Below are positions 1 to 64,000 of a stretch of 64,000 bases of DNA, piece by piece (positions within the stretch are counted from its first letter, which is position 1; each line of letters opens with the position of its first letter). The notes below the pieces were generated by a model. It did no database searches. It was not told where the DNA came from and worked only from the letters and a program-made list of their open reading frames with translations. The translations under genes and the position numbers were made by a program. Source of the stretch: Cryomorpha ignava (GTDB taxonomy: Bacteria; Bacteroidota; Bacteroidia; Flavobacteriales_D; Cryomorphaceae); contig NZ_JAAGVY010000016.1 of assembly GCF_010686655.1 (NCBI RefSeq), forward strand, positions 1-64,000. Reading direction: 5' to 3'.

Positions 1-190
1 GAAAGTAAAATGGGTAAGCAAGTCAGGTAGGATTACTTGACTTGCCAATGCCTAAAAAAAACCTAAAGACAATTATTCAACAAATCTCAAACTTTAACTG
101 TAGTCTAATTTATAGGGGGTCGGGACAGCCACGGAGACCATTACGAGCCAGACAGTAATCAAGAAAATCAATCTAAGAACGAAAACGATC
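1..190. other. Left-edge intergenic DNA
   Basis: No complete gene is visible. An open stretch reading toward position 209 encodes a His/Asp/Asn-rich tail, but it has no start codon and is closed upstream by TAA, so it looks like a decayed remnant or chance. A short 8-bp inverted repeat lies at 18-25 and 38-45. Confidence 0.4.
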
Positions 191-472
191 ATGCAATACA
201 TCAGCATTAAAAAATTTGCATTGGCCTGGGGAGTGGCAGGAGTTATATTCTACCTGGGCTGCATTATACTGATGGTCACAATAGGCCATGAAGGTACCAT
301 CTGGTTTTTCAACAGTTTGCTTCACGGACTTGATATCAGCTCTATCGTTAGAATGAACATACCCTGGACTGAAGCATTAATAGGCTTGGTAGAAACGTTT
401 ATTCTGGGTTGGCTATTTGGAGCGCTGATAGCAGCGGTTTACAATATCTCTTTTAACAAAAAGTACCAATGA
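191..472 (+). CDS. DUF5676-type small membrane protein
   Basis: A 93-residue inner-membrane protein with two predicted membrane segments, at about residues 10-32 and 60-86. Between them lies LHGLD at residues 44-48, which with the length and topology fits my recollection of the DUF5676 family. These proteins often sit in metal or stress cassettes, but no biochemical role is established. It is the first gene of a plus-strand run that continues into the SDR gene 35 bp downstream. The family call is by motif and topology only. Confidence 0.65.
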   Translation: MQYISIKKFALAWGVAGVIFYLGCIILMVTIGHEGTIWFFNSLLHGLDISSIVRMNIPWTEALIGLVETFILGWLFGALIAAVYNISFNKKYQ

Positions 473-507
473 TTAAGTAAGGATAGTAGTGGATAAAAAA
501 TAAACAA

Positions 508-1560
508 ATGAAAGATAAAACCGAAGTAGTAATTGTGACGGGAAGCAGTGGAATGATAGGCTCGACCTTAATTCATAAGCTAGCTGAAAAATACCATGTT
601 GTTGGATTTGACCAGGACGGCTATCCTTTTCCGCCCGTGGAAGCAGAATGTGTATGTGTGGATCTCACCAGCGATGACCGAATGGACTTTGCATTCAAAA
701 GAATTCGCTACGCCTATGGTAACAAAATAGCATCGGTTGTGCATCTGGCCGCTTATTATGATTTCTTAGGTGAACCCTCTGATCTGTATGATAAGGTGAC
801 TGTGAAAGGTACGGAGCGGATGCTGAAATACTTGCAGGATTTTGAAGTTGAGCAATTCATTTTTTCAAGCAGTATGTTGGTGTATAAACCTTCGTCCCCC
901 GGAGTTCTCATCACTGAAGCATCACCTTTGGAACCCAAATGGGACTATCCGAAATCTAAAGTCACCACCGAAAAAGTAATGCATGAAAAACGGGGTGAAA
1001 TTCCAATAATGCTAATGCGCATAGCGGGGGTGTATAGTGAAGAAGGCAGTTCAATTCCCATCACAAATCAGGTGCAGCGTATTTATGAAAAGCAAATTTC
1101 AGCACGGCTCTATCCTGCCAACACAGCGCATGGCAGCACTTATGTGCACCGTGATGATGTAATCAATGCCATTGCACTGGCCATTGAAAAAAGGAATGAC
1201 GTTCCAAAGGAAGTCATATTGAATATTGGCGATGACGAAACCCTGACTTATCAGGAATTGCAGGACATAATAAGTACGGAAATTAATGGGAAGAAATCTA
1301 ACATTATTCATATACCTAAATGGTTTGCCAAAGCTGGGGCATTTATGCAAAACCTATTTGGAAAAACCTTCATAAAACCCTGGATGATCGACTTGGCCAA
1401 CGATCACTTTGAAATGGACAGTTCCAAAGCTAAAAAGTTGTTGGGCTGGCAACCCAAACACGGTTTGCGAGATACCCTGCCCAAAATGATTGAGAAATTA
1501 AAGGCCAATCCAGAAAAATTTTACAAAGACAATAAACTAGGGGAAAGCCCTGAAAAATGA
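508..1560 (+). CDS. Extended SDR NAD(P)-dependent epimerase/dehydratase
   Basis: A 350-residue Rossmann-fold oxidoreductase of the extended short-chain dehydrogenase family, presumably cytoplasmic. The nucleotide-binding glycine motif TGSSGMIG is at residues 11-18, a serine cluster (FSSSMLVY) occupies the usual catalytic serine position, and the YxxxK pair is Tyr147/Lys151. Full length for the family. The substrate cannot be read from the sequence. Its TGA stop overlaps the ATG of the downstream SPW/VKOR gene (ATGA at 1557-1560), which implies translational coupling and a shared function with that membrane protein. Confidence 0.85.
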   Translation: MKDKTEVVIVTGSSGMIGSTLIHKLAEKYHVVGFDQDGYPFPPVEAECVCVDLTSDDRMDFAFKRIRYAYGNKIASVVHLAAYYDFLGEPSDLYDKVTVKGTERMLKYLQDFEVEQFIFSSSMLVYKPSSPGVLITEASPLEPKWDYPKSKVTTEKVMHEKRGEIPIMLMRIAGVYSEEGSSIPITNQVQRIYEKQISARLYPANTAHGSTYVHRDDVINAIALAIEKRNDVPKEVILNIGDDETLTYQELQDIISTEINGKKSNIIHIPKWFAKAGAFMQNLFGKTFIKPWMIDLANDHFEMDSSKAKKLLGWQPKHGLRDTLPKMIEKLKANPEKFYKDNKLGESPEK

Positions 1561-2864
1561 TGGCAGATCAACAGCATAAAATGGAAGGTATGGGTTCACG
1601 AGGTGTTACCCGACCGATGATGGACACGGAAGGCAATGAGCACATGGATATGAGTGCCATGAAAATGAGTACAGATGATCGCATGACAATGCTGAAAGAA
1701 CACCACAAACAAACGCTCTGGGTGTACTGGGTCATTGTATTGTTGGGTCTTTGGATGATCACTTCCCCGCTCACTTTTGATTATGGAAAAAATGTAGTAT
1801 CACCTGCCGGCGGAAGGCCTGTATGGTTGTCACTTAGTGATCGCATTGCAGCCATGTATTGGAGTGATATCATCAGTGGATTCTTACTGGTTGTTTTTGG
1901 TTGGCGGTCACTTAAGCCTAACCGACCTTATAGCGTTTGGATCATTTGTTTTATCGGGATCTGGATCAGTATGGCACCGCTGTTGTTTTGGGCACCAACC
2001 GCTGTAGCTTATTATAACGGAACCATGGTCGGAGCCTTAATTATTGCTTTATCTATTCTCATACCCGGCATGCCCAACATGATTACGTTTATGAAAATGG
2101 GAGGCAATGTGCCAACCGGTTGGAGTTACAATCCTTCAAGCTGGCCGCAGCGTGCTATTATGATTGGCCTGGCATTTATCGGGTGGCTGGCATCCCGCTA
2201 TTTGGGGGCATTTCAATTAGGCTATGTAGATATTGCCTGGGATCCCTTTTTTGGCGACGGCACCTTAAATGTTTTGAACTCCGATATGTCGCATAGCTGG
2301 CCCATTTCAGATGCGGCACTCGGCACACTCGCCTACACGCTGGAATTTTTAATGGGATTTATGGGGGGAGCTTCCCGATGGCGAACTATGCCGTGGATGG
2401 TCACCTTTTTTGGTTTTTTGGTCATTCCACTAGGTTTGGTGAGTATATTCTTAGTGATTTCCCAGCCGCTTACGGTTGGCGCCTGGTGTGCCCTTTGCCT
2501 TTTTTCCGCCATTATTATGCTTCCCATGATTCCCTTACAAATTGATGAAGTAATAGCTATGTGGCAACACATGGTGCAACGAAAACAAAAAGGGGATTCG
2601 TTATGGAAAGTGTTTTGGAAAGGTGGCGATGCACTTTCTACTGAAAACGATCAACGTTCTCCTGAATTGGCAACATTTGTTGATAGCCCGTGGAAAGTTT
2701 CCAAATCATCATTATGGGGAATGACGGCGCCTTGGCAGTTAACAATTTCTGTATTTATTGGGTTTTGGTTGATGATTTCTCCGTTCGTTTTCAAGATGGG
2801 AATTGAAACATCCGGTGCCAATCTAAACCATTTGGGTGGAGCACTCGCGATCGTTTTGCGGTAG
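1557..2864 (+). CDS. SPW-repeat / vitamin K epoxide reductase-like membrane protein (frameshifted 3' end)
   Basis: A polytopic membrane protein with a Met/His-rich N-terminus, SPW-type repeat segments (tryptophan-rich helices ending in TSPLTF near residue 75 and ISPFVF near residue 412) and a central VKOR-like segment with the Cys311-x-x-Cys314 pair. VKOR-like proteins exchange electrons between quinones and periplasmic disulfides. The final SPW repeat is broken: the frame stops at 2862 but continues perfectly in the next frame if one T is added to the T-run at 2854-2857. The downstream 66-residue reading frame is therefore the missing C-terminus. It is either a recent pseudogene or an assembly error. 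Confidence 0.75.
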   Translation: MMADQQHKMEGMGSRGVTRPMMDTEGNEHMDMSAMKMSTDDRMTMLKEHHKQTLWVYWVIVLLGLWMITSPLTFDYGKNVVSPAGGRPVWLSLSDRIAAMYWSDIISGFLLVVFGWRSLKPNRPYSVWIICFIGIWISMAPLLFWAPTAVAYYNGTMVGALIIALSILIPGMPNMITFMKMGGNVPTGWSYNPSSWPQRAIMIGLAFIGWLASRYLGAFQLGYVDIAWDPFFGDGTLNVLNSDMSHSWPISDAALGTLAYTLEFLMGFMGGASRWRTMPWMVTFFGFLVIPLGLVSIFLVISQPLTVGAWCALCLFSAIIMLPMIPLQIDEVIAMWQHMVQRKQKGDSLWKVFWKGGDALSTENDQRSPELATFVDSPWKVSKSSLWGMTAPWQLTISVFIGFWLMISPFVFKMGIETSGANLNHLGGALAIVLR

Positions 2865-2869
2865 TAGCT

Positions 2870-3070
2870 ATGGCTGAAGTACTTAGAGTCTTTCGTTATT
2901 TCAACGTTTTATTAGGCTTGGCACTGGTTGTGATGCCGTGGTTAGTAGAAGATAGCAATATGATACATACGATAAGCAGTAGTCTGGCCGGACTTATCAT
3001 AATGGCACTTTCCTTTTCAAAAGGAAAAATCAAAGAAAAATATGGCCTTTGGGATAAATATGTGGTGTAA
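2870..3070 (+). CDS. C-terminal SPW repeat severed from the upstream gene
   Basis: These 66 residues have two membrane segments and begin with an SPW-like helix ending VVMPWLVE. Read back past its apparent ATG in the same frame, the sequence gives FAVVAMAEV, which is the usual link between the two helices of a terminal SPW domain and joins directly to the upstream protein. It is therefore probably not an independent gene but the tail of the 1557 protein after a one-base deletion. Independent translation from 2870 remains possible. Confidence 0.6.
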   Translation: MAEVLRVFRYFNVLLGLALVVMPWLVEDSNMIHTISSSLAGLIIMALSFSKGKIKEKYGLWDKYVV

Positions 3071-3134
3071 AAAGGATTTGTTAGTGAATATTATTGGGGA
3101 ATTTTTAATTACACACAAAAGTTAATCAACCATC

Positions 3135-3812
3135 ATGCGTAATGCCTTGCTCGTCATAATAACATGCCTTCAACTTGTCTCTGTAATAATGCATGGTCAG
3201 GCGAAAGAAATGTTTATTGAACAAATTGCAGGAAAAAAAATAGAACGTGAAAACTTTGACAAGAACGAACAGCTTTTAGGCAAACAAATTTTCATAATAG
3301 GAGATTTGAAGCACGATGGGGAAACGTATAAAGTAGATGTGGTTACAGAGTTGTACAATGAAAAGAGCCAACTAAATGAAAAATACACCACCACTTACCG
3401 CTGCAATCCCAAAGAGCTAGATGTATTATTGAACGTATTTCCATTTAGTGATCCGGATGATGAGAAGATAAAAGTGGAGGTAACCTCTGAAGATTTTAAG
3501 GATATGTATGATTTACGACGTGGGGGTGACTTAAAAGACATTCATTTGAAGATGAGCATAGAGTCAGGAGTGCTAAGCTTTTTTGGATCAAAAAGTCTAA
3601 TTACGATTAAAAATAGAAACGAGAAAAAAGAAAACGGACAGATAAATATCAGCAGCAATGCTGTAGTTGAAGCTTATTTGATGGGCATTAAGATCAAAAC
3701 GATCAATTTTGAGATAGAAGAGTATCTTACAGAAGATTATGGTTTACAACAACAGAAATTCACAGAGGATACTGGAGCTTATTTTACTATGAGTTATGGT
3801 GGCGAATACTGA
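3135..3812 (+). CDS. Secreted hypothetical protein
   Basis: A 225-residue protein with a Sec-type signal peptide (hydrophobic residues 4-18, likely cleavage near HGQA at residue 23). The mature part is charged, rich in Lys, Glu and Asp, and predicted beta-rich, without cysteines that would suggest a redox role. I do not recognise the family. It follows the SPW fragment by 64 bp and precedes the APC permease by 26 bp, so it may share their transcript. A periplasmic or surface location is inferred from the signal peptide alone. Confidence 0.6.
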   Translation: MRNALLVIITCLQLVSVIMHGQAKEMFIEQIAGKKIERENFDKNEQLLGKQIFIIGDLKHDGETYKVDVVTELYNEKSQLNEKYTTTYRCNPKELDVLLNVFPFSDPDDEKIKVEVTSEDFKDMYDLRRGGDLKDIHLKMSIESGVLSFFGSKSLITIKNRNEKKENGQINISSNAVVEAYLMGIKIKTINFEIEEYLTEDYGLQQQKFTEDTGAYFTMSYGGEY

Positions 3813-3838
3813 TGACTAAATTTTGCTAAACAGAAGTT

Positions 3839-5143
3839 ATGGATACTTACAAAAAGAATAGTTTAAGTTTAACCGGAGCAGTGGCGCTTGGTACTGGAGT
3901 GATGATAGGTGCTGGTATTTTTGCTTTGCTCGGTCAGGTGGCTGAGCTTTCCGGAGCTTTGTTTCCCTTAGCTTTTTTGGTAGGAGCCGTCATCTCTGCT
4001 TTTAGTGCCTATACTTATATCAAAATGTCCAATGCTTTTCCATCAGCCGGTGGCATTGCCATGTACCTAAAAAAGGCCTATGGTCCGGGTACAATCACTG
4101 CCGCGGGATCGCTATTAATGGCTTTTTCAATGGTGATTGGTGAAAGTTTGGTAGCGCGCACATTTGGAACATATACTTTACAGCTTTTTGATGTACAGAA
4201 AAATAGTGTTTGGATACCTATTTTGGGTGTATTACTATTAGTCGTTGCCTTTTTGGTTAATATTTCTGGTAATAAGGTGATTGGCCGCTCTTCTCTGATA
4301 TTGGCAGTTATCAAAATAGGAGGTCTGGCCATTTTCGCCATTGGTGGCCTGTGGGCAGCAGGCTTCTCGTTTTCTGAAGCCTTGCCTTCATCTATCTCTG
4401 GTGACCATACGGCAACCAGTTATATAGCGGCTTTGGCTTTTACCATTCTGGCTTATAAAGGCTTTACCACTATTACAAATAGCGGGGGTGAGATTGAAAA
4501 GCCAAATAAAAATGTGGGTCGTGCCATTATCATTTCGCTCTTTATTTGCACGTTGGTGTATTTACTCGTGGCTTTGGCAGTATCAGCAAATTTGACAATC
4601 CCGGAGATTAAAGCCGCCAAAGATTTTTCACTGGCAGAAGCTTCTAAACCTGCATTTGGAAAATACGGCTTATGGTTTACTGTGGGTATTGCCATTGTAG
4701 CTACTATTTCAGGGGTCATTGCCAGCATATTTGCCGTTTCGAGGATGACTGCAATGCTCACTGAAATAAAACTAATCCCACACAAACATTTCGGAATGCC
4801 AGGTGGATTGCAAAAGCACATGCTGGTTTATACTGTAATTATTGCCATTACCCTCACGGCATTTTTCGACTTAACCCGTATCGCTTCTCTGGGAGCTATT
4901 TTTTACTTAACCATGGACATAATACTCCAGTGGGGTGTACTAAAAAATCTTAGAAAAAAAGTAAAAATTAATGGCGCAATCGTTATTGCTGCCATTCTAC
5001 TTGACCTACTAGTATTAGGCGCATTTCTCTGGATCAAAGCTTCCACCGACATTTTAGTAATAGTGGTTTCCGTAATACTGATGTTTTTAGTATTTGTTGG
5101 AGAAAGGTGGTTTTTACAATGGAAATCAGATGAAAAAGAATAA
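3839..5143 (+). CDS. APC-family amino acid permease
   Basis: A 434-residue inner-membrane transporter with about 12 hydrophobic segments. The N-terminal GTGVMIGAGIFALLG (about residues 18-32) is the glycine-rich helix-1 break that binds substrate in the amino acid-polyamine-organocation superfamily, and SAGGIAMYLKKAYG (about residues 66-79) is the conserved segment after helix 2. Length is normal for the family. The substrate, probably an amino acid, cannot be assigned. The small conserved protein at 5156 follows after 12 bp. Confidence 0.88.
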   Translation: MDTYKKNSLSLTGAVALGTGVMIGAGIFALLGQVAELSGALFPLAFLVGAVISAFSAYTYIKMSNAFPSAGGIAMYLKKAYGPGTITAAGSLLMAFSMVIGESLVARTFGTYTLQLFDVQKNSVWIPILGVLLLVVAFLVNISGNKVIGRSSLILAVIKIGGLAIFAIGGLWAAGFSFSEALPSSISGDHTATSYIAALAFTILAYKGFTTITNSGGEIEKPNKNVGRAIIISLFICTLVYLLVALAVSANLTIPEIKAAKDFSLAEASKPAFGKYGLWFTVGIAIVATISGVIASIFAVSRMTAMLTEIKLIPHKHFGMPGGLQKHMLVYTVIIAITLTAFFDLTRIASLGAIFYLTMDIILQWGVLKNLRKKVKINGAIVIAAILLDLLVLGAFLWIKASTDILVIVVSVILMFLVFVGERWFLQWKSDEKE

Positions 5144-5155
5144 AAAATAGAAAGT

Positions 5156-5476
5156 ATGACTAAAGCAAATAGCAAGGCATCTTACGACACATTGAGCGAA
5201 GCTACTAACGCATTAATAAAGGAAGGATATGTAGAAGACCTCAATCTGAAACCTGACTGCCTGGAATGCCTCACTTCCAAACTACAATTGCACCCGGAAG
5301 ATTTTGAAGTGGATGCTTTTTATCGGTTTGAAGGAATGAGTAACGCTGATGATAATAGCATTGTGTATGCCATCACCGGTAACAATGGCACTAAAGGCAT
5401 ATTGGTTGATGCTTATGGGGTATACAGTAGCAGCCTCAATGAAGCAATGATTCAAAAACTTAAAATGACCGCTTAA
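5156..5476 (+). CDS. Small conserved Bacteroidota protein (often labelled PRPP synthetase-like)
   Basis: A 106-residue soluble protein with a conserved CLEC pair (about residues 35-38), LHPEDFEVD, a YRFEGMSNADD-like core and an LVDAYGVY stretch. I recall this family from many Bacteroidota genomes under the name phosphoribosylpyrophosphate synthetase. That name is doubtful: real PRPP synthetases are about 310 residues long with a PRPP-binding loop, and none is present here. The function is unknown. It lies directly downstream of the APC permease and is probably cotranscribed. Confidence 0.7.
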   Translation: MTKANSKASYDTLSEATNALIKEGYVEDLNLKPDCLECLTSKLQLHPEDFEVDAFYRFEGMSNADDNSIVYAITGNNGTKGILVDAYGVYSSSLNEAMIQKLKMTA

Positions 5477-5656
5477 TGATTGAGCTAATAAAATATCCAC
5501 GCTTCCGCCAAAACAAGCTGATAGAACTGAGGCTAAAAAAGCACTGAGAAAGGAATGAGCAACCGAGCCTGTAATGAAGATAAAGCGTGTTGATCATATA
5601 GCGATATTCGCGTTGAATGCGCAGTTGATCAAGAAAAGCATAAATAGAAGTTAGAC

Positions 5657-6199
5657 ATGAATTTTAATTTGAACCTATTTATCACTCCGGTTATCGCGCT
5701 CGGCCTCGTGCTATTAGCGTATTTTTATTCTAGAAAAAGGGTAGAAAGCCACCCGGCTTATCACAAATATTTGATACTGGTAGGCAGCCTTGCCTTTTTC
5801 TTTAATTGGGCATGGGAAGTAACTCAAGGTCCACTCTATGCAGGGTTTAAGTTTGATCTGGCACACATCAGTTTTTGCGGACTGGCCTCTGTTGCCGATA
5901 TGCTCATGGTGTATGCACTATTGTTTGGTTTTGGCCTCATATACAAGGATGTATTTTGGATCAAAAAACTAACCATACGAGGTGTTTTGTGGTTGATGCT
6001 GGCGGGATGGCTGGGAGCAATCCTGGCGGAGATACGCCATACTTCAGCAGGCAACTGGGCTTATGCGGATGCGATGCCCTTACTTCCGTGGGTGGATGCC
6101 GGGCTTTTACCGGTGCTACAGTTCACCCTGCTTCCCACCATCATATTTTTTCTCACGAAAAAGATTGTGAAATTCGACACATTGAAACAATCGAAATGA
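5657..6199 (+). CDS. Polytopic membrane protein of unknown function
   Basis: A 180-residue inner-membrane protein with about five hydrophobic segments, several conserved-looking Trp residues (FFNWAWEVTQGP, about residues 48-59) and GNWAY near residue 130. The arrangement loosely resembles small carotenoid-cyclase-like or DUF2878-type membrane proteins, but I cannot name the family. The 180 bp before it (5477-5656) contain only very short reading frames. A longer frame overlapping its 3' part is a shadow. Confidence 0.6.
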   Translation: MNFNLNLFITPVIALGLVLLAYFYSRKRVESHPAYHKYLILVGSLAFFFNWAWEVTQGPLYAGFKFDLAHISFCGLASVADMLMVYALLFGFGLIYKDVFWIKKLTIRGVLWLMLAGWLGAILAEIRHTSAGNWAYADAMPLLPWVDAGLLPVLQFTLLPTIIFFLTKKIVKFDTLKQSK

Positions 6200-6292
6200 A
6201 CACTCTGTGTGGAACTGCTAAATTTGTCTATACAAAATCCTGCAAACACTAAAAGTCAGGAAAATAAAAAGGATGAAACTTAAAACTAACCT

Positions 6293-7210
6293 ATGGAAAT
6301 TTATTTATACATAGCCATTTGTCTTTTAATAATTGTGGCTTATGATTTTTTCTTTACCGTTATTTCTATTAACGGAGCAGGTCTTATAACGTCCATGATC
6401 TCTAAAGGAATAGCCAGATGCTTTCTTTGGATGAACACCAAAGCTGTTAACAGAACCATTTTACGATTTTCGGGTGTTGCCATAATACTTGCTTTAATAT
6501 GTTGGTGGCTTGGTGCACTTTGGATTGGATTTTTCTTGTCACTATTATCTGACCATACTGCAGTCATGGATGCCAGTAGTGCAACAGCAGCTCCAACGAT
6601 AGATAAATTTTATTTTAGTGGCTATATGCTTTCTACATTAGGGAATGGTGATTTTGTACCTGGATCATCGGGCTGGAAGGTAATGACAGCGATATTCTCT
6701 TTTTCGGGTTTCATTTTTATTACTACAGGTATGACTTATCTTATTTCAGTATCATCAGCTGTATTACACAAAAGGTCACTGGCTTTATTTATAGCCAACC
6801 TGCTGTATGTGAAAGATGAAGGCGATAAGGTTCAGGCTGTCATTAGAAATGGAGATCAGCTTCGAAACATGATCAATAAACACAATCAAAATCATCTAGC
6901 CTATCCTATTGTACATTATTTCTATAGTACAGACGAAACTACATCTCTTGCACCTAACCTGGCGCGCATAGATCAGCTATTGGTAGATGCGCTTAAAAAC
7001 AATGTTGATAGTAATACCCTGCACCCACTATACCACTCTATGAACAGCTACCTACATACGGTGAATGGCACTTTCGTAAAAACGGTGGGTACGTTATCCG
7101 AAAATGAGAATGACAAGCTTGCCGATAAGGATATTCGAAAAGCACTCTTTAAGGATATCTTGAAAAGTGATGGATGGGATTCTGACATCTTGAAAACGAC
7201 GTCAGGTTAA
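6293..7210 (+). CDS. Two-TM ion-channel-like membrane protein
   Basis: A 305-residue membrane protein. Hydrophobic helices occur at about residues 4-25, 55-80 and 130-155. Between the last two lies a re-entrant loop with TLGNGD at residues 115-120, in the place where two-TM potassium channels carry the TVGYGD filter. The C-terminal 150 residues are soluble and unidentified. Fold placement in the ion channel superfamily is an inference from that loop. The Asn in place of Tyr in the filter makes potassium selectivity uncertain. Confidence 0.65.
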   Translation: MEIYLYIAICLLIIVAYDFFFTVISINGAGLITSMISKGIARCFLWMNTKAVNRTILRFSGVAIILALICWWLGALWIGFFLSLLSDHTAVMDASSATAAPTIDKFYFSGYMLSTLGNGDFVPGSSGWKVMTAIFSFSGFIFITTGMTYLISVSSAVLHKRSLALFIANLLYVKDEGDKVQAVIRNGDQLRNMINKHNQNHLAYPIVHYFYSTDETTSLAPNLARIDQLLVDALKNNVDSNTLHPLYHSMNSYLHTVNGTFVKTVGTLSENENDKLADKDIRKALFKDILKSDGWDSDILKTTSG

Positions 7211-7281
7211 GTAGAAAAATATTTTCAAAATATGTTTGTGTGAATATGTCATGCAATTAGACAAGTGAAAAAACGACATTC

Positions 7282-7304
7282 CTTGCAATTCCTTACATTG
7301 CAAG
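7282..7304 (+). promoter_or_regulatory. Short stem-loop upstream of the M43 protease
   Basis: A perfect 8-bp inverted repeat CTTGCAAT/ATTGCAAG (7282-7289 and 7297-7304) with a 7-base loop ends 13 bp before the first possible ATG of the protease. It could be a 5' leader hairpin or an operator. There is no other evidence of function. Confidence 0.35.
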
Positions 7305-7317
7305 AAGATTTGAGTAA

Positions 7318-9402
7318 ATGAAATCAAACAATAACGAGATTATGAAAACAATTATATGTTTACTCATTATAACGGCAAGCAGCTTGTCGCTATTCTCTCA
7401 GGATAGTGAGCCTTGCTATTTTGACCAGGTAACGAATAAAAAATCCTTATTGGAATCTGAACGTCAAATTCAGGCGAAAATAAATCAGCGATTAATCTCC
7501 GGAAATGAGAGATCTTCATCAGATAGTATTCGAACGATTCCTGTGGTTGTACACATTATCCATAATGGCGGTATAGAAAATATTTCTGAAGCTCAAGTGC
7601 AAAGTCAGATTCAAGTCCTTAACGAAGACTTCGGGAAAATTGCTGGCACAAACGGTGATGGCAGCGGCGTAGATACAGAAGTACGCTTCTGTATGGCAAA
7701 AATAGATCCTGATGGCAACTGCACAAATGGAATAGTAAGGGTAAAATCTCCGCTTAGCAACCATCAAGCTTATCAGCGCCCATTGCTCAAAGCACTTAGC
7801 TTTTGGGATAATACCCGCTATTTAAATATTTACATTGTAAAGAGCATCAACGGTAATGTTGGTGGTTATTCTTCATTTCCAGGTGGCCCGCCAGATGAAG
7901 ATGGAATAGTTGTGAGACATAACTTATTTGGAAATATGGGAACAGCATCTGCTGGCCTTGGACGCACAACAAGCCACGAAGTTGGTCATTGGTTTGGACT
8001 TTATCACACTTTCAATAATGGTTGTGGTACAGACCCTTGTACAGATGGAGACTACGTATGTGATACACCACCACAGGCCGGGCCGAGTTACACTTGTGTT
8101 AACCAAAACACCTGCTCCAATGATATGCCAGATTTAAATGATTTGAAAGAAAACTATTTGAATTACACACCGGATGCGTGTCAGAGTATGTTTACTGCCG
8201 GACAGTCGGAACGAATACATGCTACACTCGACACCATTCGTACAGAAATTTGGCTCGCAACAAACCTTGTGGCTACGGGGTGTGATAGTAATTATGTTGC
8301 CCCCGAAAATTGTCCTATTGCGGCTGATTTTGTTACGCTCAACACAGATATATGCAATGGAAATAGTGTGTATTTTATGGATAAGTCGCTTAATAACCCA
8401 ACGAGCTGGCAATGGACCTTTACAGGTGGCGAACCGGAAAGTTCAACGGAACAAAACCCAACTGTTACATACAATTCTGTTGGTACTTTTGCTGTAAAAC
8501 TGGTCGTTTCTGATGGAATCAGCAGCGATAGTCTTGAGACAACGGGTTACATCACGGTAAGTGTACCAGGTACAGGCGACGCTCTTGGATTTGAAGAAAA
8601 TTTTGACAGCGGTATATATCCCCCTTCCAACCTGATTATTAATAATCTGGATGGTGGCATAACCTGGGAGTTGGATTCGATGGCATCGGTTTCAGGAAAT
8701 TATTCCATCAAAATCAACAATCTCATTAATACGAATTATGGCTCTACAGACGAACTTGTATTGCCTTACTTAGATCTAACTACCGCTAATCCTGATTCAA
8801 ACGTTTATATGAATTATAAATGGGCTTACGCTAAATCCGATCCAACTTTTTCGGATGAAATGCTGGTTTTGCTCTCTGTAGATTGTGGTGTTAATTACAG
8901 TCAGATATTTTACAGAACTCAAAATGGATTAACAACTGGGCCCGTCCAAACAACGCCGTTTGTTCCCGATTCTTCCCAATGGAAAAATGCGCATATCTCG
9001 CTCAATAGTTACCGCGATGAACCTTACGTACAGCTTAAAATTGTAAATGTTACTGATGGGGGAAACAACCTGTATATTGACAATATAAATGTGGTCGGGG
9101 GCACTAATTTCGCTACCCATATAAATGAAGTACCAAATGATATATCTAATCTTAAACTTTATCCAAACCCTGCCACAAACAAGGCTACTCTGGAATATTC
9201 GCTTGCGCAGAAAAGTAAGGTAACCATCGGAGTCTATAATCTACAAGGGCAATTAATGCGCTCATTAAATGACCAGAATATGACCCAGGGAAACCACAAT
9301 ATCACCATCTCAACGGAAGGGTTTGAACAAGGAATTTATTTTATAAAAATTCAAGCAGCAACAACGCCTAAAACAATGAAACTTGTAATTCTGAATAATT
9401 GA
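7318..9402 (+). CDS. Secreted M43-family zinc metalloprotease with PKD and T9SS sorting domain
   Basis: A 694-residue secreted endopeptidase. A signal peptide ending near SLFSQ starts best at Met9 (7342), so 7342 is a plausible true start. The catalytic domain holds the metzincin zinc motif HEVGHWFGLYH at residues 220-230 and a downstream Met-turn region around NYTPDACQSMF, both typical of M43 (pappalysin/ulilysin-like) enzymes. A PKD-like domain follows at about residues 335-420, then a beta-sandwich. The last 80 residues (LYPNPATNKATLEY and on) form a type A T9SS sorting domain, so the enzyme should be exported through PorV/PorU and anchored or released at the cell surface. Confidence 0.92.
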   Translation: MKSNNNEIMKTIICLLIITASSLSLFSQDSEPCYFDQVTNKKSLLESERQIQAKINQRLISGNERSSSDSIRTIPVVVHIIHNGGIENISEAQVQSQIQVLNEDFGKIAGTNGDGSGVDTEVRFCMAKIDPDGNCTNGIVRVKSPLSNHQAYQRPLLKALSFWDNTRYLNIYIVKSINGNVGGYSSFPGGPPDEDGIVVRHNLFGNMGTASAGLGRTTSHEVGHWFGLYHTFNNGCGTDPCTDGDYVCDTPPQAGPSYTCVNQNTCSNDMPDLNDLKENYLNYTPDACQSMFTAGQSERIHATLDTIRTEIWLATNLVATGCDSNYVAPENCPIAADFVTLNTDICNGNSVYFMDKSLNNPTSWQWTFTGGEPESSTEQNPTVTYNSVGTFAVKLVVSDGISSDSLETTGYITVSVPGTGDALGFEENFDSGIYPPSNLIINNLDGGITWELDSMASVSGNYSIKINNLINTNYGSTDELVLPYLDLTTANPDSNVYMNYKWAYAKSDPTFSDEMLVLLSVDCGVNYSQIFYRTQNGLTTGPVQTTPFVPDSSQWKNAHISLNSYRDEPYVQLKIVNVTDGGNNLYIDNINVVGGTNFATHINEVPNDISNLKLYPNPATNKATLEYSLAQKSKVTIGVYNLQGQLMRSLNDQNMTQGNHNITISTEGFEQGIYFIKIQAATTPKTMKLVILNN

Positions 9403-9482
9403 AAGCTGTAGAATGCTTGATGATTACATAATTCAACAACAAACACACATAATCATATAACACCCCTTTAATTTACAAAACG

Positions 9483-9490
9483 TATATTTG
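9483..9490 (+). promoter_or_regulatory. Possible -7 box for the HYC_CC_PP / cus transcript
   Basis: TATATTTG matches the Bacteroidota -7 consensus TANNTTTG and ends 5 bases before the ATG at 9496. Transcription would then begin close to the start codon, giving a nearly leaderless message. No clear -33 TTG is seen at the right spacing, so this is tentative. Confidence 0.3.
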
Positions 9491-9495
9491 TACCA

Positions 9496-9912
9496 ATGCG
9501 CAAAGCCATCGCCATATCACTTTCGTTTATCCTGTTGCTCAGCAATGTGGGGTTAACGCTTGCAAGCCACTATTGTGGCGGAAAAGTGGTGGAGTCGCAG
9601 TTTATGATTGGCGCAAAAAATCTGGATTGTGGAATGCCAGATATGGACACAACTTGCGCGAATGACGATGCTGCCAATACGGTTCAGTCCATTCCATGTT
9701 GTGAAAATCACTACACGACCGCAAGTATCAAGGATGGTTTTACCGCAACAAGCCTTAGTCCTATTCCAAACGCCATTTTTATTCAGGCCTTTGTAGCCAC
9801 TTTTATTGATTTCACATTCGCCCGCGAATCTCTAAGGGACGATTTTTTCACTTACCTGCCCCCGGTCACACAACCCGATATTACTATTCTTTTTCAGGTT
9901 TTCCGTATCTGA
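9496..9912 (+). CDS. HYC_CC_PP family secreted protein (copy 1)
   Basis: A 138-residue protein with a signal peptide (residues 1-24), HYC at residues 25-27 followed by GG, a Cys-Gly-Met motif, a CC pair in PCCENHY and an LPP near the C-terminus. These landmarks define the HYC_CC_PP family of Bacteroidota, whose members often precede heavy-metal efflux operons. The conserved His and Cys residues suggest periplasmic metal binding, but this is not proven. It lies about 80 bp before cusA and has a paralogue at 25454. Confidence 0.8.
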   Translation: MRKAIAISLSFILLLSNVGLTLASHYCGGKVVESQFMIGAKNLDCGMPDMDTTCANDDAANTVQSIPCCENHYTTASIKDGFTATSLSPIPNAIFIQAFVATFIDFTFARESLRDDFFTYLPPVTQPDITILFQVFRI

Positions 9913-9995
9913 TTTGATGATTAATTAGTGTTTCGCAATAAGCCGATATTCCATCGCTTTTGCTTCATTATTTTATTTCATCAAATCATATTTTC

Positions 9996-12900
9996 ATGCT
10001 GAATAAAATCATTCGCTATTTTTTAGAGAATAAGCTGGTTACCATTCTTATTCTGATAGCTATTGTAACCTGGGGAATTGTGGTTTCTCCTTTCAACTGG
10101 GATACCGGTTTTTTACCGAAAGACCCTGTACCAGTAGATGCCATTCCCGACATTGGTGAAAACCAACAAATTGTTTTTACCCAATGGCCCGGGCGTTCGC
10201 CACAAGACATTGAAGATCAAATTTCGTATCCGCTCACCACTTATTTATTGGGTATTCCGGGAGTGAAAACGATCAGAAGCTCTTCCATATTTGGATTTTC
10301 GAGTATCTATATCATCTTTTCGGAAGATGTGGAATTCTATTGGTCGCGTTCCCGAATTCTGGAAAAGCTAAGTTCTATTCCCGCAGGACTCTTGCCCGAT
10401 GCGGTTAATCCAACACTGGGTCCAGATGCAACCGCACTGGGGCAGGTATATTGGTACACTATTGAAGGACGCGATAAAGATGGCAACACTACGGGTGGCT
10501 GGGATCTCCACGAAATTCGCACCGTCCAGGATTTTTACGTGAAGTACGGACTCAACGCCACTGAAGGTGTTTCGGAAGTGGCTTCCATTGGTGGATTTGT
10601 GCAGGAATATCAGATAGATGTAAACCCGGATGCTCTGCTCGCCTATAAAATACCGCTTGAAAAAGTGATGATGGCGGTGCAAAAATCCAATAAAGATGTA
10701 GGCGCCAAAACCATCGAAATCAACAAAGCCGAATACCTGGTACGCGGACTCGGGTATGTAAAAAACATAGAAGATATTGAAAAAGCAGTAGTGGCCGTGC
10801 AGGACAATGTACCTGTGCGAATAAAAGACATTGGCAAGGTTAGCCTTGGGCCAGCAGCTCGTAGGGGCTTGCTCGATAAAGGTGGCGCCGAAGTAGTAGG
10901 TGGTGTGGTAGTTGCCCGTTACGGCTCCAATCCGCTGGAAGTAATTAATAATGTGAAAGGCAAAATTGCAGAAATTGCTCCCGGACTGCCCAAAAAGATT
11001 TTACCAAATGGTGTGGAAAGCCAGCTTACCATCATTCCTTTTTACGACCGGACGGAACTCATTCAAGAAACGATTGGCACGCTCGAAACTGCCCTTTCGC
11101 ACGAGATACTTATCAGCATAATCGTTGTGCTTATTTTGGTTTTAAATCTGCGTGCATCCATCATTATTTCAGGTCTGCTGCCGGTAGGCGTATTGATGAC
11201 GTTTATAGTTATGCAATATTCGGGGGTAGATGCCAATGTGGTTGCCCTTTCGGGGATAGCCATTGCGATAGGAGTCATGGTAGATGTGGCCATTGTGTTT
11301 ATAGAAAACATTCTGCGCCACCTGGACATGCCCGAAAACAAAGGCGTGCGCGGTAGGGAACTTCTCGAAGTAATTTATGAAGGAACCACAGAAGTAGCAT
11401 CGGCTATTATCACCGCTCTCGCCACTACTATTGTGAGTTTTATTCCCGTTTTTGCGATGGAAGCGGCAGAAGGAAAGCTGTTTAAACCTTTGGCTTTCAC
11501 CAAAACCTTTGCATTGCTCGGGGCTCTTGTACTCGGTCTGGTGGTGCTTCCGGCATTGGCGCATATCCTTTTTGGAATTAACTACGACAAGAAAAAAGTG
11601 CGTCGCTTTTGGAGTAGCCTGTTGATTGCTTCCGGACTTGTTGTGGCCATCTATTTTGGAACACTTTTGCCGCTGGCACTTTGTTTAATCGGTATAAACG
11701 GATTGCTCGAGAAAAAATGGCCGGAGCGGTATGAAAAGTTTCCAAATTATATAAATCTCGCACTTACGGTTTTTGTGGCTTCGTTTTTTCTTACCAAAGA
11801 ATGGATGCCCCTTGGCGTTGTAAATAGCCTGCTTGTCAACTATATTTTTGTGCTTTTTCTAATCGGAATTATCTTGGCGGCCTTGCTCTCTATCGTCCGT
11901 TTTTACGCGCCTGTTCTTAAGTGGTGTTTGGCCAATAAGGGCAAGTTTATGCTAATCCCTTTGTTCACTTTACTGCTGGGTATTTTGGCTTGGAAAGGTT
12001 TTGACAAGTCTTTTGGTTTTGTGGCCAAAGGCGGCGAAAAAATAGGGTGGAATATACGCGACACCGGATTTTGGGAAACATCTTCGGATTTCTTTCCGGG
12101 AATAGGTTCAGAGTTTATGCCTTCGCTAAATGAAGGTAGCTTTTTGCTGATGCCCACATCCATGCCCCACTCGGGAATGGAGTACAACAGAGAAGTGTTG
12201 GGGCAAATTGATATGCTCGTCAGCGCCATACCCGAAGTAGATATGGTGGTGGGAAAACTTGGGCGTGTTGAGTCTGCGCTCGATCCGGCACCAATCTCGA
12301 TGTTCGAAAATGTAATTAATTACAAGCCCGAATATATGCTTGACCAAGATGGACATCGTCGAAGGTTTAAAGTGGATAATCAGAATAGGTACATAACGAC
12401 ATCCGGCGACAGCCTAACCAATGAAAATGCGCTGAAAGCAGATTTGACAGACGTCGATCTTATTCCCGACGAACAAGGAGAATATTTTCGAAACTGGCGT
12501 CCCGAAATTAAATCGCCTGATGATATCTGGGACGAGATAGTCCGCGTGACTAAAATACCCGGAGTAACATCCGCCCCAAAATTACAACCTATTGAAACTC
12601 GGCTTGTGATGCTTCAAACGGGAATGCGTGCACCCATGGGAATAAAAGTCTACGGCCCAAAACTGGAAACAATTGAAGCTTTTGGTCGCGAACTTGAAAC
12701 GATCTTAAAAGAAGTGCCTTCGGTAAAAGCCGAAGCCGTTTTTGCGGATCGGATTGTAGGAAAACCCTATTTGCATTTAAATATAAACCGCGAAGAGATT
12801 TCCAGATACGGTTTGAATGTGGCCGATGTACAGCAAACTATTGAAACTGCAATTGGTGGTATGAAAATAGGTTCGACAGTAGAAGGCAGGGAGCGCTTTC

Positions 12901-13850
12901 CGATACGGGTGCGCTATCCGCGTGAACTCCGCGACGATCCGGAAGCACTCAAGAAAATAATGGTTGCTACTCCCACAGGTGCACAGATTCCAATGGGTCA
13001 GCTGGTTGATTTTGAGTACAAACGCGGCCCACAAGCCATTAAAAGCGAAAACACTTTTTTAACGGGATATGTACTTTTTGACAAGCGGGAAGATTTTGCT
13101 GAAATTGATGTAGTAAACAGCGCTCAAGCGGCCATTCAAAATAAAATTGATACCGGTGAGCTTACCGTTCCTGCGGGGATAAGCTATAAATTTTCAGGAA
13201 CTTACGAGAATCAAATTCGGGCAGTTAAGCGCCTTTCAATTGTGATTCCAATAAGTTTGCTCGTCATTTTCTTGCTGCTTTTCTTCCAGTTCAAAACCGT
13301 TATCGCATCGTCTATTCACTTTTCGGGAGTTTTTGTTGCGTTCGCTGGGGGGTTCATAATGCTCTGGCTCTACGGCCAAGGTTGGTTTATGGATTTTTCT
13401 ATTGCAGATATAAACATGCGTGAGCTGTTTCAAATGCATACTATTAATTTAAGTGTGGCAGTTTGGGTAGGTTTTATAGCCCTTTTCGGGATAGCTACCG
13501 ATGATGGGGTGATTATGGGAACATACATCCATCAGGTATTTGAAAAGAGAAAACCCGACACCATTACAGAAGTTCGCGATTCGGTGCTCGAAGCAGGCCA
13601 AAAAAGGGTTCGACCGGCAATGATGACGACTGCTGTGACGATTATTGCGCTACTGCCCATACTCACATCAACAGGAAAAGGTGCAGACATCATGATTCCT
13701 ATGGCGATACCCACTTTTGGTGGGATGACCATTCAGATCATGACCATGTTTGTGGTTCCCGTTTTACAGTCTTACTGGCGCGAAACGGTCATCCGAAAAC
13801 AAGAACGCAGAAGTTTGAATGCCGAAACACAAAACCTAAAATTGAATTGA
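9996..13850 (+). CDS. cusA: CusA/CzcA-family heavy-metal RND efflux permease
   Basis: The inner-membrane proton-driven pump of a tripartite metal exporter. The start at 9996 was chosen because it gives MLNKIIRYFLENK, the canonical N-terminus, whereas the ATG at 9960 adds 12 unconserved residues. The product is about 1284 residues against roughly 1040 for E. coli CusA. Family hallmarks are PGRSPQDIEDQISYPLT near residue 65, the charged helix-4 segment IGVMVDVAIVFIENI near residue 427, and GIATDDGVIMGTY near residue 1167. The extra length comes mainly from added membrane segments around residues 530-650. Cu(I)/Ag(I) is the likely substrate given the surrounding copper genes, while Zn/Co/Cd cannot be excluded from the sequence. 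Confidence 0.93.
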   Translation: MLNKIIRYFLENKLVTILILIAIVTWGIVVSPFNWDTGFLPKDPVPVDAIPDIGENQQIVFTQWPGRSPQDIEDQISYPLTTYLLGIPGVKTIRSSSIFGFSSIYIIFSEDVEFYWSRSRILEKLSSIPAGLLPDAVNPTLGPDATALGQVYWYTIEGRDKDGNTTGGWDLHEIRTVQDFYVKYGLNATEGVSEVASIGGFVQEYQIDVNPDALLAYKIPLEKVMMAVQKSNKDVGAKTIEINKAEYLVRGLGYVKNIEDIEKAVVAVQDNVPVRIKDIGKVSLGPAARRGLLDKGGAEVVGGVVVARYGSNPLEVINNVKGKIAEIAPGLPKKILPNGVESQLTIIPFYDRTELIQETIGTLETALSHEILISIIVVLILVLNLRASIIISGLLPVGVLMTFIVMQYSGVDANVVALSGIAIAIGVMVDVAIVFIENILRHLDMPENKGVRGRELLEVIYEGTTEVASAIITALATTIVSFIPVFAMEAAEGKLFKPLAFTKTFALLGALVLGLVVLPALAHILFGINYDKKKVRRFWSSLLIASGLVVAIYFGTLLPLALCLIGINGLLEKKWPERYEKFPNYINLALTVFVASFFLTKEWMPLGVVNSLLVNYIFVLFLIGIILAALLSIVRFYAPVLKWCLANKGKFMLIPLFTLLLGILAWKGFDKSFGFVAKGGEKIGWNIRDTGFWETSSDFFPGIGSEFMPSLNEGSFLLMPTSMPHSGMEYNREVLGQIDMLVSAIPEVDMVVGKLGRVESALDPAPISMFENVINYKPEYMLDQDGHRRRFKVDNQNRYITTSGDSLTNENALKADLTDVDLIPDEQGEYFRNWRPEIKSPDDIWDEIVRVTKIPGVTSAPKLQPIETRLVMLQTGMRAPMGIKVYGPKLETIEAFGRELETILKEVPSVKAEAVFADRIVGKPYLHLNINREEISRYGLNVADVQQTIETAIGGMKIGSTVEGRERFPIRVRYPRELRDDPEALKKIMVATPTGAQIPMGQLVDFEYKRGPQAIKSENTFLTGYVLFDKREDFAEIDVVNSAQAAIQNKIDTGELTVPAGISYKFSGTYENQIRAVKRLSIVIPISLLVIFLLLFFQFKTVIASSIHFSGVFVAFAGGFIMLWLYGQGWFMDFSIADINMRELFQMHTINLSVAVWVGFIALFGIATDDGVIMGTYIHQVFEKRKPDTITEVRDSVLEAGQKRVRPAMMTTAVTIIALLPILTSTGKGADIMIPMAIPTFGGMTIQIMTMFVVPVLQSYWRETVIRKQERRSLNAETQNLKLN

Positions 13851-13851
13851 T

Positions 13852-15147
13852 ATGATCTACAAAGGACTAAAATCAACACGCATATCGATGAGCAGGTTTA
13901 ATTTTTATAAAATGATGACTTTAAAAGGCTTCCTATTCGCATTAACAGTCTTCTTTTCAGCGCAGTTAAGTGCTCAGACTCTGGAAGATTATTACCGAAT
14001 AGCGGCAGAAGACAATCCCGGTTTAAAGGCCAAGTACACCGATTTTGAAGCATCGCTGGAGCGCGTTGTGCAGGTAAATTCCCTGCCCGATCCTACGTTT
14101 TCTTTTGGCTATTTTCTCTCACCGGTAGAAACACGCGTAGGGCCACAGAGAGCTAAGTTTTCGCTTTCGCAGATGTTTCCGTGGTTTGGTACACTAAGTG
14201 CTCGTGGCGATGTTGCTACGCTGAATGCAGAAGCCAAATATCAGGCTTTTCTGGATGCCCGAAATGCGCTTTACTATCAAGTTTCTGCAATCTATTATCC
14301 GCTTTATGAATTGCGCGAATTGCAGGAAATTGAAGTTGGAAATATCCGAATTCTCGAATCTTTCAAAACAATTGCCACAAGCAAATTTGAAAATGGAAGT
14401 GGCAGCCTGGCCGATGCACTGCGCGCGGATATAACCCTTCAAGATGCAATTGTGGAACTTGCAATTTTGCAAGAAAAGGAAAATGGAATGCACGCTGCAT
14501 TTAACAAGCTGTTGAACCGACCGTACAATGCTGCCATTGAAATATCAGACACGCTAACGGTTCAGAATGCACCCATCGTGTTTCAGCCAGATTCGATACT
14601 CTCTCGCAATCCATCTTTGGCTTCACTTTCGCTTCAGGCACAAGCCGCCGAAGCGCAACAAATAGCTGCTCAAAAACAGGGGTTGCCTGCTTTTGGCGTT
14701 GGGATAGATTATGTTTTGGTCGATAAACGCACAGACATGGACATGCCCAAAAACGGTCAAAATGTTTTGATGCCCATGGTTACGATGAGCATTCCGATTT
14801 TTCGGGGAAAGTATAAGGGAGCCATTCGCGAAGCAGAATTATTACAGGAGTCGTTTGAATTAAAAAAACAAGACTATTCAAATTCTCTGCTTTCGTCGTT
14901 TCACAAAGTTCAATTTGACTTAAAAAAACAAACGGATCTTATCGCGCTCTATCGCCGGCAGGTTGTAACAACGCAGCAAACTATGAACCTGCTTTTATCG
15001 GCTTACGCCAATAGCGGGAATGATTTTGAAGACGTATTAAACATTCAGAAACAGCTCTTGAAATATCAGCGAACGTTAGTAAACGCTTTGGTACAATACA
15101 ATATATCCTTTGCAGAAATGGACTACATAATGTCTCGCAACAATTAA
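13852..15147 (+). CDS. cusC: CusC/TolC-family outer-membrane efflux protein
   Basis: The outer-membrane channel component of the metal efflux pump, 431 residues. A signal peptide ending near SAQLSAQ fits best with initiation at Met21/22 (13912 or 13915), where a GCAGG-like ribosome site precedes; the ATG at 13852 starts one base after the cusA stop. The mature protein shows the two long coiled-coil helical halves of the outer-membrane factor family, with the LYRRQVVTTQQTMNLLLSAY-type helix near the C-terminus. It is tightly coupled between cusA and cusB. Confidence 0.88.
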   Translation: MIYKGLKSTRISMSRFNFYKMMTLKGFLFALTVFFSAQLSAQTLEDYYRIAAEDNPGLKAKYTDFEASLERVVQVNSLPDPTFSFGYFLSPVETRVGPQRAKFSLSQMFPWFGTLSARGDVATLNAEAKYQAFLDARNALYYQVSAIYYPLYELRELQEIEVGNIRILESFKTIATSKFENGSGSLADALRADITLQDAIVELAILQEKENGMHAAFNKLLNRPYNAAIEISDTLTVQNAPIVFQPDSILSRNPSLASLSLQAQAAEAQQIAAQKQGLPAFGVGIDYVLVDKRTDMDMPKNGQNVLMPMVTMSIPIFRGKYKGAIREAELLQESFELKKQDYSNSLLSSFHKVQFDLKKQTDLIALYRRQVVTTQQTMNLLLSAYANSGNDFEDVLNIQKQLLKYQRTLVNALVQYNISFAEMDYIMSRNN

Positions 15148-15157
15148 ATTTTAGATC

Positions 15158-16933
15158 ATGAAAAAAACACAAAATATAAAAGTCGCAATAGCAATAAGTA
15201 TTGCTTTGATTGTGGGGATTGGCATTGGTTCTTTTTTCAGTTCATCTGGAAATACTGAAACAGTAGCTGATAGCGATGGTGTGAACGCAACTGTAGAAGT
15301 GCAGGACGAAGTATGGACATGTTCTATGCACCCACAAATACGACAGCCCGAACCGGGAGATTGCCCAATATGCGGCATGGATTTAATCCTTCTGGAAAGT
15401 GATGGCAATAGCGGTATGGATCCAGATGCCATTGCCATGACGCCAGCCGCCATGAAGCTTGCCAGAGTTGAAACGCAAATTGTAGGCGGTGGATCTGCAA
15501 ATGAAAAAACGCTTAAATTAAACGGGAAAATAACCGAAGATGAGCGCCTGGTTTATGTTCAATCCAGCCACATTCCCGGAAGGATAGAAGACTTGAAAAT
15601 AAACTTTACAGGCGAGTACGTTTCCAAAGGAGAAGTTATAGGGCGCATCTATTCTCCCGATTTGGTTACCGCGCAACAAGAACTTTTCGAAGCCCGAAAA
15701 ATTAAAGATACCCAGCCCGCCCTGTACAATGCAGCTATGCAAAAGCTCAAAAATTGGAAAATTGGCGAAAGCACTATTCAGAATATTATGAGTGCCGAAA
15801 ATATTCAGGAAAACTTGCCAATTACTGCCGGTATCTCGGGATATGTTACTGAAAAACTGGTAAATCTTGGTGATTATATCGGCCAAGGCCAGCCACTTTA
15901 CAAAATAGCAAACCTGTCTGAAGTATGGGTTATGTTTGATGTATACGAATCTGAAATGCAATGGGTTAAAAAAGGTGATAAGGTAGATTTTACTGTGGCT
16001 TCCCTTCCGGGGAAAACATTTTCGGGAACCATTGATTTTATCGATCCAATAATTAATTCAGAAACCCGAGTGGCGAAGGCAAGGGTTTCTATAAAAAATC
16101 CCGACAACCAGTTAAATCCGGAGATGTTTGTAAGCGGTGAAATTAAATCCCAACTTTCTGGAAATACTGAAATTGCCGTACCCAAAACAGCAGTAATGTG
16201 GACTGGAAAACGATCTGTTGTTTACGTAATGCAGCAAACAGAAACTTCCACGACCTTTCAAATGCGCGAAGTGACTTTAGGAGCTGCACTTGGCGACAGC
16301 TATTTAATAACCGATGGCCTTAAAGCCGGTGAAGAAATTGCGGTAAACGGAACATTTAGCATAGACGCGGCCGCACAACTTGCCGGCAAGCCAAGCATGA
16401 TGTCGCCCGATGGTGGTGCTGCAACGACCGGCCACAACCATGGGAGCACGACGACAGCAAACGAAAGTGATAAAACCGTAAAGGAAAAAGCCGATCCCGA
16501 AACGGTTGCTGCGTTAGACAAAATCGTTGATGGGTACCTGCAACTAAAAACCGCTCTTGTAAATGATGATTTTGCCAAAGCGAAAACCGCCGTAGAAAAA
16601 TTAGACAAGCAAATGACAAATACTTCTATGAAAAGCTTCAAAGGCAAATCGCATGATGTCTGGATGCAAGAACAGGTCGAGATTCAAGGTGCTTTAAAAA
16701 AGATGACCGATATAGATTCGGCCAGGGGTCAATTAGAAACAGTTTCTGAAGGTATCCTGAAATTACTAAAGGCAACCAACTATTCTGGGCGAACGATTTA
16801 CGTGGATTTCTGCCCCATGGCAAATGACAACCAGGGCGCAATATGGCTCAGTACCGAAGAAGAAATCGAGAATCCATATTTTGGAAGTGCAATGTTGGGG
16901 TGCGGAGAAATACATGAGACAATTGAAAAATAA
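15158..16933 (+). CDS. cusB: CusB-type periplasmic adaptor with metal-binding and DUF3347 domains
   Basis: A 591-residue membrane-fusion adaptor linking CusA to CusC. A signal anchor (residues 8-28) is followed by the heavy-metal-binding domain, WTCSMHPQIRQPEPGDCPICGMDL, at about residues 53-76, split by the eye into a CSMHP part and a CPICGMDL part. The barrel-sandwich and beta-barrel adaptor domains span about 100-420. A His-rich linker leads to a C-terminal DUF3347 domain at about 450-590 with FCPMANDNQGAIW. DUF3347 recurs as a separate lipoprotein at 17226. The layout suggests the adaptor loads Cu/Ag from the periplasm into the pump. Confidence 0.92.
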   Translation: MKKTQNIKVAIAISIALIVGIGIGSFFSSSGNTETVADSDGVNATVEVQDEVWTCSMHPQIRQPEPGDCPICGMDLILLESDGNSGMDPDAIAMTPAAMKLARVETQIVGGGSANEKTLKLNGKITEDERLVYVQSSHIPGRIEDLKINFTGEYVSKGEVIGRIYSPDLVTAQQELFEARKIKDTQPALYNAAMQKLKNWKIGESTIQNIMSAENIQENLPITAGISGYVTEKLVNLGDYIGQGQPLYKIANLSEVWVMFDVYESEMQWVKKGDKVDFTVASLPGKTFSGTIDFIDPIINSETRVAKARVSIKNPDNQLNPEMFVSGEIKSQLSGNTEIAVPKTAVMWTGKRSVVYVMQQTETSTTFQMREVTLGAALGDSYLITDGLKAGEEIAVNGTFSIDAAAQLAGKPSMMSPDGGAATTGHNHGSTTTANESDKTVKEKADPETVAALDKIVDGYLQLKTALVNDDFAKAKTAVEKLDKQMTNTSMKSFKGKSHDVWMQEQVEIQGALKKMTDIDSARGQLETVSEGILKLLKATNYSGRTIYVDFCPMANDNQGAIWLSTEEEIENPYFGSAMLGCGEIHETIEK

Positions 16934-17058
16934 TATGCGCTCCGCCGACTGGAAGGAGTGCGTATGTATGGGCATGCGCCTTGCGGAATTTATGGAACAC
17001 AATAAGCATATCGTCTGTATTCTGCATTAAAGCTAAAATAATTGATCTTAAAAAATAA

Positions 17059-17190
17059 ATGAAAGAATGTTGTAAAACGGGCGACGAAAAAGCCCCTTCA
17101 ACTTTTAAAAAAATTACCAGCCGGATTGTTTGGGGAATTGTGATTCTCATAATAATCAGCCTGACTATCATACAAATATTTAATCTTTAA
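17059..17190 (+). CDS. 43-residue Cys-Cys single-pass membrane protein
   Basis: This short gene lies between cusB and the DUF3347 lipoprotein. The product starts MKECCKTGDEK, with adjacent cysteines at residues 4-5, and has a single hydrophobic helix at about residues 22-42. I recall similar small proteins near metal genes in other Bacteroidota but have no family name. It may tether or pass copper at the membrane, which is inference. Hydrophobicity, an intact frame and placement in the operon support it being real. Confidence 0.6.
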   Translation: MKECCKTGDEKAPSTFKKITSRIVWGIVILIIISLTIIQIFNL

Positions 17191-17225
17191 TAACGTCTGA
17201 TAAACGGACACAAAAACCAAATAAA

Positions 17226-17855
17226 ATGAAAAAGTCAATTTTTATGTTTGCCTTAGCGGCAATGACAGTAACAGCCTGCAACAGCCAGACAGGTAAAGAA
17301 GAACACGGAACAGAATCGCATAGCGATGAAATGATGCATGATGAACATGACGGTGATCACGACCAAAAATCTGACAAAAAGATGGCCAATACCGAATCAA
17401 TGCAAATCAAAAAATCTGATGCTACTGCACCTTTGCTTTCGGCATATCTTGATATGAAAGATGCGCTTGTAAATGATGAATCATCAAAAGCGGCGAGCGA
17501 AGGCAAAAAACTTTACAAGGCAATTGAAAGCTTTGATGTGGAAGCAAATGCAAACGGTCAAAAAGATGAAGTTGTCGAAATTTTGGCAGATGCAAAAGAG
17601 CACGCCGAGCATATTTCTGCTAATGACGGAAATATTGGACACCAGCGCGAGCATTTTGAGACGTTGAGTATCGATATGAAAGATCTGATTGCCATAGCTG
17701 GGGCAGACCGGGAACTCTATCAGGAATATTGCCCAATGTACAATGATGGCCAAGGTGGAATGTGGCTCAGCGACAATAGCGAAATACGCAATCCTTTTTA
17801 TGGAAGCAAGATGCTGAAGTGCGGTAAGGTTCAGGCGGAAATCACTTTAAAATAG
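17226..17855 (+). CDS. DUF3347 lipoprotein, His/Asp-rich
   Basis: A 209-residue lipoprotein with lipobox TVTAC (Cys18), then a His/Asp/Met-rich stretch at about residues 25-55 likely to bind metal. The DUF3347 domain follows (about 68-209) with YCPMYNDGQGGMWLS and a late KCGK cysteine, closely paralleling the C-terminus of the adjacent CusB-type adaptor. Probably a periplasm-facing copper-binding partner of the pump. Its TAG stop is the first three bases of a dispersed repeat (17853-17979). Confidence 0.85.
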   Translation: MKKSIFMFALAAMTVTACNSQTGKEEHGTESHSDEMMHDEHDGDHDQKSDKKMANTESMQIKKSDATAPLLSAYLDMKDALVNDESSKAASEGKKLYKAIESFDVEANANGQKDEVVEILADAKEHAEHISANDGNIGHQREHFETLSIDMKDLIAIAGADRELYQEYCPMYNDGQGGMWLSDNSEIRNPFYGSKMLKCGKVQAEITLK

Positions 17856-17979
17856 TGTCTGTCCATAAAGCCCGCTATCGGCGTTGCACTTTTTTCGAAA
17901 ACAGTCATTGACAAGGGTCAACTCCTTGATTTTCAAAAATGCGTGCGCCTTGCTATCGGACTTTCTTGCTCAGACACTT
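17853..17979 (+). repeat. MITE-like dispersed repeat, copy A (degenerate right end)
   Basis: This stretch aligns with the reverse complement of 42729-42832: shared blocks are TAGTGTCTGTC, CCGCTATC, GCGTTGCACTT, AACAGTCAT, ACTCCTTGATTT and GCGCCTTGCTATCG in the same order. Its right end (CAGACACTT near 17971-17979) is a decayed version of the terminal inverted repeat seen intact in the other copy. It abuts the DUF3347 gene and supplies its stop codon. Confidence 0.7.
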
Positions 17980-18357
17980 GAGTGAGCTTAGTGGATCACA
18001 TGCGCGCAGAAAGTAATTGTCAGATTTCAACCAAGACGAAAATTTGCGCATTTGTCGATCAAATGTCTGGAGATAAGGGAATGTGGTGGAGAAGATTCAG
18101 CATTGTGAAAATCTGCTAATCAACTTCCTACCCGCGCCCTGTGCATTCCTCTCGGCGAAAGGCCTCGTCGGATGCAGAAGGGCGCCAACGCGCGCTTCAT
18201 GCATAAGAGCAACTCACATCATGGAGAGCAAGGCCGCCACCATGTACTTGGATCATTAAATCAAAGGTTTCAAATGGAACGATGAACTGTGCGGTGGGCG
18301 CTCCCCTATAGGGGCTGGGGGCGCGTGTGGGCTTTGATAATAATACTTTGAAATAAG
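17980..18357. other. GC-rich non-coding stretch
   Basis: No gene is supported. The interval mixes AT-rich and GC-rich patches, including CCCCTATAGGGG (18303-18314) within a GC-rich tract, and pieces with many CpG-like steps unlike neighbouring genes. It looks like accumulated repeat debris between the efflux operon and the heme-binding gene. Confidence 0.5.
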
Positions 18358-18392
18358 GTGGTAGAAGATTCAAAAGTTGAATCTTCTACCAC
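18358..18392 (+). promoter_or_regulatory. Perfect 16-bp hairpin upstream of the heme-binding gene
   Basis: GTGGTAGAAGATTCAA (18358-18373), loop AAG, then its exact reverse complement (18377-18392). It ends 24 bp before the ATG at 18417 and has no following T-run, so it is not an ordinary terminator. It may be a leader hairpin or an operator controlling the heme-binding gene and the AraC-type regulator behind it. Confidence 0.6.
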
Positions 18393-18416
18393 TACTCCAA
18401 GTCAAAATTCACCAAT

Positions 18417-18863
18417 ATGAAAAAGCTAAAAATCATCTTAATAATCGCCATAATCATCTTTGCCGGAATACAATTTATTCCCACAGAAAGGAATATATCA
18501 AATGAAGTACCCGAAACCGACTTTATAAAAATGTACGACCCACCCGAAAATGTGGCGAACATATTGCAAAATGCCTGTTACGATTGCCATAGCAATAATA
18601 CAGCTTACCCTTGGTACAATAAGGTGCAGCCGGTGAGTTGGTTTTTGGAAGGACATATTAATGAAGCCAAGGAGCATTTGAATTTTAGTGAATTTGGGCA
18701 ATTAAGCGATCGGAAAAAGCGGAGCAGAATAAAGTCTATCGCAGGTCAGATTAAAGATGGCGAAATGCCGCTATTCTCTTATAAAGTACTTCACAAGGAA
18801 GCCCGTCTTGATTCTGAAGCGCAGGCATTGGTGATAGAATATATGCAAAACCTGAAAATATAA
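18417..18863 (+). CDS. Heme-binding domain protein (c-type, CxxCH)
   Basis: A 148-residue protein with an N-terminal membrane anchor or signal (residues 4-20), a single c-type heme motif CYDCH at about residues 54-58 and conserved YPWYNKVQPVSWFL after it. This pattern matches the Haem_bd family common in Bacteroidota. It probably lies on the periplasmic side and carries electrons or senses redox state. It sits 22 bp before the HMA-AraC regulator and is probably cotranscribed with it. Confidence 0.85.
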   Translation: MKKLKIILIIAIIIFAGIQFIPTERNISNEVPETDFIKMYDPPENVANILQNACYDCHSNNTAYPWYNKVQPVSWFLEGHINEAKEHLNFSEFGQLSDRKKRSRIKSIAGQIKDGEMPLFSYKVLHKEARLDSEAQALVIEYMQNLKI

Positions 18864-18885
18864 ACCCCACCAAAGACTAAGAGCA

Positions 18886-19443
18886 ATGGAGACAATTTAT
18901 ATTAAAAGCATGGTTTGTCCGCGGTGCATTAAAACGGTGGAATCCATTGTTTCAGGTTTAGGCTATTCAGATGCCGTAGTTAAGCTTGGCTATATTGAAA
19001 ATGCAAGTATTCGCTCGTTTATAGAACTTGATAAAAGGCTTAAAGAAGAAGGTTTTGAGCGATTGGTCTCCAATAATGAAATCATTTGCGAAAAGGTAAA
19101 ACTCGTTTTGATTGATCTCATTACCAATGCGAATTTGGATGAGCTTAGCATGAATATATCTGATTACATCTCTGCGAAAGTTGAAATGCCTTATTCAACT
19201 GCGGCCACTTATTTTAAAAAGACTTGTAATCATTCTGTAGACAGTTACTGGCAAGCGCTCCGCATGGAAAAAGCAAAAGAATGGTTGAGCTATGAAGATC
19301 ATACAGTTACAGAAATTGCCCAAAAGGTTGGGTATAATTCTCTACAATCTTTTAGCAAAGCTTTCAAATTAGCCGTTGGTCATAGTCCTTCCGTGTTTCG
19401 TAAGCAAAAACCATCAACGCGAAAGCTTCTTAATGATCTGTAA
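18886..19443 (+). CDS. AraC-family regulator with N-terminal HMA-like metal motif
   Basis: A 185-residue DNA-binding protein. Residues 1-60 resemble a heavy-metal-associated domain with Met9-x-Cys11-x-x-Cys14 (MVCPRC). Residues 75-180 contain the two helix-turn-helix units of an AraC domain, with VTEIAQKVGYNSLQSFSKAF as the second recognition unit and the GHSPSVFRK end. It is much shorter than sugar-responsive AraC proteins. The natural reading is a Cu(I)/Ag(I)-sensing regulator of this island, though the metal sensing is inferred. A partial copy lies at 21481-22053. Confidence 0.85.
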   Translation: METIYIKSMVCPRCIKTVESIVSGLGYSDAVVKLGYIENASIRSFIELDKRLKEEGFERLVSNNEIICEKVKLVLIDLITNANLDELSMNISDYISAKVEMPYSTAATYFKKTCNHSVDSYWQALRMEKAKEWLSYEDHTVTEIAQKVGYNSLQSFSKAFKLAVGHSPSVFRKQKPSTRKLLNDL

Positions 19444-19882
19444 TTCTGTGAATCGTAATTAGTGCAAGGTGACACTCTTTTTGGGCTTTCCCCAAAAAAA
19501 TTGACGCGATAATATCTTACTTCACCTTACGATCGAAAAATGAAGGTAAAATAAGTTGATGTTAAATAGGCGTAGAATTACCAACGGCTATACTTCCTCA
19601 CAGTTTTGGGTGAATTTTGGATGTAATGCGCCAATTATCGTTTTGGACTATATTCTATTATTTGGAATCTCCCAGTAGAAAAGGTTACTCTAACTGCGTT
19701 TTTTTAGTCATCAAAAATGTGAATTGTAAAAAACAAGTCCACTAACTTTTTAATGCGAGAAAAGAATCAATGATTGCTTTTTGAAGTATATTTATAAACG
19801 AATTGATGTATGACATTTTGATACAACTTATCTACTTTTAGGTAGTGACATAATTTCATTCTCACAAGCTAATTTTGATCTG
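19444..19882. other. Intergenic region without recognised content
   Basis: These 439 bp are AT-rich with no reading frame of note, no tRNA and no strong hairpin. It presumably holds the promoter for the outer-membrane barrel pair downstream, but no convincing -33/-7 pair was found. Confidence 0.5.
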
Positions 19883-20695
19883 ATGGTAAATTTTAAAGCC
19901 TTACAAAAAGCAATGCTAATTATCTTAATTGGCATTGCTTCTTCTTTTTCATCGCTTGCGCAAGAATCAGACTTGTTTGAGAAATTGGGAGATTACCGAA
20001 AGTTCAGCCTAATGATTGGGCCAACTTTGTATCATTCGGCTGAAAGCCGAATAACATCCGGCACAATGGCACCGGAGAATTTACCAATTTGGGGAATTTC
20101 GGGTGGATTTGAAGTTGATATTAGACCCGAACGACAATGGTCTTTTGTTACCGGAATGATTTTCGCCAAGGAACCATCTTATCATATTAGGTTGAATATA
20201 AAACAAGAAGATATCCCTTCACGAACATCTGATTTAATTGATAAAGCCCGTGATTCATATGTGCCGACATTGTCGCTTCCTCTTCTAATAACTTATAAAC
20301 TTCCTCTAAGCGAAAGTCAATTTTTAGAGTTCCGAACTGGTGGCAAAGTAAAAATTTTCCCGTCCGCCGATATCCTATACAGTCTAACATATCAAGACGA
20401 TATGTCAGGCACTCGGGAACTTTTTCGTCTAACAATGGAAAACACGGAGAAATTCTACTTCGGTAGTTTTTTATTTGGTGCCGGGATAACAACATTGTTT
20501 AATAGTTTTTTGATAAAAACCAACCTGCTTTATACCCTTAACTTTCAAGACACTTACAGAGGCGAATATGCATTTGCAAATTTGAGTGTTTCGGGTAGCT
20601 CAACAGGCACTTACGCTTTATCAGGCAATAACGTGTCGCTTATGTTTAGTATCGCCTTTAAAAAGCCCGAGAATCGCATTAAAGACTATTATTAA
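19883..20695 (+). CDS. Outer-membrane beta-barrel protein (barrel 1)
   Basis: A 270-residue exported protein with a signal peptide ending near SSLAQ (residue 27); initiation at Met11 (19913) is also possible. The mature part alternates short hydrophobic strands with polar loops and ends in a strand-like LMFSIAFKK segment, typical of porin-family or PorT-like barrels of Bacteroidota. The function is unknown. It pairs with barrel 2 nine bases downstream. The two genes sit between the intact AraC-type regulator and a fragmentary copy of it. Confidence 0.65.
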   Translation: MVNFKALQKAMLIILIGIASSFSSLAQESDLFEKLGDYRKFSLMIGPTLYHSAESRITSGTMAPENLPIWGISGGFEVDIRPERQWSFVTGMIFAKEPSYHIRLNIKQEDIPSRTSDLIDKARDSYVPTLSLPLLITYKLPLSESQFLEFRTGGKVKIFPSADILYSLTYQDDMSGTRELFRLTMENTEKFYFGSFLFGAGITTLFNSFLIKTNLLYTLNFQDTYRGEYAFANLSVSGSSTGTYALSGNNVSLMFSIAFKKPENRIKDYY

Positions 20696-20704
20696 AAACC
20701 GACA

Positions 20705-21481
20705 ATGAATATCTCATCACTAACAAACTACAAGAAATCTATCCTGATAGTTTTGACTTTATTTCTTGGTCAAGGGGTTTTTGGACAAAATGGGTTTTAT
20801 GCCGGCGTAGAAATGGGCGTATTATCAGGCAGGTTTCACTATACCAATGAAAAAGGGTATTCACTTTCTCAAGGCTCTGTAGGAACCATAGTTGGCGTAC
20901 ATTTTGGTAAAAGAAAGAATGGGTTTTATTATCAGACCGGAATCTATCGCAGCAAGCCCTATCATCCATTTGCGGAAATAAATTATGACACTTGGAAACC
21001 ATCAAAATCTTTCTCTGCTTCAGACGGTATTGAAAATTACAGGATACCGCTTTACGTTGGAAAGGAATTTAAAATTTATAAACGCTTTTACGGGGGTGTA
21101 GGTCTTGGTTTTAACACGATAATATCTAGAGATGTTGGGGTGGTGAGTGGGTTTGGAACGGTTTATTACGACCCTTCTCAACCAGTTCTTACAGCGACCG
21201 GAGATTCTACTTGGGGAGTTGTAAGAGTAGAAAGTAGATGGAATTTTGGATTTGAATCTGTTTTCACTATCGGAATGCGTTCGAAGGGTAATTTCGACTA
21301 TTTTTTGAAAGCTGGCTATTTAGCACATTTCAAGCCCTTTTCAAATGAAACAATCATTCATTATTCCAATCAAGAAACAATAACTGCAAGCCGTGTTGGA
21401 TTAAATTCGCTGACAATTTCATTCGGTTTAAGTTATCGTTTTCGAAATCGAATAAGAGATTCTACTGAAAAGGCTTTTTAG
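20705..21481 (+). CDS. Outer-membrane beta-barrel protein (barrel 2)
   Basis: A 258-residue exported protein with a signal peptide ending near GVFGQ (residue 27), followed by strand-rich sequence (GFYAGVEMGVLSGRF and GGVGLGFNTII) and a terminal LTISFGLSYRFR strand. Predicted outer-membrane barrel, cotranscribed with barrel 1. The specific family is not recognised. Immediately after its stop begins the decayed AraC copy, so the two genes look inserted or duplicated into the regulator locus. Confidence 0.65.
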   Translation: MNISSLTNYKKSILIVLTLFLGQGVFGQNGFYAGVEMGVLSGRFHYTNEKGYSLSQGSVGTIVGVHFGKRKNGFYYQTGIYRSKPYHPFAEINYDTWKPSKSFSASDGIENYRIPLYVGKEFKIYKRFYGGVGLGFNTIISRDVGVVSGFGTVYYDPSQPVLTATGDSTWGVVRVESRWNFGFESVFTIGMRSKGNFDYFLKAGYLAHFKPFSNETIIHYSNQETITASRVGLNSLTISFGLSYRFRNRIRDSTEKAF

Positions 21482-21590
21482 GGTATTAAGATAATATTTT
21501 CGGGTGAAATCATTTGCAAGAAGATAAAGCTGGTTTTGATTGATCTGATTACAAATGCAAAGTTGGATGAACTTACCATGAATGTATAGT
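21481..21590 (+). pseudogene. AraC regulator fragment, 5' piece
   Basis: Reads GEIICKKIKLVLIDLITNA and on to a premature TAG near 21588, matching residues about 60-88 of the regulator at 18886. Nucleotide identity over about 85 bp, counted by eye, is roughly 83 percent. It lacks the N-terminal metal motif and ends before the DNA-binding domain. Confidence 0.75.
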
Positions 21591-21850
21591 TGTATCGAAA
21601 TAATTTATCGTACTATTTTTCGGGGTTTAGATGATTTTATTTTTTACAAACATTAATCAAAAATAAAGCTATCAACTGATGTAGAGCTTTCTATGTGTTT
21701 TTATTTTATATTTTATTTTCCGTTTATTTTCTTTTGAAAACAATATCTACAATTTCTGATTGCACCCGCCAGATTTAAATTACCTAAAGCTATCATCCTA
21801 TCAACAGCCTTTCAAATATCATTTGGATAGACTTCACTAAGTCTGTTTTA
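21591..21850. other. AT-rich filler between the two AraC fragments
   Basis: About 260 bp of very AT-rich DNA replace the part of the regulator that should lie between its two fragments. No gene or insertion-sequence end is recognised. Confidence 0.45.
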
Positions 21851-22053
21851 TAGCTGATTGGCAGTCTTTGCGAATGGAAAAGGCAAAAGAATGGTTGAGC
21901 TATGAAGATCATACAGTTACAGAAATTGCCCAAAAGGTTGGGTATAATTCTCTACAATCTTTTAGCAAAGCTTTCAAATTAGCCGTAGGTCATAGTCCTT
22001 CCGTGTTTCGTAAGCAAAAACCATCTACGCGGAAACTTCTTAATGATATGTGA
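21851..22053 (+). pseudogene. AraC regulator fragment, 3' piece (DNA-binding domain)
   Basis: Encodes the last 60 or so residues of the AraC domain and is almost identical to the end of the regulator at 18886: bases 21883-22025 match 19273-19415 at 142 of 143 positions. Translation could start at the ATG-like codon at 21868 or 21874, but the product would hold only half of a two-HTH domain, so a functional protein is unlikely. The much higher identity than in the 5' piece points to gene conversion. Confidence 0.75.
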
Positions 22054-22160
22054 TACAAGGTATTATATTTTTGATAAGTTTCATCAGAAATATGACAATA
22101 GTGCAAATGGGAGTTTGGAATTATTTTGGCAACCTGTTTTAAACACCAAAAAAAATAGAA

Positions 22161-22478
22161 ATGAAAGACTCAAAAGACTTACTTCAAAAATTAGCTGATT
22201 GCATAGCCGCATGTGAAAATTGTGCCAACGCCTGTCTGGAAGAAGACATGGTAAAAGAAATGATAAGCTGCATTAAAACAGATCGCGACTGCGCAGATAT
22301 TTGCAACACAACTTACAGATTGGTGGCAAGGAATTCTGATAACGCGAGAGCGATGCTGAAAGTCTGCGCTGACATTTGCAGAAAATGCGCTGACGAATGC
22401 GAACAACACGATATGCAACATTGCCAGGATTGTGCAAAAGCTTGTCGTGAATGCGAAAAGGCTTGTAAAGCGGCTTAA
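22161..22478 (+). CDS. Four-helix-bundle Cys-rich copper-binding protein
   Basis: A 105-residue protein with 16 cysteines in CxxxC and CxxC patterns along predicted helices (CIAACENCANAC at about residues 14-25 and CQDCAKACRECEKAC near the end). This matches the DUF326/copper storage protein (Csp) type, where thiols inside a four-helix bundle hold many Cu(I) ions. No signal peptide is visible, so a cytosolic location like Csp3 is expected. Its position before the multicopper oxidase supports copper buffering. Confidence 0.88.
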   Translation: MKDSKDLLQKLADCIAACENCANACLEEDMVKEMISCIKTDRDCADICNTTYRLVARNSDNARAMLKVCADICRKCADECEQHDMQHCQDCAKACRECEKACKAA

Positions 22479-22517
22479 AAAAAGGGGAAAACTAAGCGGA
22501 CCGATCAGAATTTCCGC

Positions 22518-24905
22518 ATGTTTTTTCTCTTCCTGCAAACAACCCTAATTACCAAAAAACCAACTCGCGTTTTGACAAAATTCTATATTCTCACGTTTCT
22601 CCTTTTAACTTTCGCTTTTTCGGCTTTCGCCCAAAATGTGCGCGATACAACCGTGCATCATCTCACTATTGAAAACCAAAAGGTAAACAAAGCCGGAAAG
22701 GACATCTGGGGCATGACAGTAAATGGCACTATTCCCGGTCCGACGCTCAATTTCACTGAAGGCGATTACGCCGTAATTTATGTGGAAAATAAAATGGATG
22801 TAGAAACTTCGGTGCACTGGCACGGCTTGTTGCTCCCCAATTTTTACGATGGTGTTCCCTATCTCACTACGCCGCCCATAAAGCCTGGAACAATCTTTAA
22901 ATATGAATTTGAAATAAACCAGTCTGGCACTTATTGGTATCATAGCCATACAATGCTGCAAGAGCAAAGTGGCGTTTATGGTAGCATTCAAATAAACCCT
23001 GTAGAAAAGACTCTGGAATACGATCATGACCAAATCTTAGTGCTTTCTGATTGGACGAATCAGAAGCCAATGAATGTGATGCGCAATTTGAAGCGTGGAA
23101 ATGAGTGGTACGGGATTAAAAAAGGAACTTCTACGCCATTGAGCATGGTGATAAGCCGTGGTGGTTTAGGCGCCCAGCTCAATTTCTGGAAACAGCGCAT
23201 GGAAGGGGCAGATATCGCCGATATTTATTACGATGCTTTTTTGACAAATGGAGAGCAAAAAGTAGATTATTCCCACTACAAACCAGGTGAAAAGATCCGG
23301 CTGCGCATTATTAACGGATCAGCTTCCTCGCAATTTTGGATGACTTTTGGTGGCGCTGACCCAATACTTATTGCAGCCGATGGCCTAAACGTACAGCCGG
23401 TAAAGCACAATAAAACTTTTATCGCTATTGCGGAAACTTATGACTTCATTATCACCATTCCCCAAAAGGGCATGATAGAAATGCGCTCCATGGCTCAAGA
23501 CGGATCTGGGATCACATATGCCTATTTCGGAAGTGGAGACACCCTTCACGCACCTGTTGTGGCAAGGCCCGACAAGATTGAAATGATGAAGAAAATGGCA
23601 AAAATGGATATGCGGATGGGTGCGCCAGCTACACAGTGGACTCCAAATAATCCCGAGCCGGAAAAGATGATGAATAAATGGGGTATGCAAATGGATGCCA
23701 TGAAAGGAATGGATCATTCTAAAATGAATCACGGCAAAAAGATGGATCACAGCAATATGAATCATTCCAAAAACAATGAAATGGACATGGCAAAATCCGA
23801 TTCCATGAAAATGGAAAACAGCACAATGGACAATCATGACAACATGAAAATGGAAGGCATGGAAATGGACGGGATGAACATGTTTGCCGAGTACAACTAC
23901 AATTATTTAAAAGCACTCGAAAAAACAGATTTTGACGAAGACCGGCCAAGAAGAGATGTCTTGCTAAACCTTACGGGAAATATGTGGCGCTATATCTGGA
24001 GTATGAACGGAGTGCCATTGGCGGAAGCCGACAAAATAAAAATCAAAAAAGGAGAAGTGGTACGCTTTACGCTGAATAATCTCACCATGATGCACCACCC
24101 TATGCACCTGCACGGCCATTTTTTTAGGGTGGTAAATGAAAATGGTGATTACTCGCCGCTGAAACACACCGTGAATGTTGCACCGATGCAAAAGGTGGTC
24201 ATTGAGTTTGACGCTAAAGAAGAGAGCGACTGGTTTTTTCATTGCCACGTACTCTATCACATGATGGGCGGGATGGCTCGCGTGGTTAGTTATGACACAA
24301 TTCGAGACGCACGTATGAAACCCTATCCGCTCAAAAAACTATTAAACGAAGGCAATCATTATTACAACTGGGGAATGATTGATGTGGCTTCCCACATGAG
24401 CGAACTCAATCTGGTAAGCTCAAATACACGCAACATGTTTGGATTGCGCATGGAATACGGGTGGAATCAAAATCTGGAAGGCGAGCTCACCTACGAGCGG
24501 TTTTTATACGATTATTTCCGCGTTTTTGGTGGGATAAATATTGAGAACGAAACAGAAGATTCATATGACCAGATTAACCCGACGGCTATTCTTGGAATTC
24601 GATTTTTTACGCCTTATATGTTTAATCTGGATTTCCGAATCGACAATGAGTTGCGCCCACAAATTGGCTTGAGCCGTGAGATTATGATCTTTCCTAAAAC
24701 AGTTCTCTTCGGTGAGTTTGAATACCTGTTTGACGTCGGCTGGGTAAACGACCTCAATGCCGAAAACACCGGAAAAGAAATTAATTATACCGATGAATTA
24801 GTCTGGCAAGTTGGCGCAGAGTATTTTCTTTCGCGAAATTTTTCGCTGATGGCGAGCTACGATAATCGGTTTGGAGTTGGTGGTGGTTTGTCTATCAAGT
24901 TTTAA
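22518..24905 (+). CDS. Multicopper oxidase fused to a CopB-like outer-membrane barrel
   Basis: A 795-residue CopA/CueO-type oxidase, likely oxidising Cu(I). A TTG at 22572 would give a tidier signal peptide than the ATG at 22518; either ends at AFSAFAQ. Copper ligands are visible: HWHG at 100-103, HSH at 142-144, HHPMHLHGH at 526-534 and HCHVLYHMMGGM at 575-586, with Met586 as type 1 axial ligand. A Met/His-rich insert covers about 356-455. Residues about 595-795 are not oxidase but a beta-strand-rich segment resembling copper resistance protein B, ending in GGGLSIKF. Fusion of two usually separate cop products is the main oddity. Confidence 0.9.
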   Translation: MFFLFLQTTLITKKPTRVLTKFYILTFLLLTFAFSAFAQNVRDTTVHHLTIENQKVNKAGKDIWGMTVNGTIPGPTLNFTEGDYAVIYVENKMDVETSVHWHGLLLPNFYDGVPYLTTPPIKPGTIFKYEFEINQSGTYWYHSHTMLQEQSGVYGSIQINPVEKTLEYDHDQILVLSDWTNQKPMNVMRNLKRGNEWYGIKKGTSTPLSMVISRGGLGAQLNFWKQRMEGADIADIYYDAFLTNGEQKVDYSHYKPGEKIRLRIINGSASSQFWMTFGGADPILIAADGLNVQPVKHNKTFIAIAETYDFIITIPQKGMIEMRSMAQDGSGITYAYFGSGDTLHAPVVARPDKIEMMKKMAKMDMRMGAPATQWTPNNPEPEKMMNKWGMQMDAMKGMDHSKMNHGKKMDHSNMNHSKNNEMDMAKSDSMKMENSTMDNHDNMKMEGMEMDGMNMFAEYNYNYLKALEKTDFDEDRPRRDVLLNLTGNMWRYIWSMNGVPLAEADKIKIKKGEVVRFTLNNLTMMHHPMHLHGHFFRVVNENGDYSPLKHTVNVAPMQKVVIEFDAKEESDWFFHCHVLYHMMGGMARVVSYDTIRDARMKPYPLKKLLNEGNHYYNWGMIDVASHMSELNLVSSNTRNMFGLRMEYGWNQNLEGELTYERFLYDYFRVFGGINIENETEDSYDQINPTAILGIRFFTPYMFNLDFRIDNELRPQIGLSREIMIFPKTVLFGEFEYLFDVGWVNDLNAENTGKEINYTDELVWQVGAEYFLSRNFSLMASYDNRFGVGGGLSIKF

Positions 24906-24924
24906 CCCTATAAAATCTAATATC

Positions 24925-25380
24925 ATGAAAAACAACTACTTAAAATTTGCCCTAATGATGGCGTGTTCATTCGTATTTATGTACGCAGCCATGTTCTTTA
25001 ATGTGAATGAACTTGATCATATTTATATCAGTGAATCCAGAACTTTTATGGCATTTTACATGGTGGCTCCCATGGCCGTTATTATGCTCCTGTTTATGCT
25101 TGGAATGTACACCAACAAGAAAATCAACACGTTGATAATTGTTGGTGGAATAGTGGTAGGTCTTGGCGCAGTATTTCTGCTTAGAACTCAAACCACAGTT
25201 AAGGACGTGCAATATATGAAAGCTATGATTCCGCATCACTCCATAGCTATCCTTGTAAGTGAAAATGCAACATTCGAAGATCCAGAAACTGCAAAATTAG
25301 CCAAGGAAATCATTGAAGCACAGAAACGGGAGATTGCTCAAATGGAGCGAATTATTGAAAGACTTGAGAACGAAAAATAA
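24925..25380 (+). CDS. DUF305 membrane protein
   Basis: A 151-residue protein starting at 24925 (an upstream in-frame ATG at 24871 overlaps the oxidase gene and adds an unlikely leader). Three hydrophobic segments at about residues 6-24, 40-58 and 68-86 are followed by MKAMIPHHSIAILVSE, the His-His signature of DUF305, and a helical Glu/Lys-rich end. DUF305 proteins are ferritin-like helical proteins commonly found with copper genes. The metal role is inferred from the HH motif and the neighbourhood. Confidence 0.85.
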   Translation: MKNNYLKFALMMACSFVFMYAAMFFNVNELDHIYISESRTFMAFYMVAPMAVIMLLFMLGMYTNKKINTLIIVGGIVVGLGAVFLLRTQTTVKDVQYMKAMIPHHSIAILVSENATFEDPETAKLAKEIIEAQKREIAQMERIIERLENEK

Positions 25381-25453
25381 CAAATTCCTTCCTTGGGATT
25401 ACAATACTAAAACTGAAAATATAAATTTTAATCGATCAGTTTTTGCTACATTC

Positions 25454-25876
25454 ATGGTCTTGAAAAAAGTCTCTGCCATATTACTTGCCCTGTTAATACT
25501 AAGTTCAAATCTTAGTATTGCCCTTAGCACCCATTTTTGCGGGGGAAAGGCAGTAAAAAGTGAATTTTCAATTGGCAATTACGATCTGGATTGCGGAATG
25601 GCTGATATGGAAAGCTGCAACGATTTGGATTGGAATTTTAATAAAATTCAAGCAACACCTTGTTGCGAAAATCAGCATAGCTTTTTCAAAATTAATGATA
25701 GATATCAAAATCTTGGAGCGATAGATTTTGGCTTTATTCCTTTTGCGATTGTCAAAGACTTTTCACTGCAAGTCAGTTCAATTGTACAAACTTTTCCCAA
25801 AGCTTTATTCCAGACATATAAACCGCCATTGCCTAAACAGGCTGTGTTTATTCTATATCAGGTATTTAGACTTTGA
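25454..25876 (+). CDS. HYC_CC_PP family secreted protein (copy 2)
   Basis: A 140-residue paralogue of the 9496 protein, here with HFC instead of HYC after the signal peptide (STHFCGGKAVKSEF), a DCGM motif, PCCENQH, and a KPPLPKQ end. The start at 25454 gives a clean signal peptide; the longer frame from 25313 overlaps the DUF305 gene and is rejected. It probably has a periplasmic metal-linked role. The two copies frame the pump and oxidase modules. Confidence 0.78.
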   Translation: MVLKKVSAILLALLILSSNLSIALSTHFCGGKAVKSEFSIGNYDLDCGMADMESCNDLDWNFNKIQATPCCENQHSFFKINDRYQNLGAIDFGFIPFAIVKDFSLQVSSIVQTFPKALFQTYKPPLPKQAVFILYQVFRL

Positions 25877-26071
25877 TAAAATTTACTGGTCTGCTTCGTA
25901 TAAGACACGCTACATTTCATGGTGTTTCTGCTCACAAAGACCGCTGAAAATATCCATTCGTCAGAATCTTACCATTTTCATAATTTTTCCTTGATTGCTT
26001 TCGGTAGAAGACCAAGGTTAGCAATCCAGAAATTATCAAATTAAATCAAACCATTTTTTAACTCAACTATC

Positions 26072-27034
26072 ATGAAAAGACTTTTACTTACCAGTATTCT
26101 CACCTTAGCTATTGCAACAATAAGCTATGCTCAAACCGCAGTTTCAGTGCAGATTCATCACAAACTAAATGGGAATGATTTTGCATTTAATGAAACGGGA
26201 ACGAATGATTTGGATCAGGATTTTAATGCTGATCGACTTGAGTACTATTTATCTCAGATTAGCATTGTTCACGACGGTGGAACATATACCATTCTACAAG
26301 ATTATGCGATAATAGATGCAGGTTCTGAAGCTATTCTCGATCTCGGAGAGATAGATGCGAACACGATAGAATCGCTTTCGTTTTATGTTGGAGTAGATGA
26401 AGAAGACAATCACAGTGATCCGTCATCGTGGACTTCACCACATCCTTTAGCGCCAAGATTTCCCTCAATGCATTGGGGATGGTCTGCAGGTTTCCGCTTT
26501 CTGGCAATAGAAGGTACCGAGCTGGGTAGCAATCAGGAAGTACAAATCCATGCCCTTGGTGATGCGAATTACTTCGAAGTAATAATTCCAATTAACCAAG
26601 ATGTTACTGGCAGCGAAATGCTGATTAACGTTGATGCCAACTACGAAAGAATTTATGAAAATATAAACATTTCTGGCGGCCTAATAGTGCACGGCGAAGT
26701 AGGAATGGCAAAGCGAGCACTTGAAAACATGCGCGATCTTGTTTTTGAAGCATCAAGTGGAACAGTTTCAGTGCCAGAGTTAGGGTCAGACTTTACTTTA
26801 AATGCATTTCCAAACCCGGCTGTTGGCGGAAATGTGACGATTGATTTTAACTCGGATAAATCTTATGGCTACGACATTACAGTACTAGACATCCTTGGAA
26901 AAACGGTTGCAACGCGATCTAATGTTGGTAATACAGCCAATATCAATCTACAGCTCCCTGCTTCTGGTTTGTATTTATTGAACCTTTCTGTAAATGGCGA
27001 AACCGTTGCCACCAAAAAGATTATTTCTCAATAA
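26072..27034 (+). CDS. MbnP-like copper protein with T9SS sorting domain
   Basis: A 320-residue exported protein. After a signal peptide ending at ISYAQ (residue 21), residues about 22-230 match the MbnP family: DFNADRLEYYLSQI, then MHWGWSAGFRFLAIEG at about 133-148 with the conserved tryptophans. In methanotrophs MbnP binds copper through a kynurenine formed from Trp by the diheme enzyme MbnH. Residues about 240-320 (FPNPAVGGNVTIDF onward) are a T9SS sorting domain, which implies surface display. The next two genes encode diheme enzymes of the right kind. Confidence 0.85.
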   Translation: MKRLLLTSILTLAIATISYAQTAVSVQIHHKLNGNDFAFNETGTNDLDQDFNADRLEYYLSQISIVHDGGTYTILQDYAIIDAGSEAILDLGEIDANTIESLSFYVGVDEEDNHSDPSSWTSPHPLAPRFPSMHWGWSAGFRFLAIEGTELGSNQEVQIHALGDANYFEVIIPINQDVTGSEMLINVDANYERIYENINISGGLIVHGEVGMAKRALENMRDLVFEASSGTVSVPELGSDFTLNAFPNPAVGGNVTIDFNSDKSYGYDITVLDILGKTVATRSNVGNTANINLQLPASGLYLLNLSVNGETVATKKIISQ

Positions 27035-27040
27035 GCTCTG

Positions 27041-28075
27041 ATGTTTAACTGGATCAAACCCATCTTTTTTCTTTTAGTCACTTCCGCTTTTTTAAGCGGT
27101 TGTGCTAAAGATTCTGCGAATGATAAGCCGCTGCCGCAAAGGCCGTTGCTTGTTATTCCCGAAGGGTTTCCAGAAGTTGCCTTTCCTGAAGACAATCCGT
27201 TTACGAAGGCGAGTTATGATTTGGGTAAGAAATTATTCTTTGACCCTATTCTTTCTCGCGATTCATCCATTAGCTGCGGCTCTTGCCACCAGCCATCTCT
27301 CGCTTTTAGCGATAGGATTGCTTTGACAAGCGGAGTTGACGATGCGCCGGGCAAGCGAAATGTGCCGAGTCTTACAAATATTGGCTACCATCCCTATTTT
27401 ACGCGCGAAGGTGGCGTGCCAACCTTAGAAATGCACGTTTTGGTGCCTATTCAAGAACACAATGAGTTTGACTTTAACATAGTGCTTATTGCTGACCGAT
27501 TAAAAAAGAGTGAGCAGTACGTGGCAATGGCTCAATCGGCTTACGAGCGCGAGCCGGATGCGTTTGTAATTACGCGCGCTTTGGCAAATTTTCAGCGCAC
27601 ACTTATAAGCGGCAACAGTGCTTATGATCGCTATGCTTTTCAAGGTATACCCAATGCTTTGAACGCTGCAGAACTACGCGGAATGAATCTTTTTTTTAGC
27701 GACGAGCTTGCTTGTAGCTCCTGCCATTCGGGTTTTAATTTTACCAATTACACCTTCGAAAACAACGGTCTATACGAAGATTACATTGACGAAGGTCGAA
27801 TGCGTTTAACGGGATTAGAAACGGATAGAGCACGTTTTAAAGTGCCATCATTGCGAAATGTGGAATTAACTGCACCATATATGTTCGATGGTTCGTTGCA
27901 AACCCTTCAAGATGTTGTAGAGCATTATAATTCAGGTGGCTACGCACATGCGAATAAAAATGAAGAAGTAAAACCATTGGGGTTAACCAATACAGAGAAA
28001 AATGATCTTGTAGCTTTCTTAGGATCGCTTACAGATTATGAATTTTTGGAAAACCCAAACCATTATCCCAATTAA
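27041..28075 (+). CDS. Diheme cytochrome c peroxidase / MbnH-like lipoprotein 1
   Basis: A 344-residue lipoprotein (lipobox LSGC, Cys21) with two c-type heme sites, CGSCH at residues 79-83 and CSSCH at 225-229, in the spacing of the bacterial diheme peroxidase/MauG/MbnH superfamily. Conserved KRNVPSLTNIGY and FKVPSLRNVELTAPYMFDGS segments agree. It starts 6 bp after the MbnP-like gene, so a role in maturing that protein by oxidising a Trp is attractive. Ordinary peroxide reduction is the alternative. Confidence 0.88.
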   Translation: MFNWIKPIFFLLVTSAFLSGCAKDSANDKPLPQRPLLVIPEGFPEVAFPEDNPFTKASYDLGKKLFFDPILSRDSSISCGSCHQPSLAFSDRIALTSGVDDAPGKRNVPSLTNIGYHPYFTREGGVPTLEMHVLVPIQEHNEFDFNIVLIADRLKKSEQYVAMAQSAYEREPDAFVITRALANFQRTLISGNSAYDRYAFQGIPNALNAAELRGMNLFFSDELACSSCHSGFNFTNYTFENNGLYEDYIDEGRMRLTGLETDRARFKVPSLRNVELTAPYMFDGSLQTLQDVVEHYNSGGYAHANKNEEVKPLGLTNTEKNDLVAFLGSLTDYEFLENPNHYPN

Positions 28076-28081
28076 TACAAC

Positions 28082-29179
28082 ATGAAAAAATATAAAGTAC
28101 TCATCTGTTTATTGGTTTCTGCTGCATTGTGGCAGGCTTGCGCCGATGATGAAAGTGAGCAGCCAAAACCGCAACCGGCTGTTTACGATGCCACAGCTTA
28201 TGAGTTGAACTATTACGGACTACCGGCACCAAACTTACCCGCAGATAATCAGCTTACCAAACAAAGCGTTCAGCTTGGCAAAATGCTGTTTTACGAGCCG
28301 ATGCTTTCCAGAAACGGCGTACAAACCTGTGCGACGTGCCATAGCCAGCCATCATCTTTTTCAGATACCGCAAAGTTTTCTATTGGTGTAGAAGGCCTTC
28401 CGGGAAAACGGCAGTCAATGGCTATTTTCAATATGGCATGGCATACCAACCAATTCTTTTGGGATGGGCGAGCAGACTTACTTAGAGATCAGGTTTTGAT
28501 GCCCATTCAGGATCCACTCGAAATGAACGAAACGCTTGAAAATGTGGTGGCAAAGCTCAGTGGAACTCAACTTTATCGCGATCAGTTTATGCGCGCTTTT
28601 GGAACCGAAGATGTAAATCCGGAGCGTATTTCTCTTGCGCTTGAGCAATTTATTCTCACAATTATTTCTGCCAATTCAAAGTATGATAAATACAAGGCAG
28701 GCTTAGCAGAGCTTTCTGAAAGTGAACTACGCGGTCTCGAACTATTCGAAGCAGAATACAACCCTTTCTTTCCCGAATTTTCTGGTGCAGATTGTCAGCA
28801 TTGCCACGGCGGACCAAACTTTGAGAATGATCTTTACATGAATAATGGACTGGACATAGAAGCTGATTTTCTTGATTTCGGACGCGAAAATGCAACAGAA
28901 AACCCGGCAGATCGCGCTAAGTTTAAAGTGCCTTCGCTTAGAAATATTGCTGTAACGCCTCCGTATATGCACGATGGAAGGTTCGCTACGCTCGAAGAAG
29001 TAGTAGATCATTACAATGAAGGAATTCACCCTTCGCCTACCATCGATCAAGCACTATTGGCTACAGCCGAAACAGGTTTGTTTTTAACAACAGAAGATAA
29101 AACCGATTTGATAAACTTTTTAAAAACGCTTACCGATGAAACGTATCTGGAAAATCCGGAATACGCATCACCCTTTTAA
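28082..29179 (+). CDS. Diheme cytochrome c peroxidase / MbnH-like lipoprotein 2
   Basis: A 365-residue lipoprotein (lipobox WQAC, Cys20), also with two heme sites, CATCH at 83-87 and CQHCH at 238-242. Family segments include FWDGRADLLRDQVLMPIQDP and FKVPSLRNIAVTPPYMHDGRF. It is a diverged paralogue of the previous gene, separated by 6 bp. The second heme motif sits in a slightly longer loop than in paralogue 1. Two diheme enzymes in tandem behind one MbnP-like gene may act as partners or on different targets. Confidence 0.88.
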   Translation: MKKYKVLICLLVSAALWQACADDESEQPKPQPAVYDATAYELNYYGLPAPNLPADNQLTKQSVQLGKMLFYEPMLSRNGVQTCATCHSQPSSFSDTAKFSIGVEGLPGKRQSMAIFNMAWHTNQFFWDGRADLLRDQVLMPIQDPLEMNETLENVVAKLSGTQLYRDQFMRAFGTEDVNPERISLALEQFILTIISANSKYDKYKAGLAELSESELRGLELFEAEYNPFFPEFSGADCQHCHGGPNFENDLYMNNGLDIEADFLDFGRENATENPADRAKFKVPSLRNIAVTPPYMHDGRFATLEEVVDHYNEGIHPSPTIDQALLATAETGLFLTTEDKTDLINFLKTLTDETYLENPEYASPF

Positions 29180-29193
29180 AACCCTAATATCTT

Positions 29194-31242
29194 ATGAAAA
29201 ACTTTTACGCATTATTTACTCTTTTAGGAATCATTCTATTTTCTACTCCAAGCTTCTCGCAATGCGCGGATGGTGAAGTAGAAGTAGAAATCGTGGTACA
29301 CACAGATGCTTACGGCTATGAAGCCTACTGGCAGCTAGTGCCAAATGGAAATGCATGTAACGACGGCACAATTGCCTCTGGCGGAAATACCGCTGTGGGA
29401 TGCAATGGAGCAGGCGACCAAAATCAAACGCCTGGTGGTTATGGCGACAACCTTGAAATTACTGAAGGCCCGTGGTGTTTGGCTGAAGGTGCAGATTTCG
29501 ATTTAATTTACATTGATGATTGGGGCGATGGTGGTTTTTCCTTCGATGTATATGTAAACGGTTATTCAATTGAGAGTTTTGACGGAATTGGGCTTGGAGC
29601 CACTTTTACTTTTACCGCTGCTGAACCGCCAACTTACGATATGGGGGTGTCTGCATCAAATCTATACCAGTATGTGAATATTGGATCATTTGACATCCAC
29701 GGACATGTTTTTAATTTTGGTACAGAAACTATAAATTCTTTTGATTTCAATTATGCAATTGATGGCGGCGAAACCCAAACTTTTGCAGTAACAGATGCGA
29801 ATTTGGCGAATTACCAGGATATGGAAGTGGAGCATGATACACCATGGATTATTTCTGAAAATGGTGTTTATGAAGTGTCAATCTGGACGGATAATTTGAA
29901 TGGCAATGTCGATGAAAATCCGGCAAACGACACCTTAAACCTTACGGTTGAAGCAGGCCCAGGAACACCAAATATTATCGACAATTACATTAATGCACTT
30001 CCATTAATTACGGCTATTGCCAATGGGTCTGATGACGTGAACAATCCCACAGATCTCGATTTTCATCCGGTATTGAGCAACAAAGAACTTTGGGTAATAA
30101 ACAAAGACACCGAAAACTCAGGTGGAAGCACGGTTACAATTTACAATGCCGGCGAGTCGAACCAAACAGAGCTTTGGAAAAGAGATGGAAATGCGTGGCA
30201 TTTTATGTCGCTACCTACCGGAATCGCATTTAGCCAAAACGGTAATTTCGCGAATTCGCCTGGAGTTTATGACGCCAATCACAATGGCGGAGATGCATTT
30301 ACAGGTCCTGCCCTTTGGTCAAGCGATATGGACATATACGCAGAGCCTTCAGGCGGAAACGGAAGCCACCTTGACATGTTGCATCAATCACCTTATTCAC
30401 AAGGTATTGCAGCTGAAAAAGACAATGCTTTTTGGGTTTTTGATGGATATAGCAATGACATTGTGAGAAACGATTTTGTTGATGACCATGGTCCGGGAAA
30501 TGACGACCATTCTGATGCCAGAATACGCCGATACGCCGATGATGAAGTGCTCCGCGACCCAAATAACGAAGTGGTGAGCCACCTTGTGCTCGACGGAGAA
30601 AATGAATGGTTATACGTTGTAGATCACGGCAATGATCGCGTTATCCGCATAGATATAAATACAGGAATTGTAGGTGGCACACCGCCATATCCGGCCAACG
30701 AGCTTTATGAAGAATATACTATGGTAACTGGTTATACCCAAGAAACCGTAGTGGCTTCCGGAAACCTTTCACGACCAGCTGGGATTGATGTGATAGAAGA
30801 TAGAATGATTGTTTCAGAATTTGAAACAGGCGAAATAGTCATTTACGATATCAGCGTAATGCCTGCGCTTGAACTCCACCGCATCGAAACTGGTTTTAGC
30901 AGTTTGCAAGGAATTAAAATAGGCCCGGATGGGAAAATATGGGGCGTTGACTACAACTCAAATACTGTTTTTAGAGTAGATGATTCTGCCCTTTCGGCAA
31001 ATAATATCGAAATTACTGATCCTATTATCTTTCCAAATCCTACTAGCGACATGATTCAAATAATTAATCTGGATCAAAACGCACTCCTGCAATTATTTGA
31101 CATGCAAGGAAAATTAGTGAAGGAAATGCGAACGAATCAATCAAAAGTCGAAATGAATATGACTGACTTGGAATCAGGTATTTATACACTTAGAGTAAAT
31201 TATGCCCGAGGATCGACGTCTAAAAAGGTTGTAAAACTTTAA
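29194..31242 (+). CDS. Secreted beta-propeller protein with T9SS sorting domain
   Basis: A 682-residue exported protein. Signal peptide ends near PSFSQ (residue 22). Residues about 23-120 form a Gly/Asp-rich domain common in Bacteroidota surface proteins, about 145-250 a CARDB-like beta-sandwich, about 265-610 an NHL/SMP-30-like propeller (repeats such as WLYVVDHGNDRVIRID and GKIWGVDYNSNTVFRVD), and the last 75 a T9SS domain. It is the fourth gene of the MbnP/MbnH-like cluster (14 bp gap). A surface partner role is inferred from synteny only. Confidence 0.8.
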   Translation: MKNFYALFTLLGIILFSTPSFSQCADGEVEVEIVVHTDAYGYEAYWQLVPNGNACNDGTIASGGNTAVGCNGAGDQNQTPGGYGDNLEITEGPWCLAEGADFDLIYIDDWGDGGFSFDVYVNGYSIESFDGIGLGATFTFTAAEPPTYDMGVSASNLYQYVNIGSFDIHGHVFNFGTETINSFDFNYAIDGGETQTFAVTDANLANYQDMEVEHDTPWIISENGVYEVSIWTDNLNGNVDENPANDTLNLTVEAGPGTPNIIDNYINALPLITAIANGSDDVNNPTDLDFHPVLSNKELWVINKDTENSGGSTVTIYNAGESNQTELWKRDGNAWHFMSLPTGIAFSQNGNFANSPGVYDANHNGGDAFTGPALWSSDMDIYAEPSGGNGSHLDMLHQSPYSQGIAAEKDNAFWVFDGYSNDIVRNDFVDDHGPGNDDHSDARIRRYADDEVLRDPNNEVVSHLVLDGENEWLYVVDHGNDRVIRIDINTGIVGGTPPYPANELYEEYTMVTGYTQETVVASGNLSRPAGIDVIEDRMIVSEFETGEIVIYDISVMPALELHRIETGFSSLQGIKIGPDGKIWGVDYNSNTVFRVDDSALSANNIEITDPIIFPNPTSDMIQIINLDQNALLQLFDMQGKLVKEMRTNQSKVEMNMTDLESGIYTLRVNYARGSTSKKVVKL

Positions 31243-31287
31243 TTGTAAGACGACACTATTCTATCTGATATGATAAAATCAGATTAC

Positions 31288-31332
31288 AGCCGGCATCTCC
31301 GAAATATTTAAATTATTAGTGAGGTGCCGGCT
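31288..31332 (+). terminator. Stem-loop terminator after the MbnP-like cluster
   Basis: AGCCGGCATCTC (31288-31299) pairs with GAGGTGCCGGCT (31321-31332), 12 bp with one G-T wobble and a 21-base loop, followed by TTATT. It lies 45 bp after the propeller gene stop and is likely to end the copper island transcript. Confidence 0.6.
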
Positions 31333-31527
31333 TTATTGACACAGTCAAAAGATTATCAGAAATTGAATTCATTAAAATTCCACATTTAGGAGTAAGGGGA
31401 TTTGATAACTTCAAGTATCTTATTCAGATTCTCTTTTTGCACTTAAATATCAGCAAACTAACTCTGAATAAGAAGGAATATATGCTTATCTTTAAAAATC
31501 ATTTTTAGCTTTATAAAACTATTCAGA

Positions 31528-32208
31528 ATGAAAACGATCATAACTCTGGCGTCGATATGTTTTATTTGCCTTTCGGCGAATGCCCAAAATTGGAATTGCG
31601 ATACGTTGATAAACATCGTCAAAACCACAAATCATATTCAAATTCACACGTATGGCAACGTTTACAATATTGATGATATAGATATTTCAATGAGCTACAC
31701 TGCTCGTTTTGAAAACATTCCAGATGAATGGCAGATTTTTCTTGACGATCCCACAAATTCATATACTGAAGTTACAGAAGGCAGCTCAGCAAATTTTACG
31801 CTAAGCGAAGGAATTGATCCACTATACCCGGAGAAAATGATATTCGGAATGAATCACAACGGAGTGCCTGGTCATGGGGAGCTTGTTTACAATATTCATT
31901 CGCTCAGCAATCCGGCAGATTCAACCAAAATGGTATTCGATATTGTGATTACTTCCGGATCTCCCCTGGCAGTCGAAGAAGTTGAATTGGATCGCGCATT
32001 TTACTATGCGGGACAGGGAAATTTTCATCTCCCTGCGAATGTTGAAAGTATCAATGTTTGGAATATTAGTGGCAAGCTTATTACTCAAGCAGAAAATTTA
32101 GGTAATACCCAATACATCAATCTCGATACTGGAAATAATCAATTTATTCTGGCAGAAATCAAAATGAATAATCGGCTTTTTTCCAAAAAATTCGTCGTGA
32201 TAGACTAG
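31528..32208 (+). CDS. Secreted protein with degenerate T9SS-like tail
   Basis: A 226-residue exported protein with signal peptide ending at SANAQ (residue 20). Residues 20-150 form an immunoglobulin-like domain containing DEWQIFLDDPTN and an HNGVPGHGELVYNIHS segment that I recall from Bacteroidota secreted proteins. The last 75 residues (SINVWNISGKLIT to SKKFVVID) resemble a shortened type A sorting domain. No copper motif. It stands alone after the terminator at 31288. Confidence 0.65.
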   Translation: MKTIITLASICFICLSANAQNWNCDTLINIVKTTNHIQIHTYGNVYNIDDIDISMSYTARFENIPDEWQIFLDDPTNSYTEVTEGSSANFTLSEGIDPLYPEKMIFGMNHNGVPGHGELVYNIHSLSNPADSTKMVFDIVITSGSPLAVEEVELDRAFYYAGQGNFHLPANVESINVWNISGKLITQAENLGNTQYINLDTGNNQFILAEIKMNNRLFSKKFVVID

Positions 32209-32278
32209 TTCTTAGGCAGTTGAGATTTAAAACTTTCCAACTAGGTCGAATTTTAGTCACTCAAAAGTTAGTCAACAA

Positions 32279-32998
32279 CTAATCCATTCTTTCAACTTTC
32301 CCTATTCCCGAAATATCGGTTTTTACATCTGCCGGATTACCATAATATTTTACACTCCCAACACCTTCAAGCGTAATGTCGATACGCTCTTGAGCAAAAA
32401 CAGACACCGAGCCCGTTCCTTTGCTTACAACTTCTGCATTTTTAGCTTTGAATTCTGAGCAATCGATCTTCCCAACACCTTCCATGTTAATATTTATGTC
32501 ATTGGCACTACCTTTAACTTCTATCGAACCCACAGATTTGGATGTAAGCATAAACGTATTCACATGGCAATCATCTATTTTTATTTCTCCAATACCTTTA
32601 TTGGTAATTTCTAATTTATTGCCTTGCACAGAATTCTTCAAGTGCAGCTTGCCAATGCTCTCAAGGTTTATCGACTCTAAACTTGGTGAACCTACCTTTA
32701 TGACCAGTTCTTTTTTGCTCTTCGAAAACTTGTCCTTATCATTCAACACAATAGAAAGTTTACCATTATTATTCGATACGTTTAGCGCATCAATTAAGGT
32801 TGAGCTACCGGCAGCATTCAGATAAAAACTATCGGTTTGTTCATAGACAATATCTCCAATCACTTCCAAATTTAAACTCTTAAAATCTGAAATGTCATAC
32901 GTGCGTGAAGTGATAGAATCTGGCTCTGGGCTTGAGCAAGATGCTGCTGCGATAATTATGAAGGTCACTAAACTAATAAGAGAAATTAAGTTTTTCAT
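32279..32998 (-). CDS. GIN-domain (DUF2807) lipoprotein
   Basis: A 239-residue lipoprotein with lipobox AAASC (Cys21). The mature protein is a right-handed beta-helix of the DUF2807 head GIN type, recognised by repeated short strands such as LNLEVIGDIVYEQ, INLESIGKLHLKN and INMEGVGKIDCSEF spaced about 20 residues apart. Ligand and role are unknown; the family is very common in Bacteroidota cell envelopes. It is convergent with the gene at 31528 and divergent from 33171. Confidence 0.85.
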   Translation of the reverse strand: MKNLISLISLVTFIIIAAASCSSPEPDSITSRTYDISDFKSLNLEVIGDIVYEQTDSFYLNAAGSSTLIDALNVSNNNGKLSIVLNDKDKFSKSKKELVIKVGSPSLESINLESIGKLHLKNSVQGNKLEITNKGIGEIKIDDCHVNTFMLTSKSVGSIEVKGSANDININMEGVGKIDCSEFKAKNAEVVSKGTGSVSVFAQERIDITLEGVGSVKYYGNPADVKTDISGIGKVERMD

Positions 32999-33170
32999 TG
33001 TTTTATGTCTAAGGTTGTTTTATCTTAAAAAAGGCTTTTTTAGTCTTAGTCTTTTAATGTTGCAAATTTACCAATATACTGTGCGAAAACAATAATGAAA
33101 CGGAATAGTTACCCTTTCAACCATGAGTTTATGGATTTTCGTATTTTAGCAGCAAGAAACAGCCAGTATC

Positions 33171-34361
33171 ATGAAAAATAGTGTTTTGAAATTCTCATTT
33201 TTATTTCTTTTAGCTGCCTTAACCTTTTTATCCTGTAAAAAAGATGTGCCAGAACCAACAGGTGAAGCACCGGCTACTGTTATTCCTGAAGGTGGTATGA
33301 TAAGTGGAGTGTACAAATGCTGCAATCAAACTGTGATAGATAGTTTTATGATGAGTGATGTAACTGGTAGACTCACATCTCAAGGTGGTCTTTCGTTTAT
33401 AGGCTCAAATGATTCTTATGAATTGCTTTTCTTTCTGCCCCAAGTTATTGACACTGGTCTTTATGCCAATCCTTTTTTCGTAGATAAATATCTAAAAGTA
33501 ATTGAAAATGGTGATACCACTGCGATGTATTCTTCTGATATAAGTCTTCATATTACACAATACCATCAGTTTTCAAATTACACTTTAATATCTGGGACTT
33601 TTGAAGTCTGGGGAATAAATGAAAGCATAAATATACCCAATGGTTCTATTGAAAGTGGAGAGTTTACTAATATCCCACTTTTTCATAATGGTTCTGATGG
33701 TAATTATGTAATCTATCAAGGTGAAGAAGCTGACATAAGTACGTCGAAAATAATGATAACAGATAAGATGTTTTTTTCCCATTTCAGGTTCAAAGATGAA
33801 TATATCCATTCCATTGACTATGGAGAAAGTTCTTCAGGTTTGTCACCTTCTACCTTATCTTCTGGTACGGCGAATTCAAAAGTAAATATTACTGAATTGA
33901 ATGAATCTGAAAGTACAGTGTCAGGTTGGATTAAAACTAAAGAAGAAGTTGACCTTGAACTGCATTTTCAGACTGTCGACTACATGAGTTTTCCAGAGTT
34001 GGAAGACGGTCAAATGGCTGTGGTTTTTAACTTTGGAGAAGAAATTCTGTATTTTGATAGTGCCAAATATGTGATACCTGAATTCCCTTCAAATAAAGTT
34101 GACATCTATGGTTACAAGGGTGAATCGACTGAAACTAGAATTTCAGTTTTTTATAATTTAGTGGATGCAAGTTCTATTCAGGGTCAGTCACAACTTTATA
34201 ATACCGGTCTCACTTACCTTGAAAGTATGATTTATGGGTTCAGTTATCTCGACTTTTCGTCAGATAATACAAAATTGAGTTTCGAATACGGCAGAGCCAT
34301 GGGAGAGCCTATTTATAGACAGCTTTGCATTAAAGGAAAAAATATTCCTATTGGAATGTAA
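33171..34361 (+). CDS. Hypothetical lipoprotein
   Basis: A 396-residue lipoprotein with lipobox FLSC (Cys22) followed by KKD, the usual Bacteroidota surface-lipoprotein pattern. The rest is beta-rich without a domain I recognise. Codon use and composition are AT-rich like nearby accessory genes. It is convergent with the glycosylase gene at 34382. Confidence 0.65.
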   Translation: MKNSVLKFSFLFLLAALTFLSCKKDVPEPTGEAPATVIPEGGMISGVYKCCNQTVIDSFMMSDVTGRLTSQGGLSFIGSNDSYELLFFLPQVIDTGLYANPFFVDKYLKVIENGDTTAMYSSDISLHITQYHQFSNYTLISGTFEVWGINESINIPNGSIESGEFTNIPLFHNGSDGNYVIYQGEEADISTSKIMITDKMFFSHFRFKDEYIHSIDYGESSSGLSPSTLSSGTANSKVNITELNESESTVSGWIKTKEEVDLELHFQTVDYMSFPELEDGQMAVVFNFGEEILYFDSAKYVIPEFPSNKVDIYGYKGESTETRISVFYNLVDASSIQGQSQLYNTGLTYLESMIYGFSYLDFSSDNTKLSFEYGRAMGEPIYRQLCIKGKNIPIGM

Positions 34362-34381
34362 TTATCCTGTAGCTGTTATTT

Positions 34382-34933
34382 TCAATCCATCCACTTAGGC
34401 TTCAATCCTTCAATTTCCATAAAAACAGGGCAATTACTATCATGTGTACCAGATAAAAACCCGGTACTCATCAAAAACTCATTTGTAATTTCGCCACCCG
34501 TAAATTTGAATGTTTTCTTGAAAAGCTTTACCCATTCCTCCCGCTTTAGCGGATGGTTTTTATCAAGCCAAGCTTTGAACGACCCGTGCTCTTTTTGCAA
34601 CTCCACAATTTTTTGAGCGTTGTGAATCGCAGCGTTTACTTTCAGCTTATTGCGAATTATGCCGGCATCGGCTAAAAGCCTTTCGCGATCGCTTTCATCA
34701 AATGCAGCTATTTTATCAATATCAAAATCAGCGTACGCCTTCCGGAAATTATCTCGCTTTTTAAGAATGGTGTCCCACGAAAGTCCAGCTTGATTAATTT
34801 CAAGAATCAGGCGACCAAAAAGTTCGTTGTCATCTTCTATCGGGAAACCGTAAGCTCTATCGTGGTAGTCGATATGCACTTGCGATAGCTCACCATTTCT
34901 TATGGCTTGGCAATATGATTTTGGAATATCCAT
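34382..34933 (-). CDS. tag: DNA-3-methyladenine glycosylase I
   Basis: A 183-residue base-excision repair enzyme removing 3-methyladenine from alkylated DNA. Family landmarks are YHDRAYGFPIEDDNELF at about residues 23-39, NQAGLSWDTILKKR at about 47-60 with the substrate-pocket tryptophan, and the late zinc ligands His and Cys in GTHDSNCPVF at about 161-170. N-terminal Cys8 and His20 would complete the zinc site as in E. coli Tag. Length is normal. Confidence 0.9.
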   Translation of the reverse strand: MDIPKSYCQAIRNGELSQVHIDYHDRAYGFPIEDDNELFGRLILEINQAGLSWDTILKKRDNFRKAYADFDIDKIAAFDESDRERLLADAGIIRNKLKVNAAIHNAQKIVELQKEHGSFKAWLDKNHPLKREEWVKLFKKTFKFTGGEITNEFLMSTGFLSGTHDSNCPVFMEIEGLKPKWMD

Positions 34934-34996
34934 CGGAGCAAAGTTGATGATTTGATTAGTATGTGTCTTTTTTGAGAAATAAAAATTTCTTGGAAG

Positions 34997-36115
34997 TCAA
35001 TCCAATAGTTCCCTAAAATTACTGCGGTCAATAATTTTTATATCGACATCATAAGCATTCTTAAAAGCAGTGGGCGTTTTGACCGTTTTCTTTGCTTTCC
35101 ATTTAAATTCAAAAGCAGTTAAAGTGCCGTCTTTTTCTTCTACCAAGTCTATTTCTTGTTGAGATACGGTGCGCCAAAAGTACATTTTGGTATAATCATT
35201 TTTTGAATAAGCATGATATTTCAAACGCTCAGCCATCAAAAAATTCTCCCACAAAGCACCAACGTCTGTCCGCAATTCTAAAGGTTGAAAATTGCCTATT
35301 ACCATATTGCGAACGCCCGTATCGTAAAAGTAGATTTTTTGAGTTCGCTTAATTTCATTTCTCAAGTTCCCGCTATAACTACCTAAGCGAAACACTACAA
35401 AGGCTTTTTCGAGAAGATTGATATAATTTGAGATTGTGTTTTTATCCACGCCAACAAGTTGAGCTAGCTCATTATAACTTACTTCATTCCCAATCTGAAA
35501 CGCCAGAGCGCGTACCAGCTTTTCGAGTATTGCTGGTTTTCTGATGTTCCCAAAAGCTAGAATATCCTTGTACAAATAACTGTTTACCAGATTCTGCAAA
35601 ACTTCTATTTCATCGCCAGTTGAGTTTAGCACATCCGGATAAAATCCAAATTGCATTCTGTTTACCAAATCTTGCTCGGCTTGAATATATCCAACCTTGT
35701 TTTCATACTCTGTCCATGAAATAGGGTAGAGTTCATAAGGCCAGGATCGTCCAGTTAATGGTTCTTGAATTTCATTGGTCAAATCGAATGAAGATGAACC
35801 GCTAACCAAAAGCTGAACATTTTTGAATTGATCTGTTATCAGCTTTAACGTAATACCAATTTTTGGAATGCGTTGTGCTTCGTCAATAAACACGGTATCA
35901 TTACTTCCTAGTATTGCCCTGAGCTGCGCAGTGGTTGGTTCAGTTAGAGCAAGACGCGTTGAAGGATCATCTGCATCGAGAAATAAATGTGGCCTTCCAT
36001 CAAGTATTTGATTTATCAGAGTGGTTTTACCAACCTGGCGCGACCCAAGTAAAATGATTGCTTTTCCCTTTCCTAGCTTAGCAGATATTGTGTCAAAAAG
36101 TGCGCGATTATACAT
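34997..36115 (-). CDS. AAA ATPase with DUF4143 domain
   Basis: A 372-residue cytoplasmic protein. Walker A GSRQVGKTT is at residues 24-32, Walker B is TVFIDEAQRI at about 74-83, and the second half is DUF4143 with a nuclease-like motif region (QQEIDLVEEKDGTLTAFEFKWK). This type is widespread, often carried alone in accessory regions, and has been discussed as a toxin-antitoxin-like or defence-like stand-alone unit; the role is unresolved. A 46-bp palindrome begins 18 bp upstream of its start. Confidence 0.88.
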   Translation of the reverse strand: MYNRALFDTISAKLGKGKAIILLGSRQVGKTTLINQILDGRPHLFLDADDPSTRLALTEPTTAQLRAILGSNDTVFIDEAQRIPKIGITLKLITDQFKNVQLLVSGSSSFDLTNEIQEPLTGRSWPYELYPISWTEYENKVGYIQAEQDLVNRMQFGFYPDVLNSTGDEIEVLQNLVNSYLYKDILAFGNIRKPAILEKLVRALAFQIGNEVSYNELAQLVGVDKNTISNYINLLEKAFVVFRLGSYSGNLRNEIKRTQKIYFYDTGVRNMVIGNFQPLELRTDVGALWENFLMAERLKYHAYSKNDYTKMYFWRTVSQQEIDLVEEKDGTLTAFEFKWKAKKTVKTPTAFKNAYDVDIKIIDRSNFRELLD

Positions 36116-36132
36116 TGAAAACTATCTTTTTG

Positions 36133-36178
36133 GTGAACGTATTCACCAAATATAGCTATTTTTGGTGAATACGTTCAC
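36133..36178. promoter_or_regulatory. 46-bp nested palindrome upstream of the DUF4143 ATPase
   Basis: Two perfect 18-bp arms (36133-36150 and 36161-36178) are exact reverse complements, and the 10-base centre is itself self-complementary apart from one T-T pair. Each arm also contains its own half palindrome, GGTGAA-N4-TTCACC. This looks like a double operator for a dimeric repressor or a cruciform/hairpin. It lies between the divergent genes at 36115 and 36308. Confidence 0.75.
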
Positions 36179-36307
36179 TGATAATTGCTTTTTATCCAGA
36201 TATGATAAGTTGAAACCTGCACTCTTTAGATATTCCTTCTATACAGTAGCAATCATTAAAGGAAATAAAACCGACAATTAAGAGTTTGATAATATCAAAC
36301 CAGCCAA

Positions 36308-36952
36308 ATGAAAAAAATAGCCAGAGTCTTACTTAAAATTTTATCAGCGCTTCTTATTCTAATTGCAATTACGGCATTCATTATTAAGGACCCAAGTCCT
36401 GACTATTTGAAAAATGATCTAACCGATTTTGATCATCTTTCTATAACTAACTTAGCAACCGAAAATTCAAAAATTGGGAATTTTAAATCATCTGTGAATT
36501 TCAATCAGCGAAACTCCAATGCTTTAGAAAAAGAATTCTACGGACAAGAAATTCGAATACATGACAACCCTAAGCTTGACCGAATATTAATTGGGGTTAC
36601 AAACAACTTGATTTCACGTATCGAAATCTGGAATAAGAACGAATTGGTTGAAGCCAAAGAACTCGGTTTTATGGAGAAAATGACTTGGGGAGAAACTCTA
36701 GCAATGTCAGTTGCGTTTTATGACCAAACGAACACGAGGTATCCAGGCAAAAGCAAAATTACAATGCGATTTTATAGTGGTTCAGGTTTTTTCGGAGATA
36801 TTGGAATTATTAATTTGGACTTGTCTGATTATGGAAACCTGAATGGCGAAAAAGAAATCAGCTTATTTGCAAAGACGTTAGATTCAGAAAAAGTAAATCA
36901 ACCTAAGTTTACAGATTTGAAGGTGTGGAAAAATTTTAAGTCCTTTGGTTGA
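36308..36952 (+). CDS. Membrane-anchored hypothetical protein
   Basis: A 214-residue protein with an N-terminal hydrophobic anchor (about residues 6-25) and a soluble remainder without recognised motifs. AT-rich like its surroundings. It is divergent from the ATPase gene and shares the palindromic interval with it. Function unknown. Confidence 0.55.
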   Translation: MKKIARVLLKILSALLILIAITAFIIKDPSPDYLKNDLTDFDHLSITNLATENSKIGNFKSSVNFNQRNSNALEKEFYGQEIRIHDNPKLDRILIGVTNNLISRIEIWNKNELVEAKELGFMEKMTWGETLAMSVAFYDQTNTRYPGKSKITMRFYSGSGFFGDIGIINLDLSDYGNLNGEKEISLFAKTLDSEKVNQPKFTDLKVWKNFKSFG

Positions 36953-37290
36953 AGAAAGAGCAGAGAACCAGAAACAAAGATTGAGTTGCAAGAATTTTAA
37001 AAAATCCACGATTCATTGGCTGATTGCTGCATTTAATAAGAATAGCAAAATCATCTACTCTTGAAGTTTTATTTTTTAATGTATAGATTATCAATATAAT
37101 TTCGCTTTTTCATAGACCGCCAATTGCCGCACCGATCAAAAATTGATTGATATCAACAAAACCACTAATTTGGCTAAAAGACAGATAAATTTTGGTTATT
37201 TTATCTCAGATTTTTTTTGGTGTTATCTACTTTGGATGTTTACTTTTAGGCATTCATCAAAAGACTACCGTAGCTTTACGTTATTTTTTT
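36953..37290. other. Intergenic region before the histidine kinase
   Basis: 338 bp of AT-rich DNA. An open frame beginning at 37192 runs into the kinase gene, but its N-terminus is hydrophobic and lacks family features, so the real start is put at 37291. No structured RNA or repeat was seen. Confidence 0.45.
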
Positions 37291-39060
37291 ATGAGATATC
37301 TCTTAGTATTAATATTTCTTTTAGGTGTTCAAACAGCTGTGGGACAAATAAATCGCACCCAGCTTTTAGATAGCGCCAAAGTTTATTTTGAAAAAGGATT
37401 ATATGCCTCAGCTCAGCCATTTTTAGAGAAAGCTTTTGAAATCAGTTCTGAGGAAGCAGACACGGTTAAGATGGCTGAGGATTTAATGTTTATTGGAGAA
37501 AATCAATCGCGCTCAAGCAATCTTAAAAAAGCCCTTGATGCTTATCTCAAGTCCATTCGTTTAGTTGATTTTAGAAAAGATACAGACAGCCTCAAATTTC
37601 GTGGATTATTAAAAATTGCGCGTTGTTTTTCGGATTTATCTAATGAAGATAAATCTGACGAATATTTAGAGCAAGCTAAAATAATTGCTGGAAAAAGCGG
37701 AAATGATAACCTGAAGGTAATTCTATACACGTCGCTTGGTGTCTCAGAACGCAGAAAGGAGAACTATGAACCATCTATAGCTTATTACAAAAAAGCCATT
37801 GAATTAATTCAAGCCACCGACTCTGTGCGATTGATAGAAACTTATGTAAACCTAAGCACAGCTTATGGATACAATGAGCAATATGAAGAGGCGATTGCTA
37901 TTTTAGAACAGGCTCAGATATTAAATTCGGGACTGAAAAATGATTACTTTAAAATACTTCTATTAGCTCAAATAGCTAGAAATGAGTTTTTGCGAGGCAA
38001 CTCAGAAATTGCTGCGAAGTATTATTTAGAGGGTCTCGAATTCGCAGAATTGAATGAAGATCATGATTTAATAAAAAGGTTTAACAGAGCCTTAGCGCGC
38101 TTGTATAGTAAAGAAGGTGATTACAAAGAAGCCTATAAATATTACGCCCAGTTTGTTATTGAACTAGAATCATCTATAAATAACCAAAATGCAACTGCCA
38201 TTGCAGAAATGACGGCCAAATATGAAACAGAGAAGAAAGAACAGGAGGTGTTATTTGAAAAGAGACAAAGAAAATTAGAATCAATAGTTTACGAGCAAAA
38301 AATAGAGCAACAGCGTTTGGTTACATTTCTTTTGATATTTGCTGCCTTAATTCTCGTCTTAGCCTTTGTATGGAATATCAGAGTTCAGAAAAAAAGGAGA
38401 GAGGTGCTTCGTGAATTAGCAGAAAAGCAAATTGCCATAACCAAGCAAGATGCCGAGCTAAACGCCCAGAAAGAAGAGCGCAATAGACTCTCTCGCGAAT
38501 TGCATGATGGGCTAGGTGGCACCTTGGCAAGCATTAAAATGAGACTGAGCAATCAACTAAATGAGAACGAAAATCAAGAGCTGAAAGTAGTCTTAAATGA
38601 TTTAGACAACGCCTGTCAGGAAGTTCGGAATGTCTCACATAGCCTAAATTCATTTTACATTTCGAATATAGATTTTTTCAGCCTTTTAACTAATTTGATA
38701 GGAGATATAAAGATGAGCACGGGACTGGAAATGAATCTTGATTTCCTACCCAAAGAAGAGCTAAATCAATTATCGGAAGAATTAAAGCATCATTGCTATA
38801 GAATTATTCAAGAACTATCTAACAATACAATTAAGCATGCGCAAGCTACCTCTTTATTATTAGGCCTAATTTTAGACGAGAAAGATGTAATATTAATGGT
38901 GGAGGATAATGGCATTGGATTTGATCCTGAAAATATACAATCAGATGGGATAGGTTGGAAGAATATTAAAAGTAGGGTTGAGAAAATTAAGGGAGAGCTT
39001 ACTGTAGATTCTGTAATTAATCGTGGAACAACAGTTTCTATAAGGTTTCCATTTCAATAA
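37291..39060 (+). CDS. TPR sensor histidine kinase (HisKA_3 type)
   Basis: About 589 residues. The start at 37291 gives a signal-like N-terminus, MRYLLVLIFLLGVQTAVGQ. Periplasmic tetratricopeptide repeats fill about residues 25-315, a membrane helix lies at about 343-363, then a coiled coil and the dimerisation helix with phospho-acceptor His405 in ELHDGLGG. The ATPase domain has N-box ELSNNTIKHAQA and G-box VEDNGIGFD. It is the NarX/DesK-like class with LuxR-type partners. The response regulator follows 7 bp downstream. The stimulus is unknown. Confidence 0.9.
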   Translation: MRYLLVLIFLLGVQTAVGQINRTQLLDSAKVYFEKGLYASAQPFLEKAFEISSEEADTVKMAEDLMFIGENQSRSSNLKKALDAYLKSIRLVDFRKDTDSLKFRGLLKIARCFSDLSNEDKSDEYLEQAKIIAGKSGNDNLKVILYTSLGVSERRKENYEPSIAYYKKAIELIQATDSVRLIETYVNLSTAYGYNEQYEEAIAILEQAQILNSGLKNDYFKILLLAQIARNEFLRGNSEIAAKYYLEGLEFAELNEDHDLIKRFNRALARLYSKEGDYKEAYKYYAQFVIELESSINNQNATAIAEMTAKYETEKKEQEVLFEKRQRKLESIVYEQKIEQQRLVTFLLIFAALILVLAFVWNIRVQKKRREVLRELAEKQIAITKQDAELNAQKEERNRLSRELHDGLGGTLASIKMRLSNQLNENENQELKVVLNDLDNACQEVRNVSHSLNSFYISNIDFFSLLTNLIGDIKMSTGLEMNLDFLPKEELNQLSEELKHHCYRIIQELSNNTIKHAQATSLLLGLILDEKDVILMVEDNGIGFDPENIQSDGIGWKNIKSRVEKIKGELTVDSVINRGTTVSIRFPFQ

Positions 39061-39067
39061 TTGAGAT

Positions 39068-39712
39068 ATGAAGAAAAGGATTTTGCTTGTTGACGATCAT
39101 CAAATGTTTTTAGATGGATTAATAGAAATTCTCGCTCAAGACTCAAATATTCAAATTGTTGGGGCTGCTAAAAATGGAATTGAGGCAATGAACTTATTGA
39201 AGGAAACTGAGGTGGACATTCTGATAAGCGATATCTCTATGCCACTTATGAATGGAGAGGAATTGTTACTTCATACTAAGAAAGAGTACCCGCATATCAA
39301 AGTCATTTTACTCACCATGGATGATAGTGGCAAGGCGATTACTAAATTAATTGAAGGAGGGGCAGATAGCTATTTGTTTAAGAATTCATCGAAAGATGAA
39401 CTACTTCATGCTATTGATAAAATTGCCACCGGTGAGCAGTTTTTTGGTCCACAAATTCAAAAAGCGCTTTTGGATAATATTATTCCAAATAGGAAACAGA
39501 TTACAATTAATGAGGTTAGAGAAAGCCTAACTGCTCGAGAAAAGCAAATACTCGTAATGATTGCAGATGAGTTTACGCAATCGGAGATAGCCGAAAAGCT
39601 ATTTATTAGTCCCAATACGGTCGTTTATCACAAGCGCAAATTGATGCTTTTACTTGAAGTTAAAAGTGTTGCAGGCCTCGTGAGAAAGGCTGCCGAGCTA
39701 GATCTACTATAA
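39068..39712 (+). CDS. NarL/LuxR-family response regulator
   Basis: A 214-residue two-component regulator. The receiver domain (1-120) has acidic residues Asp9 and Asp10, phospho-acceptor Asp55 in LISDISMP, and Lys in LFKNS near 104. A LuxR HTH domain occupies about 148-212 (LTAREKQILVMIADEFTQSEIAE). It is translationally adjacent to the TPR kinase and almost certainly its partner. Targets are not visible, but the lipoprotein/T9SS pair starting at 39892 is the nearest candidate. Confidence 0.92.
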   Translation: MKKRILLVDDHQMFLDGLIEILAQDSNIQIVGAAKNGIEAMNLLKETEVDILISDISMPLMNGEELLLHTKKEYPHIKVILLTMDDSGKAITKLIEGGADSYLFKNSSKDELLHAIDKIATGEQFFGPQIQKALLDNIIPNRKQITINEVRESLTAREKQILVMIADEFTQSEIAEKLFISPNTVVYHKRKLMLLLEVKSVAGLVRKAAELDLL

Positions 39713-39768
39713 CCCAATTCTTTCATACTACACAATTGTATAGTTTATAGAACTATCAATTTATATGG

Positions 39769-39798
39769 TTGTACACCAACATGGTGGCTGTAGTTTTG
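39769..39798 (+). promoter_or_regulatory. Bacteroidota-type promoter for the 39892 operon
   Basis: TTG at 39769-39771, a 19-base spacer, then TAGTTTTG at 39791-39798, a full match to the -33/-7 pattern TTG-N17-23-TANNTTTG. It lies 93 bp before the lipoprotein gene at 39892. Confidence 0.6.
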
Positions 39799-39891
39799 CC
39801 TTAAATATTCTCAATGAATAAGAAAAAATAAACAGTAAAAAGCGACAAGCTCGCAAGGGAAAAATTACAATAAATCTATAAAAGAAAGAAT

Positions 39892-40299
39892 ATGAAAACA
39901 AGTAAAACAAGAATAGCAAATGGCTTCGGCCTTTTATTCCTTTCGATATCAATTTGTGCATTTACAGCATGTAAAAAGGATGACGATAATGGAGATCCAA
40001 AGCCAAAACCAACAGTTAATATTGAAGGACAGTACACAGGTGTGGGAACGGATGCAGACGATAGCCCATTTTTAAATGGTAATGTAAAGCTAGAGAGCAT
40101 TTCTACTAATAGACTAAGAGTTAGCGGCGTAGGGAGTACTCCCATAACCACCTTTGAGGTAAACGTTGAATATCTTCAAAATCAGGTGGTAACCATTGAT
40201 GGAGAATCATCGGTAGTAGAAATAGATATATCTACCACCCCGTATCAATTGTCTTTTGAAGGCTTGAATGACGAAACATTTTCAGGAATTAAACAATAG
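39892..40299 (+). CDS. Small lipoprotein
   Basis: A 135-residue lipoprotein with lipobox FTAC (Cys27) followed by KKDDD, a pattern typical of Bacteroidota lipoproteins. The mature part is a small beta-sandwich-like sequence ending in FSGIKQ, resembling short DUF4823-like or transthyretin-like lipoproteins only loosely. It is followed after 5 bp by a T9SS protein and likely forms a two-gene operon with it. Confidence 0.65.
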   Translation: MKTSKTRIANGFGLLFLSISICAFTACKKDDDNGDPKPKPTVNIEGQYTGVGTDADDSPFLNGNVKLESISTNRLRVSGVGSTPITTFEVNVEYLQNQVVTIDGESSVVEIDISTTPYQLSFEGLNDETFSGIKQ

Positions 40300-40304
40300 A
40301 AATT

Positions 40305-41279
40305 ATGAAGAATACTATACTAATAATTGCATGTCTAATTCCTGTAATTAGCATGGCACAAATTAAAACATCTGTCGCAGATGGAGGTTGGTCTAACCCT
40401 CAAACGTGGTCTCCTGTTGGAGTACCGGCTTCTCAATCTGACTCAATTATAATTAATCATGAGGTAAGTGTCTCAGAAAATTTAGATATTGAAACTACAC
40501 TTTGGATTCAAGAAGACGGATTTTTAATAGCCTACGAAACCTTTGCTTTGCACGGAGATTTACGGGTAGATGGAGGAATTGAAGCAGATAGACTTGTGGT
40601 AGGAGATGGAGCAGATTTTTCTAACTACGGTTATATTGAGGCAGAAACATTTATTACCACCAATGATTTGAATTCCAACTTCGATGTGATTTCCACAGAC
40701 TCGATTTTTATCACAGAAGCTTTTGTAAATAGCTCCATGGGTACGATTGATTGCATAGAGTTGATTACAGCAAGTTCATCTATAGAAAACAACGGGCTTA
40801 TCTCTACTGAATCGTGGATTCATAATGAAAACATAACGGGAACAGGGGCAATTTGCATTGAAGATTGCTTCTTAAACAATGGAAATATTAATGGCAGTCT
40901 CGATATTTGTGATCAAACGCCAGCGGGTAGCGGTGGTATTCCATGCGACTTTAACTTGGGAGCTATCGCATCAACTGTTACTACTTGTCAAAATACTTTT
41001 TGCGGATCACCTACAGCTGTATTAGAAGAAGAACTAACGCTTGAGGTCAAAGTATATCCGAACCCAATAAATAAAGGAGCGGCATTACATATTGAAGTTG
41101 AAACCAATGATGTTTTTCATTTAACGATCATCGATGTTCTAGGCAAAGTTGTACACGGTGAAAAGTTATCAAATGGAATTACGATTTTAGAGACTAGCAC
41201 TTTTAGATCTGGTATTTATTTCGCTACAATTTCAAATTCGACAGGAGATAAATATCAACGAAAAATCATAGTCTATTAA
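40305..41279 (+). CDS. Secreted T9SS protein with N-terminal G8-like repeat region
   Basis: A 324-residue exported protein. Signal peptide ends at SMAQ (residue 19). The next residues, GGWSNPQTWSPVGVPASQSD, resemble the opening of beta-helical surface domains (G8-type), followed by short repeating strands and Asn-rich turns to about residue 190. Cysteine pairs occur at about 150-230. The last 80 residues (VKVYPNPINKGAALHIE to RKIIVY) are a type A sorting domain. Function unknown, probably surface-associated. Confidence 0.75.
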   Translation: MKNTILIIACLIPVISMAQIKTSVADGGWSNPQTWSPVGVPASQSDSIIINHEVSVSENLDIETTLWIQEDGFLIAYETFALHGDLRVDGGIEADRLVVGDGADFSNYGYIEAETFITTNDLNSNFDVISTDSIFITEAFVNSSMGTIDCIELITASSSIENNGLISTESWIHNENITGTGAICIEDCFLNNGNINGSLDICDQTPAGSGGIPCDFNLGAIASTVTTCQNTFCGSPTAVLEEELTLEVKVYPNPINKGAALHIEVETNDVFHLTIIDVLGKVVHGEKLSNGITILETSTFRSGIYFATISNSTGDKYQRKIIVY

Positions 41280-41328
41280 CTTCCTTCCTATTTGTATTAC
41301 TTTCATTTATCGTATGGAATTTTTTATC

Positions 41329-41367
41329 AAATAAAAGGTTGTGAATAGTATTCACGATCTTTTATTT
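41329..41367. terminator. Bidirectional terminator between convergent genes
   Basis: A 17-bp stem (41329-41345 with 41351-41367) including two G-T wobbles and a 5-base loop TAGTA, flanked by A-rich and T-rich ends. It sits between the plus-strand T9SS gene and the minus-strand DUF4386 gene and can serve both. Confidence 0.75.
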
Positions 41368-41379
41368 TACTCCAGTTTA

Positions 41380-42072
41380 TCATTTGATTTTCAACTTATT
41401 CGTCCCCATTATTAAAAGCCACAAACAGATTCCGATTTCTCCAATAGGAGCTGGAAATCCAACAATATCAGATAAAATACTTTTATAGAAATCTGGATAT
41501 AAGAAACCACCAAAGAAAGTTATCAAATAACCAAAGCATCCGGCCATTAAAAATATCCCTAGAATTTTAGGAAGGAAACCAGAATTATAAACCAAATACC
41601 CAAAAGGGAATAGCCAAAGTCCCCAAAATATTTGCGAAATTTCTAGTCCATTCCTATAACTATCAAGGTAAAACATCACTTGTGTTTGAAGTTCGGTCTC
41701 TCCCATTTTCTGCAAGTAGTCAGCCTTATTAATTAGGGTTAAAACGGTAAATTTATTCAGGATATTTACAAAAAATAGTGGCACACTTACCAATGTGAAA
41801 ATCACCATAAGGCTAGCGTAAAATTTACTTACTTCGTGTAAGAGTTTGTACAAAGCCAAGGGTAATAGTGTGAAAATAAGAAAAGTGATAATGCCAGCAG
41901 CAATTCCAAATCGAAACAAAGATTCGGAATTCCTGATGTTCTCAAGTGTTTCTGATGCACTTTCCCAAACTATTAACTGCGATGGAATATAGGCAAGGCT
42001 AATTAGCCCACCTATTATCATAATCAGGTAAAGCAAACCGGCTACACGAGCTGTTTTATTTCTTGGTGTCAT
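41380..42072 (-). CDS. DUF4386 membrane protein
   Basis: A 230-residue protein with six or so membrane helices. The opening TARVAGLLYLIMIIGGLISL and the central LYKLLHEVSKFYASLMVIFTL match the DUF4386 family as I recall it. The role is unknown. The neighbouring minus-strand gene upstream encodes a DUF6326 protein, a frequent companion in Bacteroidota, and the two are 18 bp apart. Confidence 0.85.
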   Translation of the reverse strand: MTPRNKTARVAGLLYLIMIIGGLISLAYIPSQLIVWESASETLENIRNSESLFRFGIAAGIITFLIFTLLPLALYKLLHEVSKFYASLMVIFTLVSVPLFFVNILNKFTVLTLINKADYLQKMGETELQTQVMFYLDSYRNGLEISQIFWGLWLFPFGYLVYNSGFLPKILGIFLMAGCFGYLITFFGGFLYPDFYKSILSDIVGFPAPIGEIGICLWLLIMGTNKLKIK

Positions 42073-42090
42073 AGTTAAAAATCTAATACA

Positions 42091-42510
42091 TTATTCTCTT
42101 GGCCAATTAACAGCGCTCCAAACAATTATTGAAGTCAGTACGGATTCCAAAATAGCTAAAAAGACATAAAAACTGTACCAAGGAGTGAGGCTTAACACAG
42201 CGATGAGCACCATCATTAAGGTGAATACTAGGCCAGTCAGAATATTTAACCACTTGTTTATTCTTGGCTTTAAAAGGAGCGAAAAGACAATCATTAATGG
42301 AGGAATAGCCATAACCAAAGAAGCAATTAATAGAGCCGATGGACTATTCAATACATTGTCTCCACTTGTTAAGCTATTCACTTTATCTGGAGTGTAGAGT
42401 TCAAAATAATCACCATACAAATAGCAGAATGTGGCGGCAGTCCATAAGGCTGCGAGCTTTAATTTTATGTTTATTTGAAAGTCTTTAAGCTTGGTTGTTT
42501 TTGAATCCAT
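42091..42510 (-). CDS. DUF6326 membrane protein
   Basis: A 139-residue protein with four membrane helices and the segment KLAALWTAATFCYLYGDYFELY (about residues 17-38, quoted only in its core FCYLYGDYFELY), which I associate with DUF6326. It is the first gene of a two-gene unit with DUF4386. No functional assignment. Confidence 0.8.
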   Translation of the reverse strand: MDSKTTKLKDFQINIKLKLAALWTAATFCYLYGDYFELYTPDKVNSLTSGDNVLNSPSALLIASLVMAIPPLMIVFSLLLKPRINKWLNILTGLVFTLMMVLIAVLSLTPWYSFYVFLAILESVLTSIIVWSAVNWPRE

Positions 42511-42687
42511 AAGATGGCTATTATCTTATTAGACGATCAAGTTTTTGATTTGTTACAGGTTGAATTTTATTTCTTATTGATTGGCTTGGTTTTACGTCGC
42601 AATTTGCCGACTTTAAATTCTCGCACGCTTATGAGGGAAATCAAAAATACAGATTCTCGTATGACGGTGCGAGAATTAGCAACTACT
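42511..42687. other. Intergenic DNA with an 11-bp inverted repeat
   Basis: No gene is seen. AATTCTCGCAC (42616-42626) and GTGCGAGAATT (42667-42677) form an inverted repeat 40 bases apart just before the MITE-like element. Confidence 0.5.
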
Positions 42688-42832
42688 TAGTGCCTGTCAA
42701 TAGAGTCGAGTGGCTGGATCAAAATGCTCGATAGCAAGGCGCGCGTAGTTAAATCAAGGAGTCCCGCTGGGGCGGGATGACTGTTTTTAGAACAAGTGCA
42801 ACGCAGATAGCGGACATTATTGACAGACACTA
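42688..42832 (-). repeat. MITE-like dispersed repeat, copy B (intact ends)
   Basis: A 145-bp element bounded by 15-bp terminal inverted repeats TAGTGCCTGTCAATA (42688-42702) and TATTGACAGACACTA (42818-42832), which match at 14 of 15 positions. Its interior matches copy A (17853-17979) in the opposite orientation and contains a GC-rich hairpin TCCCGC-TGGG-GCGGGA near 42762-42777. It carries no reading frame, so it is non-autonomous. Confidence 0.78.
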
Positions 42833-42875
42833 ATTATATAACAACCTACTAGCAGCCCCTAGTCATTGAATTTTA

Positions 42876-43871
42876 CTATGGTGATTTATCTTCCATTTCC
42901 CTTTCAGCTACAACCACAACCTTCTCAAGCGGCAACTCATCAATACACCTACATTCCTTATACTTACACTTCGTACCCAACTTTGAGCAAGGTCTTTTAT
43001 TCAGATGATCAGCCTGAATCATTTCATTAAGCGCATCGTTTTGATAGGGATACATTCCAAAATCAGGAACAGTCGCTCCCCAAAGAGAAATAATCGGCTT
43101 TTTGAAGGCCGCTGCAATGTGCATTATGCCCGTATCTGGCGTAATGATAAGCTTGCACTGCTTTACCAGGCTGGCCGACTCGTTTAGCGAAAGCATACCG
43201 GCAGTATTCCATACATGAGTTTCTGAAGTGAAGGCAATTTCTTCACCAAGCTCTTTTTCGGCAGGCCCGCCAACCAGTGCAATGGGATAATGTAATTGTT
43301 TACAAAGAGTAATGTACTGCTCCTTTCTCGGTTTTTTGCGCCAATGCGCGGCACCTATTCCCAGAGCAATAAAACCGTTTTGGTGCGATTCCGGAACACG
43401 ATCTGCGGTCAATTCCTTCCCTTCCGGGATAAAAAAATCGAGACCCTCGTTGTCGTTTTGAATATCAAAACGGGTAATCGTTGCCATGTACCGATCAACA
43501 ATATGCACTTTCGGCATTTTGTTAATTCCAAAATTCACAAGAAGCCACTTTTCCCAATTGTATTTTTCGAAAGTAAACGAGAGCTCTTTAAGCGCACGCT
43601 TTACCCTGGCCGATCGCAAATTGCGTTGTAGATCTATTATATAATGGTATTGTTCTGCTTTTAGCTCTTCAATTACTTCATTTGTACTCTTATCAATACC
43701 ATATACCTTCGAAATATGCGGATTGGAATCTACAATGCTGCGAAATTTATTCTTGGTGAGGTAGTGAATTTCTACCCCTTCGTACATTTGGTTTTTGAGG
43801 TTGCGCACCACAGGGGTGGTGAGAACCATATCGCCAATTGAGCTGAATCGTATGATGAGGACTTTTGTCAA
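42876..43871 (-). CDS. Glycosyltransferase family 9 (heptosyltransferase-like)
   Basis: A 331-residue cytoplasmic enzyme of ADP-heptose:LPS heptosyltransferase type. It begins VLIIRFSSIGDMVLTTPV, the classical family opening, and has the C-terminal sugar-nucleotide segment ITPDTGIMHIAAAFKKPIISLWG at about residues 243-265. A Cys-rich tail (KRPCSKLGTKCKYKECRCI) follows, also seen in Bacteroidota members. It probably acts in lipopolysaccharide core or O-antigen assembly. Confidence 0.9.
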   Translation of the reverse strand: MTKVLIIRFSSIGDMVLTTPVVRNLKNQMYEGVEIHYLTKNKFRSIVDSNPHISKVYGIDKSTNEVIEELKAEQYHYIIDLQRNLRSARVKRALKELSFTFEKYNWEKWLLVNFGINKMPKVHIVDRYMATITRFDIQNDNEGLDFFIPEGKELTADRVPESHQNGFIALGIGAAHWRKKPRKEQYITLCKQLHYPIALVGGPAEKELGEEIAFTSETHVWNTAGMLSLNESASLVKQCKLIITPDTGIMHIAAAFKKPIISLWGATVPDFGMYPYQNDALNEMIQADHLNKRPCSKLGTKCKYKECRCIDELPLEKVVVVAEREMEDKSP

Positions 43872-43995
43872 ATCTTTTTAACTATTAAAGCTGCGGCGAA
43901 TTTACGAAAGTGAATGATAAAGGAGGAAAGATAAAAATGAAGTAGATTTCTTAGAATCGATGCGAATTGCGTCATTTGTGACGGGATTATAAAAA

Positions 43996-44061
43996 TTAAC
44001 CGCTAAGGCACTTTTGACCCTCTGCGAGCTTTGCGTAGAACCTCTGCGTCTTTGCGGTTAA
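43996..44061. repeat. 66-bp intergenic repeat with TTAACCGC ends
   Basis: Bounded by TTAACCGC (43996-44003) and GCGGTTAA (44054-44061), with internal copies of CTCTGCG and CTTTGCG. The reverse complement reads as the AACCGCAAAGACGCAGAGG-type sequence that I recall as a very common intergenic repeat across bacteria. The only ATG upstream of tatD in its frame (44031 region) lies inside it. Confidence 0.65.
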
Positions 44062-44078
44062 AAAAACAACTCTTCATT

Positions 44079-44858
44079 TTGAAAATATTTGACACACACT
44101 CGCACATGTATGCGAAAGAATTTGATTCTGATCTGGATGAGTGCATGGCGCAAGCGCTTGAAGATGGGGTATACCTCACTGCACTTCCAAATATTGACGT
44201 GGAAAGTATTGAACGGGTTCAGAATTTGATGCGGGCGTATCCCGATCAAACCATTGGCATGATGGGCCTTCACCCCTGCTCGGTAAAAGAAGATTATAAG
44301 CAACAGCTCGCCACAATAAAAACGGAGCTTGATACCGGAAGATATCACGCTGTGGGCGAAACAGGAATTGACCTATATTGGGACAAAACATATTTTGACC
44401 ATCAGGTTGACTCGTTTAAAACTCAAATACGCTGGGCCAAAGAAAAATCGCTACCGATAGTTATTCACGCGAGAGACTCTTTTCAGGAAATATTTGATGT
44501 GCTTGACACCGAATACGATAATGACCTTTCGGGAGTGTTTCATTGCTTTACAGGAAATGAAGCCGAAGCGGAAAAAGCCTTGAGCTACGATAATTTTTAT
44601 CTCGGACTGGGCGGAGTTCTGACGTTTAAAAACAGTGGCCTCGACAAAGTCATATCCAGAGTTGACCAACGCAGGCTGGTGCTGGAAACCGATGCGCCCT
44701 ATCTATCACCTCACCCCTTTCGCGGAAAGCGCAACCAAACTGCCTATACAAAACTGGTGGCTCAAAAGCTGGCAGAGATATTTGAAGTAAGCGTTGAAGA
44801 ACTAGCAGAAATCACCACTGCCAATGCCAAGAAATTATTTAAGCTGAATGGAATCTGA
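44079..44858 (+). CDS. tatD: TatD-family metal-dependent DNase
   Basis: A 259-residue amidohydrolase-fold nuclease. TTG at 44079 was chosen as the start because it gives (M)KIFDTHSHMYA, the normal TatD N-terminus; the longer frame from 44031 would translate a repeat. Metal ligands appear in FDTHSH, GETGID (Glu), VIHARDS, VFHCFTG and ETDAPYLSPHP. Length fits. It overlaps the start of the asparaginase gene by 11 bp, so the two are translationally coupled. Confidence 0.9.
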   Translation: MKIFDTHSHMYAKEFDSDLDECMAQALEDGVYLTALPNIDVESIERVQNLMRAYPDQTIGMMGLHPCSVKEDYKQQLATIKTELDTGRYHAVGETGIDLYWDKTYFDHQVDSFKTQIRWAKEKSLPIVIHARDSFQEIFDVLDTEYDNDLSGVFHCFTGNEAEAEKALSYDNFYLGLGGVLTFKNSGLDKVISRVDQRRLVLETDAPYLSPHPFRGKRNQTAYTKLVAQKLAEIFEVSVEELAEITTANAKKLFKLNGI

Positions 44859-45879
44859 ACGTAACGTACTTGTAATATATACCGGCGGAACGATTGGTAT
44901 GATAAAGGATGCCCACACAGGAATATTGGCGCCTTTTAATTTTGACCAGTTGCAATTGCAAATCCCCGAAATAAGCCAGATCTCTGCGAAAGTGAGCACC
45001 ATATCTTTTGAAAAACCTATTGACTCAAGCAATATGGGCTTGGAACATTGGACACAGCTGGCCGAAATGGTGCGCGACAATTACCACGATTATGATGGCT
45101 TTGTGATCCTTCACGGAAGTGATACCATGGCCTATACCGCATCGGCGCTTAGCTTTATGTTTCAAAATTTGGCAAAGCCGGTTATTCTCACCGGTTCGCA
45201 ATTGCCAATAGGAATGGTGCGTACTGATGGTAAAGAGAATTTTATTACTTCCATAGAAATTGCATCAGACTATCGCGACGGAAAACCAATGGTGCCGGAG
45301 GTGTGCATCTATTTTGAATATCAACTTTACCGCGGTAACCGCACTTATAAATACAATGCTGAGCATTTTGAAGCTTTCCGCTCGCCAAATTATCCGCCAT
45401 TGGCAGAGGCAGGCGTACACATAAAGTACAACCGAGAGAGTATTCACAAAATTGAAGGTGATGGTGAATTTTCGATTGATACGCGTATGAACAATCATGT
45501 TGCAGTTTTGTCGTTATTTCCAGGAATTTCTGAACATATTATTGAAGCTGCCATGAACATTCCGCGCAATGAATTGCTTGTAATAAGAACTTTCGGAAGT
45601 GGAAACGCAATGACTTATCCCTGGTTTATTCGCTCGCTACAGCAAGCAATAATAAATGGTTTAATGATCGTAAACGTTTCACAATGTCAGGGTGGAGGTG
45701 TATCGCAAGGTCGCTACGAAACCAGTTCTCAATTAGAAAAAATGGGTGTTATAAGCGGCGGCGACATGCAAATTGAAGCCGCTTTAACCAAAGGTATGCA
45801 CCTGATAGGCAAGGGTTTATCAGGGGCAGATTTCGCACAGGAATTCACTAAAAATATACGCGGAGAGCTTACCGTTTAA
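44848..45879 (+). CDS. Type I L-asparaginase
   Basis: A 343-residue cytoplasmic amidohydrolase converting asparagine to aspartate and ammonia. The first catalytic threonine is in YTGGTIGMI at about residues 11-19 and the second in HGSDTMAYTASAL at about 89-101. Length and the C-terminal domain (QCQGGGVSQGRYETS) match bacterial type I enzymes. It overlaps tatD, a gene order often seen in Bacteroidota. Confidence 0.92.
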   Translation: MESERNVLVIYTGGTIGMIKDAHTGILAPFNFDQLQLQIPEISQISAKVSTISFEKPIDSSNMGLEHWTQLAEMVRDNYHDYDGFVILHGSDTMAYTASALSFMFQNLAKPVILTGSQLPIGMVRTDGKENFITSIEIASDYRDGKPMVPEVCIYFEYQLYRGNRTYKYNAEHFEAFRSPNYPPLAEAGVHIKYNRESIHKIEGDGEFSIDTRMNNHVAVLSLFPGISEHIIEAAMNIPRNELLVIRTFGSGNAMTYPWFIRSLQQAIINGLMIVNVSQCQGGGVSQGRYETSSQLEKMGVISGGDMQIEAALTKGMHLIGKGLSGADFAQEFTKNIRGELTV

Positions 45880-45923
45880 GAACCCATCTGAACCGAATAA
45901 CGATTTGGTTAGAAAAAATTTTT

Positions 45924-45950
45924 TTGACTATTACATTTTTTTGTACTTTG
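45924..45950 (+). promoter_or_regulatory. Promoter of tRNA-Ser
   Basis: TTG at 45924-45926, a 17-base spacer and TACTTTG at 45944-45950, a Bacteroidota-type pair one base shorter than the consensus -7 box. The tRNA begins 41 bp downstream. Confidence 0.5.
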
Positions 45951-45990
45951 GCGGCTTGTTGCCCTACGGGAATAACGATTTCGGGGTATT

Positions 45991-46080
45991 GGAGATGTGG
46001 CCGAGTGGTTTAAGGCGCACGCCTGGAAAGCGTGTTTCCCCGTGAGGGGATCAAGGGTTCGAATCCCCTCATCTCCGCCA
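45991..46080 (+). tRNA. tRNA-Ser (anticodon GGA)
   Basis: A 90-base gene with an acceptor stem GGAGATG pairing with CATCTCC, a discriminator G and an encoded CCA end. The anticodon stem CACGC/GCGTG encloses loop CTGGAAA with anticodon GGA. A long variable arm (TTTCCCCGTGAGGGGATCA) marks it as a class II serine tRNA, and GGTTCGAATCC is the T-loop region. Confidence 0.97.
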
Positions 46081-46165
46081 TGCAACTTTCAAATATTAGT
46101 TTAACTTTGAATCCTAAATAAAAACAAATCCGACTTAAAAATTCAGTAAAACCAACTTCTAAACC

Positions 46166-46978
46166 ATGAAAAAAATACTGTCCGTACTAGCCCTTTGTTC
46201 TGTTCTTAGCCTGGGGATAACTTCGAATGGTTACGCATTTGATGCCGCTGACACACCTTCTCTTGAGCTACTCGCCTACAACGCGCCGCAGACTGAAGGT
46301 GATGCCCCGACTGACGAAAGCGCAGCCGTAGAAACTTCTGAAAGCTTTCATCAGCAAATTAAAGACACATTTATCGATGGTGGTCCCTTCTTCATGTCAT
46401 TCGTATTAATATGTTTGATATTGGGTCTTGCACTCTGTATTGAGCGTATTATATACCTAAATATGGCGACTACCAACAAAACAAAGTTATTAAAGAATGT
46501 AGAAGACGCCCTTGCCACTGGTGGTATAGAAGCTGCAAAAGATGTATGTCGCAATACACGCGGCCCTATTGCATCTATTTTCTATCAAGGATTAGAGCGC
46601 TATGACGAAGGTATCGATATGGTTGAAAAATCAGTTGTATCTTATGGTGGTGTTCAAATGGGTCTTTTGGAAAAAGGACTTTCCTGGATTTCACTTTTTA
46701 TCGCACTGGCCCCTATGCTTGGGTTCATGGGTACGGTAATTGGTATGATTGATGCCTTCAACGCGATTGAAGTAGAGAATAATATCTCTCCAGGGGTTGT
46801 TGCCGGTGGTATTAAAGTAGCCTTGATTACAACGGTTTCTGGTCTTGTTGTAGCAATTATTCTTCAGGTCTTTTATAATTATATCGTTTCTAAAGTAGAT
46901 GGTATTGTAAACGATATGGAAGATGCATCAATCTCTTTGATTGATATGTTATTGCGTCACAGAACCCTTAAAAACTAA
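46166..46978 (+). CDS. exbB: ExbB/TolQ/MotA-family proton channel protein
   Basis: A 270-residue inner-membrane protein. An unusual N-terminal signal-like segment (1-25) and acidic linker precede three membrane helices at about 72-95, 165-195 and 215-240. The signature PMLGFMGTVIGMIDAFNAIE and the SPGVVAGGIKVALITTVSG helix match ExbB. With ExbD it converts proton-motive force into energy for TonB-dependent outer-membrane uptake. First gene of a four-gene operon. Confidence 0.9.
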   Translation: MKKILSVLALCSVLSLGITSNGYAFDAADTPSLELLAYNAPQTEGDAPTDESAAVETSESFHQQIKDTFIDGGPFFMSFVLICLILGLALCIERIIYLNMATTNKTKLLKNVEDALATGGIEAAKDVCRNTRGPIASIFYQGLERYDEGIDMVEKSVVSYGGVQMGLLEKGLSWISLFIALAPMLGFMGTVIGMIDAFNAIEVENNISPGVVAGGIKVALITTVSGLVVAIILQVFYNYIVSKVDGIVNDMEDASISLIDMLLRHRTLKN

Positions 46979-46986
46979 GATCCGGT

Positions 46987-47403
46987 ATGGAAAATAAAAC
47001 ACTAGATAGCGCCTTAACGATTGGTGCCTTTATAATAGGTATAATCGGTCTAATTATGGGAATCATGATTATGAGAGGAAATGAAAGTGTAGTAGGTCCG
47101 GCTATCACCTTGTCTATGGTCGTAATGGGTGTAGCTGCTGCGGTGGCTATTCTATTCGGATTATTCCATTTTCTTACGAATATCAAGCGCAATATTCCAA
47201 TGCTGATAGGTATTGTGGTTTTTGTGATTCTCGCAATTGTATGTTATACGCTGGCATCAGATACTGTGCTGCAATCTTATGACCCGGGAATTACAGAATC
47301 AGAATCTAAACTTAGCGGAGCCGGCCTTTTAATAATGTATGTGCTTGTGGTAGTAGCCGCAGGCGCCGCAATTGTAGGTGAAATAACGCGAATTTTTAAA
47401 TAA
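46987..47403 (+). CDS. Membrane protein of the ExbB/ExbD operon
   Basis: A 138-residue protein with four hydrophobic helices (about 9-27, 33-58, 72-90 and 112-132). The same small gene is found between exbB and exbD in many Bacteroidota, but I know no function. The 8-bp gap after exbB and 15-bp gap before exbD support a structural or assembly role in this complex, as inference. Confidence 0.75.
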   Translation: MENKTLDSALTIGAFIIGIIGLIMGIMIMRGNESVVGPAITLSMVVMGVAAAVAILFGLFHFLTNIKRNIPMLIGIVVFVILAIVCYTLASDTVLQSYDPGITESESKLSGAGLLIMYVLVVVAAGAAIVGEITRIFK

Positions 47404-47418
47404 AAAAGGAGTTAAATC

Positions 47419-48129
47419 ATGGCAAGAAGAGGATTACAGGAAATCAATGCCGGCTCTATGGCCGATATTGCATTCTTGCTGCTTATATTCTTTCTGGTAA
47501 CCACTACAATGGACCAGGACATAGGTATATTAAGACAGCTGCCGCCGCCGGTACCTGATGATATGGAAAAACCACCGGAGGTAAAACAGCGAAATGTTTA
47601 TGAAGTACTCGTAAACAGTAATGACCAATTGCTTGTAGAAGGGCAACGAATGGACATTCGCGATTTGAAAGCCGGTGCAATTGAGTTCTACACCAACCCG
47701 AGTCAAAGCCCTGACCTTCCACAACTTACCCGTGTTTCTAGGACTGTGGTGCAAGACAATCTCAACAAATTGAGACAGGCCCTTTCTGAAGATCCTGAAA
47801 ACAAGGAGATAAAAGATAAGATTGAAACCTGGGAAGATAAGCTCATTGCCATTGAACTAATAGGTGATTACAGCGAGTTGCCTTCATCAGCTCTTATCTC
47901 TCTTCAAAACGACCGTGGTACTTCTTATGATATGTACATCAGCGTACAAAACGAACTGAGTGCCGGAGTGAATGAATTGAGAAACACGCTGTCTGAAGAG
48001 AAATTTGGAGTGCCTTACAGCGCTTTAAATACATCTGATGACAATGATAAGCCTAAAATTAAGGCAATTCGAGCTGTGTATCCACAACGTATATCAGAAG
48101 CTGAACCAAAAGATTTGGGTACCAACTAA
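47419..48129 (+). CDS. exbD: ExbD-family protein 1
   Basis: A 236-residue single-pass protein. MARRGLQEINAGSMADIAFLLLIFFLV contains the membrane helix at about 15-34 with the essential Asp (MAD) that takes part in proton conduction. A periplasmic domain follows, with an extra helical insert (about 85-150) relative to E. coli ExbD (141 residues). A paralogue occurs at 48796. Confidence 0.9.
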   Translation: MARRGLQEINAGSMADIAFLLLIFFLVTTTMDQDIGILRQLPPPVPDDMEKPPEVKQRNVYEVLVNSNDQLLVEGQRMDIRDLKAGAIEFYTNPSQSPDLPQLTRVSRTVVQDNLNKLRQALSEDPENKEIKDKIETWEDKLIAIELIGDYSELPSSALISLQNDRGTSYDMYISVQNELSAGVNELRNTLSEEKFGVPYSALNTSDDNDKPKIKAIRAVYPQRISEAEPKDLGTN

Positions 48130-48141
48130 AATAGAATTACT

Positions 48142-48609
48142 ATGAGCAAATTTGGTAGAAAAGGAAAGAAAAAGAACCCGGAGATCTCTACGGCATCGTT
48201 GCCTGATATTATCTTTATGCTTCTGTTTTTCTTTATGGTTGTAACTGTAATGCGCGAAGACGATCCTAAGGTGAAGATATCGAAGCCGAATGCTACGGAA
48301 ACTGAAAAACTGGAGAAGAAGTCTCTTGTAGATTATATCAATGTTGGTCCACCTGTAAATAAGATACTCGGCACCGAGCCTTTGATTCAACTCGATGATT
48401 CATTTGCCGATTTATCGGATATTCGCCAATGGATTGAAGACAACAGAGAGCGCCGCGACGAAGCAGAGAAGCCGGCAATTACAACTTCGCTTAAGGTTGA
48501 TAAAGACACCAGAATGGGAATTGTTACAGATATAAAGCAAGAATTGCGTGAAGCAAATGCACTAAAAATTAATTACTCGGTTAATAAAGGGTCTGCAATA
48601 GACAATTAA
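48142..48609 (+). CDS. exbD: ExbD-family protein 2
   Basis: A 155-residue ExbD of usual length. The segment ISTASLPDIIFMLLFFFMVVTVM carries the conserved Asp in the membrane helix at about residues 18-40. Bacteroidota usually need two different ExbD proteins for one ExbB, and this is the shorter partner. Operon ends with the terminator at 48630. Confidence 0.9.
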   Translation: MSKFGRKGKKKNPEISTASLPDIIFMLLFFFMVVTVMREDDPKVKISKPNATETEKLEKKSLVDYINVGPPVNKILGTEPLIQLDDSFADLSDIRQWIEDNRERRDEAEKPAITTSLKVDKDTRMGIVTDIKQELREANALKINYSVNKGSAIDN

Positions 48610-48629
48610 CCTTACTGAATAAAACAAAT

Positions 48630-48664
48630 AAGCCGCCTGATTCATCGAGTCAGGCGGCTTTTTT
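48630..48664 (+). terminator. Rho-independent terminator of the exbB-exbD operon
   Basis: AAGCCGCCTGA (48630-48640) and TCAGGCGGCTT (48650-48660) form a perfect 11-bp stem with a 9-base loop, followed by a run of T to 48664. Confidence 0.93.
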
Positions 48665-48795
48665 ATGCCGATAAGCGTCTGCTTTTTCCGCTTTAACCTC
48701 CATATCCCGCCGATGGTAAACTGATAGGCAAATTTTAACATACCGGAGCGATTCTTGCGTTATAAATGTGATAACCCCACTAAAACTCACGAGCC

Positions 48796-49479
48796 GTGTA
48801 TCACAGAGCAATACCTTCCATAAACGCCGGCTCAATGGCTGATATCGCGTTTTTACTACTAGTCTTTTTCCTTGTTACCACTACTTTAGATCAGGACTTG
48901 GGCATTAAAACCGTTTTACCTCCAATTAATCCAGAGGCAAACCCTTCGCCTCGCGGCGACCAAAATGTGCTCGAAATTTTGATAAATGGTGCCGACGAGC
49001 TGATGATAGAAGGAGAAAGAAAAAATTTCGCCGATATTAAGTCAGAGGTCCGAAATTTTTACACCAACCCGGACGAGCGCAGCGACCTTCCAAGATTAAA
49101 ACTAATAACCCCCGCGCTGTGTAAAGAAAATCTTGGTAAAACTTCGAATGCACATCTCAACTCTTCAAAAAGCTGGAATGCATGGAAAACTAGACTGGAG
49201 TCAACAGAACTAATCGGGCCTTTCAAGGAACTTCCGAAAAATGCAGTAATCTCATTGCAAAACGATAGAAGTACGTCTTACGCAACCTATATCCTCGTTC
49301 AAAATGAATTAAATGCCGGTCTCAATGCATTGAGAAATGAATGTTCAGAGAAACATTTTGGGATGCCTTACGGCGAATTGGATGAAAACAATCCGGAAGA
49401 TCGATTAAAGATTCGTGCTATTCGAATGGCCTTTCCCAGACGAATATCTGAAGCGGAACCGGTTGCTTTGGAGCCATAG
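48796..49479 (+). CDS. Solo ExbD paralogue with GTG start
   Basis: A 227-residue paralogue of the 47419 ExbD: SINAGSMADIAFLLLVFFLV with the same membrane Asp, then matching periplasmic blocks such as FYTNP, NAVISLQNDR, LVQNELNAGLNALRNE and RRISEAEP. Starts at GTG (48796). It lies after the operon terminator with no ExbB beside it. The helical insert is shorter and diverged. It may join the upstream complex as an alternative subunit or be a decaying duplicate. Confidence 0.8.
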   Translation: MYHRAIPSINAGSMADIAFLLLVFFLVTTTLDQDLGIKTVLPPINPEANPSPRGDQNVLEILINGADELMIEGERKNFADIKSEVRNFYTNPDERSDLPRLKLITPALCKENLGKTSNAHLNSSKSWNAWKTRLESTELIGPFKELPKNAVISLQNDRSTSYATYILVQNELNAGLNALRNECSEKHFGMPYGELDENNPEDRLKIRAIRMAFPRRISEAEPVALEP

Positions 49480-49727
49480 AAAACTTGATTTTTATTACAG
49501 AGAAGAAAGTAAAATCGGCAGCGATGGGTCTTCTTCAACCGAAGCTCTCTAGATTTGAGAGATCCGAAAGGTTTTTGAACTAAGCGGAGCGTTCTCACGC
49601 AGCGTAGCAAGTAAACCTTTGGGGTCTGAATTTAACCAAACGTACGACCAGCGGTAGTCGTTTGCACGACCACAGAGTACTCGAATGAACAGTCCACACT
49701 GTCAACTTTATTTAAAAAATCTAGAAA

Positions 49728-50690
49728 CTATTCAGGCGGAAGCCTTTCCTCATCATCAGGGATCAAAGCCGGTAATGGCTCATTACTCTTAATACGGTTT
49801 AAACCATATAATATTCCAGTTACCAAAACGACCGACAGCATGAGCAAAATTAAATCTGACCCGCTTGGCGTAAATGTATCAATATCCTCACTAATCTCTC
49901 CCTTGCTCATCATGTACAAAAGAAAAACTGCAAGGGCATTATTGGTGAAGTGCGCAATAATCGGAGTCCAAAGCGATCGACTCCAAAGAAAAAGATACCC
50001 CAGTAGAGCACCGAGCATCATGCGCGGCAAGAAACCATAAAATTGCATGTGCATAGCACTAAAAAGAGCGGCAGAGATCCAAACTCCGGTGTGCTTTTTT
50101 CCCGTCCATTTGATTAAAATCGGCATCAGCGCTCCGCGAAAAATCATCTCTTCGCCAATGGCCGGGAGCATGGCAACCACAACGATGTTGAATATGAAAA
50201 TCCAAGGGTTATCGGTTTGAGTAATTGCTTTGGTGAGCTCGGCGGCGCCCTCTTCCATTCCGCCAAAAACATCTTCGACACCCGACATAAAATCGGGAAA
50301 TTGCAATTGCATATTGAGCCAGGATAGCGCATTTATTGCAGGTAATGACGATACCATAACAATAATAGCTCCTATCGCAAAAAGTGGTTTTACGGGTATG
50401 AAGCCCAAATAATTCCGCCAATTGGTAGAAACCAAGGCCGCAAAAACAATAGACGGAACCACAAACATTCCAAGGTGTTGAAACATGAGCAACACTCTGT
50501 TAACCTGCACTATCTGCGGATTAGCATAATCTTGAATTGCCGCAGGATCAGAAAAAAAACTTATGCCCCAAACCGCATTTACAAGACCATTTGCCATAAA
50601 TAAAAACACGGCAATCCCCATAAAACTAAGGAGAAAGAGAATAATAACTTGCAGAAAAGGGTCAGCTTTCGCAAAAGGCCTTTGAGCCAT
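49728..50690 (-). CDS. CPBP (Abi) family intramembrane protease
   Basis: A 320-residue polytopic membrane protein. Start at 50690 (MAQRPFAKADPF) is preferred; the longer frame to 50744 adds 18 unconserved residues. The family motif EExxxR appears as IGEEMIFRGALMP (about 178-190), followed by a later HxxxN-type motif in AHFTNNALAVF. CPBP proteins are glutamic-type proteases of the CAAX-processing fold. Substrate unknown. Confidence 0.88.
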   Translation of the reverse strand: MAQRPFAKADPFLQVIILFLLSFMGIAVFLFMANGLVNAVWGISFFSDPAAIQDYANPQIVQVNRVLLMFQHLGMFVVPSIVFAALVSTNWRNYLGFIPVKPLFAIGAIIVMVSSLPAINALSWLNMQLQFPDFMSGVEDVFGGMEEGAAELTKAITQTDNPWIFIFNIVVVAMLPAIGEEMIFRGALMPILIKWTGKKHTGVWISAALFSAMHMQFYGFLPRMMLGALLGYLFLWSRSLWTPIIAHFTNNALAVFLLYMMSKGEISEDIDTFTPSGSDLILLMLSVVLVTGILYGLNRIKSNEPLPALIPDDEERLPPE

Positions 50691-50712
50691 GAATTTCGAT
50701 TTTGTAAATTTG
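50681..50712 (+). promoter_or_regulatory. Promoter of dusB
   Basis: TTTG at 50681-50684, 20-base spacer and TAAATTTG at 50705-50712, matching the Bacteroidota -33/-7 consensus. It overlaps the first codons of the divergent CPBP gene. The dusB ATG is 65 bp downstream. Confidence 0.55.
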
Positions 50713-50777
50713 CACACTTCGAAAAGCATTTCGACTGAGCTCAATGAACACTCAGTAAAAAACTTTCGAAAATAAAA

Positions 50778-51770
50778 ATGGCAAAGATAGGTAATATTGA
50801 TCTTGGTGATTTTCCGTTGTTGCTCGCGCCGATGGAAGATGTAAGCGACCCACCCTTCAGAGCGCTATGCAAACAGCATGGTGCCGACCTGATGTACACC
50901 GAGTTTATCTCGTCTGAAGGGCTTATTCGCGATGCTGCCAAGAGCATGCAGAAGCTGGACATATACGAATACGAACGACCGATTGGGATCCAAATCTTTG
51001 GCAGCGATCTGGAGCCAATGATTCAATCGGCTGAAATAGTAGAAGCTACAAATCCTGATATACTTGATATTAATTTCGGCTGCCCGGTAAAGAAGGTGGC
51101 CTGCAAGGGCGCAGGTGCCGGAATACTGCAGGATATTCCCAAGATGGTGCGTCTTACTGAAGCTGTGGTCAAAGCCACCAAGCTGCCTGTAACTGTAAAA
51201 ACCCGGTTGGGCTGGAACGACGATACAAAGTACATTGTAGAAGTCGCCGAAAGATTGCAAGATGTTGGTATTCAAGCTATCTCAATTCATGGGCGCACCC
51301 GTGCACAAATGTATAAGGGCGAAGCAGATTGGACATTGATTCGCGAAGTGAAAGAAAATCCGCGTATCAACATTCCAGTTTTTGGCAATGGCGATATTAC
51401 CACACCACAAAAAGCATTGGAATATAAAACCAAATACGGTGTGGATGGTGTAATGGTTGGTAGAGCCAGCATTGGCTACCCATGGATATTCAGAGAGATA
51501 AAACACTTTTTAGCCACCGGTGAGACCTTGCCTCCTCCGCAGCTAACTGAGCGTGTAGATGCAGCGCTACAACATTTAAAAATGGGACTCGAATGGAAAG
51601 GCCAACACCTTGGTGTCGTAGAAATGCGCCGCCACTACGCCAACTACTTCCGCGGAATGCATGGCTTTAAAGAACATCGTATAAGATTGGTAACCGAGGA
51701 AGATCCCGAAACGATTATTCAGCTTCTTGAAGAAATACGCGAGACTTATTCAGAGCATGTTTTTAGCTAA
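50778..51770 (+). CDS. dusB: tRNA-dihydrouridine synthase B
   Basis: A 330-residue FMN-dependent enzyme reducing uridine to dihydrouridine in tRNA. It has the TIM-barrel start LAPMEDVSDPPFR at about residues 17-29, DINFGCPVKKVACKGAGAG with the catalytic Cys at about residue 105, TRLGW, SIHGRTRAQMYKG and GNGDITTPQ, as expected of DusB. Length is normal. Confidence 0.93.
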   Translation: MAKIGNIDLGDFPLLLAPMEDVSDPPFRALCKQHGADLMYTEFISSEGLIRDAAKSMQKLDIYEYERPIGIQIFGSDLEPMIQSAEIVEATNPDILDINFGCPVKKVACKGAGAGILQDIPKMVRLTEAVVKATKLPVTVKTRLGWNDDTKYIVEVAERLQDVGIQAISIHGRTRAQMYKGEADWTLIREVKENPRINIPVFGNGDITTPQKALEYKTKYGVDGVMVGRASIGYPWIFREIKHFLATGETLPPPQLTERVDAALQHLKMGLEWKGQHLGVVEMRRHYANYFRGMHGFKEHRIRLVTEEDPETIIQLLEEIRETYSEHVFS

Positions 51771-52037
51771 TTGACTTAGATATTTGTCCAGTTGCGGGCA
51801 AAACATAGCCGCACGCACACGCTCGCGTCTCGCGAGGGTGGCCTTCTCTGTCGTCTTGTTATTAATCCCGAAGCAATCGGGGCTAGGCTCAACTTGACAG
51901 AAAATAGTTTAATGAGCAAAACCCTGAAAAATTGATATTAAAACTTTTCGCAGCCAAAGAAGCCCGGCGGGACGCCGGATGAAGCGGCCCCTCGCGAGAC
52001 ACGAGCGATGGCACACACAAACCCCGCTACGCGATTC
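51771..52037. repeat. GC-rich inverted-repeat zone after dusB
   Basis: No gene. CTCGCGTCTCGCGAGG (51822-51837) matches the reverse complement of 51990-52005 at 15 of 16 bases, framing about 180 bp. Inside lie short hairpins, TCCCGA-AGCAA-TCGGGG-like near 51866 and CCGGC-GGGA-CGCCGG near 51964. This composition is unlike the AT-rich surroundings and suggests mobile or horizontally acquired repeat DNA. Confidence 0.55.
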
Positions 52038-52154
52038 TTACATGAGTCTGTTTTCGTAGTGGAGAGACTGAATTTAATGACAATTTGACGAGACGCCCGC
52101 GCTCCGCAGGGTATCAACCCTGCGGCTAAACTTTTAAACAAAAATTATTTTAAA
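52038..52154. repeat. Composite dispersed repeat, copy 1
   Basis: A 56-bp block (52038-52093, TTACATGAGTCTGTTTTCG onward) is followed by a 51-bp block with hairpin CCGCAGGGT-ATCA-ACCCTGCGG (52104-52125) ending TTATTTTAAA. Both blocks recur at 54741-54870. The 3' edge runs directly into the truncated IS4 coding remnant and supplies its stop codon. Confidence 0.72.
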
Positions 52155-52990
52155 GATAACTCTGACATTGGTTTTCAATGAGGGTTTGCAGGTTTAGTGT
52201 AAAAAGCCCTGCATAGTAGTCTTGGCGAATACAGAGTGCTCTGTGCCCACTAAATTGCTCCATTTGCTGTTGGCTTTTCTGCATACCAAAAGAAATTTCG
52301 ATTCCCCAGCGAAGTAAGTACAGCTGTCCAAATTCTTTGTGATAGATACTTTCATCATAGAGACTAGTCAAAAGCACCTCGGTCTATCCTGTGGTAAGTA
52401 TAACCTTGACCATTCTCACTTTGATTCTTGTCTGGGAAGTAACGACCAAACCCTTTTCTCTTAGCATGCGTATTGCTCTTGCTGTTGCGGCTATTTCAGC
52501 TGTTTGGCTTTTCGCTTTGCTTTTCACAAATTGTTTTACTTCACTATTGAATCCTACAGTACAGCGCATTACAAAGTTGCGGGGTCCCTCTTGATTTATA
52601 AAGAGATACATCAAGCCAAAGCTTGGGTAACCCCGGTCAAAAAGTGTCAGACTGTCTTTATAAATTTGCTCTACGCGTTCAGCCAGGATAGCTTTTTCCG
52701 ATTTTATGATTGGAAAAATATCTCCCCACACAGCAATATCATTGAGCACATCATGTATTTGCATGACTCTGGCCATGGGAATCTGTGCCTTATCGTTGCC
52801 TTGCAGTCCAAACTCTTTCCCCACGTCTCCAACATTCATAAGTCTCACCGTAGACCCATCAACAGCAAGCAGCCTAAAACCTTTCCAACGTTTTATCTTG
52901 TCGCCATAATGCATGTAGAAAGTCACGAGCCCAAAAGATTTTATAAAGAAGGAGGGGATCGTTCCCTTAGGTCGGTTCTTCCGAGACAGC
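52145..52990 (-). mobile_element. IS4-family insertion-sequence remnant
   Basis: Approximate extent of transposase-derived sequence. No matching terminal inverted repeats are visible at either edge, the N-terminal third and the C-terminal end of the transposase are missing, and the left edge is a dispersed repeat. It is an old fragment rather than an active element. Confidence 0.65.
52150..52990 (-). pseudogene. IS4-family transposase, truncated and with an in-frame stop
   Basis: The DDE domain is readable: LLAVDGSTVRL (first Asp), SLTLFDRGYPSFGLMYL (second Asp) and YLLRWGIEISFGMQKSQQQMEQFSGH (Glu in the YREK-like motif, cited here by position 52225-52302). The frame is interrupted by a TAG at 52384-52386, after ILTTG and before TEVLLTSLYDE, which is in the same frame, so a single base change made the stop. 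Roughly 100 N-terminal and 60 or more C-terminal residues are absent. Confidence 0.75.
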
Positions 52991-53290
52991 TTGAGAATAA
53001 GCGCTGATATTGATACGGTTATTGTTATTTCAAGCATGGGTTGCGTAGGATGTTTGGAAAGTAAGCTGGCAGAAATCAACAAAATAGGATATTTAACAAA
53101 ATATGCGATCATTACTGATTCGAAAACCGCAAAAATCCATACTGTTGGAAAAATCATTGAAAACAAAAATCAAGTGTATATTGATAGTAGCAATAGAATA
53201 ACCCGCTATCGTATCATTGGTGATTTTTTGACATCGATTGTCCTAAGCGGAGACAGCGTGGTGGCGGTAGACAAAAATTTTGGATTTTAA
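52991..53290 (+). pseudogene. 3' fragment of an interrupted gene
   Basis: Up to about 99 codons on the plus strand begin at the IS4 boundary and end at TAA 53288-53290. The product contains SSMGCVGCLESKLAEINK, a CxxC motif in a thioredoxin-like setting, then beta-rich sequence. It has only a TTG as a possible start, inside the IS junction. It is most likely the C-terminal half of a secreted or lipid-anchored protein whose front was lost with the insertion. Confidence 0.5.
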
Positions 53291-53520
53291 ATAAAAGATG
53301 TCACTGTAGCATGGATCTATGAAGATTTCAATATCACCATCTCCAGAATGCCTTAAATCGTGAATCTATTTTAAATCTGAATTTATAATTTTCTTGAGTT
53401 CGTCGTTAATTCATATTGTTAGATATTCTCCATCAAAACAGCCCAATCATTAATTAAACCCAATAGACCAAAAGTTGGATTGTCATGCATCGATGTTCTC
53501 CAAACTTCTTTACTTATGTC
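53291..53520. other. Left flank of the IS982 insertion
   Basis: No intact gene. On the minus strand 53419-53520 can be read as about 33 codons ending in NDWAVLMENI and a stop, which looks protein-like and may be the 3' end of a gene cut by the IS. Confidence 0.4.
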
Positions 53521-53527
53521 TTATTAA

Positions 53528-54570
53528 TGCGAATCAAGGGTTGAAAATAAGCGAAATAAAAACTGCCGCCAACTTTCCGAACACTTGAACAAGCAGGCCT
53601 TTGGTTGACCTTACTTTGCTGGCCCTTTGGATGTCGGTTTTTTCGATAAGCCAATTAAAAAACGACTCTATGGGCTGACGAACCTCCGAGACGGCTCGGG
53701 AGTACAGGTCGTCCGCGGCCTTGCCAAACATCCTTTCCCACTCGGTCTGCCCTTTTATACCTTACCGGTGTCCGCATCGTGGAGTCCCTGTCGTTTTCGA
53801 GCGACGAGAAAAAAGGTTTGTCCGTGTATATTTTGTCCCCGAAGAAACACCTGCCTTCAATGCCCGCCCATGCCTGCTTGAACACGTTCAGGTCGTTCTC
53901 GGATGCGGGGGTCAAGAGCACCTGTTCCGGGAAGGGCATCTTGCCTTCCCTCCTGAAGCCAAGGGCGTGGAGCTTCAGGCCGTGGTACCACATCCGTTTG
54001 GTAGAGCAGTAGCTTTTGTCCACCAGCCCCGCAGCGACGCGGCTGCCACGCTTGCCCGAGCAGACGACGATGGGCATGGAGTCCAGCAGGCTTTGCCGTG
54101 TGGAACAGTCTGAAGGCCTGAACTCGGTGATCAGCGTTTCGCCCAGCCGCCTAAAGGCGCCGCTGAGGCTGTTGATCCTGTTGTTGAAAGCGGCGTACGA
54201 ACCGAGATCAGGAAACCAGTCGCGCAGGTAGTCGTGGGCGAACCTGTGCTTGAGCTTTGTCCGTTGTTCTTCCAAAGCTGTGAACATGTAAATAGTCATG
54301 ATCTCTTGGTCGGTGAGCTTAGAGTACTTGTTGTTGCTGAACCTCTCGCATTGGTATTTGAGTTCTTCGTCATACCTTGCGCAGACATAAAAGTAAATTT
54401 CTATCAGTTTCAAACATTTTGCCTTGGGGATCATGCCTTGTGAATATGTGGTTATAATCATACAAGGTATTGATTTTCAGGGTGTTTAACTAATTTTTTA
54501 CCATCTATTTAACTGATTTTCAAGTGTTTATATCAACACGGAATTGCTCATATCCAACCCTTGATTCGCA
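53528..54570 (-). mobile_element. IS982-family insertion sequence, complete ends
   Basis: 1043 bp bounded by perfect 16-bp inverted repeats TGCGAATCAAGGGTTG (53528-53543 and, reversed, 54555-54570). A 7-bp direct repeat TTATTAA lies just outside at 53521-53527 and 54571-54577, the expected target duplication. Its coding part is clearly GC-richer than the flanks, so arrival by transfer is likely and fairly recent. Confidence 0.9.
53534..54461 (-). pseudogene. IS982-family transposase with a frameshift
   Basis: The N-terminal part (54461 down to about 53760) includes LTDQEIMTIYMF, RDWFPDLGSYAAFNNRIN, LLDSMPIVVCSGKRG and the second DDE block with LKLHALGF and FFGDKIYTD. The frame is then lost, and the C-terminal part (AADDLYSRAVSEVRQPIESFFNWLIEKT and on) continues in another frame to 53534. 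The shift falls in the stretch of A and G residues around 53750-53762. Joining the frames gives a protein of about 305 residues, the normal size. Confidence 0.85.
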
Positions 54571-54577
54571 TTATTAA

Positions 54578-54710
54578 ACAGAAAGACATCTTCATGTTCT
54601 GAAAACAACACAGGAGAATCCACTTCGTCTAATGGTTTTACATTTTTCATATTGCAGGTAACATTTAAATCAGATAATTACACGTTTGTGACTTATCTAT
54701 AGATGCAACA
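54578..54710. other. Right flank of the IS982 insertion
   Basis: On the minus strand, ATG at 54650-54648 opens about 25 codons (MKNVKPLDEVDSPVLFSEH and on) that run into the IS. It may be the 5' end of the gene split by the insertion, although after removing the IS the two flanks are not in the same frame. Confidence 0.4.
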
Positions 54711-54870
54711 CGTTCTCGCAGGGTCGATACCCTGCAAAGCTTACATAAGTCTGTTTTCGTAGTGAAGAAACCGAGCTTAATGACAATGTGACGAGAAACC
54801 GGAAAAAAATGCCCACGCTCCGCAGGGTATCAACCCTGCGGCTAAACTTTCAAACGAAAGTTATTTTAAA
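54711..54870. repeat. Composite dispersed repeat, copy 2
   Basis: Contains a hairpin GCAGGGT-CGAT-ACCCTGC (54718-54735), the 56-bp block (54741-54796) and the 51-bp block with hairpin CCGCAGGGT-ATCA-ACCCTGCGG (54820-54841) ending at 54870. The most complete of the three copies. Confidence 0.75.
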
Positions 54871-54896
54871 TAATTACATATCAATTATTTACACTT

Positions 54897-55020
54897 TTTG
54901 TGACTTATTTATCTAAAGATGTAATTCGTTCTCGCAGGGTCGATACCCTGCAAAGCTTACATGAGTCTGTTTTCGTAGTGAAGAAACTGAGCTTAATTAC
55001 AATGTGACGAGAAAACGAAA
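54897..55020. repeat. Composite dispersed repeat, copy 3 (first half only)
   Basis: Direct repeat of the first part of copy 2, offset by 216 bp: TTTGTGACTTAT-like lead, hairpin GCAGGGT-CGAT-ACCCTGC (54934-54951) and the 56-bp block (54957-55012). The second hairpin block is absent. A further GCCAAAGGTTTGGC palindrome lies at 55034-55047. Confidence 0.75.
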
Positions 55021-55115
55021 AAAACATCTCCAGGCCAAAGGTTTGGCGATGGAATATGAATGGTCGCCGAGCTTAGCCCGAAAAAATATTCGTGCATTAG
55101 TGGCTATTATTCAAA

Positions 55116-56330
55116 CTAAACATTCGAATACCGTCGCGTAAAAACTTGAACAGGAACAAGAGAAGAGATCAATCCGCAAACAAGCACAAGCGCAAAAATG
55201 GCAAGTAGATCGGGAGAATTAATCTCAACCGGATAATATTCCACAAGCCCTCCTTCAAGCCTTATAAGGCCATAATTTCGCTGTAGATAAACGAACAAAA
55301 ACCCGAGGCCGATGCCAAAGGATGCTCCTACAAGGTTTATTAAAGCCCCTTCTATAAAAAATATCTGCTTGATTAATCCAGTTGAGGCACCCATCCCCGA
55401 AAGGATGCCGATATCATTTCGTTTTTCATTAATGAGCAAGGTGAGTGCTGCGATAATATTAAATGTGGCGATGAGCATGATAAAGCCCATTATCAGAAAA
55501 GTAGCCCATTTTTCAGTACGGTTTGTCTTGTAAACCAGACCATTTTTCTGCTGCCGGGTTTCCACTCTGTAATTTGCACCAAGCAGAGCCTGTAATTCGT
55601 CCTGCACCTTATCAGCATTGGCATTTGGCAATAGCCGTAACTCTAATGTCGAGTATTCATTGTTGTATCTTAAAAGATCGCTGGCATAATTGAAGGGAAC
55701 GATTACATAATCTGAATCAAAATCAATATTAATTGAGAAAATTCCGGCAACAGGAATACTCCGGCGGTTGAGCGCACTCTCCATATTTTGGCGCAGGTTC
55801 ATACCGCGAATCACAGCTGAAAGTTGTAGAGGATTAAAAATCTGCTCAAACATTCGGAGATTCAAGTCATACTTCACGCCGACGCCAATAAGCGCAGCAG
55901 CTGTATTTTCAATTTCGAGACTTGCTACACCATCTATCACCATAGAGTCCATACCAGCTTCTATCAAAAATCCGGGCTCCACTCCTTTTAACTTTACAAT
56001 GCGCTGCTTGCCGTCGTATTGGGCAAAGACCCTTTCTTCAATTACCCGCGAACAGGATTTTACACCGACGATTGATTCAATTGAAGCACAGTTAATACTA
56101 TCGGCTTTTATTACTTTATCTGTAAGTGGGAGAATGGAGATATCGGCATCAAAATAGCTGTACCGCTCATCTATCAAAGTATCTATTCCATTAAAAGCAG
56201 ATAGAATTACAACCATTGCCATGGTAACCAGTGCCACTACAAGCATGCAAATCATGCTCATTATGGAGATAATTGAAAGGGTATTTTTCGAAAGAAGATA
56301 CCTTCTGGCAATGAAGTAACTAACGTTCAA
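55116..56330 (-). CDS. LolC/LolE-type (FtsX) ABC transporter permease
   Basis: A 404-residue inner-membrane permease. TTG at 56330 is taken as start since it gives (M)NVSYFIARRYLLSKN, the usual N-terminus, 5 bases after the rbfA stop; the longer frame to 56435 lies inside rbfA. One N-terminal helix (about 22-45), a periplasmic domain, and three C-terminal helices (FLIMGFIMLIATFNIIAALTLL, quoted by its core at about 275-295) fit the MacB/FtsX fold. Likely moves lipoproteins off the inner membrane; its ATPase is not in the window. Confidence 0.85.
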   Translation of the reverse strand: MNVSYFIARRYLLSKNTLSIISIMSMICMLVVALVTMAMVVILSAFNGIDTLIDERYSYFDADISILPLTDKVIKADSINCASIESIVGVKSCSRVIEERVFAQYDGKQRIVKLKGVEPGFLIEAGMDSMVIDGVASLEIENTAAALIGVGVKYDLNLRMFEQIFNPLQLSAVIRGMNLRQNMESALNRRSIPVAGIFSINIDFDSDYVIVPFNYASDLLRYNNEYSTLELRLLPNANADKVQDELQALLGANYRVETRQQKNGLVYKTNRTEKWATFLIMGFIMLIATFNIIAALTLLINEKRNDIGILSGMGASTGLIKQIFFIEGALINLVGASFGIGLGFLFVYLQRNYGLIRLEGGLVEYYPVEINSPDLLAIFALVLVCGLISSLVPVQVFTRRYSNV

Positions 56331-56334
56331 CCGG

Positions 56335-56679
56335 TTATTCTTTAAGTAAATTGTCAATTTCCTCGGCGTAGTCGAGGCTGTCGTCGAGATAGAAATATAG
56401 CTCTGGAACGATGCGCAATTGCTTCCCAACGACATTGCCCAACAAGCCGCGGATTTTAGAAGTTTTAGAGCGAATCATTTCAATAAATTCCTTTTTATCG
56501 CTCCCACTATTGGCAAAATAGCTGAGATAAGCGCGTGCCGCTCCCAAATCTGGGCTCATACGAACAACCGTAACGGTAATAAAGGCTCCACCAAAGTGAA
56601 CCTTGGCATTCTGCTGAAAAATTAGGGCTAATTCTTGTTGAATAAGTTTGGCGACTTTTTCTTGTCGGATAGAAGACAT
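56335..56679 (-). CDS. rbfA: 30S ribosome-binding factor A
   Basis: A 114-residue ribosome assembly factor with a KH-type fold. It begins MSSIRQEKVAKLIQQELALIF and carries VRMSPDLGAARAYLSYF and LRIVPELYFYLDDSLD, the RbfA landmarks. It helps 16S rRNA maturation at the 5' end of the 30S particle. Between hflX and the permease on the same strand, 12 bp after hflX. Confidence 0.93.
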   Translation of the reverse strand: MSSIRQEKVAKLIQQELALIFQQNAKVHFGGAFITVTVVRMSPDLGAARAYLSYFANSGSDKKEFIEMIRSKTSKIRGLLGNVVGKQLRIVPELYFYLDDSLDYAEEIDNLLKE

Positions 56680-56691
56680 AGGGCTAAAATT

Positions 56692-57888
56692 TTAATAGAG
56701 AAAATTATTGTAGGGATACCGCACCTCGTGAATCTCTTTCACATGGGTGTAAATATTATCCCGCAGTTCTTCGATATTCATTTTTTTGGTGGCAGATATA
56801 AACACCACATCGGCAGCGTCTATTCGCGACATCCACGTGCGCTTTAGCTGTTCCAAAGGATCTGTGAATACGTCAGGATCAATATCCTGCGGATCTACAG
56901 GCTCTGGCTTGTAAGCATCTACCTTATTAAAAACCACAATGGTAGGTTTATCTTTAGAATCTATTTCGGCGAGTGTCGCATTTACGGTTTCGTAATGATC
57001 TTCAAAATTGGGATGAGAAATATCCACAATATGCATAAGGATGTCTGCCTCCCGCACCTCATCAAGGGTGCTTTTAAAAGACTCTACGAGTTGCGGCGGC
57101 AGCTTTCTGATAAAGCCAACAGTATCGCTCAATAAGAATGGGAGATTTCCAAAAACTACTTTACGCACTGTTGTGTCGAGGGTTGCAAACAGCCTGTCCT
57201 CGGCAAATACTTCCGATTTGCTGAGCAGATTCATAATGGTCGATTTTCCTGCATTGGTATATCCCACCAGGGCTACCCGCACCATGGCACCACGATTAGA
57301 TCGCTGGGTATGCATTTGCTTGTCAATCTGCTTTAGCTTTTCTTTTAGCTTGCTGATTTTATTGCGGATCATCCTACGGTCAGTTTCAATCTCTTTTTCA
57401 CCCGCTCCACCACGTGTTCCCGTTCCACCGCGCTGGCGCTCAAGGTGAGTCCACATACGTGTAAGCCGCGGAAGCAAATATTGCGAGCGAGCCAGCTCCA
57501 CCTGCGTTCTGGCCTGAGCCGAACGTGCGCGCAGTAAAAATATGTCGAGAATTAATAAGCTCCTGTCGTAAATTTTTCGATCAAAAAGTTTCTCCAGATT
57601 TCGCATTTGCGAAGGCGACAGATCGTCATCAAAAATAAGTACGTCTATTTCATTATCCTTTACATAATTGAGAATCTCTTCGGCTTTACCTTTTCCGATA
57701 AAGGTTTTGCCATCAGGCAAATCCATTTTTTGGGTAAACGATTTTACTGAAGCAATTCCGGCGGTTTCAGCAAGAAATGCCAACTCGTCAAGATAATCAT
57801 CTACCTGGTCTACAGTTTCATCGCGTGTAATTAACCCTATAAGAACTGCCCTTTCCTGTATGGTGGAAGTTTCAATATTTTCTGCCAT
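56692..57888 (-). CDS. hflX: HflX-family ribosome-associated GTPase
   Basis: A 398-residue GTPase. The N-terminal HflX domain (about 1-185) includes FIGKGKAEEILNYV and FDDDLSPSQMRNLEK, followed by the Gly-rich linker QRGGTGTRGGAGEKEIETDRR. The G domain has P-loop GYTNAGKST (about 211-219), DTVGF, and NKVD. HflX splits stalled or stress-inactivated 70S ribosomes. Length is normal. Confidence 0.94.
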   Translation of the reverse strand: MAENIETSTIQERAVLIGLITRDETVDQVDDYLDELAFLAETAGIASVKSFTQKMDLPDGKTFIGKGKAEEILNYVKDNEIDVLIFDDDLSPSQMRNLEKLFDRKIYDRSLLILDIFLLRARSAQARTQVELARSQYLLPRLTRMWTHLERQRGGTGTRGGAGEKEIETDRRMIRNKISKLKEKLKQIDKQMHTQRSNRGAMVRVALVGYTNAGKSTIMNLLSKSEVFAEDRLFATLDTTVRKVVFGNLPFLLSDTVGFIRKLPPQLVESFKSTLDEVREADILMHIVDISHPNFEDHYETVNATLAEIDSKDKPTIVVFNKVDAYKPEPVDPQDIDPDVFTDPLEQLKRTWMSRIDAADVVFISATKKMNIEELRDNIYTHVKEIHEVRYPYNNFLY

Positions 57889-58021
57889 TCAATATTTTAA
57901 TTTACTGTAAAGATAAGCAGTTGATATTAATGTACATAAATACCAATGCAATAGAATCAAAAAGATCTATCCAAGACGCAAATTTCGCGAACGCGAAACA
58001 CTACGGAATAATATAACCCGC

Positions 58022-58471
58022 CTACATCCCGGGAAACCAAGGCCGCCCAACGATCTCTCGAAATGGCCAGGGAATACTTACAAGCGTGATAATGAACGCA
58101 ATAAGAAAGTACCAAAATATCTTTTTATGCTTGGCCGTATCATTCTCCATTTTCTTAGAGCTTACCCGTCCAACAGTAACAAGTACAATAGCGATTAACA
58201 TTCCCAAACTATGCTCAATGCTGTAAAAACGAATGAGTTTATCAGACATTTCTCCCAGTTGACTATGCCAGCCTTTTAAAAAATACAAAGCAAACCCCAA
58301 AACCAATTGCAGGTGGAAAGCGATAAGGGTAAGCAGCGACCAGAGGTTATCAGGTTTGGTAAATGGTTTTTTGTTACTCATTCCACCAAAACTTCTTATC
58401 AGCGCAATAACGATTGCTATGAGTGCAAACCAGCGCAGAAAATTATGTAAATGAAGTAGTCCTGTTATCAT
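58022..58471 (-). CDS. Four-helix membrane protein, cytochrome b561-like
   Basis: A 149-residue protein with four membrane helices. Start at 58471 (MITGLLHLHNFLRWF) removes an unlikely leader present from 58540. Histidines at the ends of helices (HLHNFLRW, IAFHLQLVLG, YSIEHSLGM) could coordinate heme as in small b-type cytochromes, but the family is not proven; related genes carry inconsistent names in databases. Confidence 0.65.
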   Translation of the reverse strand: MITGLLHLHNFLRWFALIAIVIALIRSFGGMSNKKPFTKPDNLWSLLTLIAFHLQLVLGFALYFLKGWHSQLGEMSDKLIRFYSIEHSLGMLIAIVLVTVGRVSSKKMENDTAKHKKIFWYFLIAFIITLVSIPWPFREIVGRPWFPGM

Positions 58472-58577
58472 CTTAAATATTTTTTGGTAAAGGTATAAAT
58501 TGCCTGAATATGGAAAATGGATTATGAACTGGTTATCCATTGCTGGAGATGGCGTGCTAACCCACTAGGAATGAACC

Positions 58578-59054
58578 TTATTTTAATACATACCTTACAC
58601 TTAAGCCAATGCCCTCTCCCACAAACCACCGATCACCGGTAAAATGAAATGAAGGTTTATAGTCAATAGAAACATTGATTGGAAAATCTGGAAAGCAGTA
58701 TTCAATCCCTCCAATCAAATCGGCTCCGAGATTGATGTAAGTCGTTGTGTTTTTTGCTTCAGGTGGATTTATGGTATTGTCTCTGCCATGAAAGCCTAAA
58801 TGCATTCCACCACCGATATACCAGAAGGTATTTTCATTGTGAAACGCCTTCTGCGATTTTTCTATAAGCGCAGTAAATTCAACGCCACCCCATCTTATTG
58901 CTACAATACCTTCGGCAAAATACTGCGCGTTAAGTTGATGCTTATACGTAAGAAGCCCGCCATACGAAGCCCGCGACCCCACTGCCGATTTATAGCTTTG
59001 GGCAATGGCTCCGCTCAAAAAAAAGAAAGCCGCGATACACACCGCGGCTTTCAG
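58578..59054 (-). CDS. Exported beta-barrel protein, start uncertain
   Basis: About 150-160 residues. A signal-like stretch KAAVCIAAFFFLSGAIAQ is followed by alternating strands and a final GLSVRYVLK typical of small Bacteroidota barrels. No ATG lies between the hppD stop (59068) and the signal peptide, so a CTG at 59054 or GTG at 59042 must serve, unless translation begins at 59171 inside hppD. Translational coupling to hppD is plausible. Confidence 0.55.
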   Translation of the reverse strand: MKAAVCIAAFFFLSGAIAQSYKSAVGSRASYGGLLTYKHQLNAQYFAEGIVAIRWGGVEFTALIEKSQKAFHNENTFWYIGGGMHLGFHGRDNTINPPEAKNTTTYINLGADLIGGIEYCFPDFPINVSIDYKPSFHFTGDRWFVGEGIGLSVRYVLK

Positions 59055-59067
59055 AATATGTATTCGC

Positions 59068-60210
59068 TTAAAGCGTTCCGCGACTCTCCTGCTCTCTTTC
59101 AATGGCTTCAAAAAGTGCTTTAAAGTTTCCTTTCCCGAAGCTTTTCGCTCCTTTTCGCTGAATAATCTCAAAGAACATAGTAGGCCTATCGACTACCGGT
59201 TTGGTGAATATTTGCAATAAATATCCTTCGTCGTCGCGATCTATCAAGATTCCAAGTTCTTTAAGCGGCTCCAGTTCTTCGTCTATTTCACCAACCCTGT
59301 CAAGAACGGTATCGTAATAGATATCCGGAACACGCAAAAACTCAACTCCGCGGTTTCTTAAATCTATTACTGTTTCAATAATATTATTGGTTGCTACCGC
59401 AATATGCTGAACGCCAGAATCGTGATAGAAATCGATATACTCCTCAATCTGTGATTTTTTCTTTCCTTCTGCGGGTTCATTAATCGGAAATTTAATCCTT
59501 CCATTTCCATTGCTCATTACCTTACTCATCAAGGCAGTGTATTCAGTAGAAATATCTTTATCGTCAAAAGACATAAGCTGGGCAAAACCCATAACTCGTG
59601 CATAAAATTCAACCCACTTGTTCATTTCGCCCCAGCCAACATTTCCAACCATGTGATCTACGTAACGTAAACCTGTCGGAGCTGGGTTGTAGTCGCTTTC
59701 CCACTTTCTAAATCCTGGCATAAATGGTCCGTCGTAATTTTTTCGCTCTATAAAAATGTGAACAGTCTCACCATAGGTATGAATTCCCGAACGGATAATA
59801 TGACCATGGTCATCTTCCATACGTTGTGGCTTCATATATGATTTTGCTCCGCGTTTAGTAGTTTCTTCCCAAGATTTTGTAGCATCATCTACCCAAAGCG
59901 CCACCACTTTTACACCATCTCCGTGCTTCACAATATGTTCATTAATTGGGCTGTCTGGCGTAAGCGGAGAGGTAAGAACCAATCTTATTTTATCTTGCTG
60001 AAGCACATAGCTCACCTGATCTTTATTTCCAGTTTCTAAACCCGAAAATGCCACTGATTGAAATCCGAATGCTGTTTTATAATAATGGGCAGCCTGTTTT
60101 GCATTTCCTACATAAAGCTCCACATAGTCCGTTCCGTTAAGCGGCAGAAAATCTTCTGCATTCGGTATTACTTTCTCCAAATTTAAGGCTTCGCCTGTTG
60201 TTGATGTCAT
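59068..60210 (-). CDS. hppD: 4-hydroxyphenylpyruvate dioxygenase
   Basis: A 380-residue Fe(II) enzyme that converts 4-hydroxyphenylpyruvate to homogentisate in tyrosine breakdown. It has two VOC half-domains; iron ligands appear in YVDHMVGNV, GVQHIAVATNN and FFEIIQRKG, the last being the C-terminal Glu. Opening NGTDYVELYVGNAKQAAHYY matches family members. The next enzyme, homogentisate dioxygenase, is encoded on the same strand at 62784. Confidence 0.94.
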   Translation of the reverse strand: MTSTTGEALNLEKVIPNAEDFLPLNGTDYVELYVGNAKQAAHYYKTAFGFQSVAFSGLETGNKDQVSYVLQQDKIRLVLTSPLTPDSPINEHIVKHGDGVKVVALWVDDATKSWEETTKRGAKSYMKPQRMEDDHGHIIRSGIHTYGETVHIFIERKNYDGPFMPGFRKWESDYNPAPTGLRYVDHMVGNVGWGEMNKWVEFYARVMGFAQLMSFDDKDISTEYTALMSKVMSNGNGRIKFPINEPAEGKKKSQIEEYIDFYHDSGVQHIAVATNNIIETVIDLRNRGVEFLRVPDIYYDTVLDRVGEIDEELEPLKELGILIDRDDEGYLLQIFTKPVVDRPTMFFEIIQRKGAKSFGKGNFKALFEAIEREQESRGTL

Positions 60211-60462
60211 AATTTATGTTTTAAAATTTTCCTTTCGGGAAATGGCGCAAGTAGCGGATATATAGCAAATTGTAGTTATATAATCGACTCGCTTGATTCA
60301 TCCCAAATCTACCCAAACCTCCCGGTTTCAGTATTATACCATAGTATTTTTCAAATATACGAAAAATGGTTGGTAGCGGCTATATAGATTCTTACCCCTA
60401 ATTAACAAATTAATCGAAAACGATAGCTATTTTTGACATAGAAATCTAAAAAGCCCGTTAAA

Positions 60463-61464
60463 ATGAAAAAATCTTTATTCTTAGTCGCAATACTTATTTC
60501 TGTGGCATCATTTGCGCAAACTTCTTACACGCTATCTTCTTATACTTCGGCTTATGAAGAGCTCACCACCCCTATTCCAGTTGAATTTCTGTTTGACGAA
60601 GATGGGCATTGGGATAATCCTTTTTTCATAATCCCATTTGGATTTGATTTTCAGATAGGGGGTGAAACGTTTAATTCATCAACTCAGTTCGGAGGTGGTG
60701 CAATGATGGGTTTTGGAAATTTTTTAAATCCGAACCTTAGCGTCATAACATTTTTTGGATTAACTGATGATTTTGTTGATGGGTCTACTATTGAAGGGCT
60801 TGATTCATCAATTATTTCTTACCAAATAGTGGGAAGTGTGGGCGATAGAATTGCAAAAGTTCAATATGAAAATGCTGCTTTTTATGAGGAAATAGCAAGT
60901 CCAGAAGCTGCTGCTGAAAACAGAATGGACTTTCAGTTATGGTTTTACGAGCAAAATGGCATTATGGAAGTGCACTATGGCAGTTCAAATATCCCAAACC
61001 CAGACCTTGCTTTTTTTGAAAATATGGGGCCATCAGGTGTTTTGGCTGTTAACTATAATCTAGATTCAGAGACTATAGACTATGGTGCAGCAATTATTGG
61101 AAACCCTGTAGATCCTACTTTGTTTACTTTTACAATTGTTCCGGATGAGGAATTTCAAACATCCTTAGATTCAATGCCAATTTCTGGTCAGGTGCATCGC
61201 TTAGCGCCGGCAAGTCCCAATGCGGTTTTTAATGCCAAAGCACCAGCATTTAGCATTTACCCAACAATAGCTCAAAACGAAATTTGGATAAAAAATGCGC
61301 CACAACTGAGCGCCGCTTACCGCATTTTGGACATCACCGGTAAAGAAGTGAAGGCCGGAAAAACGCAAAGTCAAAGTTCGATTAATGTTTTAAATCTGAA
61401 TTCAGGCATTTATCTTATTTCAATAGACGGAATGGGCAATGCAGCTAAATTTATCAAGAAATAA
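60463..61464 (+). CDS. T9SS secreted protein, tandem paralogue 1
   Basis: A 333-residue exported protein; signal peptide ends ASFAQ (residue 19). A beta-rich domain with GFDFQIGGETFNS and QLWFYEQNGIMEVHYGSSNIP (about 145-165) precedes a T9SS sorting domain (about 255-333: FSIYPTIAQNEIWIKN to KFIKK). Its neighbour at 61585 has the same plan and roughly half identical residues. Function unknown. A weak TATTTTTG (60428-60435) may be its -7 box. Confidence 0.78.
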   Translation: MKKSLFLVAILISVASFAQTSYTLSSYTSAYEELTTPIPVEFLFDEDGHWDNPFFIIPFGFDFQIGGETFNSSTQFGGGAMMGFGNFLNPNLSVITFFGLTDDFVDGSTIEGLDSSIISYQIVGSVGDRIAKVQYENAAFYEEIASPEAAAENRMDFQLWFYEQNGIMEVHYGSSNIPNPDLAFFENMGPSGVLAVNYNLDSETIDYGAAIIGNPVDPTLFTFTIVPDEEFQTSLDSMPISGQVHRLAPASPNAVFNAKAPAFSIYPTIAQNEIWIKNAPQLSAAYRILDITGKEVKAGKTQSQSSINVLNLNSGIYLISIDGMGNAAKFIKK

Positions 61465-61482
61465 CCAAACCTTTTTCAAATC

Positions 61483-61518
61483 AAAAAAGATGATACCCTA
61501 AATGTGTATCTGCTTTTT
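61483..61518 (+). terminator. Possible terminator between the paralogues
   Basis: An imperfect stem (AAAAAGATGATAC with GTGTATCTGCTTTTTT) followed by T-rich DNA, between the two paralogous genes. Mismatches make it tentative. Confidence 0.4.
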
Positions 61519-61584
61519 TATTTGCTCATTCATTTTGATTTATAATCGCAATATTATCCACTCAAACAATGAACCTTTAGAGAA

Positions 61585-62592
61585 ATGAAAAAACCTTTAC
61601 TTTTAGTTGCAATGCTTTTTGGTGTAGCGGCATTCGCACAAAACAGTTACACACTAACTACTTACACCTCAGAGTATTCTAACTTGATAGACTCAACGCC
61701 CGCCGATTTGAGCGATGAAGGTGGTGAACCATGGGACGATCCGAATTTTGTAATACCATTCGGGTTTGACTTTGAAATTGGCGGTGAAACATATAATTCG
61801 GCCTTTCAAATAGATTATGGTGCTTTTATGGCCTTTGGTGATATTGCAAATATTGAAACTGATCAATTTCAAGTATTTGGAATCTATGACGATATAGCCG
61901 ACCTGGCTGAAATTGAAGGCCAAGAACCTTCTCTTATTAACTATGTGATTGATGGCGAGCCTGGCAATAAAATCGCAAAAATTGAGTATACCAATGCCGG
62001 ATTTTACGATGCGATAAATGCCGATGAGCCCGCTGTAGAAAATCTAACCAACTTTCAATTGTGGTTTTATGAAGCGAATGGCATTATGGAAATTCATTTC
62101 GGGGAATCGAATATCCCAGATATGGATTTGGCTTATTTTCAAAATTCGGGCCCAACAATAGCCTGTGGCTTAAACTATTTGTATAATTCTGAAACTGTTG
62201 ATTATGGCGCAACAGTAAAGGGCGATCCTATTAATCCTTCCCTTTTCGAATATACAGATTTGGGGGCTACTTATGTACAAGGGACTAATAGTTTAAATGT
62301 TACGCCTGCATCTGGTCGGGTATATCGCCTTACTCCGTCCATCGAGACTGGGGTTGATGATGTTAATCTGCCAGAATTTAGTATTTACCCTACTATAGCT
62401 AAAAGTGAAATTTGGGTGAAAGATGTAAAGGTTGACAACGCTACTTACCGCATTATGGACATTACAGGTAAAGAAATACATACAGGTAAATTACAGACTA
62501 AAACCAGCATAAATGTTTCGAGTTTAAGATCAGGTTTGTATATCATTTCCATAGATGGAGTGGGCAATACATCCAAGTTTATTAAGAATTAA
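61585..62592 (+). CDS. T9SS secreted protein, tandem paralogue 2
   Basis: A 335-residue exported protein with the same architecture as the gene at 60463: signal peptide to AAFAQ (residue 19), then shared blocks GFDFEIGGETYNS and QLWFYEANGIMEIHFGESNIP, and a closing T9SS domain FSIYPTIAKSEIWVKD to KFIKN. The acidic N-terminal loop differs. The pair arose by tandem duplication and probably has related surface roles. Confidence 0.78.
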   Translation: MKKPLLLVAMLFGVAAFAQNSYTLTTYTSEYSNLIDSTPADLSDEGGEPWDDPNFVIPFGFDFEIGGETYNSAFQIDYGAFMAFGDIANIETDQFQVFGIYDDIADLAEIEGQEPSLINYVIDGEPGNKIAKIEYTNAGFYDAINADEPAVENLTNFQLWFYEANGIMEIHFGESNIPDMDLAYFQNSGPTIACGLNYLYNSETVDYGATVKGDPINPSLFEYTDLGATYVQGTNSLNVTPASGRVYRLTPSIETGVDDVNLPEFSIYPTIAKSEIWVKDVKVDNATYRIMDITGKEIHTGKLQTKTSINVSSLRSGLYIISIDGVGNTSKFIKN

Positions 62593-62610
62593 AAGACCCT
62601 TATCAAATCA

Positions 62611-62646
62611 AAAAAGCCGTTACGCAAATTGAGTAACGGCTTTTTT
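62611..62646. terminator. Strong terminator after paralogue 2
   Basis: AAAAAGCCGTTAC (62611-62623) pairs perfectly with GTAACGGCTTTTT (62633-62645), with a 9-base loop and extra T residues. The A-run on the other side lets it work for the minus strand too, between convergent genes. Confidence 0.92.
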
Positions 62647-62783
62647 AATTGTATTAAATGAACAAGGGGAAATCTTGAGGTTGCGAAATGCGACCGCAAA
62701 GAGTCCATTCCTACTAAAAAGCCAAAAGCCATCACGATTAATTCGCAATGGCTTTTCAAATCATAATTTCAAGGCTATTTAAT

Positions 62784-63941
62784 TTACTCCAACCACGATT
62801 TCCAATACTCTTCATCGGCAATAGCCATAGCCTGCTTCGTCATTTTCAATGGCTTAAAAGTGTCTACCATAACGGCCAGCTCTTCAGTTTCTTTTTTACC
62901 AATACTGCGCTCGGCTGCCCCGGGGTGCGGCCCGTGAACCGCTCCTGCGGGATGAATCGTAATATTTCCTTTCTCAATATTATTCCGGCTCATAAAGTCG
63001 CCGTCAACATAATATAGCACTTCGTCAGAATCTATATTGCTGTGATTGTATGGCGCCGGAATCGATTGAGGATGGTAGTCGTACATGCGCGGAACAAATG
63101 AGCAAATTACAAAACCGGCAGCCTCAAAAGTCTGGTGTATTGGCGGCGGCATGTGCACCCTTCCGGTAATGGGTTCAAAATCGTGAATAGAAAAAGCGTA
63201 GGGATAATTGAAGCCATCCCAGCCAACCACATCAAATGGATGAGTGGCATAGGTAAAATGATAGAGCTTATCTTCTTTTTTGATTTTTACTAAAAACTCA
63301 CCTTTCTCGTCGGTAGGCTCCAAATATTCCGGTCGGCGAATATCACGTTCGCAAAATGGAGAATGCTCCATTAATTGCCCAAAATTATTTCTGTAACGCT
63401 TTGGTGTGTAGATGGGGCTAAACGATTGAACGATAAGCAGTCGATTTTTTGAAGCTTTAAATTCCATTTGGTAAATCATACCGCGAGGCACTACGAGATA
63501 ATCACCATAAGAAAAGTCAAGATCGCCCATGAGCGTATGCATAGTTCCCTCGCCTTCGTGGATGAAAATAACCTCATCAGCATCTACATTCTTATAGTAG
63601 TAGTCTTTCATCGATTCACGCGGTGCAGCAAGTTCAATATAGCAATCCCTATTAACAAGCACCGGCGTACGGCTGTCGAGATAATCGTCTTTTGGCTTCA
63701 CCTCAAATCCGCGAAAGCGGTAAGCCTTCATGTTGTGATCTAAAGCTATTTCGGGTTTTATATCAAGCGTCTCTCCAATTTCCTTCACCTGCGTAGGTCT
63801 GTGCATGTGGTATAGAAGCGACGACATACCACTAAAACCCTCTGTTCCAAATAGCTGCTCATAATACAGAGAACCATCTGCTTTTTTAAAGGCTGTATGT
63901 CTTTTATGTGGAATTTTTCCAAGTGTATGATATATAGGCAT
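62784..63941 (-). CDS. hmgA: Homogentisate 1,2-dioxygenase
   Basis: A 385-residue cupin enzyme that opens the homogentisate ring to maleylacetoacetate, the step after HPPD. Recognisable segments are PIYHTLGKIPHKRHTAF at the start, VVGWDGFNYPYAFSIHDFEP, and the metal-ligand region YDYHPQSIPAPYNHSNIDSDEVLYY with HPAGAVHGPHPGAAE further on (about 285-345). Length is as expected of the bacterial Bacteroidota-type enzyme. Confidence 0.93.
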   Translation of the reverse strand: MPIYHTLGKIPHKRHTAFKKADGSLYYEQLFGTEGFSGMSSLLYHMHRPTQVKEIGETLDIKPEIALDHNMKAYRFRGFEVKPKDDYLDSRTPVLVNRDCYIELAAPRESMKDYYYKNVDADEVIFIHEGEGTMHTLMGDLDFSYGDYLVVPRGMIYQMEFKASKNRLLIVQSFSPIYTPKRYRNNFGQLMEHSPFCERDIRRPEYLEPTDEKGEFLVKIKKEDKLYHFTYATHPFDVVGWDGFNYPYAFSIHDFEPITGRVHMPPPIHQTFEAAGFVICSFVPRMYDYHPQSIPAPYNHSNIDSDEVLYYVDGDFMSRNNIEKGNITIHPAGAVHGPHPGAAERSIGKKETEELAVMVDTFKPLKMTKQAMAIADEEYWKSWLE

Positions 63942-64000
63942 ATAATTATTGTTTAGGGTAATGTATTTCTACAAATATATACAATCGCATCGTTTCTTTT

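Follow-up and report, generated by a model that had tools for sequence, protein, structure and literature searches.

The nearest precedents for the locus described here come from methanotrophs, and include MbnP and MbnH of Methylosinus trichosporium OB3b (structures 7L6G and 6e1c, respectively), as well as CorA, a Cu(I) protein of the cell surface that contains kynurenine, is repressed by copper and has a diheme partner transcribed together with it (PMC3912023). Methanotroph MbnP/MbnH pairs have also been reported near TonB-dependent transporters (PMC3621798). BthA, a diheme enzyme from Burkholderia, lacks an inter-heme Trp yet attains a stable bis-Fe(IV) state (PMC6405878).

The window analysed here comprises positions 1–64,000 of the forward strand of contig NZ_JAAGVY010000016.1 from Cryomorpha ignava (GCF_010686655.1). 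Within it, four + strand open reading frames, MbnP, H1, H2 and P4, span 26072–31242 with intergenic gaps of 6, 6 and 14 bp, reproducing the coordinates and spacing given in an earlier note on this DNA. Comparative analysis makes it probable that this operon encodes a surface-delivered MbnP-type copper protein, together with diheme enzymes that ripen it. Promoter and terminator scans of the locus gave no signal exceeding shuffles. The features of the operon are as follows.

26072..27034, + strand: T9SS-tailed MbnP-family protein, 320 aa (PF20243 4.8e-29; Por_Secre_tail 6.6e-12)
26468..26482, + strand: M133-H134-W135-G136-W137, the WxW motif, with W135 the predicted Trp-to-kynurenine site
26549..26551, + strand: H160, predicted copper ligand, in a conserved His column also present in 7L6G
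26690..26692, + strand: H207, another almost invariant His, largely confined to the T9SS clade
27041..28075, + strand: H1, diheme MbnH/MauG-superfamily lipoprotein, 344 aa (TIGR04039 275.7 bits; 6e1c 6.1e-41)
28082..29179, + strand: H2, second diheme MbnH/MauG-superfamily lipoprotein, 365 aa (TIGR04039 235.8 bits; 6e1c 3.2e-50)
29194..31242, + strand: P4, T9SS-tailed protein, 682 aa (Por_Secre_tail 3.1e-13)

The MbnP protein consists of a signal peptide, an MbnP core (residues 22–201) and a type A sorting domain (residues 246–319), and its gene contains SMHWGWSAGFRF. It scores 102 bits against PF20243, above the gathering cut-off of 27, which together with the Por_Secre_tail match confirms the MbnP core and T9SS tail claimed earlier; the absence of an MbnP profile match, which the earlier note had named as refuting its reading, did not occur. 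TIGR04183 sorting-domain matches were found on both MbnP and P4, and the TIGR04052 equivalog cut-off of 140 was not reached by MbnP (36.5 bits). The AF2 model (pLDDT 90.8) places the core on 7L6G with a Z of 17.8 over 199 residues (rmsd 2.6), at a sequence identity of about 17–19%, and the WxW Trp aligns with that of 7L6G, answering the question of Trp placement that the note had raised. At the sequence level, reaching 7L6G required a tail-free profile (A2), as phmmer with the full-length protein against the PDB matched T9SS tails only, and a profile including the tail (A1) reached 7L6G at E 0.24 only.

M133, W135 and W137 are present in 116/116 T9SS MbnPs, a count that for the named loci follows from the search pattern itself, with the profile-recruited MbnPs all having them too; the matching columns of 7L6G hold M, W and W. 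The H160 column is His in 115/116 T9SS MbnPs, in 90/90 ordinary WxW-type MbnPs and in 7L6G, whereas the H207 column is His in 115/116 T9SS but only 21/90 ordinary MbnPs, and is a gap in 7L6G. The copper ligands of the 7L6G protein are reportedly a Met and a His.

H1 and H2 bear out the earlier description of two lipoproteins with two CxxCH motifs each, having lipoprotein-type signals at their N-termini, motifs at residues 79–83 and 225–229 (H1) and 83–87 and 238–242 (H2), and CCP_MauG matches of 150.6 and 170.4 bits, respectively; in H2, the lipid Cys is followed by CADDE. TIGR04039 is the top model for both, at scores below its cut-off of 362.85, while scores against TIGR03791 (MauG) fall far under the cut-off. 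The best PDB match of each is 6e1c, the MbnH structure, and each has the MauG/MbnH-type Tyr as sixth ligand of the second heme (Y296 in H1, Y311 in H2). This Tyr is shared by 100% of the H1 and 98% of the H2 proteins, while the classical peroxidase 1iqc carries Met at the position. Identity as classical bacterial cytochrome c peroxidases was rejected on account of this ligand and of MbnH being the closest solved relative, and the grouping with CcpA that the earlier note had named as a refuting result did not appear.

Among MbnP-linked dihemes, H1 and H2 form separate clades. The inter-heme Trp column is occupied by W127 in H2 (Trp in 82/82 H2) and by R122 in H1 (Trp in 0/90 H1), with Arg in most H1; in addition, H132 of H1 sits where most have Gln. 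This Trp is typical of MauG and most MbnH-like enzymes, and its absence from H1 is consistent. The proposal of two maturases therefore goes too far: both proteins are MbnH-like with the Tyr ligand, but H1 lacks the inter-heme Trp and each diheme is also found alone in cis, so that H1 and H2 may differ in function.

Within Bacteroidota, MbnPs with a T9SS tail group as a single clade (99/95), and most of the 116 examined adjoin H1, H2 or both. MbnP-H1-H2 is a common arrangement and is kept across Bacteroidota families, with both dihemes conserved in 75/112 T9SS-MbnP loci; its recurrence across many families far exceeds what chance would give. A diheme gene adjoins nearly every MbnP of the Bacteroidota sample, and the synteny comparison that the note had suggested found a recurrent set, rather than dihemes unlinked from MbnP genes. 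Cassettes with H1 alone or H2 alone in cis also occur, and the H1-only genomes tested encode further diheme relatives of H2 elsewhere. One locus (L120) has the coding-strand order ordinary MbnP, H2, T9SS MbnP, H1. C. ignava itself has a second MbnP, on a different contig, with a single diheme partner.

P4 comprises an NHL-type beta-propeller core (about residues 270–600) and a sorting tail (residues 612–680), in agreement with the T9SS beta-propeller described earlier. Its NHL/Vgb profile matches are sub-threshold, and Foldseek retrieved NHL propellers with a model of pLDDT 69.9, a weakness that makes the NHL assignment a statement of fold class only. The P4 family alignment (A4) contains many invariant His, Asp and Trp residues. 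P4 lies close to the T9SS-MbnP cassette in about 9/112 loci, and is better regarded as an optional fourth gene than as a core part of the system. P4-core relatives occur in 12/395 genomes only, of which 11 also have MbnP, a co-occurrence count that ignores phylogeny, the 12 genomes being clumped in few families.

The operon sits inside a copper island within the window, comprising CusABC, a copper oxidase, and Csp-like, CopM-like and HYC_CC_PP proteins.

9496, + strand: HYC_CC_PP protein of the Cus-type efflux block 9496..19443 (family match)
9960, + strand: CusA (sequence reading and family matches of relatives)
13852, + strand: outer-membrane factor (sequence reading and family matches of relatives)
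15158, + strand: CusB (sequence reading and family matches of relatives)
17226, + strand: DUF3347-type protein (weak family match)
18886, + strand: AraC-type regulator (family match)
from 22161, + strand: Csp1-like DUF326 protein of the copper block 22161..25380 (Pfam/NCBIfam)
from 22518, + strand: CopA-type multicopper oxidase (Pfam/NCBIfam)
about 24922, + strand: CopM-like DUF305 protein (Pfam/NCBIfam)
25460..25876, + strand: HYC_CC_PP-family small protein, directly upstream of MbnP (NF047658 62.3 bits)

The protein at 25460 possibly belongs to the operon, or is its leader; its similarity cluster is found in 46/112 T9SS-MbnP loci, and HYC_CC_PP is the same-strand upstream neighbour of 22/116 T9SS versus 1/106 ordinary MbnPs. 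The link to copper resistance proposed earlier is strong in the window and among the Saprospiraceae-rich closest matches, where CusA/CusB/CopA relatives occur at 36/78 loci, but profile-drawn loci are at background. For the profile-drawn sample, the idea that efflux genes are generally enriched next to T9SS-MbnP was accordingly rejected (3/33 profile-drawn T9SS versus 7/100 ordinary MbnP loci). The C. ignava genome (assembly 99.85% complete) gave no match to MbnB, extending the note's report of no methanobactin genes, and encodes the T9SS translocon SprA (2514 bits).

From these comparisons we infer Trp-to-kynurenine conversion, copper binding and a surface location for MbnP. The protein would cross the inner membrane via Sec and fold in the periplasm, where H1/H2 and peroxide would draw electrons from it, converting W135 to kynurenine, by analogy with Methylosinus MbnP/MbnH. 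In H2 the MbnH/MauG electron path is complete; H1 shares the Tyr-type heme site but, lacking the inter-heme Trp, would either use another electron path or perform a different step. Conservation suggests that ripe MbnP would hold Cu(I) via M133 and H160 beside kynurenine 135, perhaps with an additional contribution from H207. The sorting domains and SprA predict that the T9SS takes MbnP, and P4 if present, to the cell surface, where MbnP would capture copper. As a Cus/Cop island surrounds the operon, the role of this predicted surface Cu(I) protein is most likely copper homeostasis or detoxification rather than acquisition. A more speculative relay, which we think unlikely, would have H2 and H1 perform different oxidations on one MbnP, or on MbnP and P4, building a surface kynurenine copper site with an extra ligand or modification (e.g. 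H207 or W137) absent from methanotroph MbnP.

Whether there is a single maturase (H2, or H1 where alone), the other diheme being a protecting or feeding peroxidase or an electron partner, is finely balanced, leaning slightly against. Such a division would be one version of the model preferred here, and is compatible with it. The inter-heme Trp in 82/82 H2 versus 0/90 H1, the one-diheme loci known in both forms, and the gene order at L120, as if H1 serves the T9SS MbnP, all favour it; however, BthA reaches stable bis-Fe(IV) without this Trp, so that H1 need not be inactive (PMC6405878), and the retention of both dihemes in 75/112 loci suggests that both matter. We regard as very improbable a pair of plain peroxidases that take electrons from copper-loaded MbnP and leave its Trp unmodified. 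H1 and H2 do fall within the CCP_MauG superfamily, and classical peroxidases work with small redox partners, but the Tyr ligand, the closer relationship to MbnH than to CcpA, and the conserved Trp, Met and His of the partner MbnP argue otherwise.

Surface copper acquisition in the manner of CorA/MopE is rather unlikely, although it draws on real precedents, namely copper-repressed CorA with its diheme partner (PMC3912023) and the TonB-dependent transporters near methanotroph MbnP/MbnH (PMC3621798); the neighbours in the window are efflux, oxidase and storage genes, and a TonB-dependent receptor is absent among the annotated clusters of recurrent neighbours. P4 might lie beside the other genes by chance and play no role in the system, as its absence from most cassettes, and several relatives elsewhere that are not beside MbnP, would suggest; its proximity to T9SS-MbnP in about 9/112 loci, and the MbnP found in 11/12 P4-core genomes (12/395 genomes, few families, phylogeny ignored), make this quite unlikely.

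If surface MbnP is indeed ripened by its diheme partners, kynurenine copper sites would exist on the surface of many Bacteroidota, unlinked to methane or methanobactin. The locus also provides a natural diheme pair, with and without the inter-heme Trp, beside one likely substrate, and so a direct test of whether this residue is needed for protein-Trp oxidation.

The Cryomorpha set resembles CorA/CorB and MopE/SACCP of methanotrophs in its predicted surface kynurenine Cu(I) protein and diheme partner gene, whereas the CorA site consists of two His and kynurenine, with a single diheme partner (PMC3912023). No CorA or MopE structure was among the fold matches listed for the MbnP model. To our knowledge, neither CorA nor MopE has a T9SS tail. 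MauG, in TTQ maturation, is likewise a diheme enzyme with a Tyr-His heme that oxidises a Trp of a partner protein, but the Cryomorpha operon has no methylamine dehydrogenase genes, and TIGR03791 is far from its cut-off. BthA shares with H1 the missing inter-heme Trp, having Ser where most H1 have Arg, and its report describes no MbnP link (PMC6405878). Ordinary Bacteroidota MbnP-diheme pairs belong to the same protein families, the MbnP often being a lipoprotein in which acidic residues follow the lipid Cys; they differ in having no T9SS tail, usually one diheme, and a WxW that is sometimes lost. The likeness to MbnP/MbnH extends to the MbnP fold, the Met, WxW and His positions, the neighbouring diheme gene with a Tyr ligand, and the copper context. 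In comparison with that system, from which it also departs in that MbnB was not found, the Cryomorpha set has a T9SS sorting tail, two distinct lipoprotein dihemes, one without the inter-heme Trp, and an optional propeller partner.

The four genes at 26072-31242 lie on one strand, with gaps of 6, 6 and 14 bp, and are best read as encoding a T9SS-delivered MbnP together with the diheme enzymes that make its copper site, in a context of copper homeostasis. The features concerned are:

9.5-19.4 kb: HYC_CC_PP, CusA, outer-membrane factor, CusB, DUF3347-type protein, AraC-type regulator
Just upstream of MbnP: Csp1-like protein, CopA-type oxidase, CopM-like protein, second HYC_CC_PP
26072-27034 (+): MbnP, with a Pfam match to PF20243 (102 bits) and a T9SS type A sorting domain (profile match)
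27041-28075 (+): H1, diheme CCP_MauG lipoprotein
28082-29179 (+): H2, diheme CCP_MauG lipoprotein
29194-31242 (+): P4, T9SS tail and unnamed NHL-like propeller

In a structure model of the window MbnP (pLDDT 90.8), the core matches the Methylosinus trichosporium OB3b MbnP, 7L6G, with Z 17.8 over 199 residues, and the tail matches NucA and mirolase at their T9SS sorting domains; by sequence, a tail-free MbnP profile retrieved 7L6G at 2.2e-5. An alignment of 222 MbnPs, numbered by the window protein, has M133, W135 and W137 kept in 116/116 tailed (T9SS) MbnPs and H160 in 115/116, with identical residues in 7L6G. In 79 of the T9SS loci the motif is present by construction, because the search pattern that retrieved them was M[HD]WGWx[SAP]GY; MxWxW also occurs in T9SS loci drawn by PF20243 alone, free of pattern selection. 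An additional histidine, H207, is mostly limited to the T9SS clade (115/116, versus 21/90 ordinary, tail-free MbnPs). A 2021 MbnP study reportedly found one His, one Met and solvent as copper ligands beside a kynurenine, said to derive from the first Trp of WxW. We take M133, H160 and W135 to be the natural equivalents of this Met, His and Trp, and the window MbnP would form kynurenine and bind copper. Sixteen ordinary MbnP-family proteins lack WxW (e.g. MEWPVAMGGGYHYM; loci L034, L035, L036, L044, L047, L052, L115, L118, L121, L122 and others), most still adjoining a diheme gene. The genome encodes one more MbnP, on contig C10 (L113), which is of ordinary type and has one diheme partner and the motif GMFWSWQGGYR.

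MbnP occurs in 97/395 Bacteroidota genomes, and in 56/60 of the window's order. The T9SS MbnPs form a single clade (support 99/95), which contains three rows not flagged as tailed. MbnP-H1-H2 is the order at 61 of the 116 T9SS MbnPs (8 of the 61 at a contig end), followed by MbnP-H1 (20), MbnP-H2 (9) and MbnP-H2-H1 (6), the remainder being other arrangements or contig ends. Across 112 whole loci, 75 hold H1 and H2, 22 H1 only and 9 H2 only. P4 relatives lie near T9SS MbnPs in about 9/112 loci; relatives of its core occur in 12/395 genomes, clumped in few families, 11 of them with MbnP.

A lipobox is generally absent from T9SS MbnPs (called in 5/116) and present in 79/90 H1 and 76/82 H2. The genome encodes SprA, and surface display of MbnP is probable. 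After the lipid Cys, H2 often reads K-K-D-E, and positions +2 to +6 hold at least two acidic residues in 76% of H2s, a pattern that resembles the signals by which Bacteroidota export lipoproteins to the surface. Ordinary MbnPs are often lipoproteins, acidic there in 67% of lipobox-bearing cases.

TIGR04039, the MbnH family, is the top NCBIfam model for H1 and H2, at scores below its equivalog cut-off, and sequence searches of the PDB rank MbnH, 6e1c, first for both, above the cytochrome c peroxidases and MauG. In the diheme alignment the sixth ligand of the second heme is Tyr in H1 and H2, against Met in the classical peroxidase 1iqc, and the distal Glu is invariant. The lineages differ consistently at the inter-heme Trp column: Trp in 82/82 H2, in 0/90 H1 (mostly Arg), and in 80/95 ordinary MbnP-linked dihemes. 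In a diheme tree from a quick search with a single support measure, both groups nest among MbnP-linked dihemes; T9SS-linked H2s form one clade (28 rows, SH-aLRT 98), and T9SS-linked H1s a separate branch (39 rows, SH-aLRT 99) with four ordinary-linked rows inside. A third lineage occurs near the cassette or a P4 relative (L195 8838-10004; L220 10438-11616; L248 5080-6225). Window H1 has His at residue 132 in the distal region, Gln in 97% of relatives. Since BthA forms a stable bis-Fe(IV) state without an inter-heme Trp (PMC6405878), H1 may be active despite its absence. Locus L120 (6875-10671) alternates ordinary MbnP, H2, T9SS MbnP and H1 on one strand, an arrangement suggesting that H1 may be the partner of the T9SS MbnP. 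H1 and H2 may divide their labour.

HYC_CC_PP is the commonest neighbour cluster of 112 T9SS-MbnP loci (46), followed by CusB (23), CusA (17), multicopper oxidase (14) and copper ATPase (12). CusA/CusB/CopA relatives lie near 36/78 named loci versus 3/33 profile-drawn T9SS loci, so the copper-efflux link holds in part of the family; ordinary loci have them in 7/100. A role in detoxification is plausible. A T9SS sorting domain is also present on a multicopper oxidase encoded close to the T9SS MbnP of L263 (5027-6742).

Earlier work had already described MbnP/MbnH pairs that are not part of a methanobactin operon (PMC3621798; PMC9426467); the literature searched, excluding the 2021 MbnP and 2019 MbnH papers, holds no description of a T9SS MbnP or paired second diheme. 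Each window HYC_CC_PP protein lies directly upstream of a copper operon, that at 9496-9912 preceding CusA and that at 25460-25876 preceding MbnP by 195 bp, a placement that recalls the DUF2946/CruR copper-responsive leaders, which in other bacteria are found ahead of MbnPH genes as well (PMC9426467).
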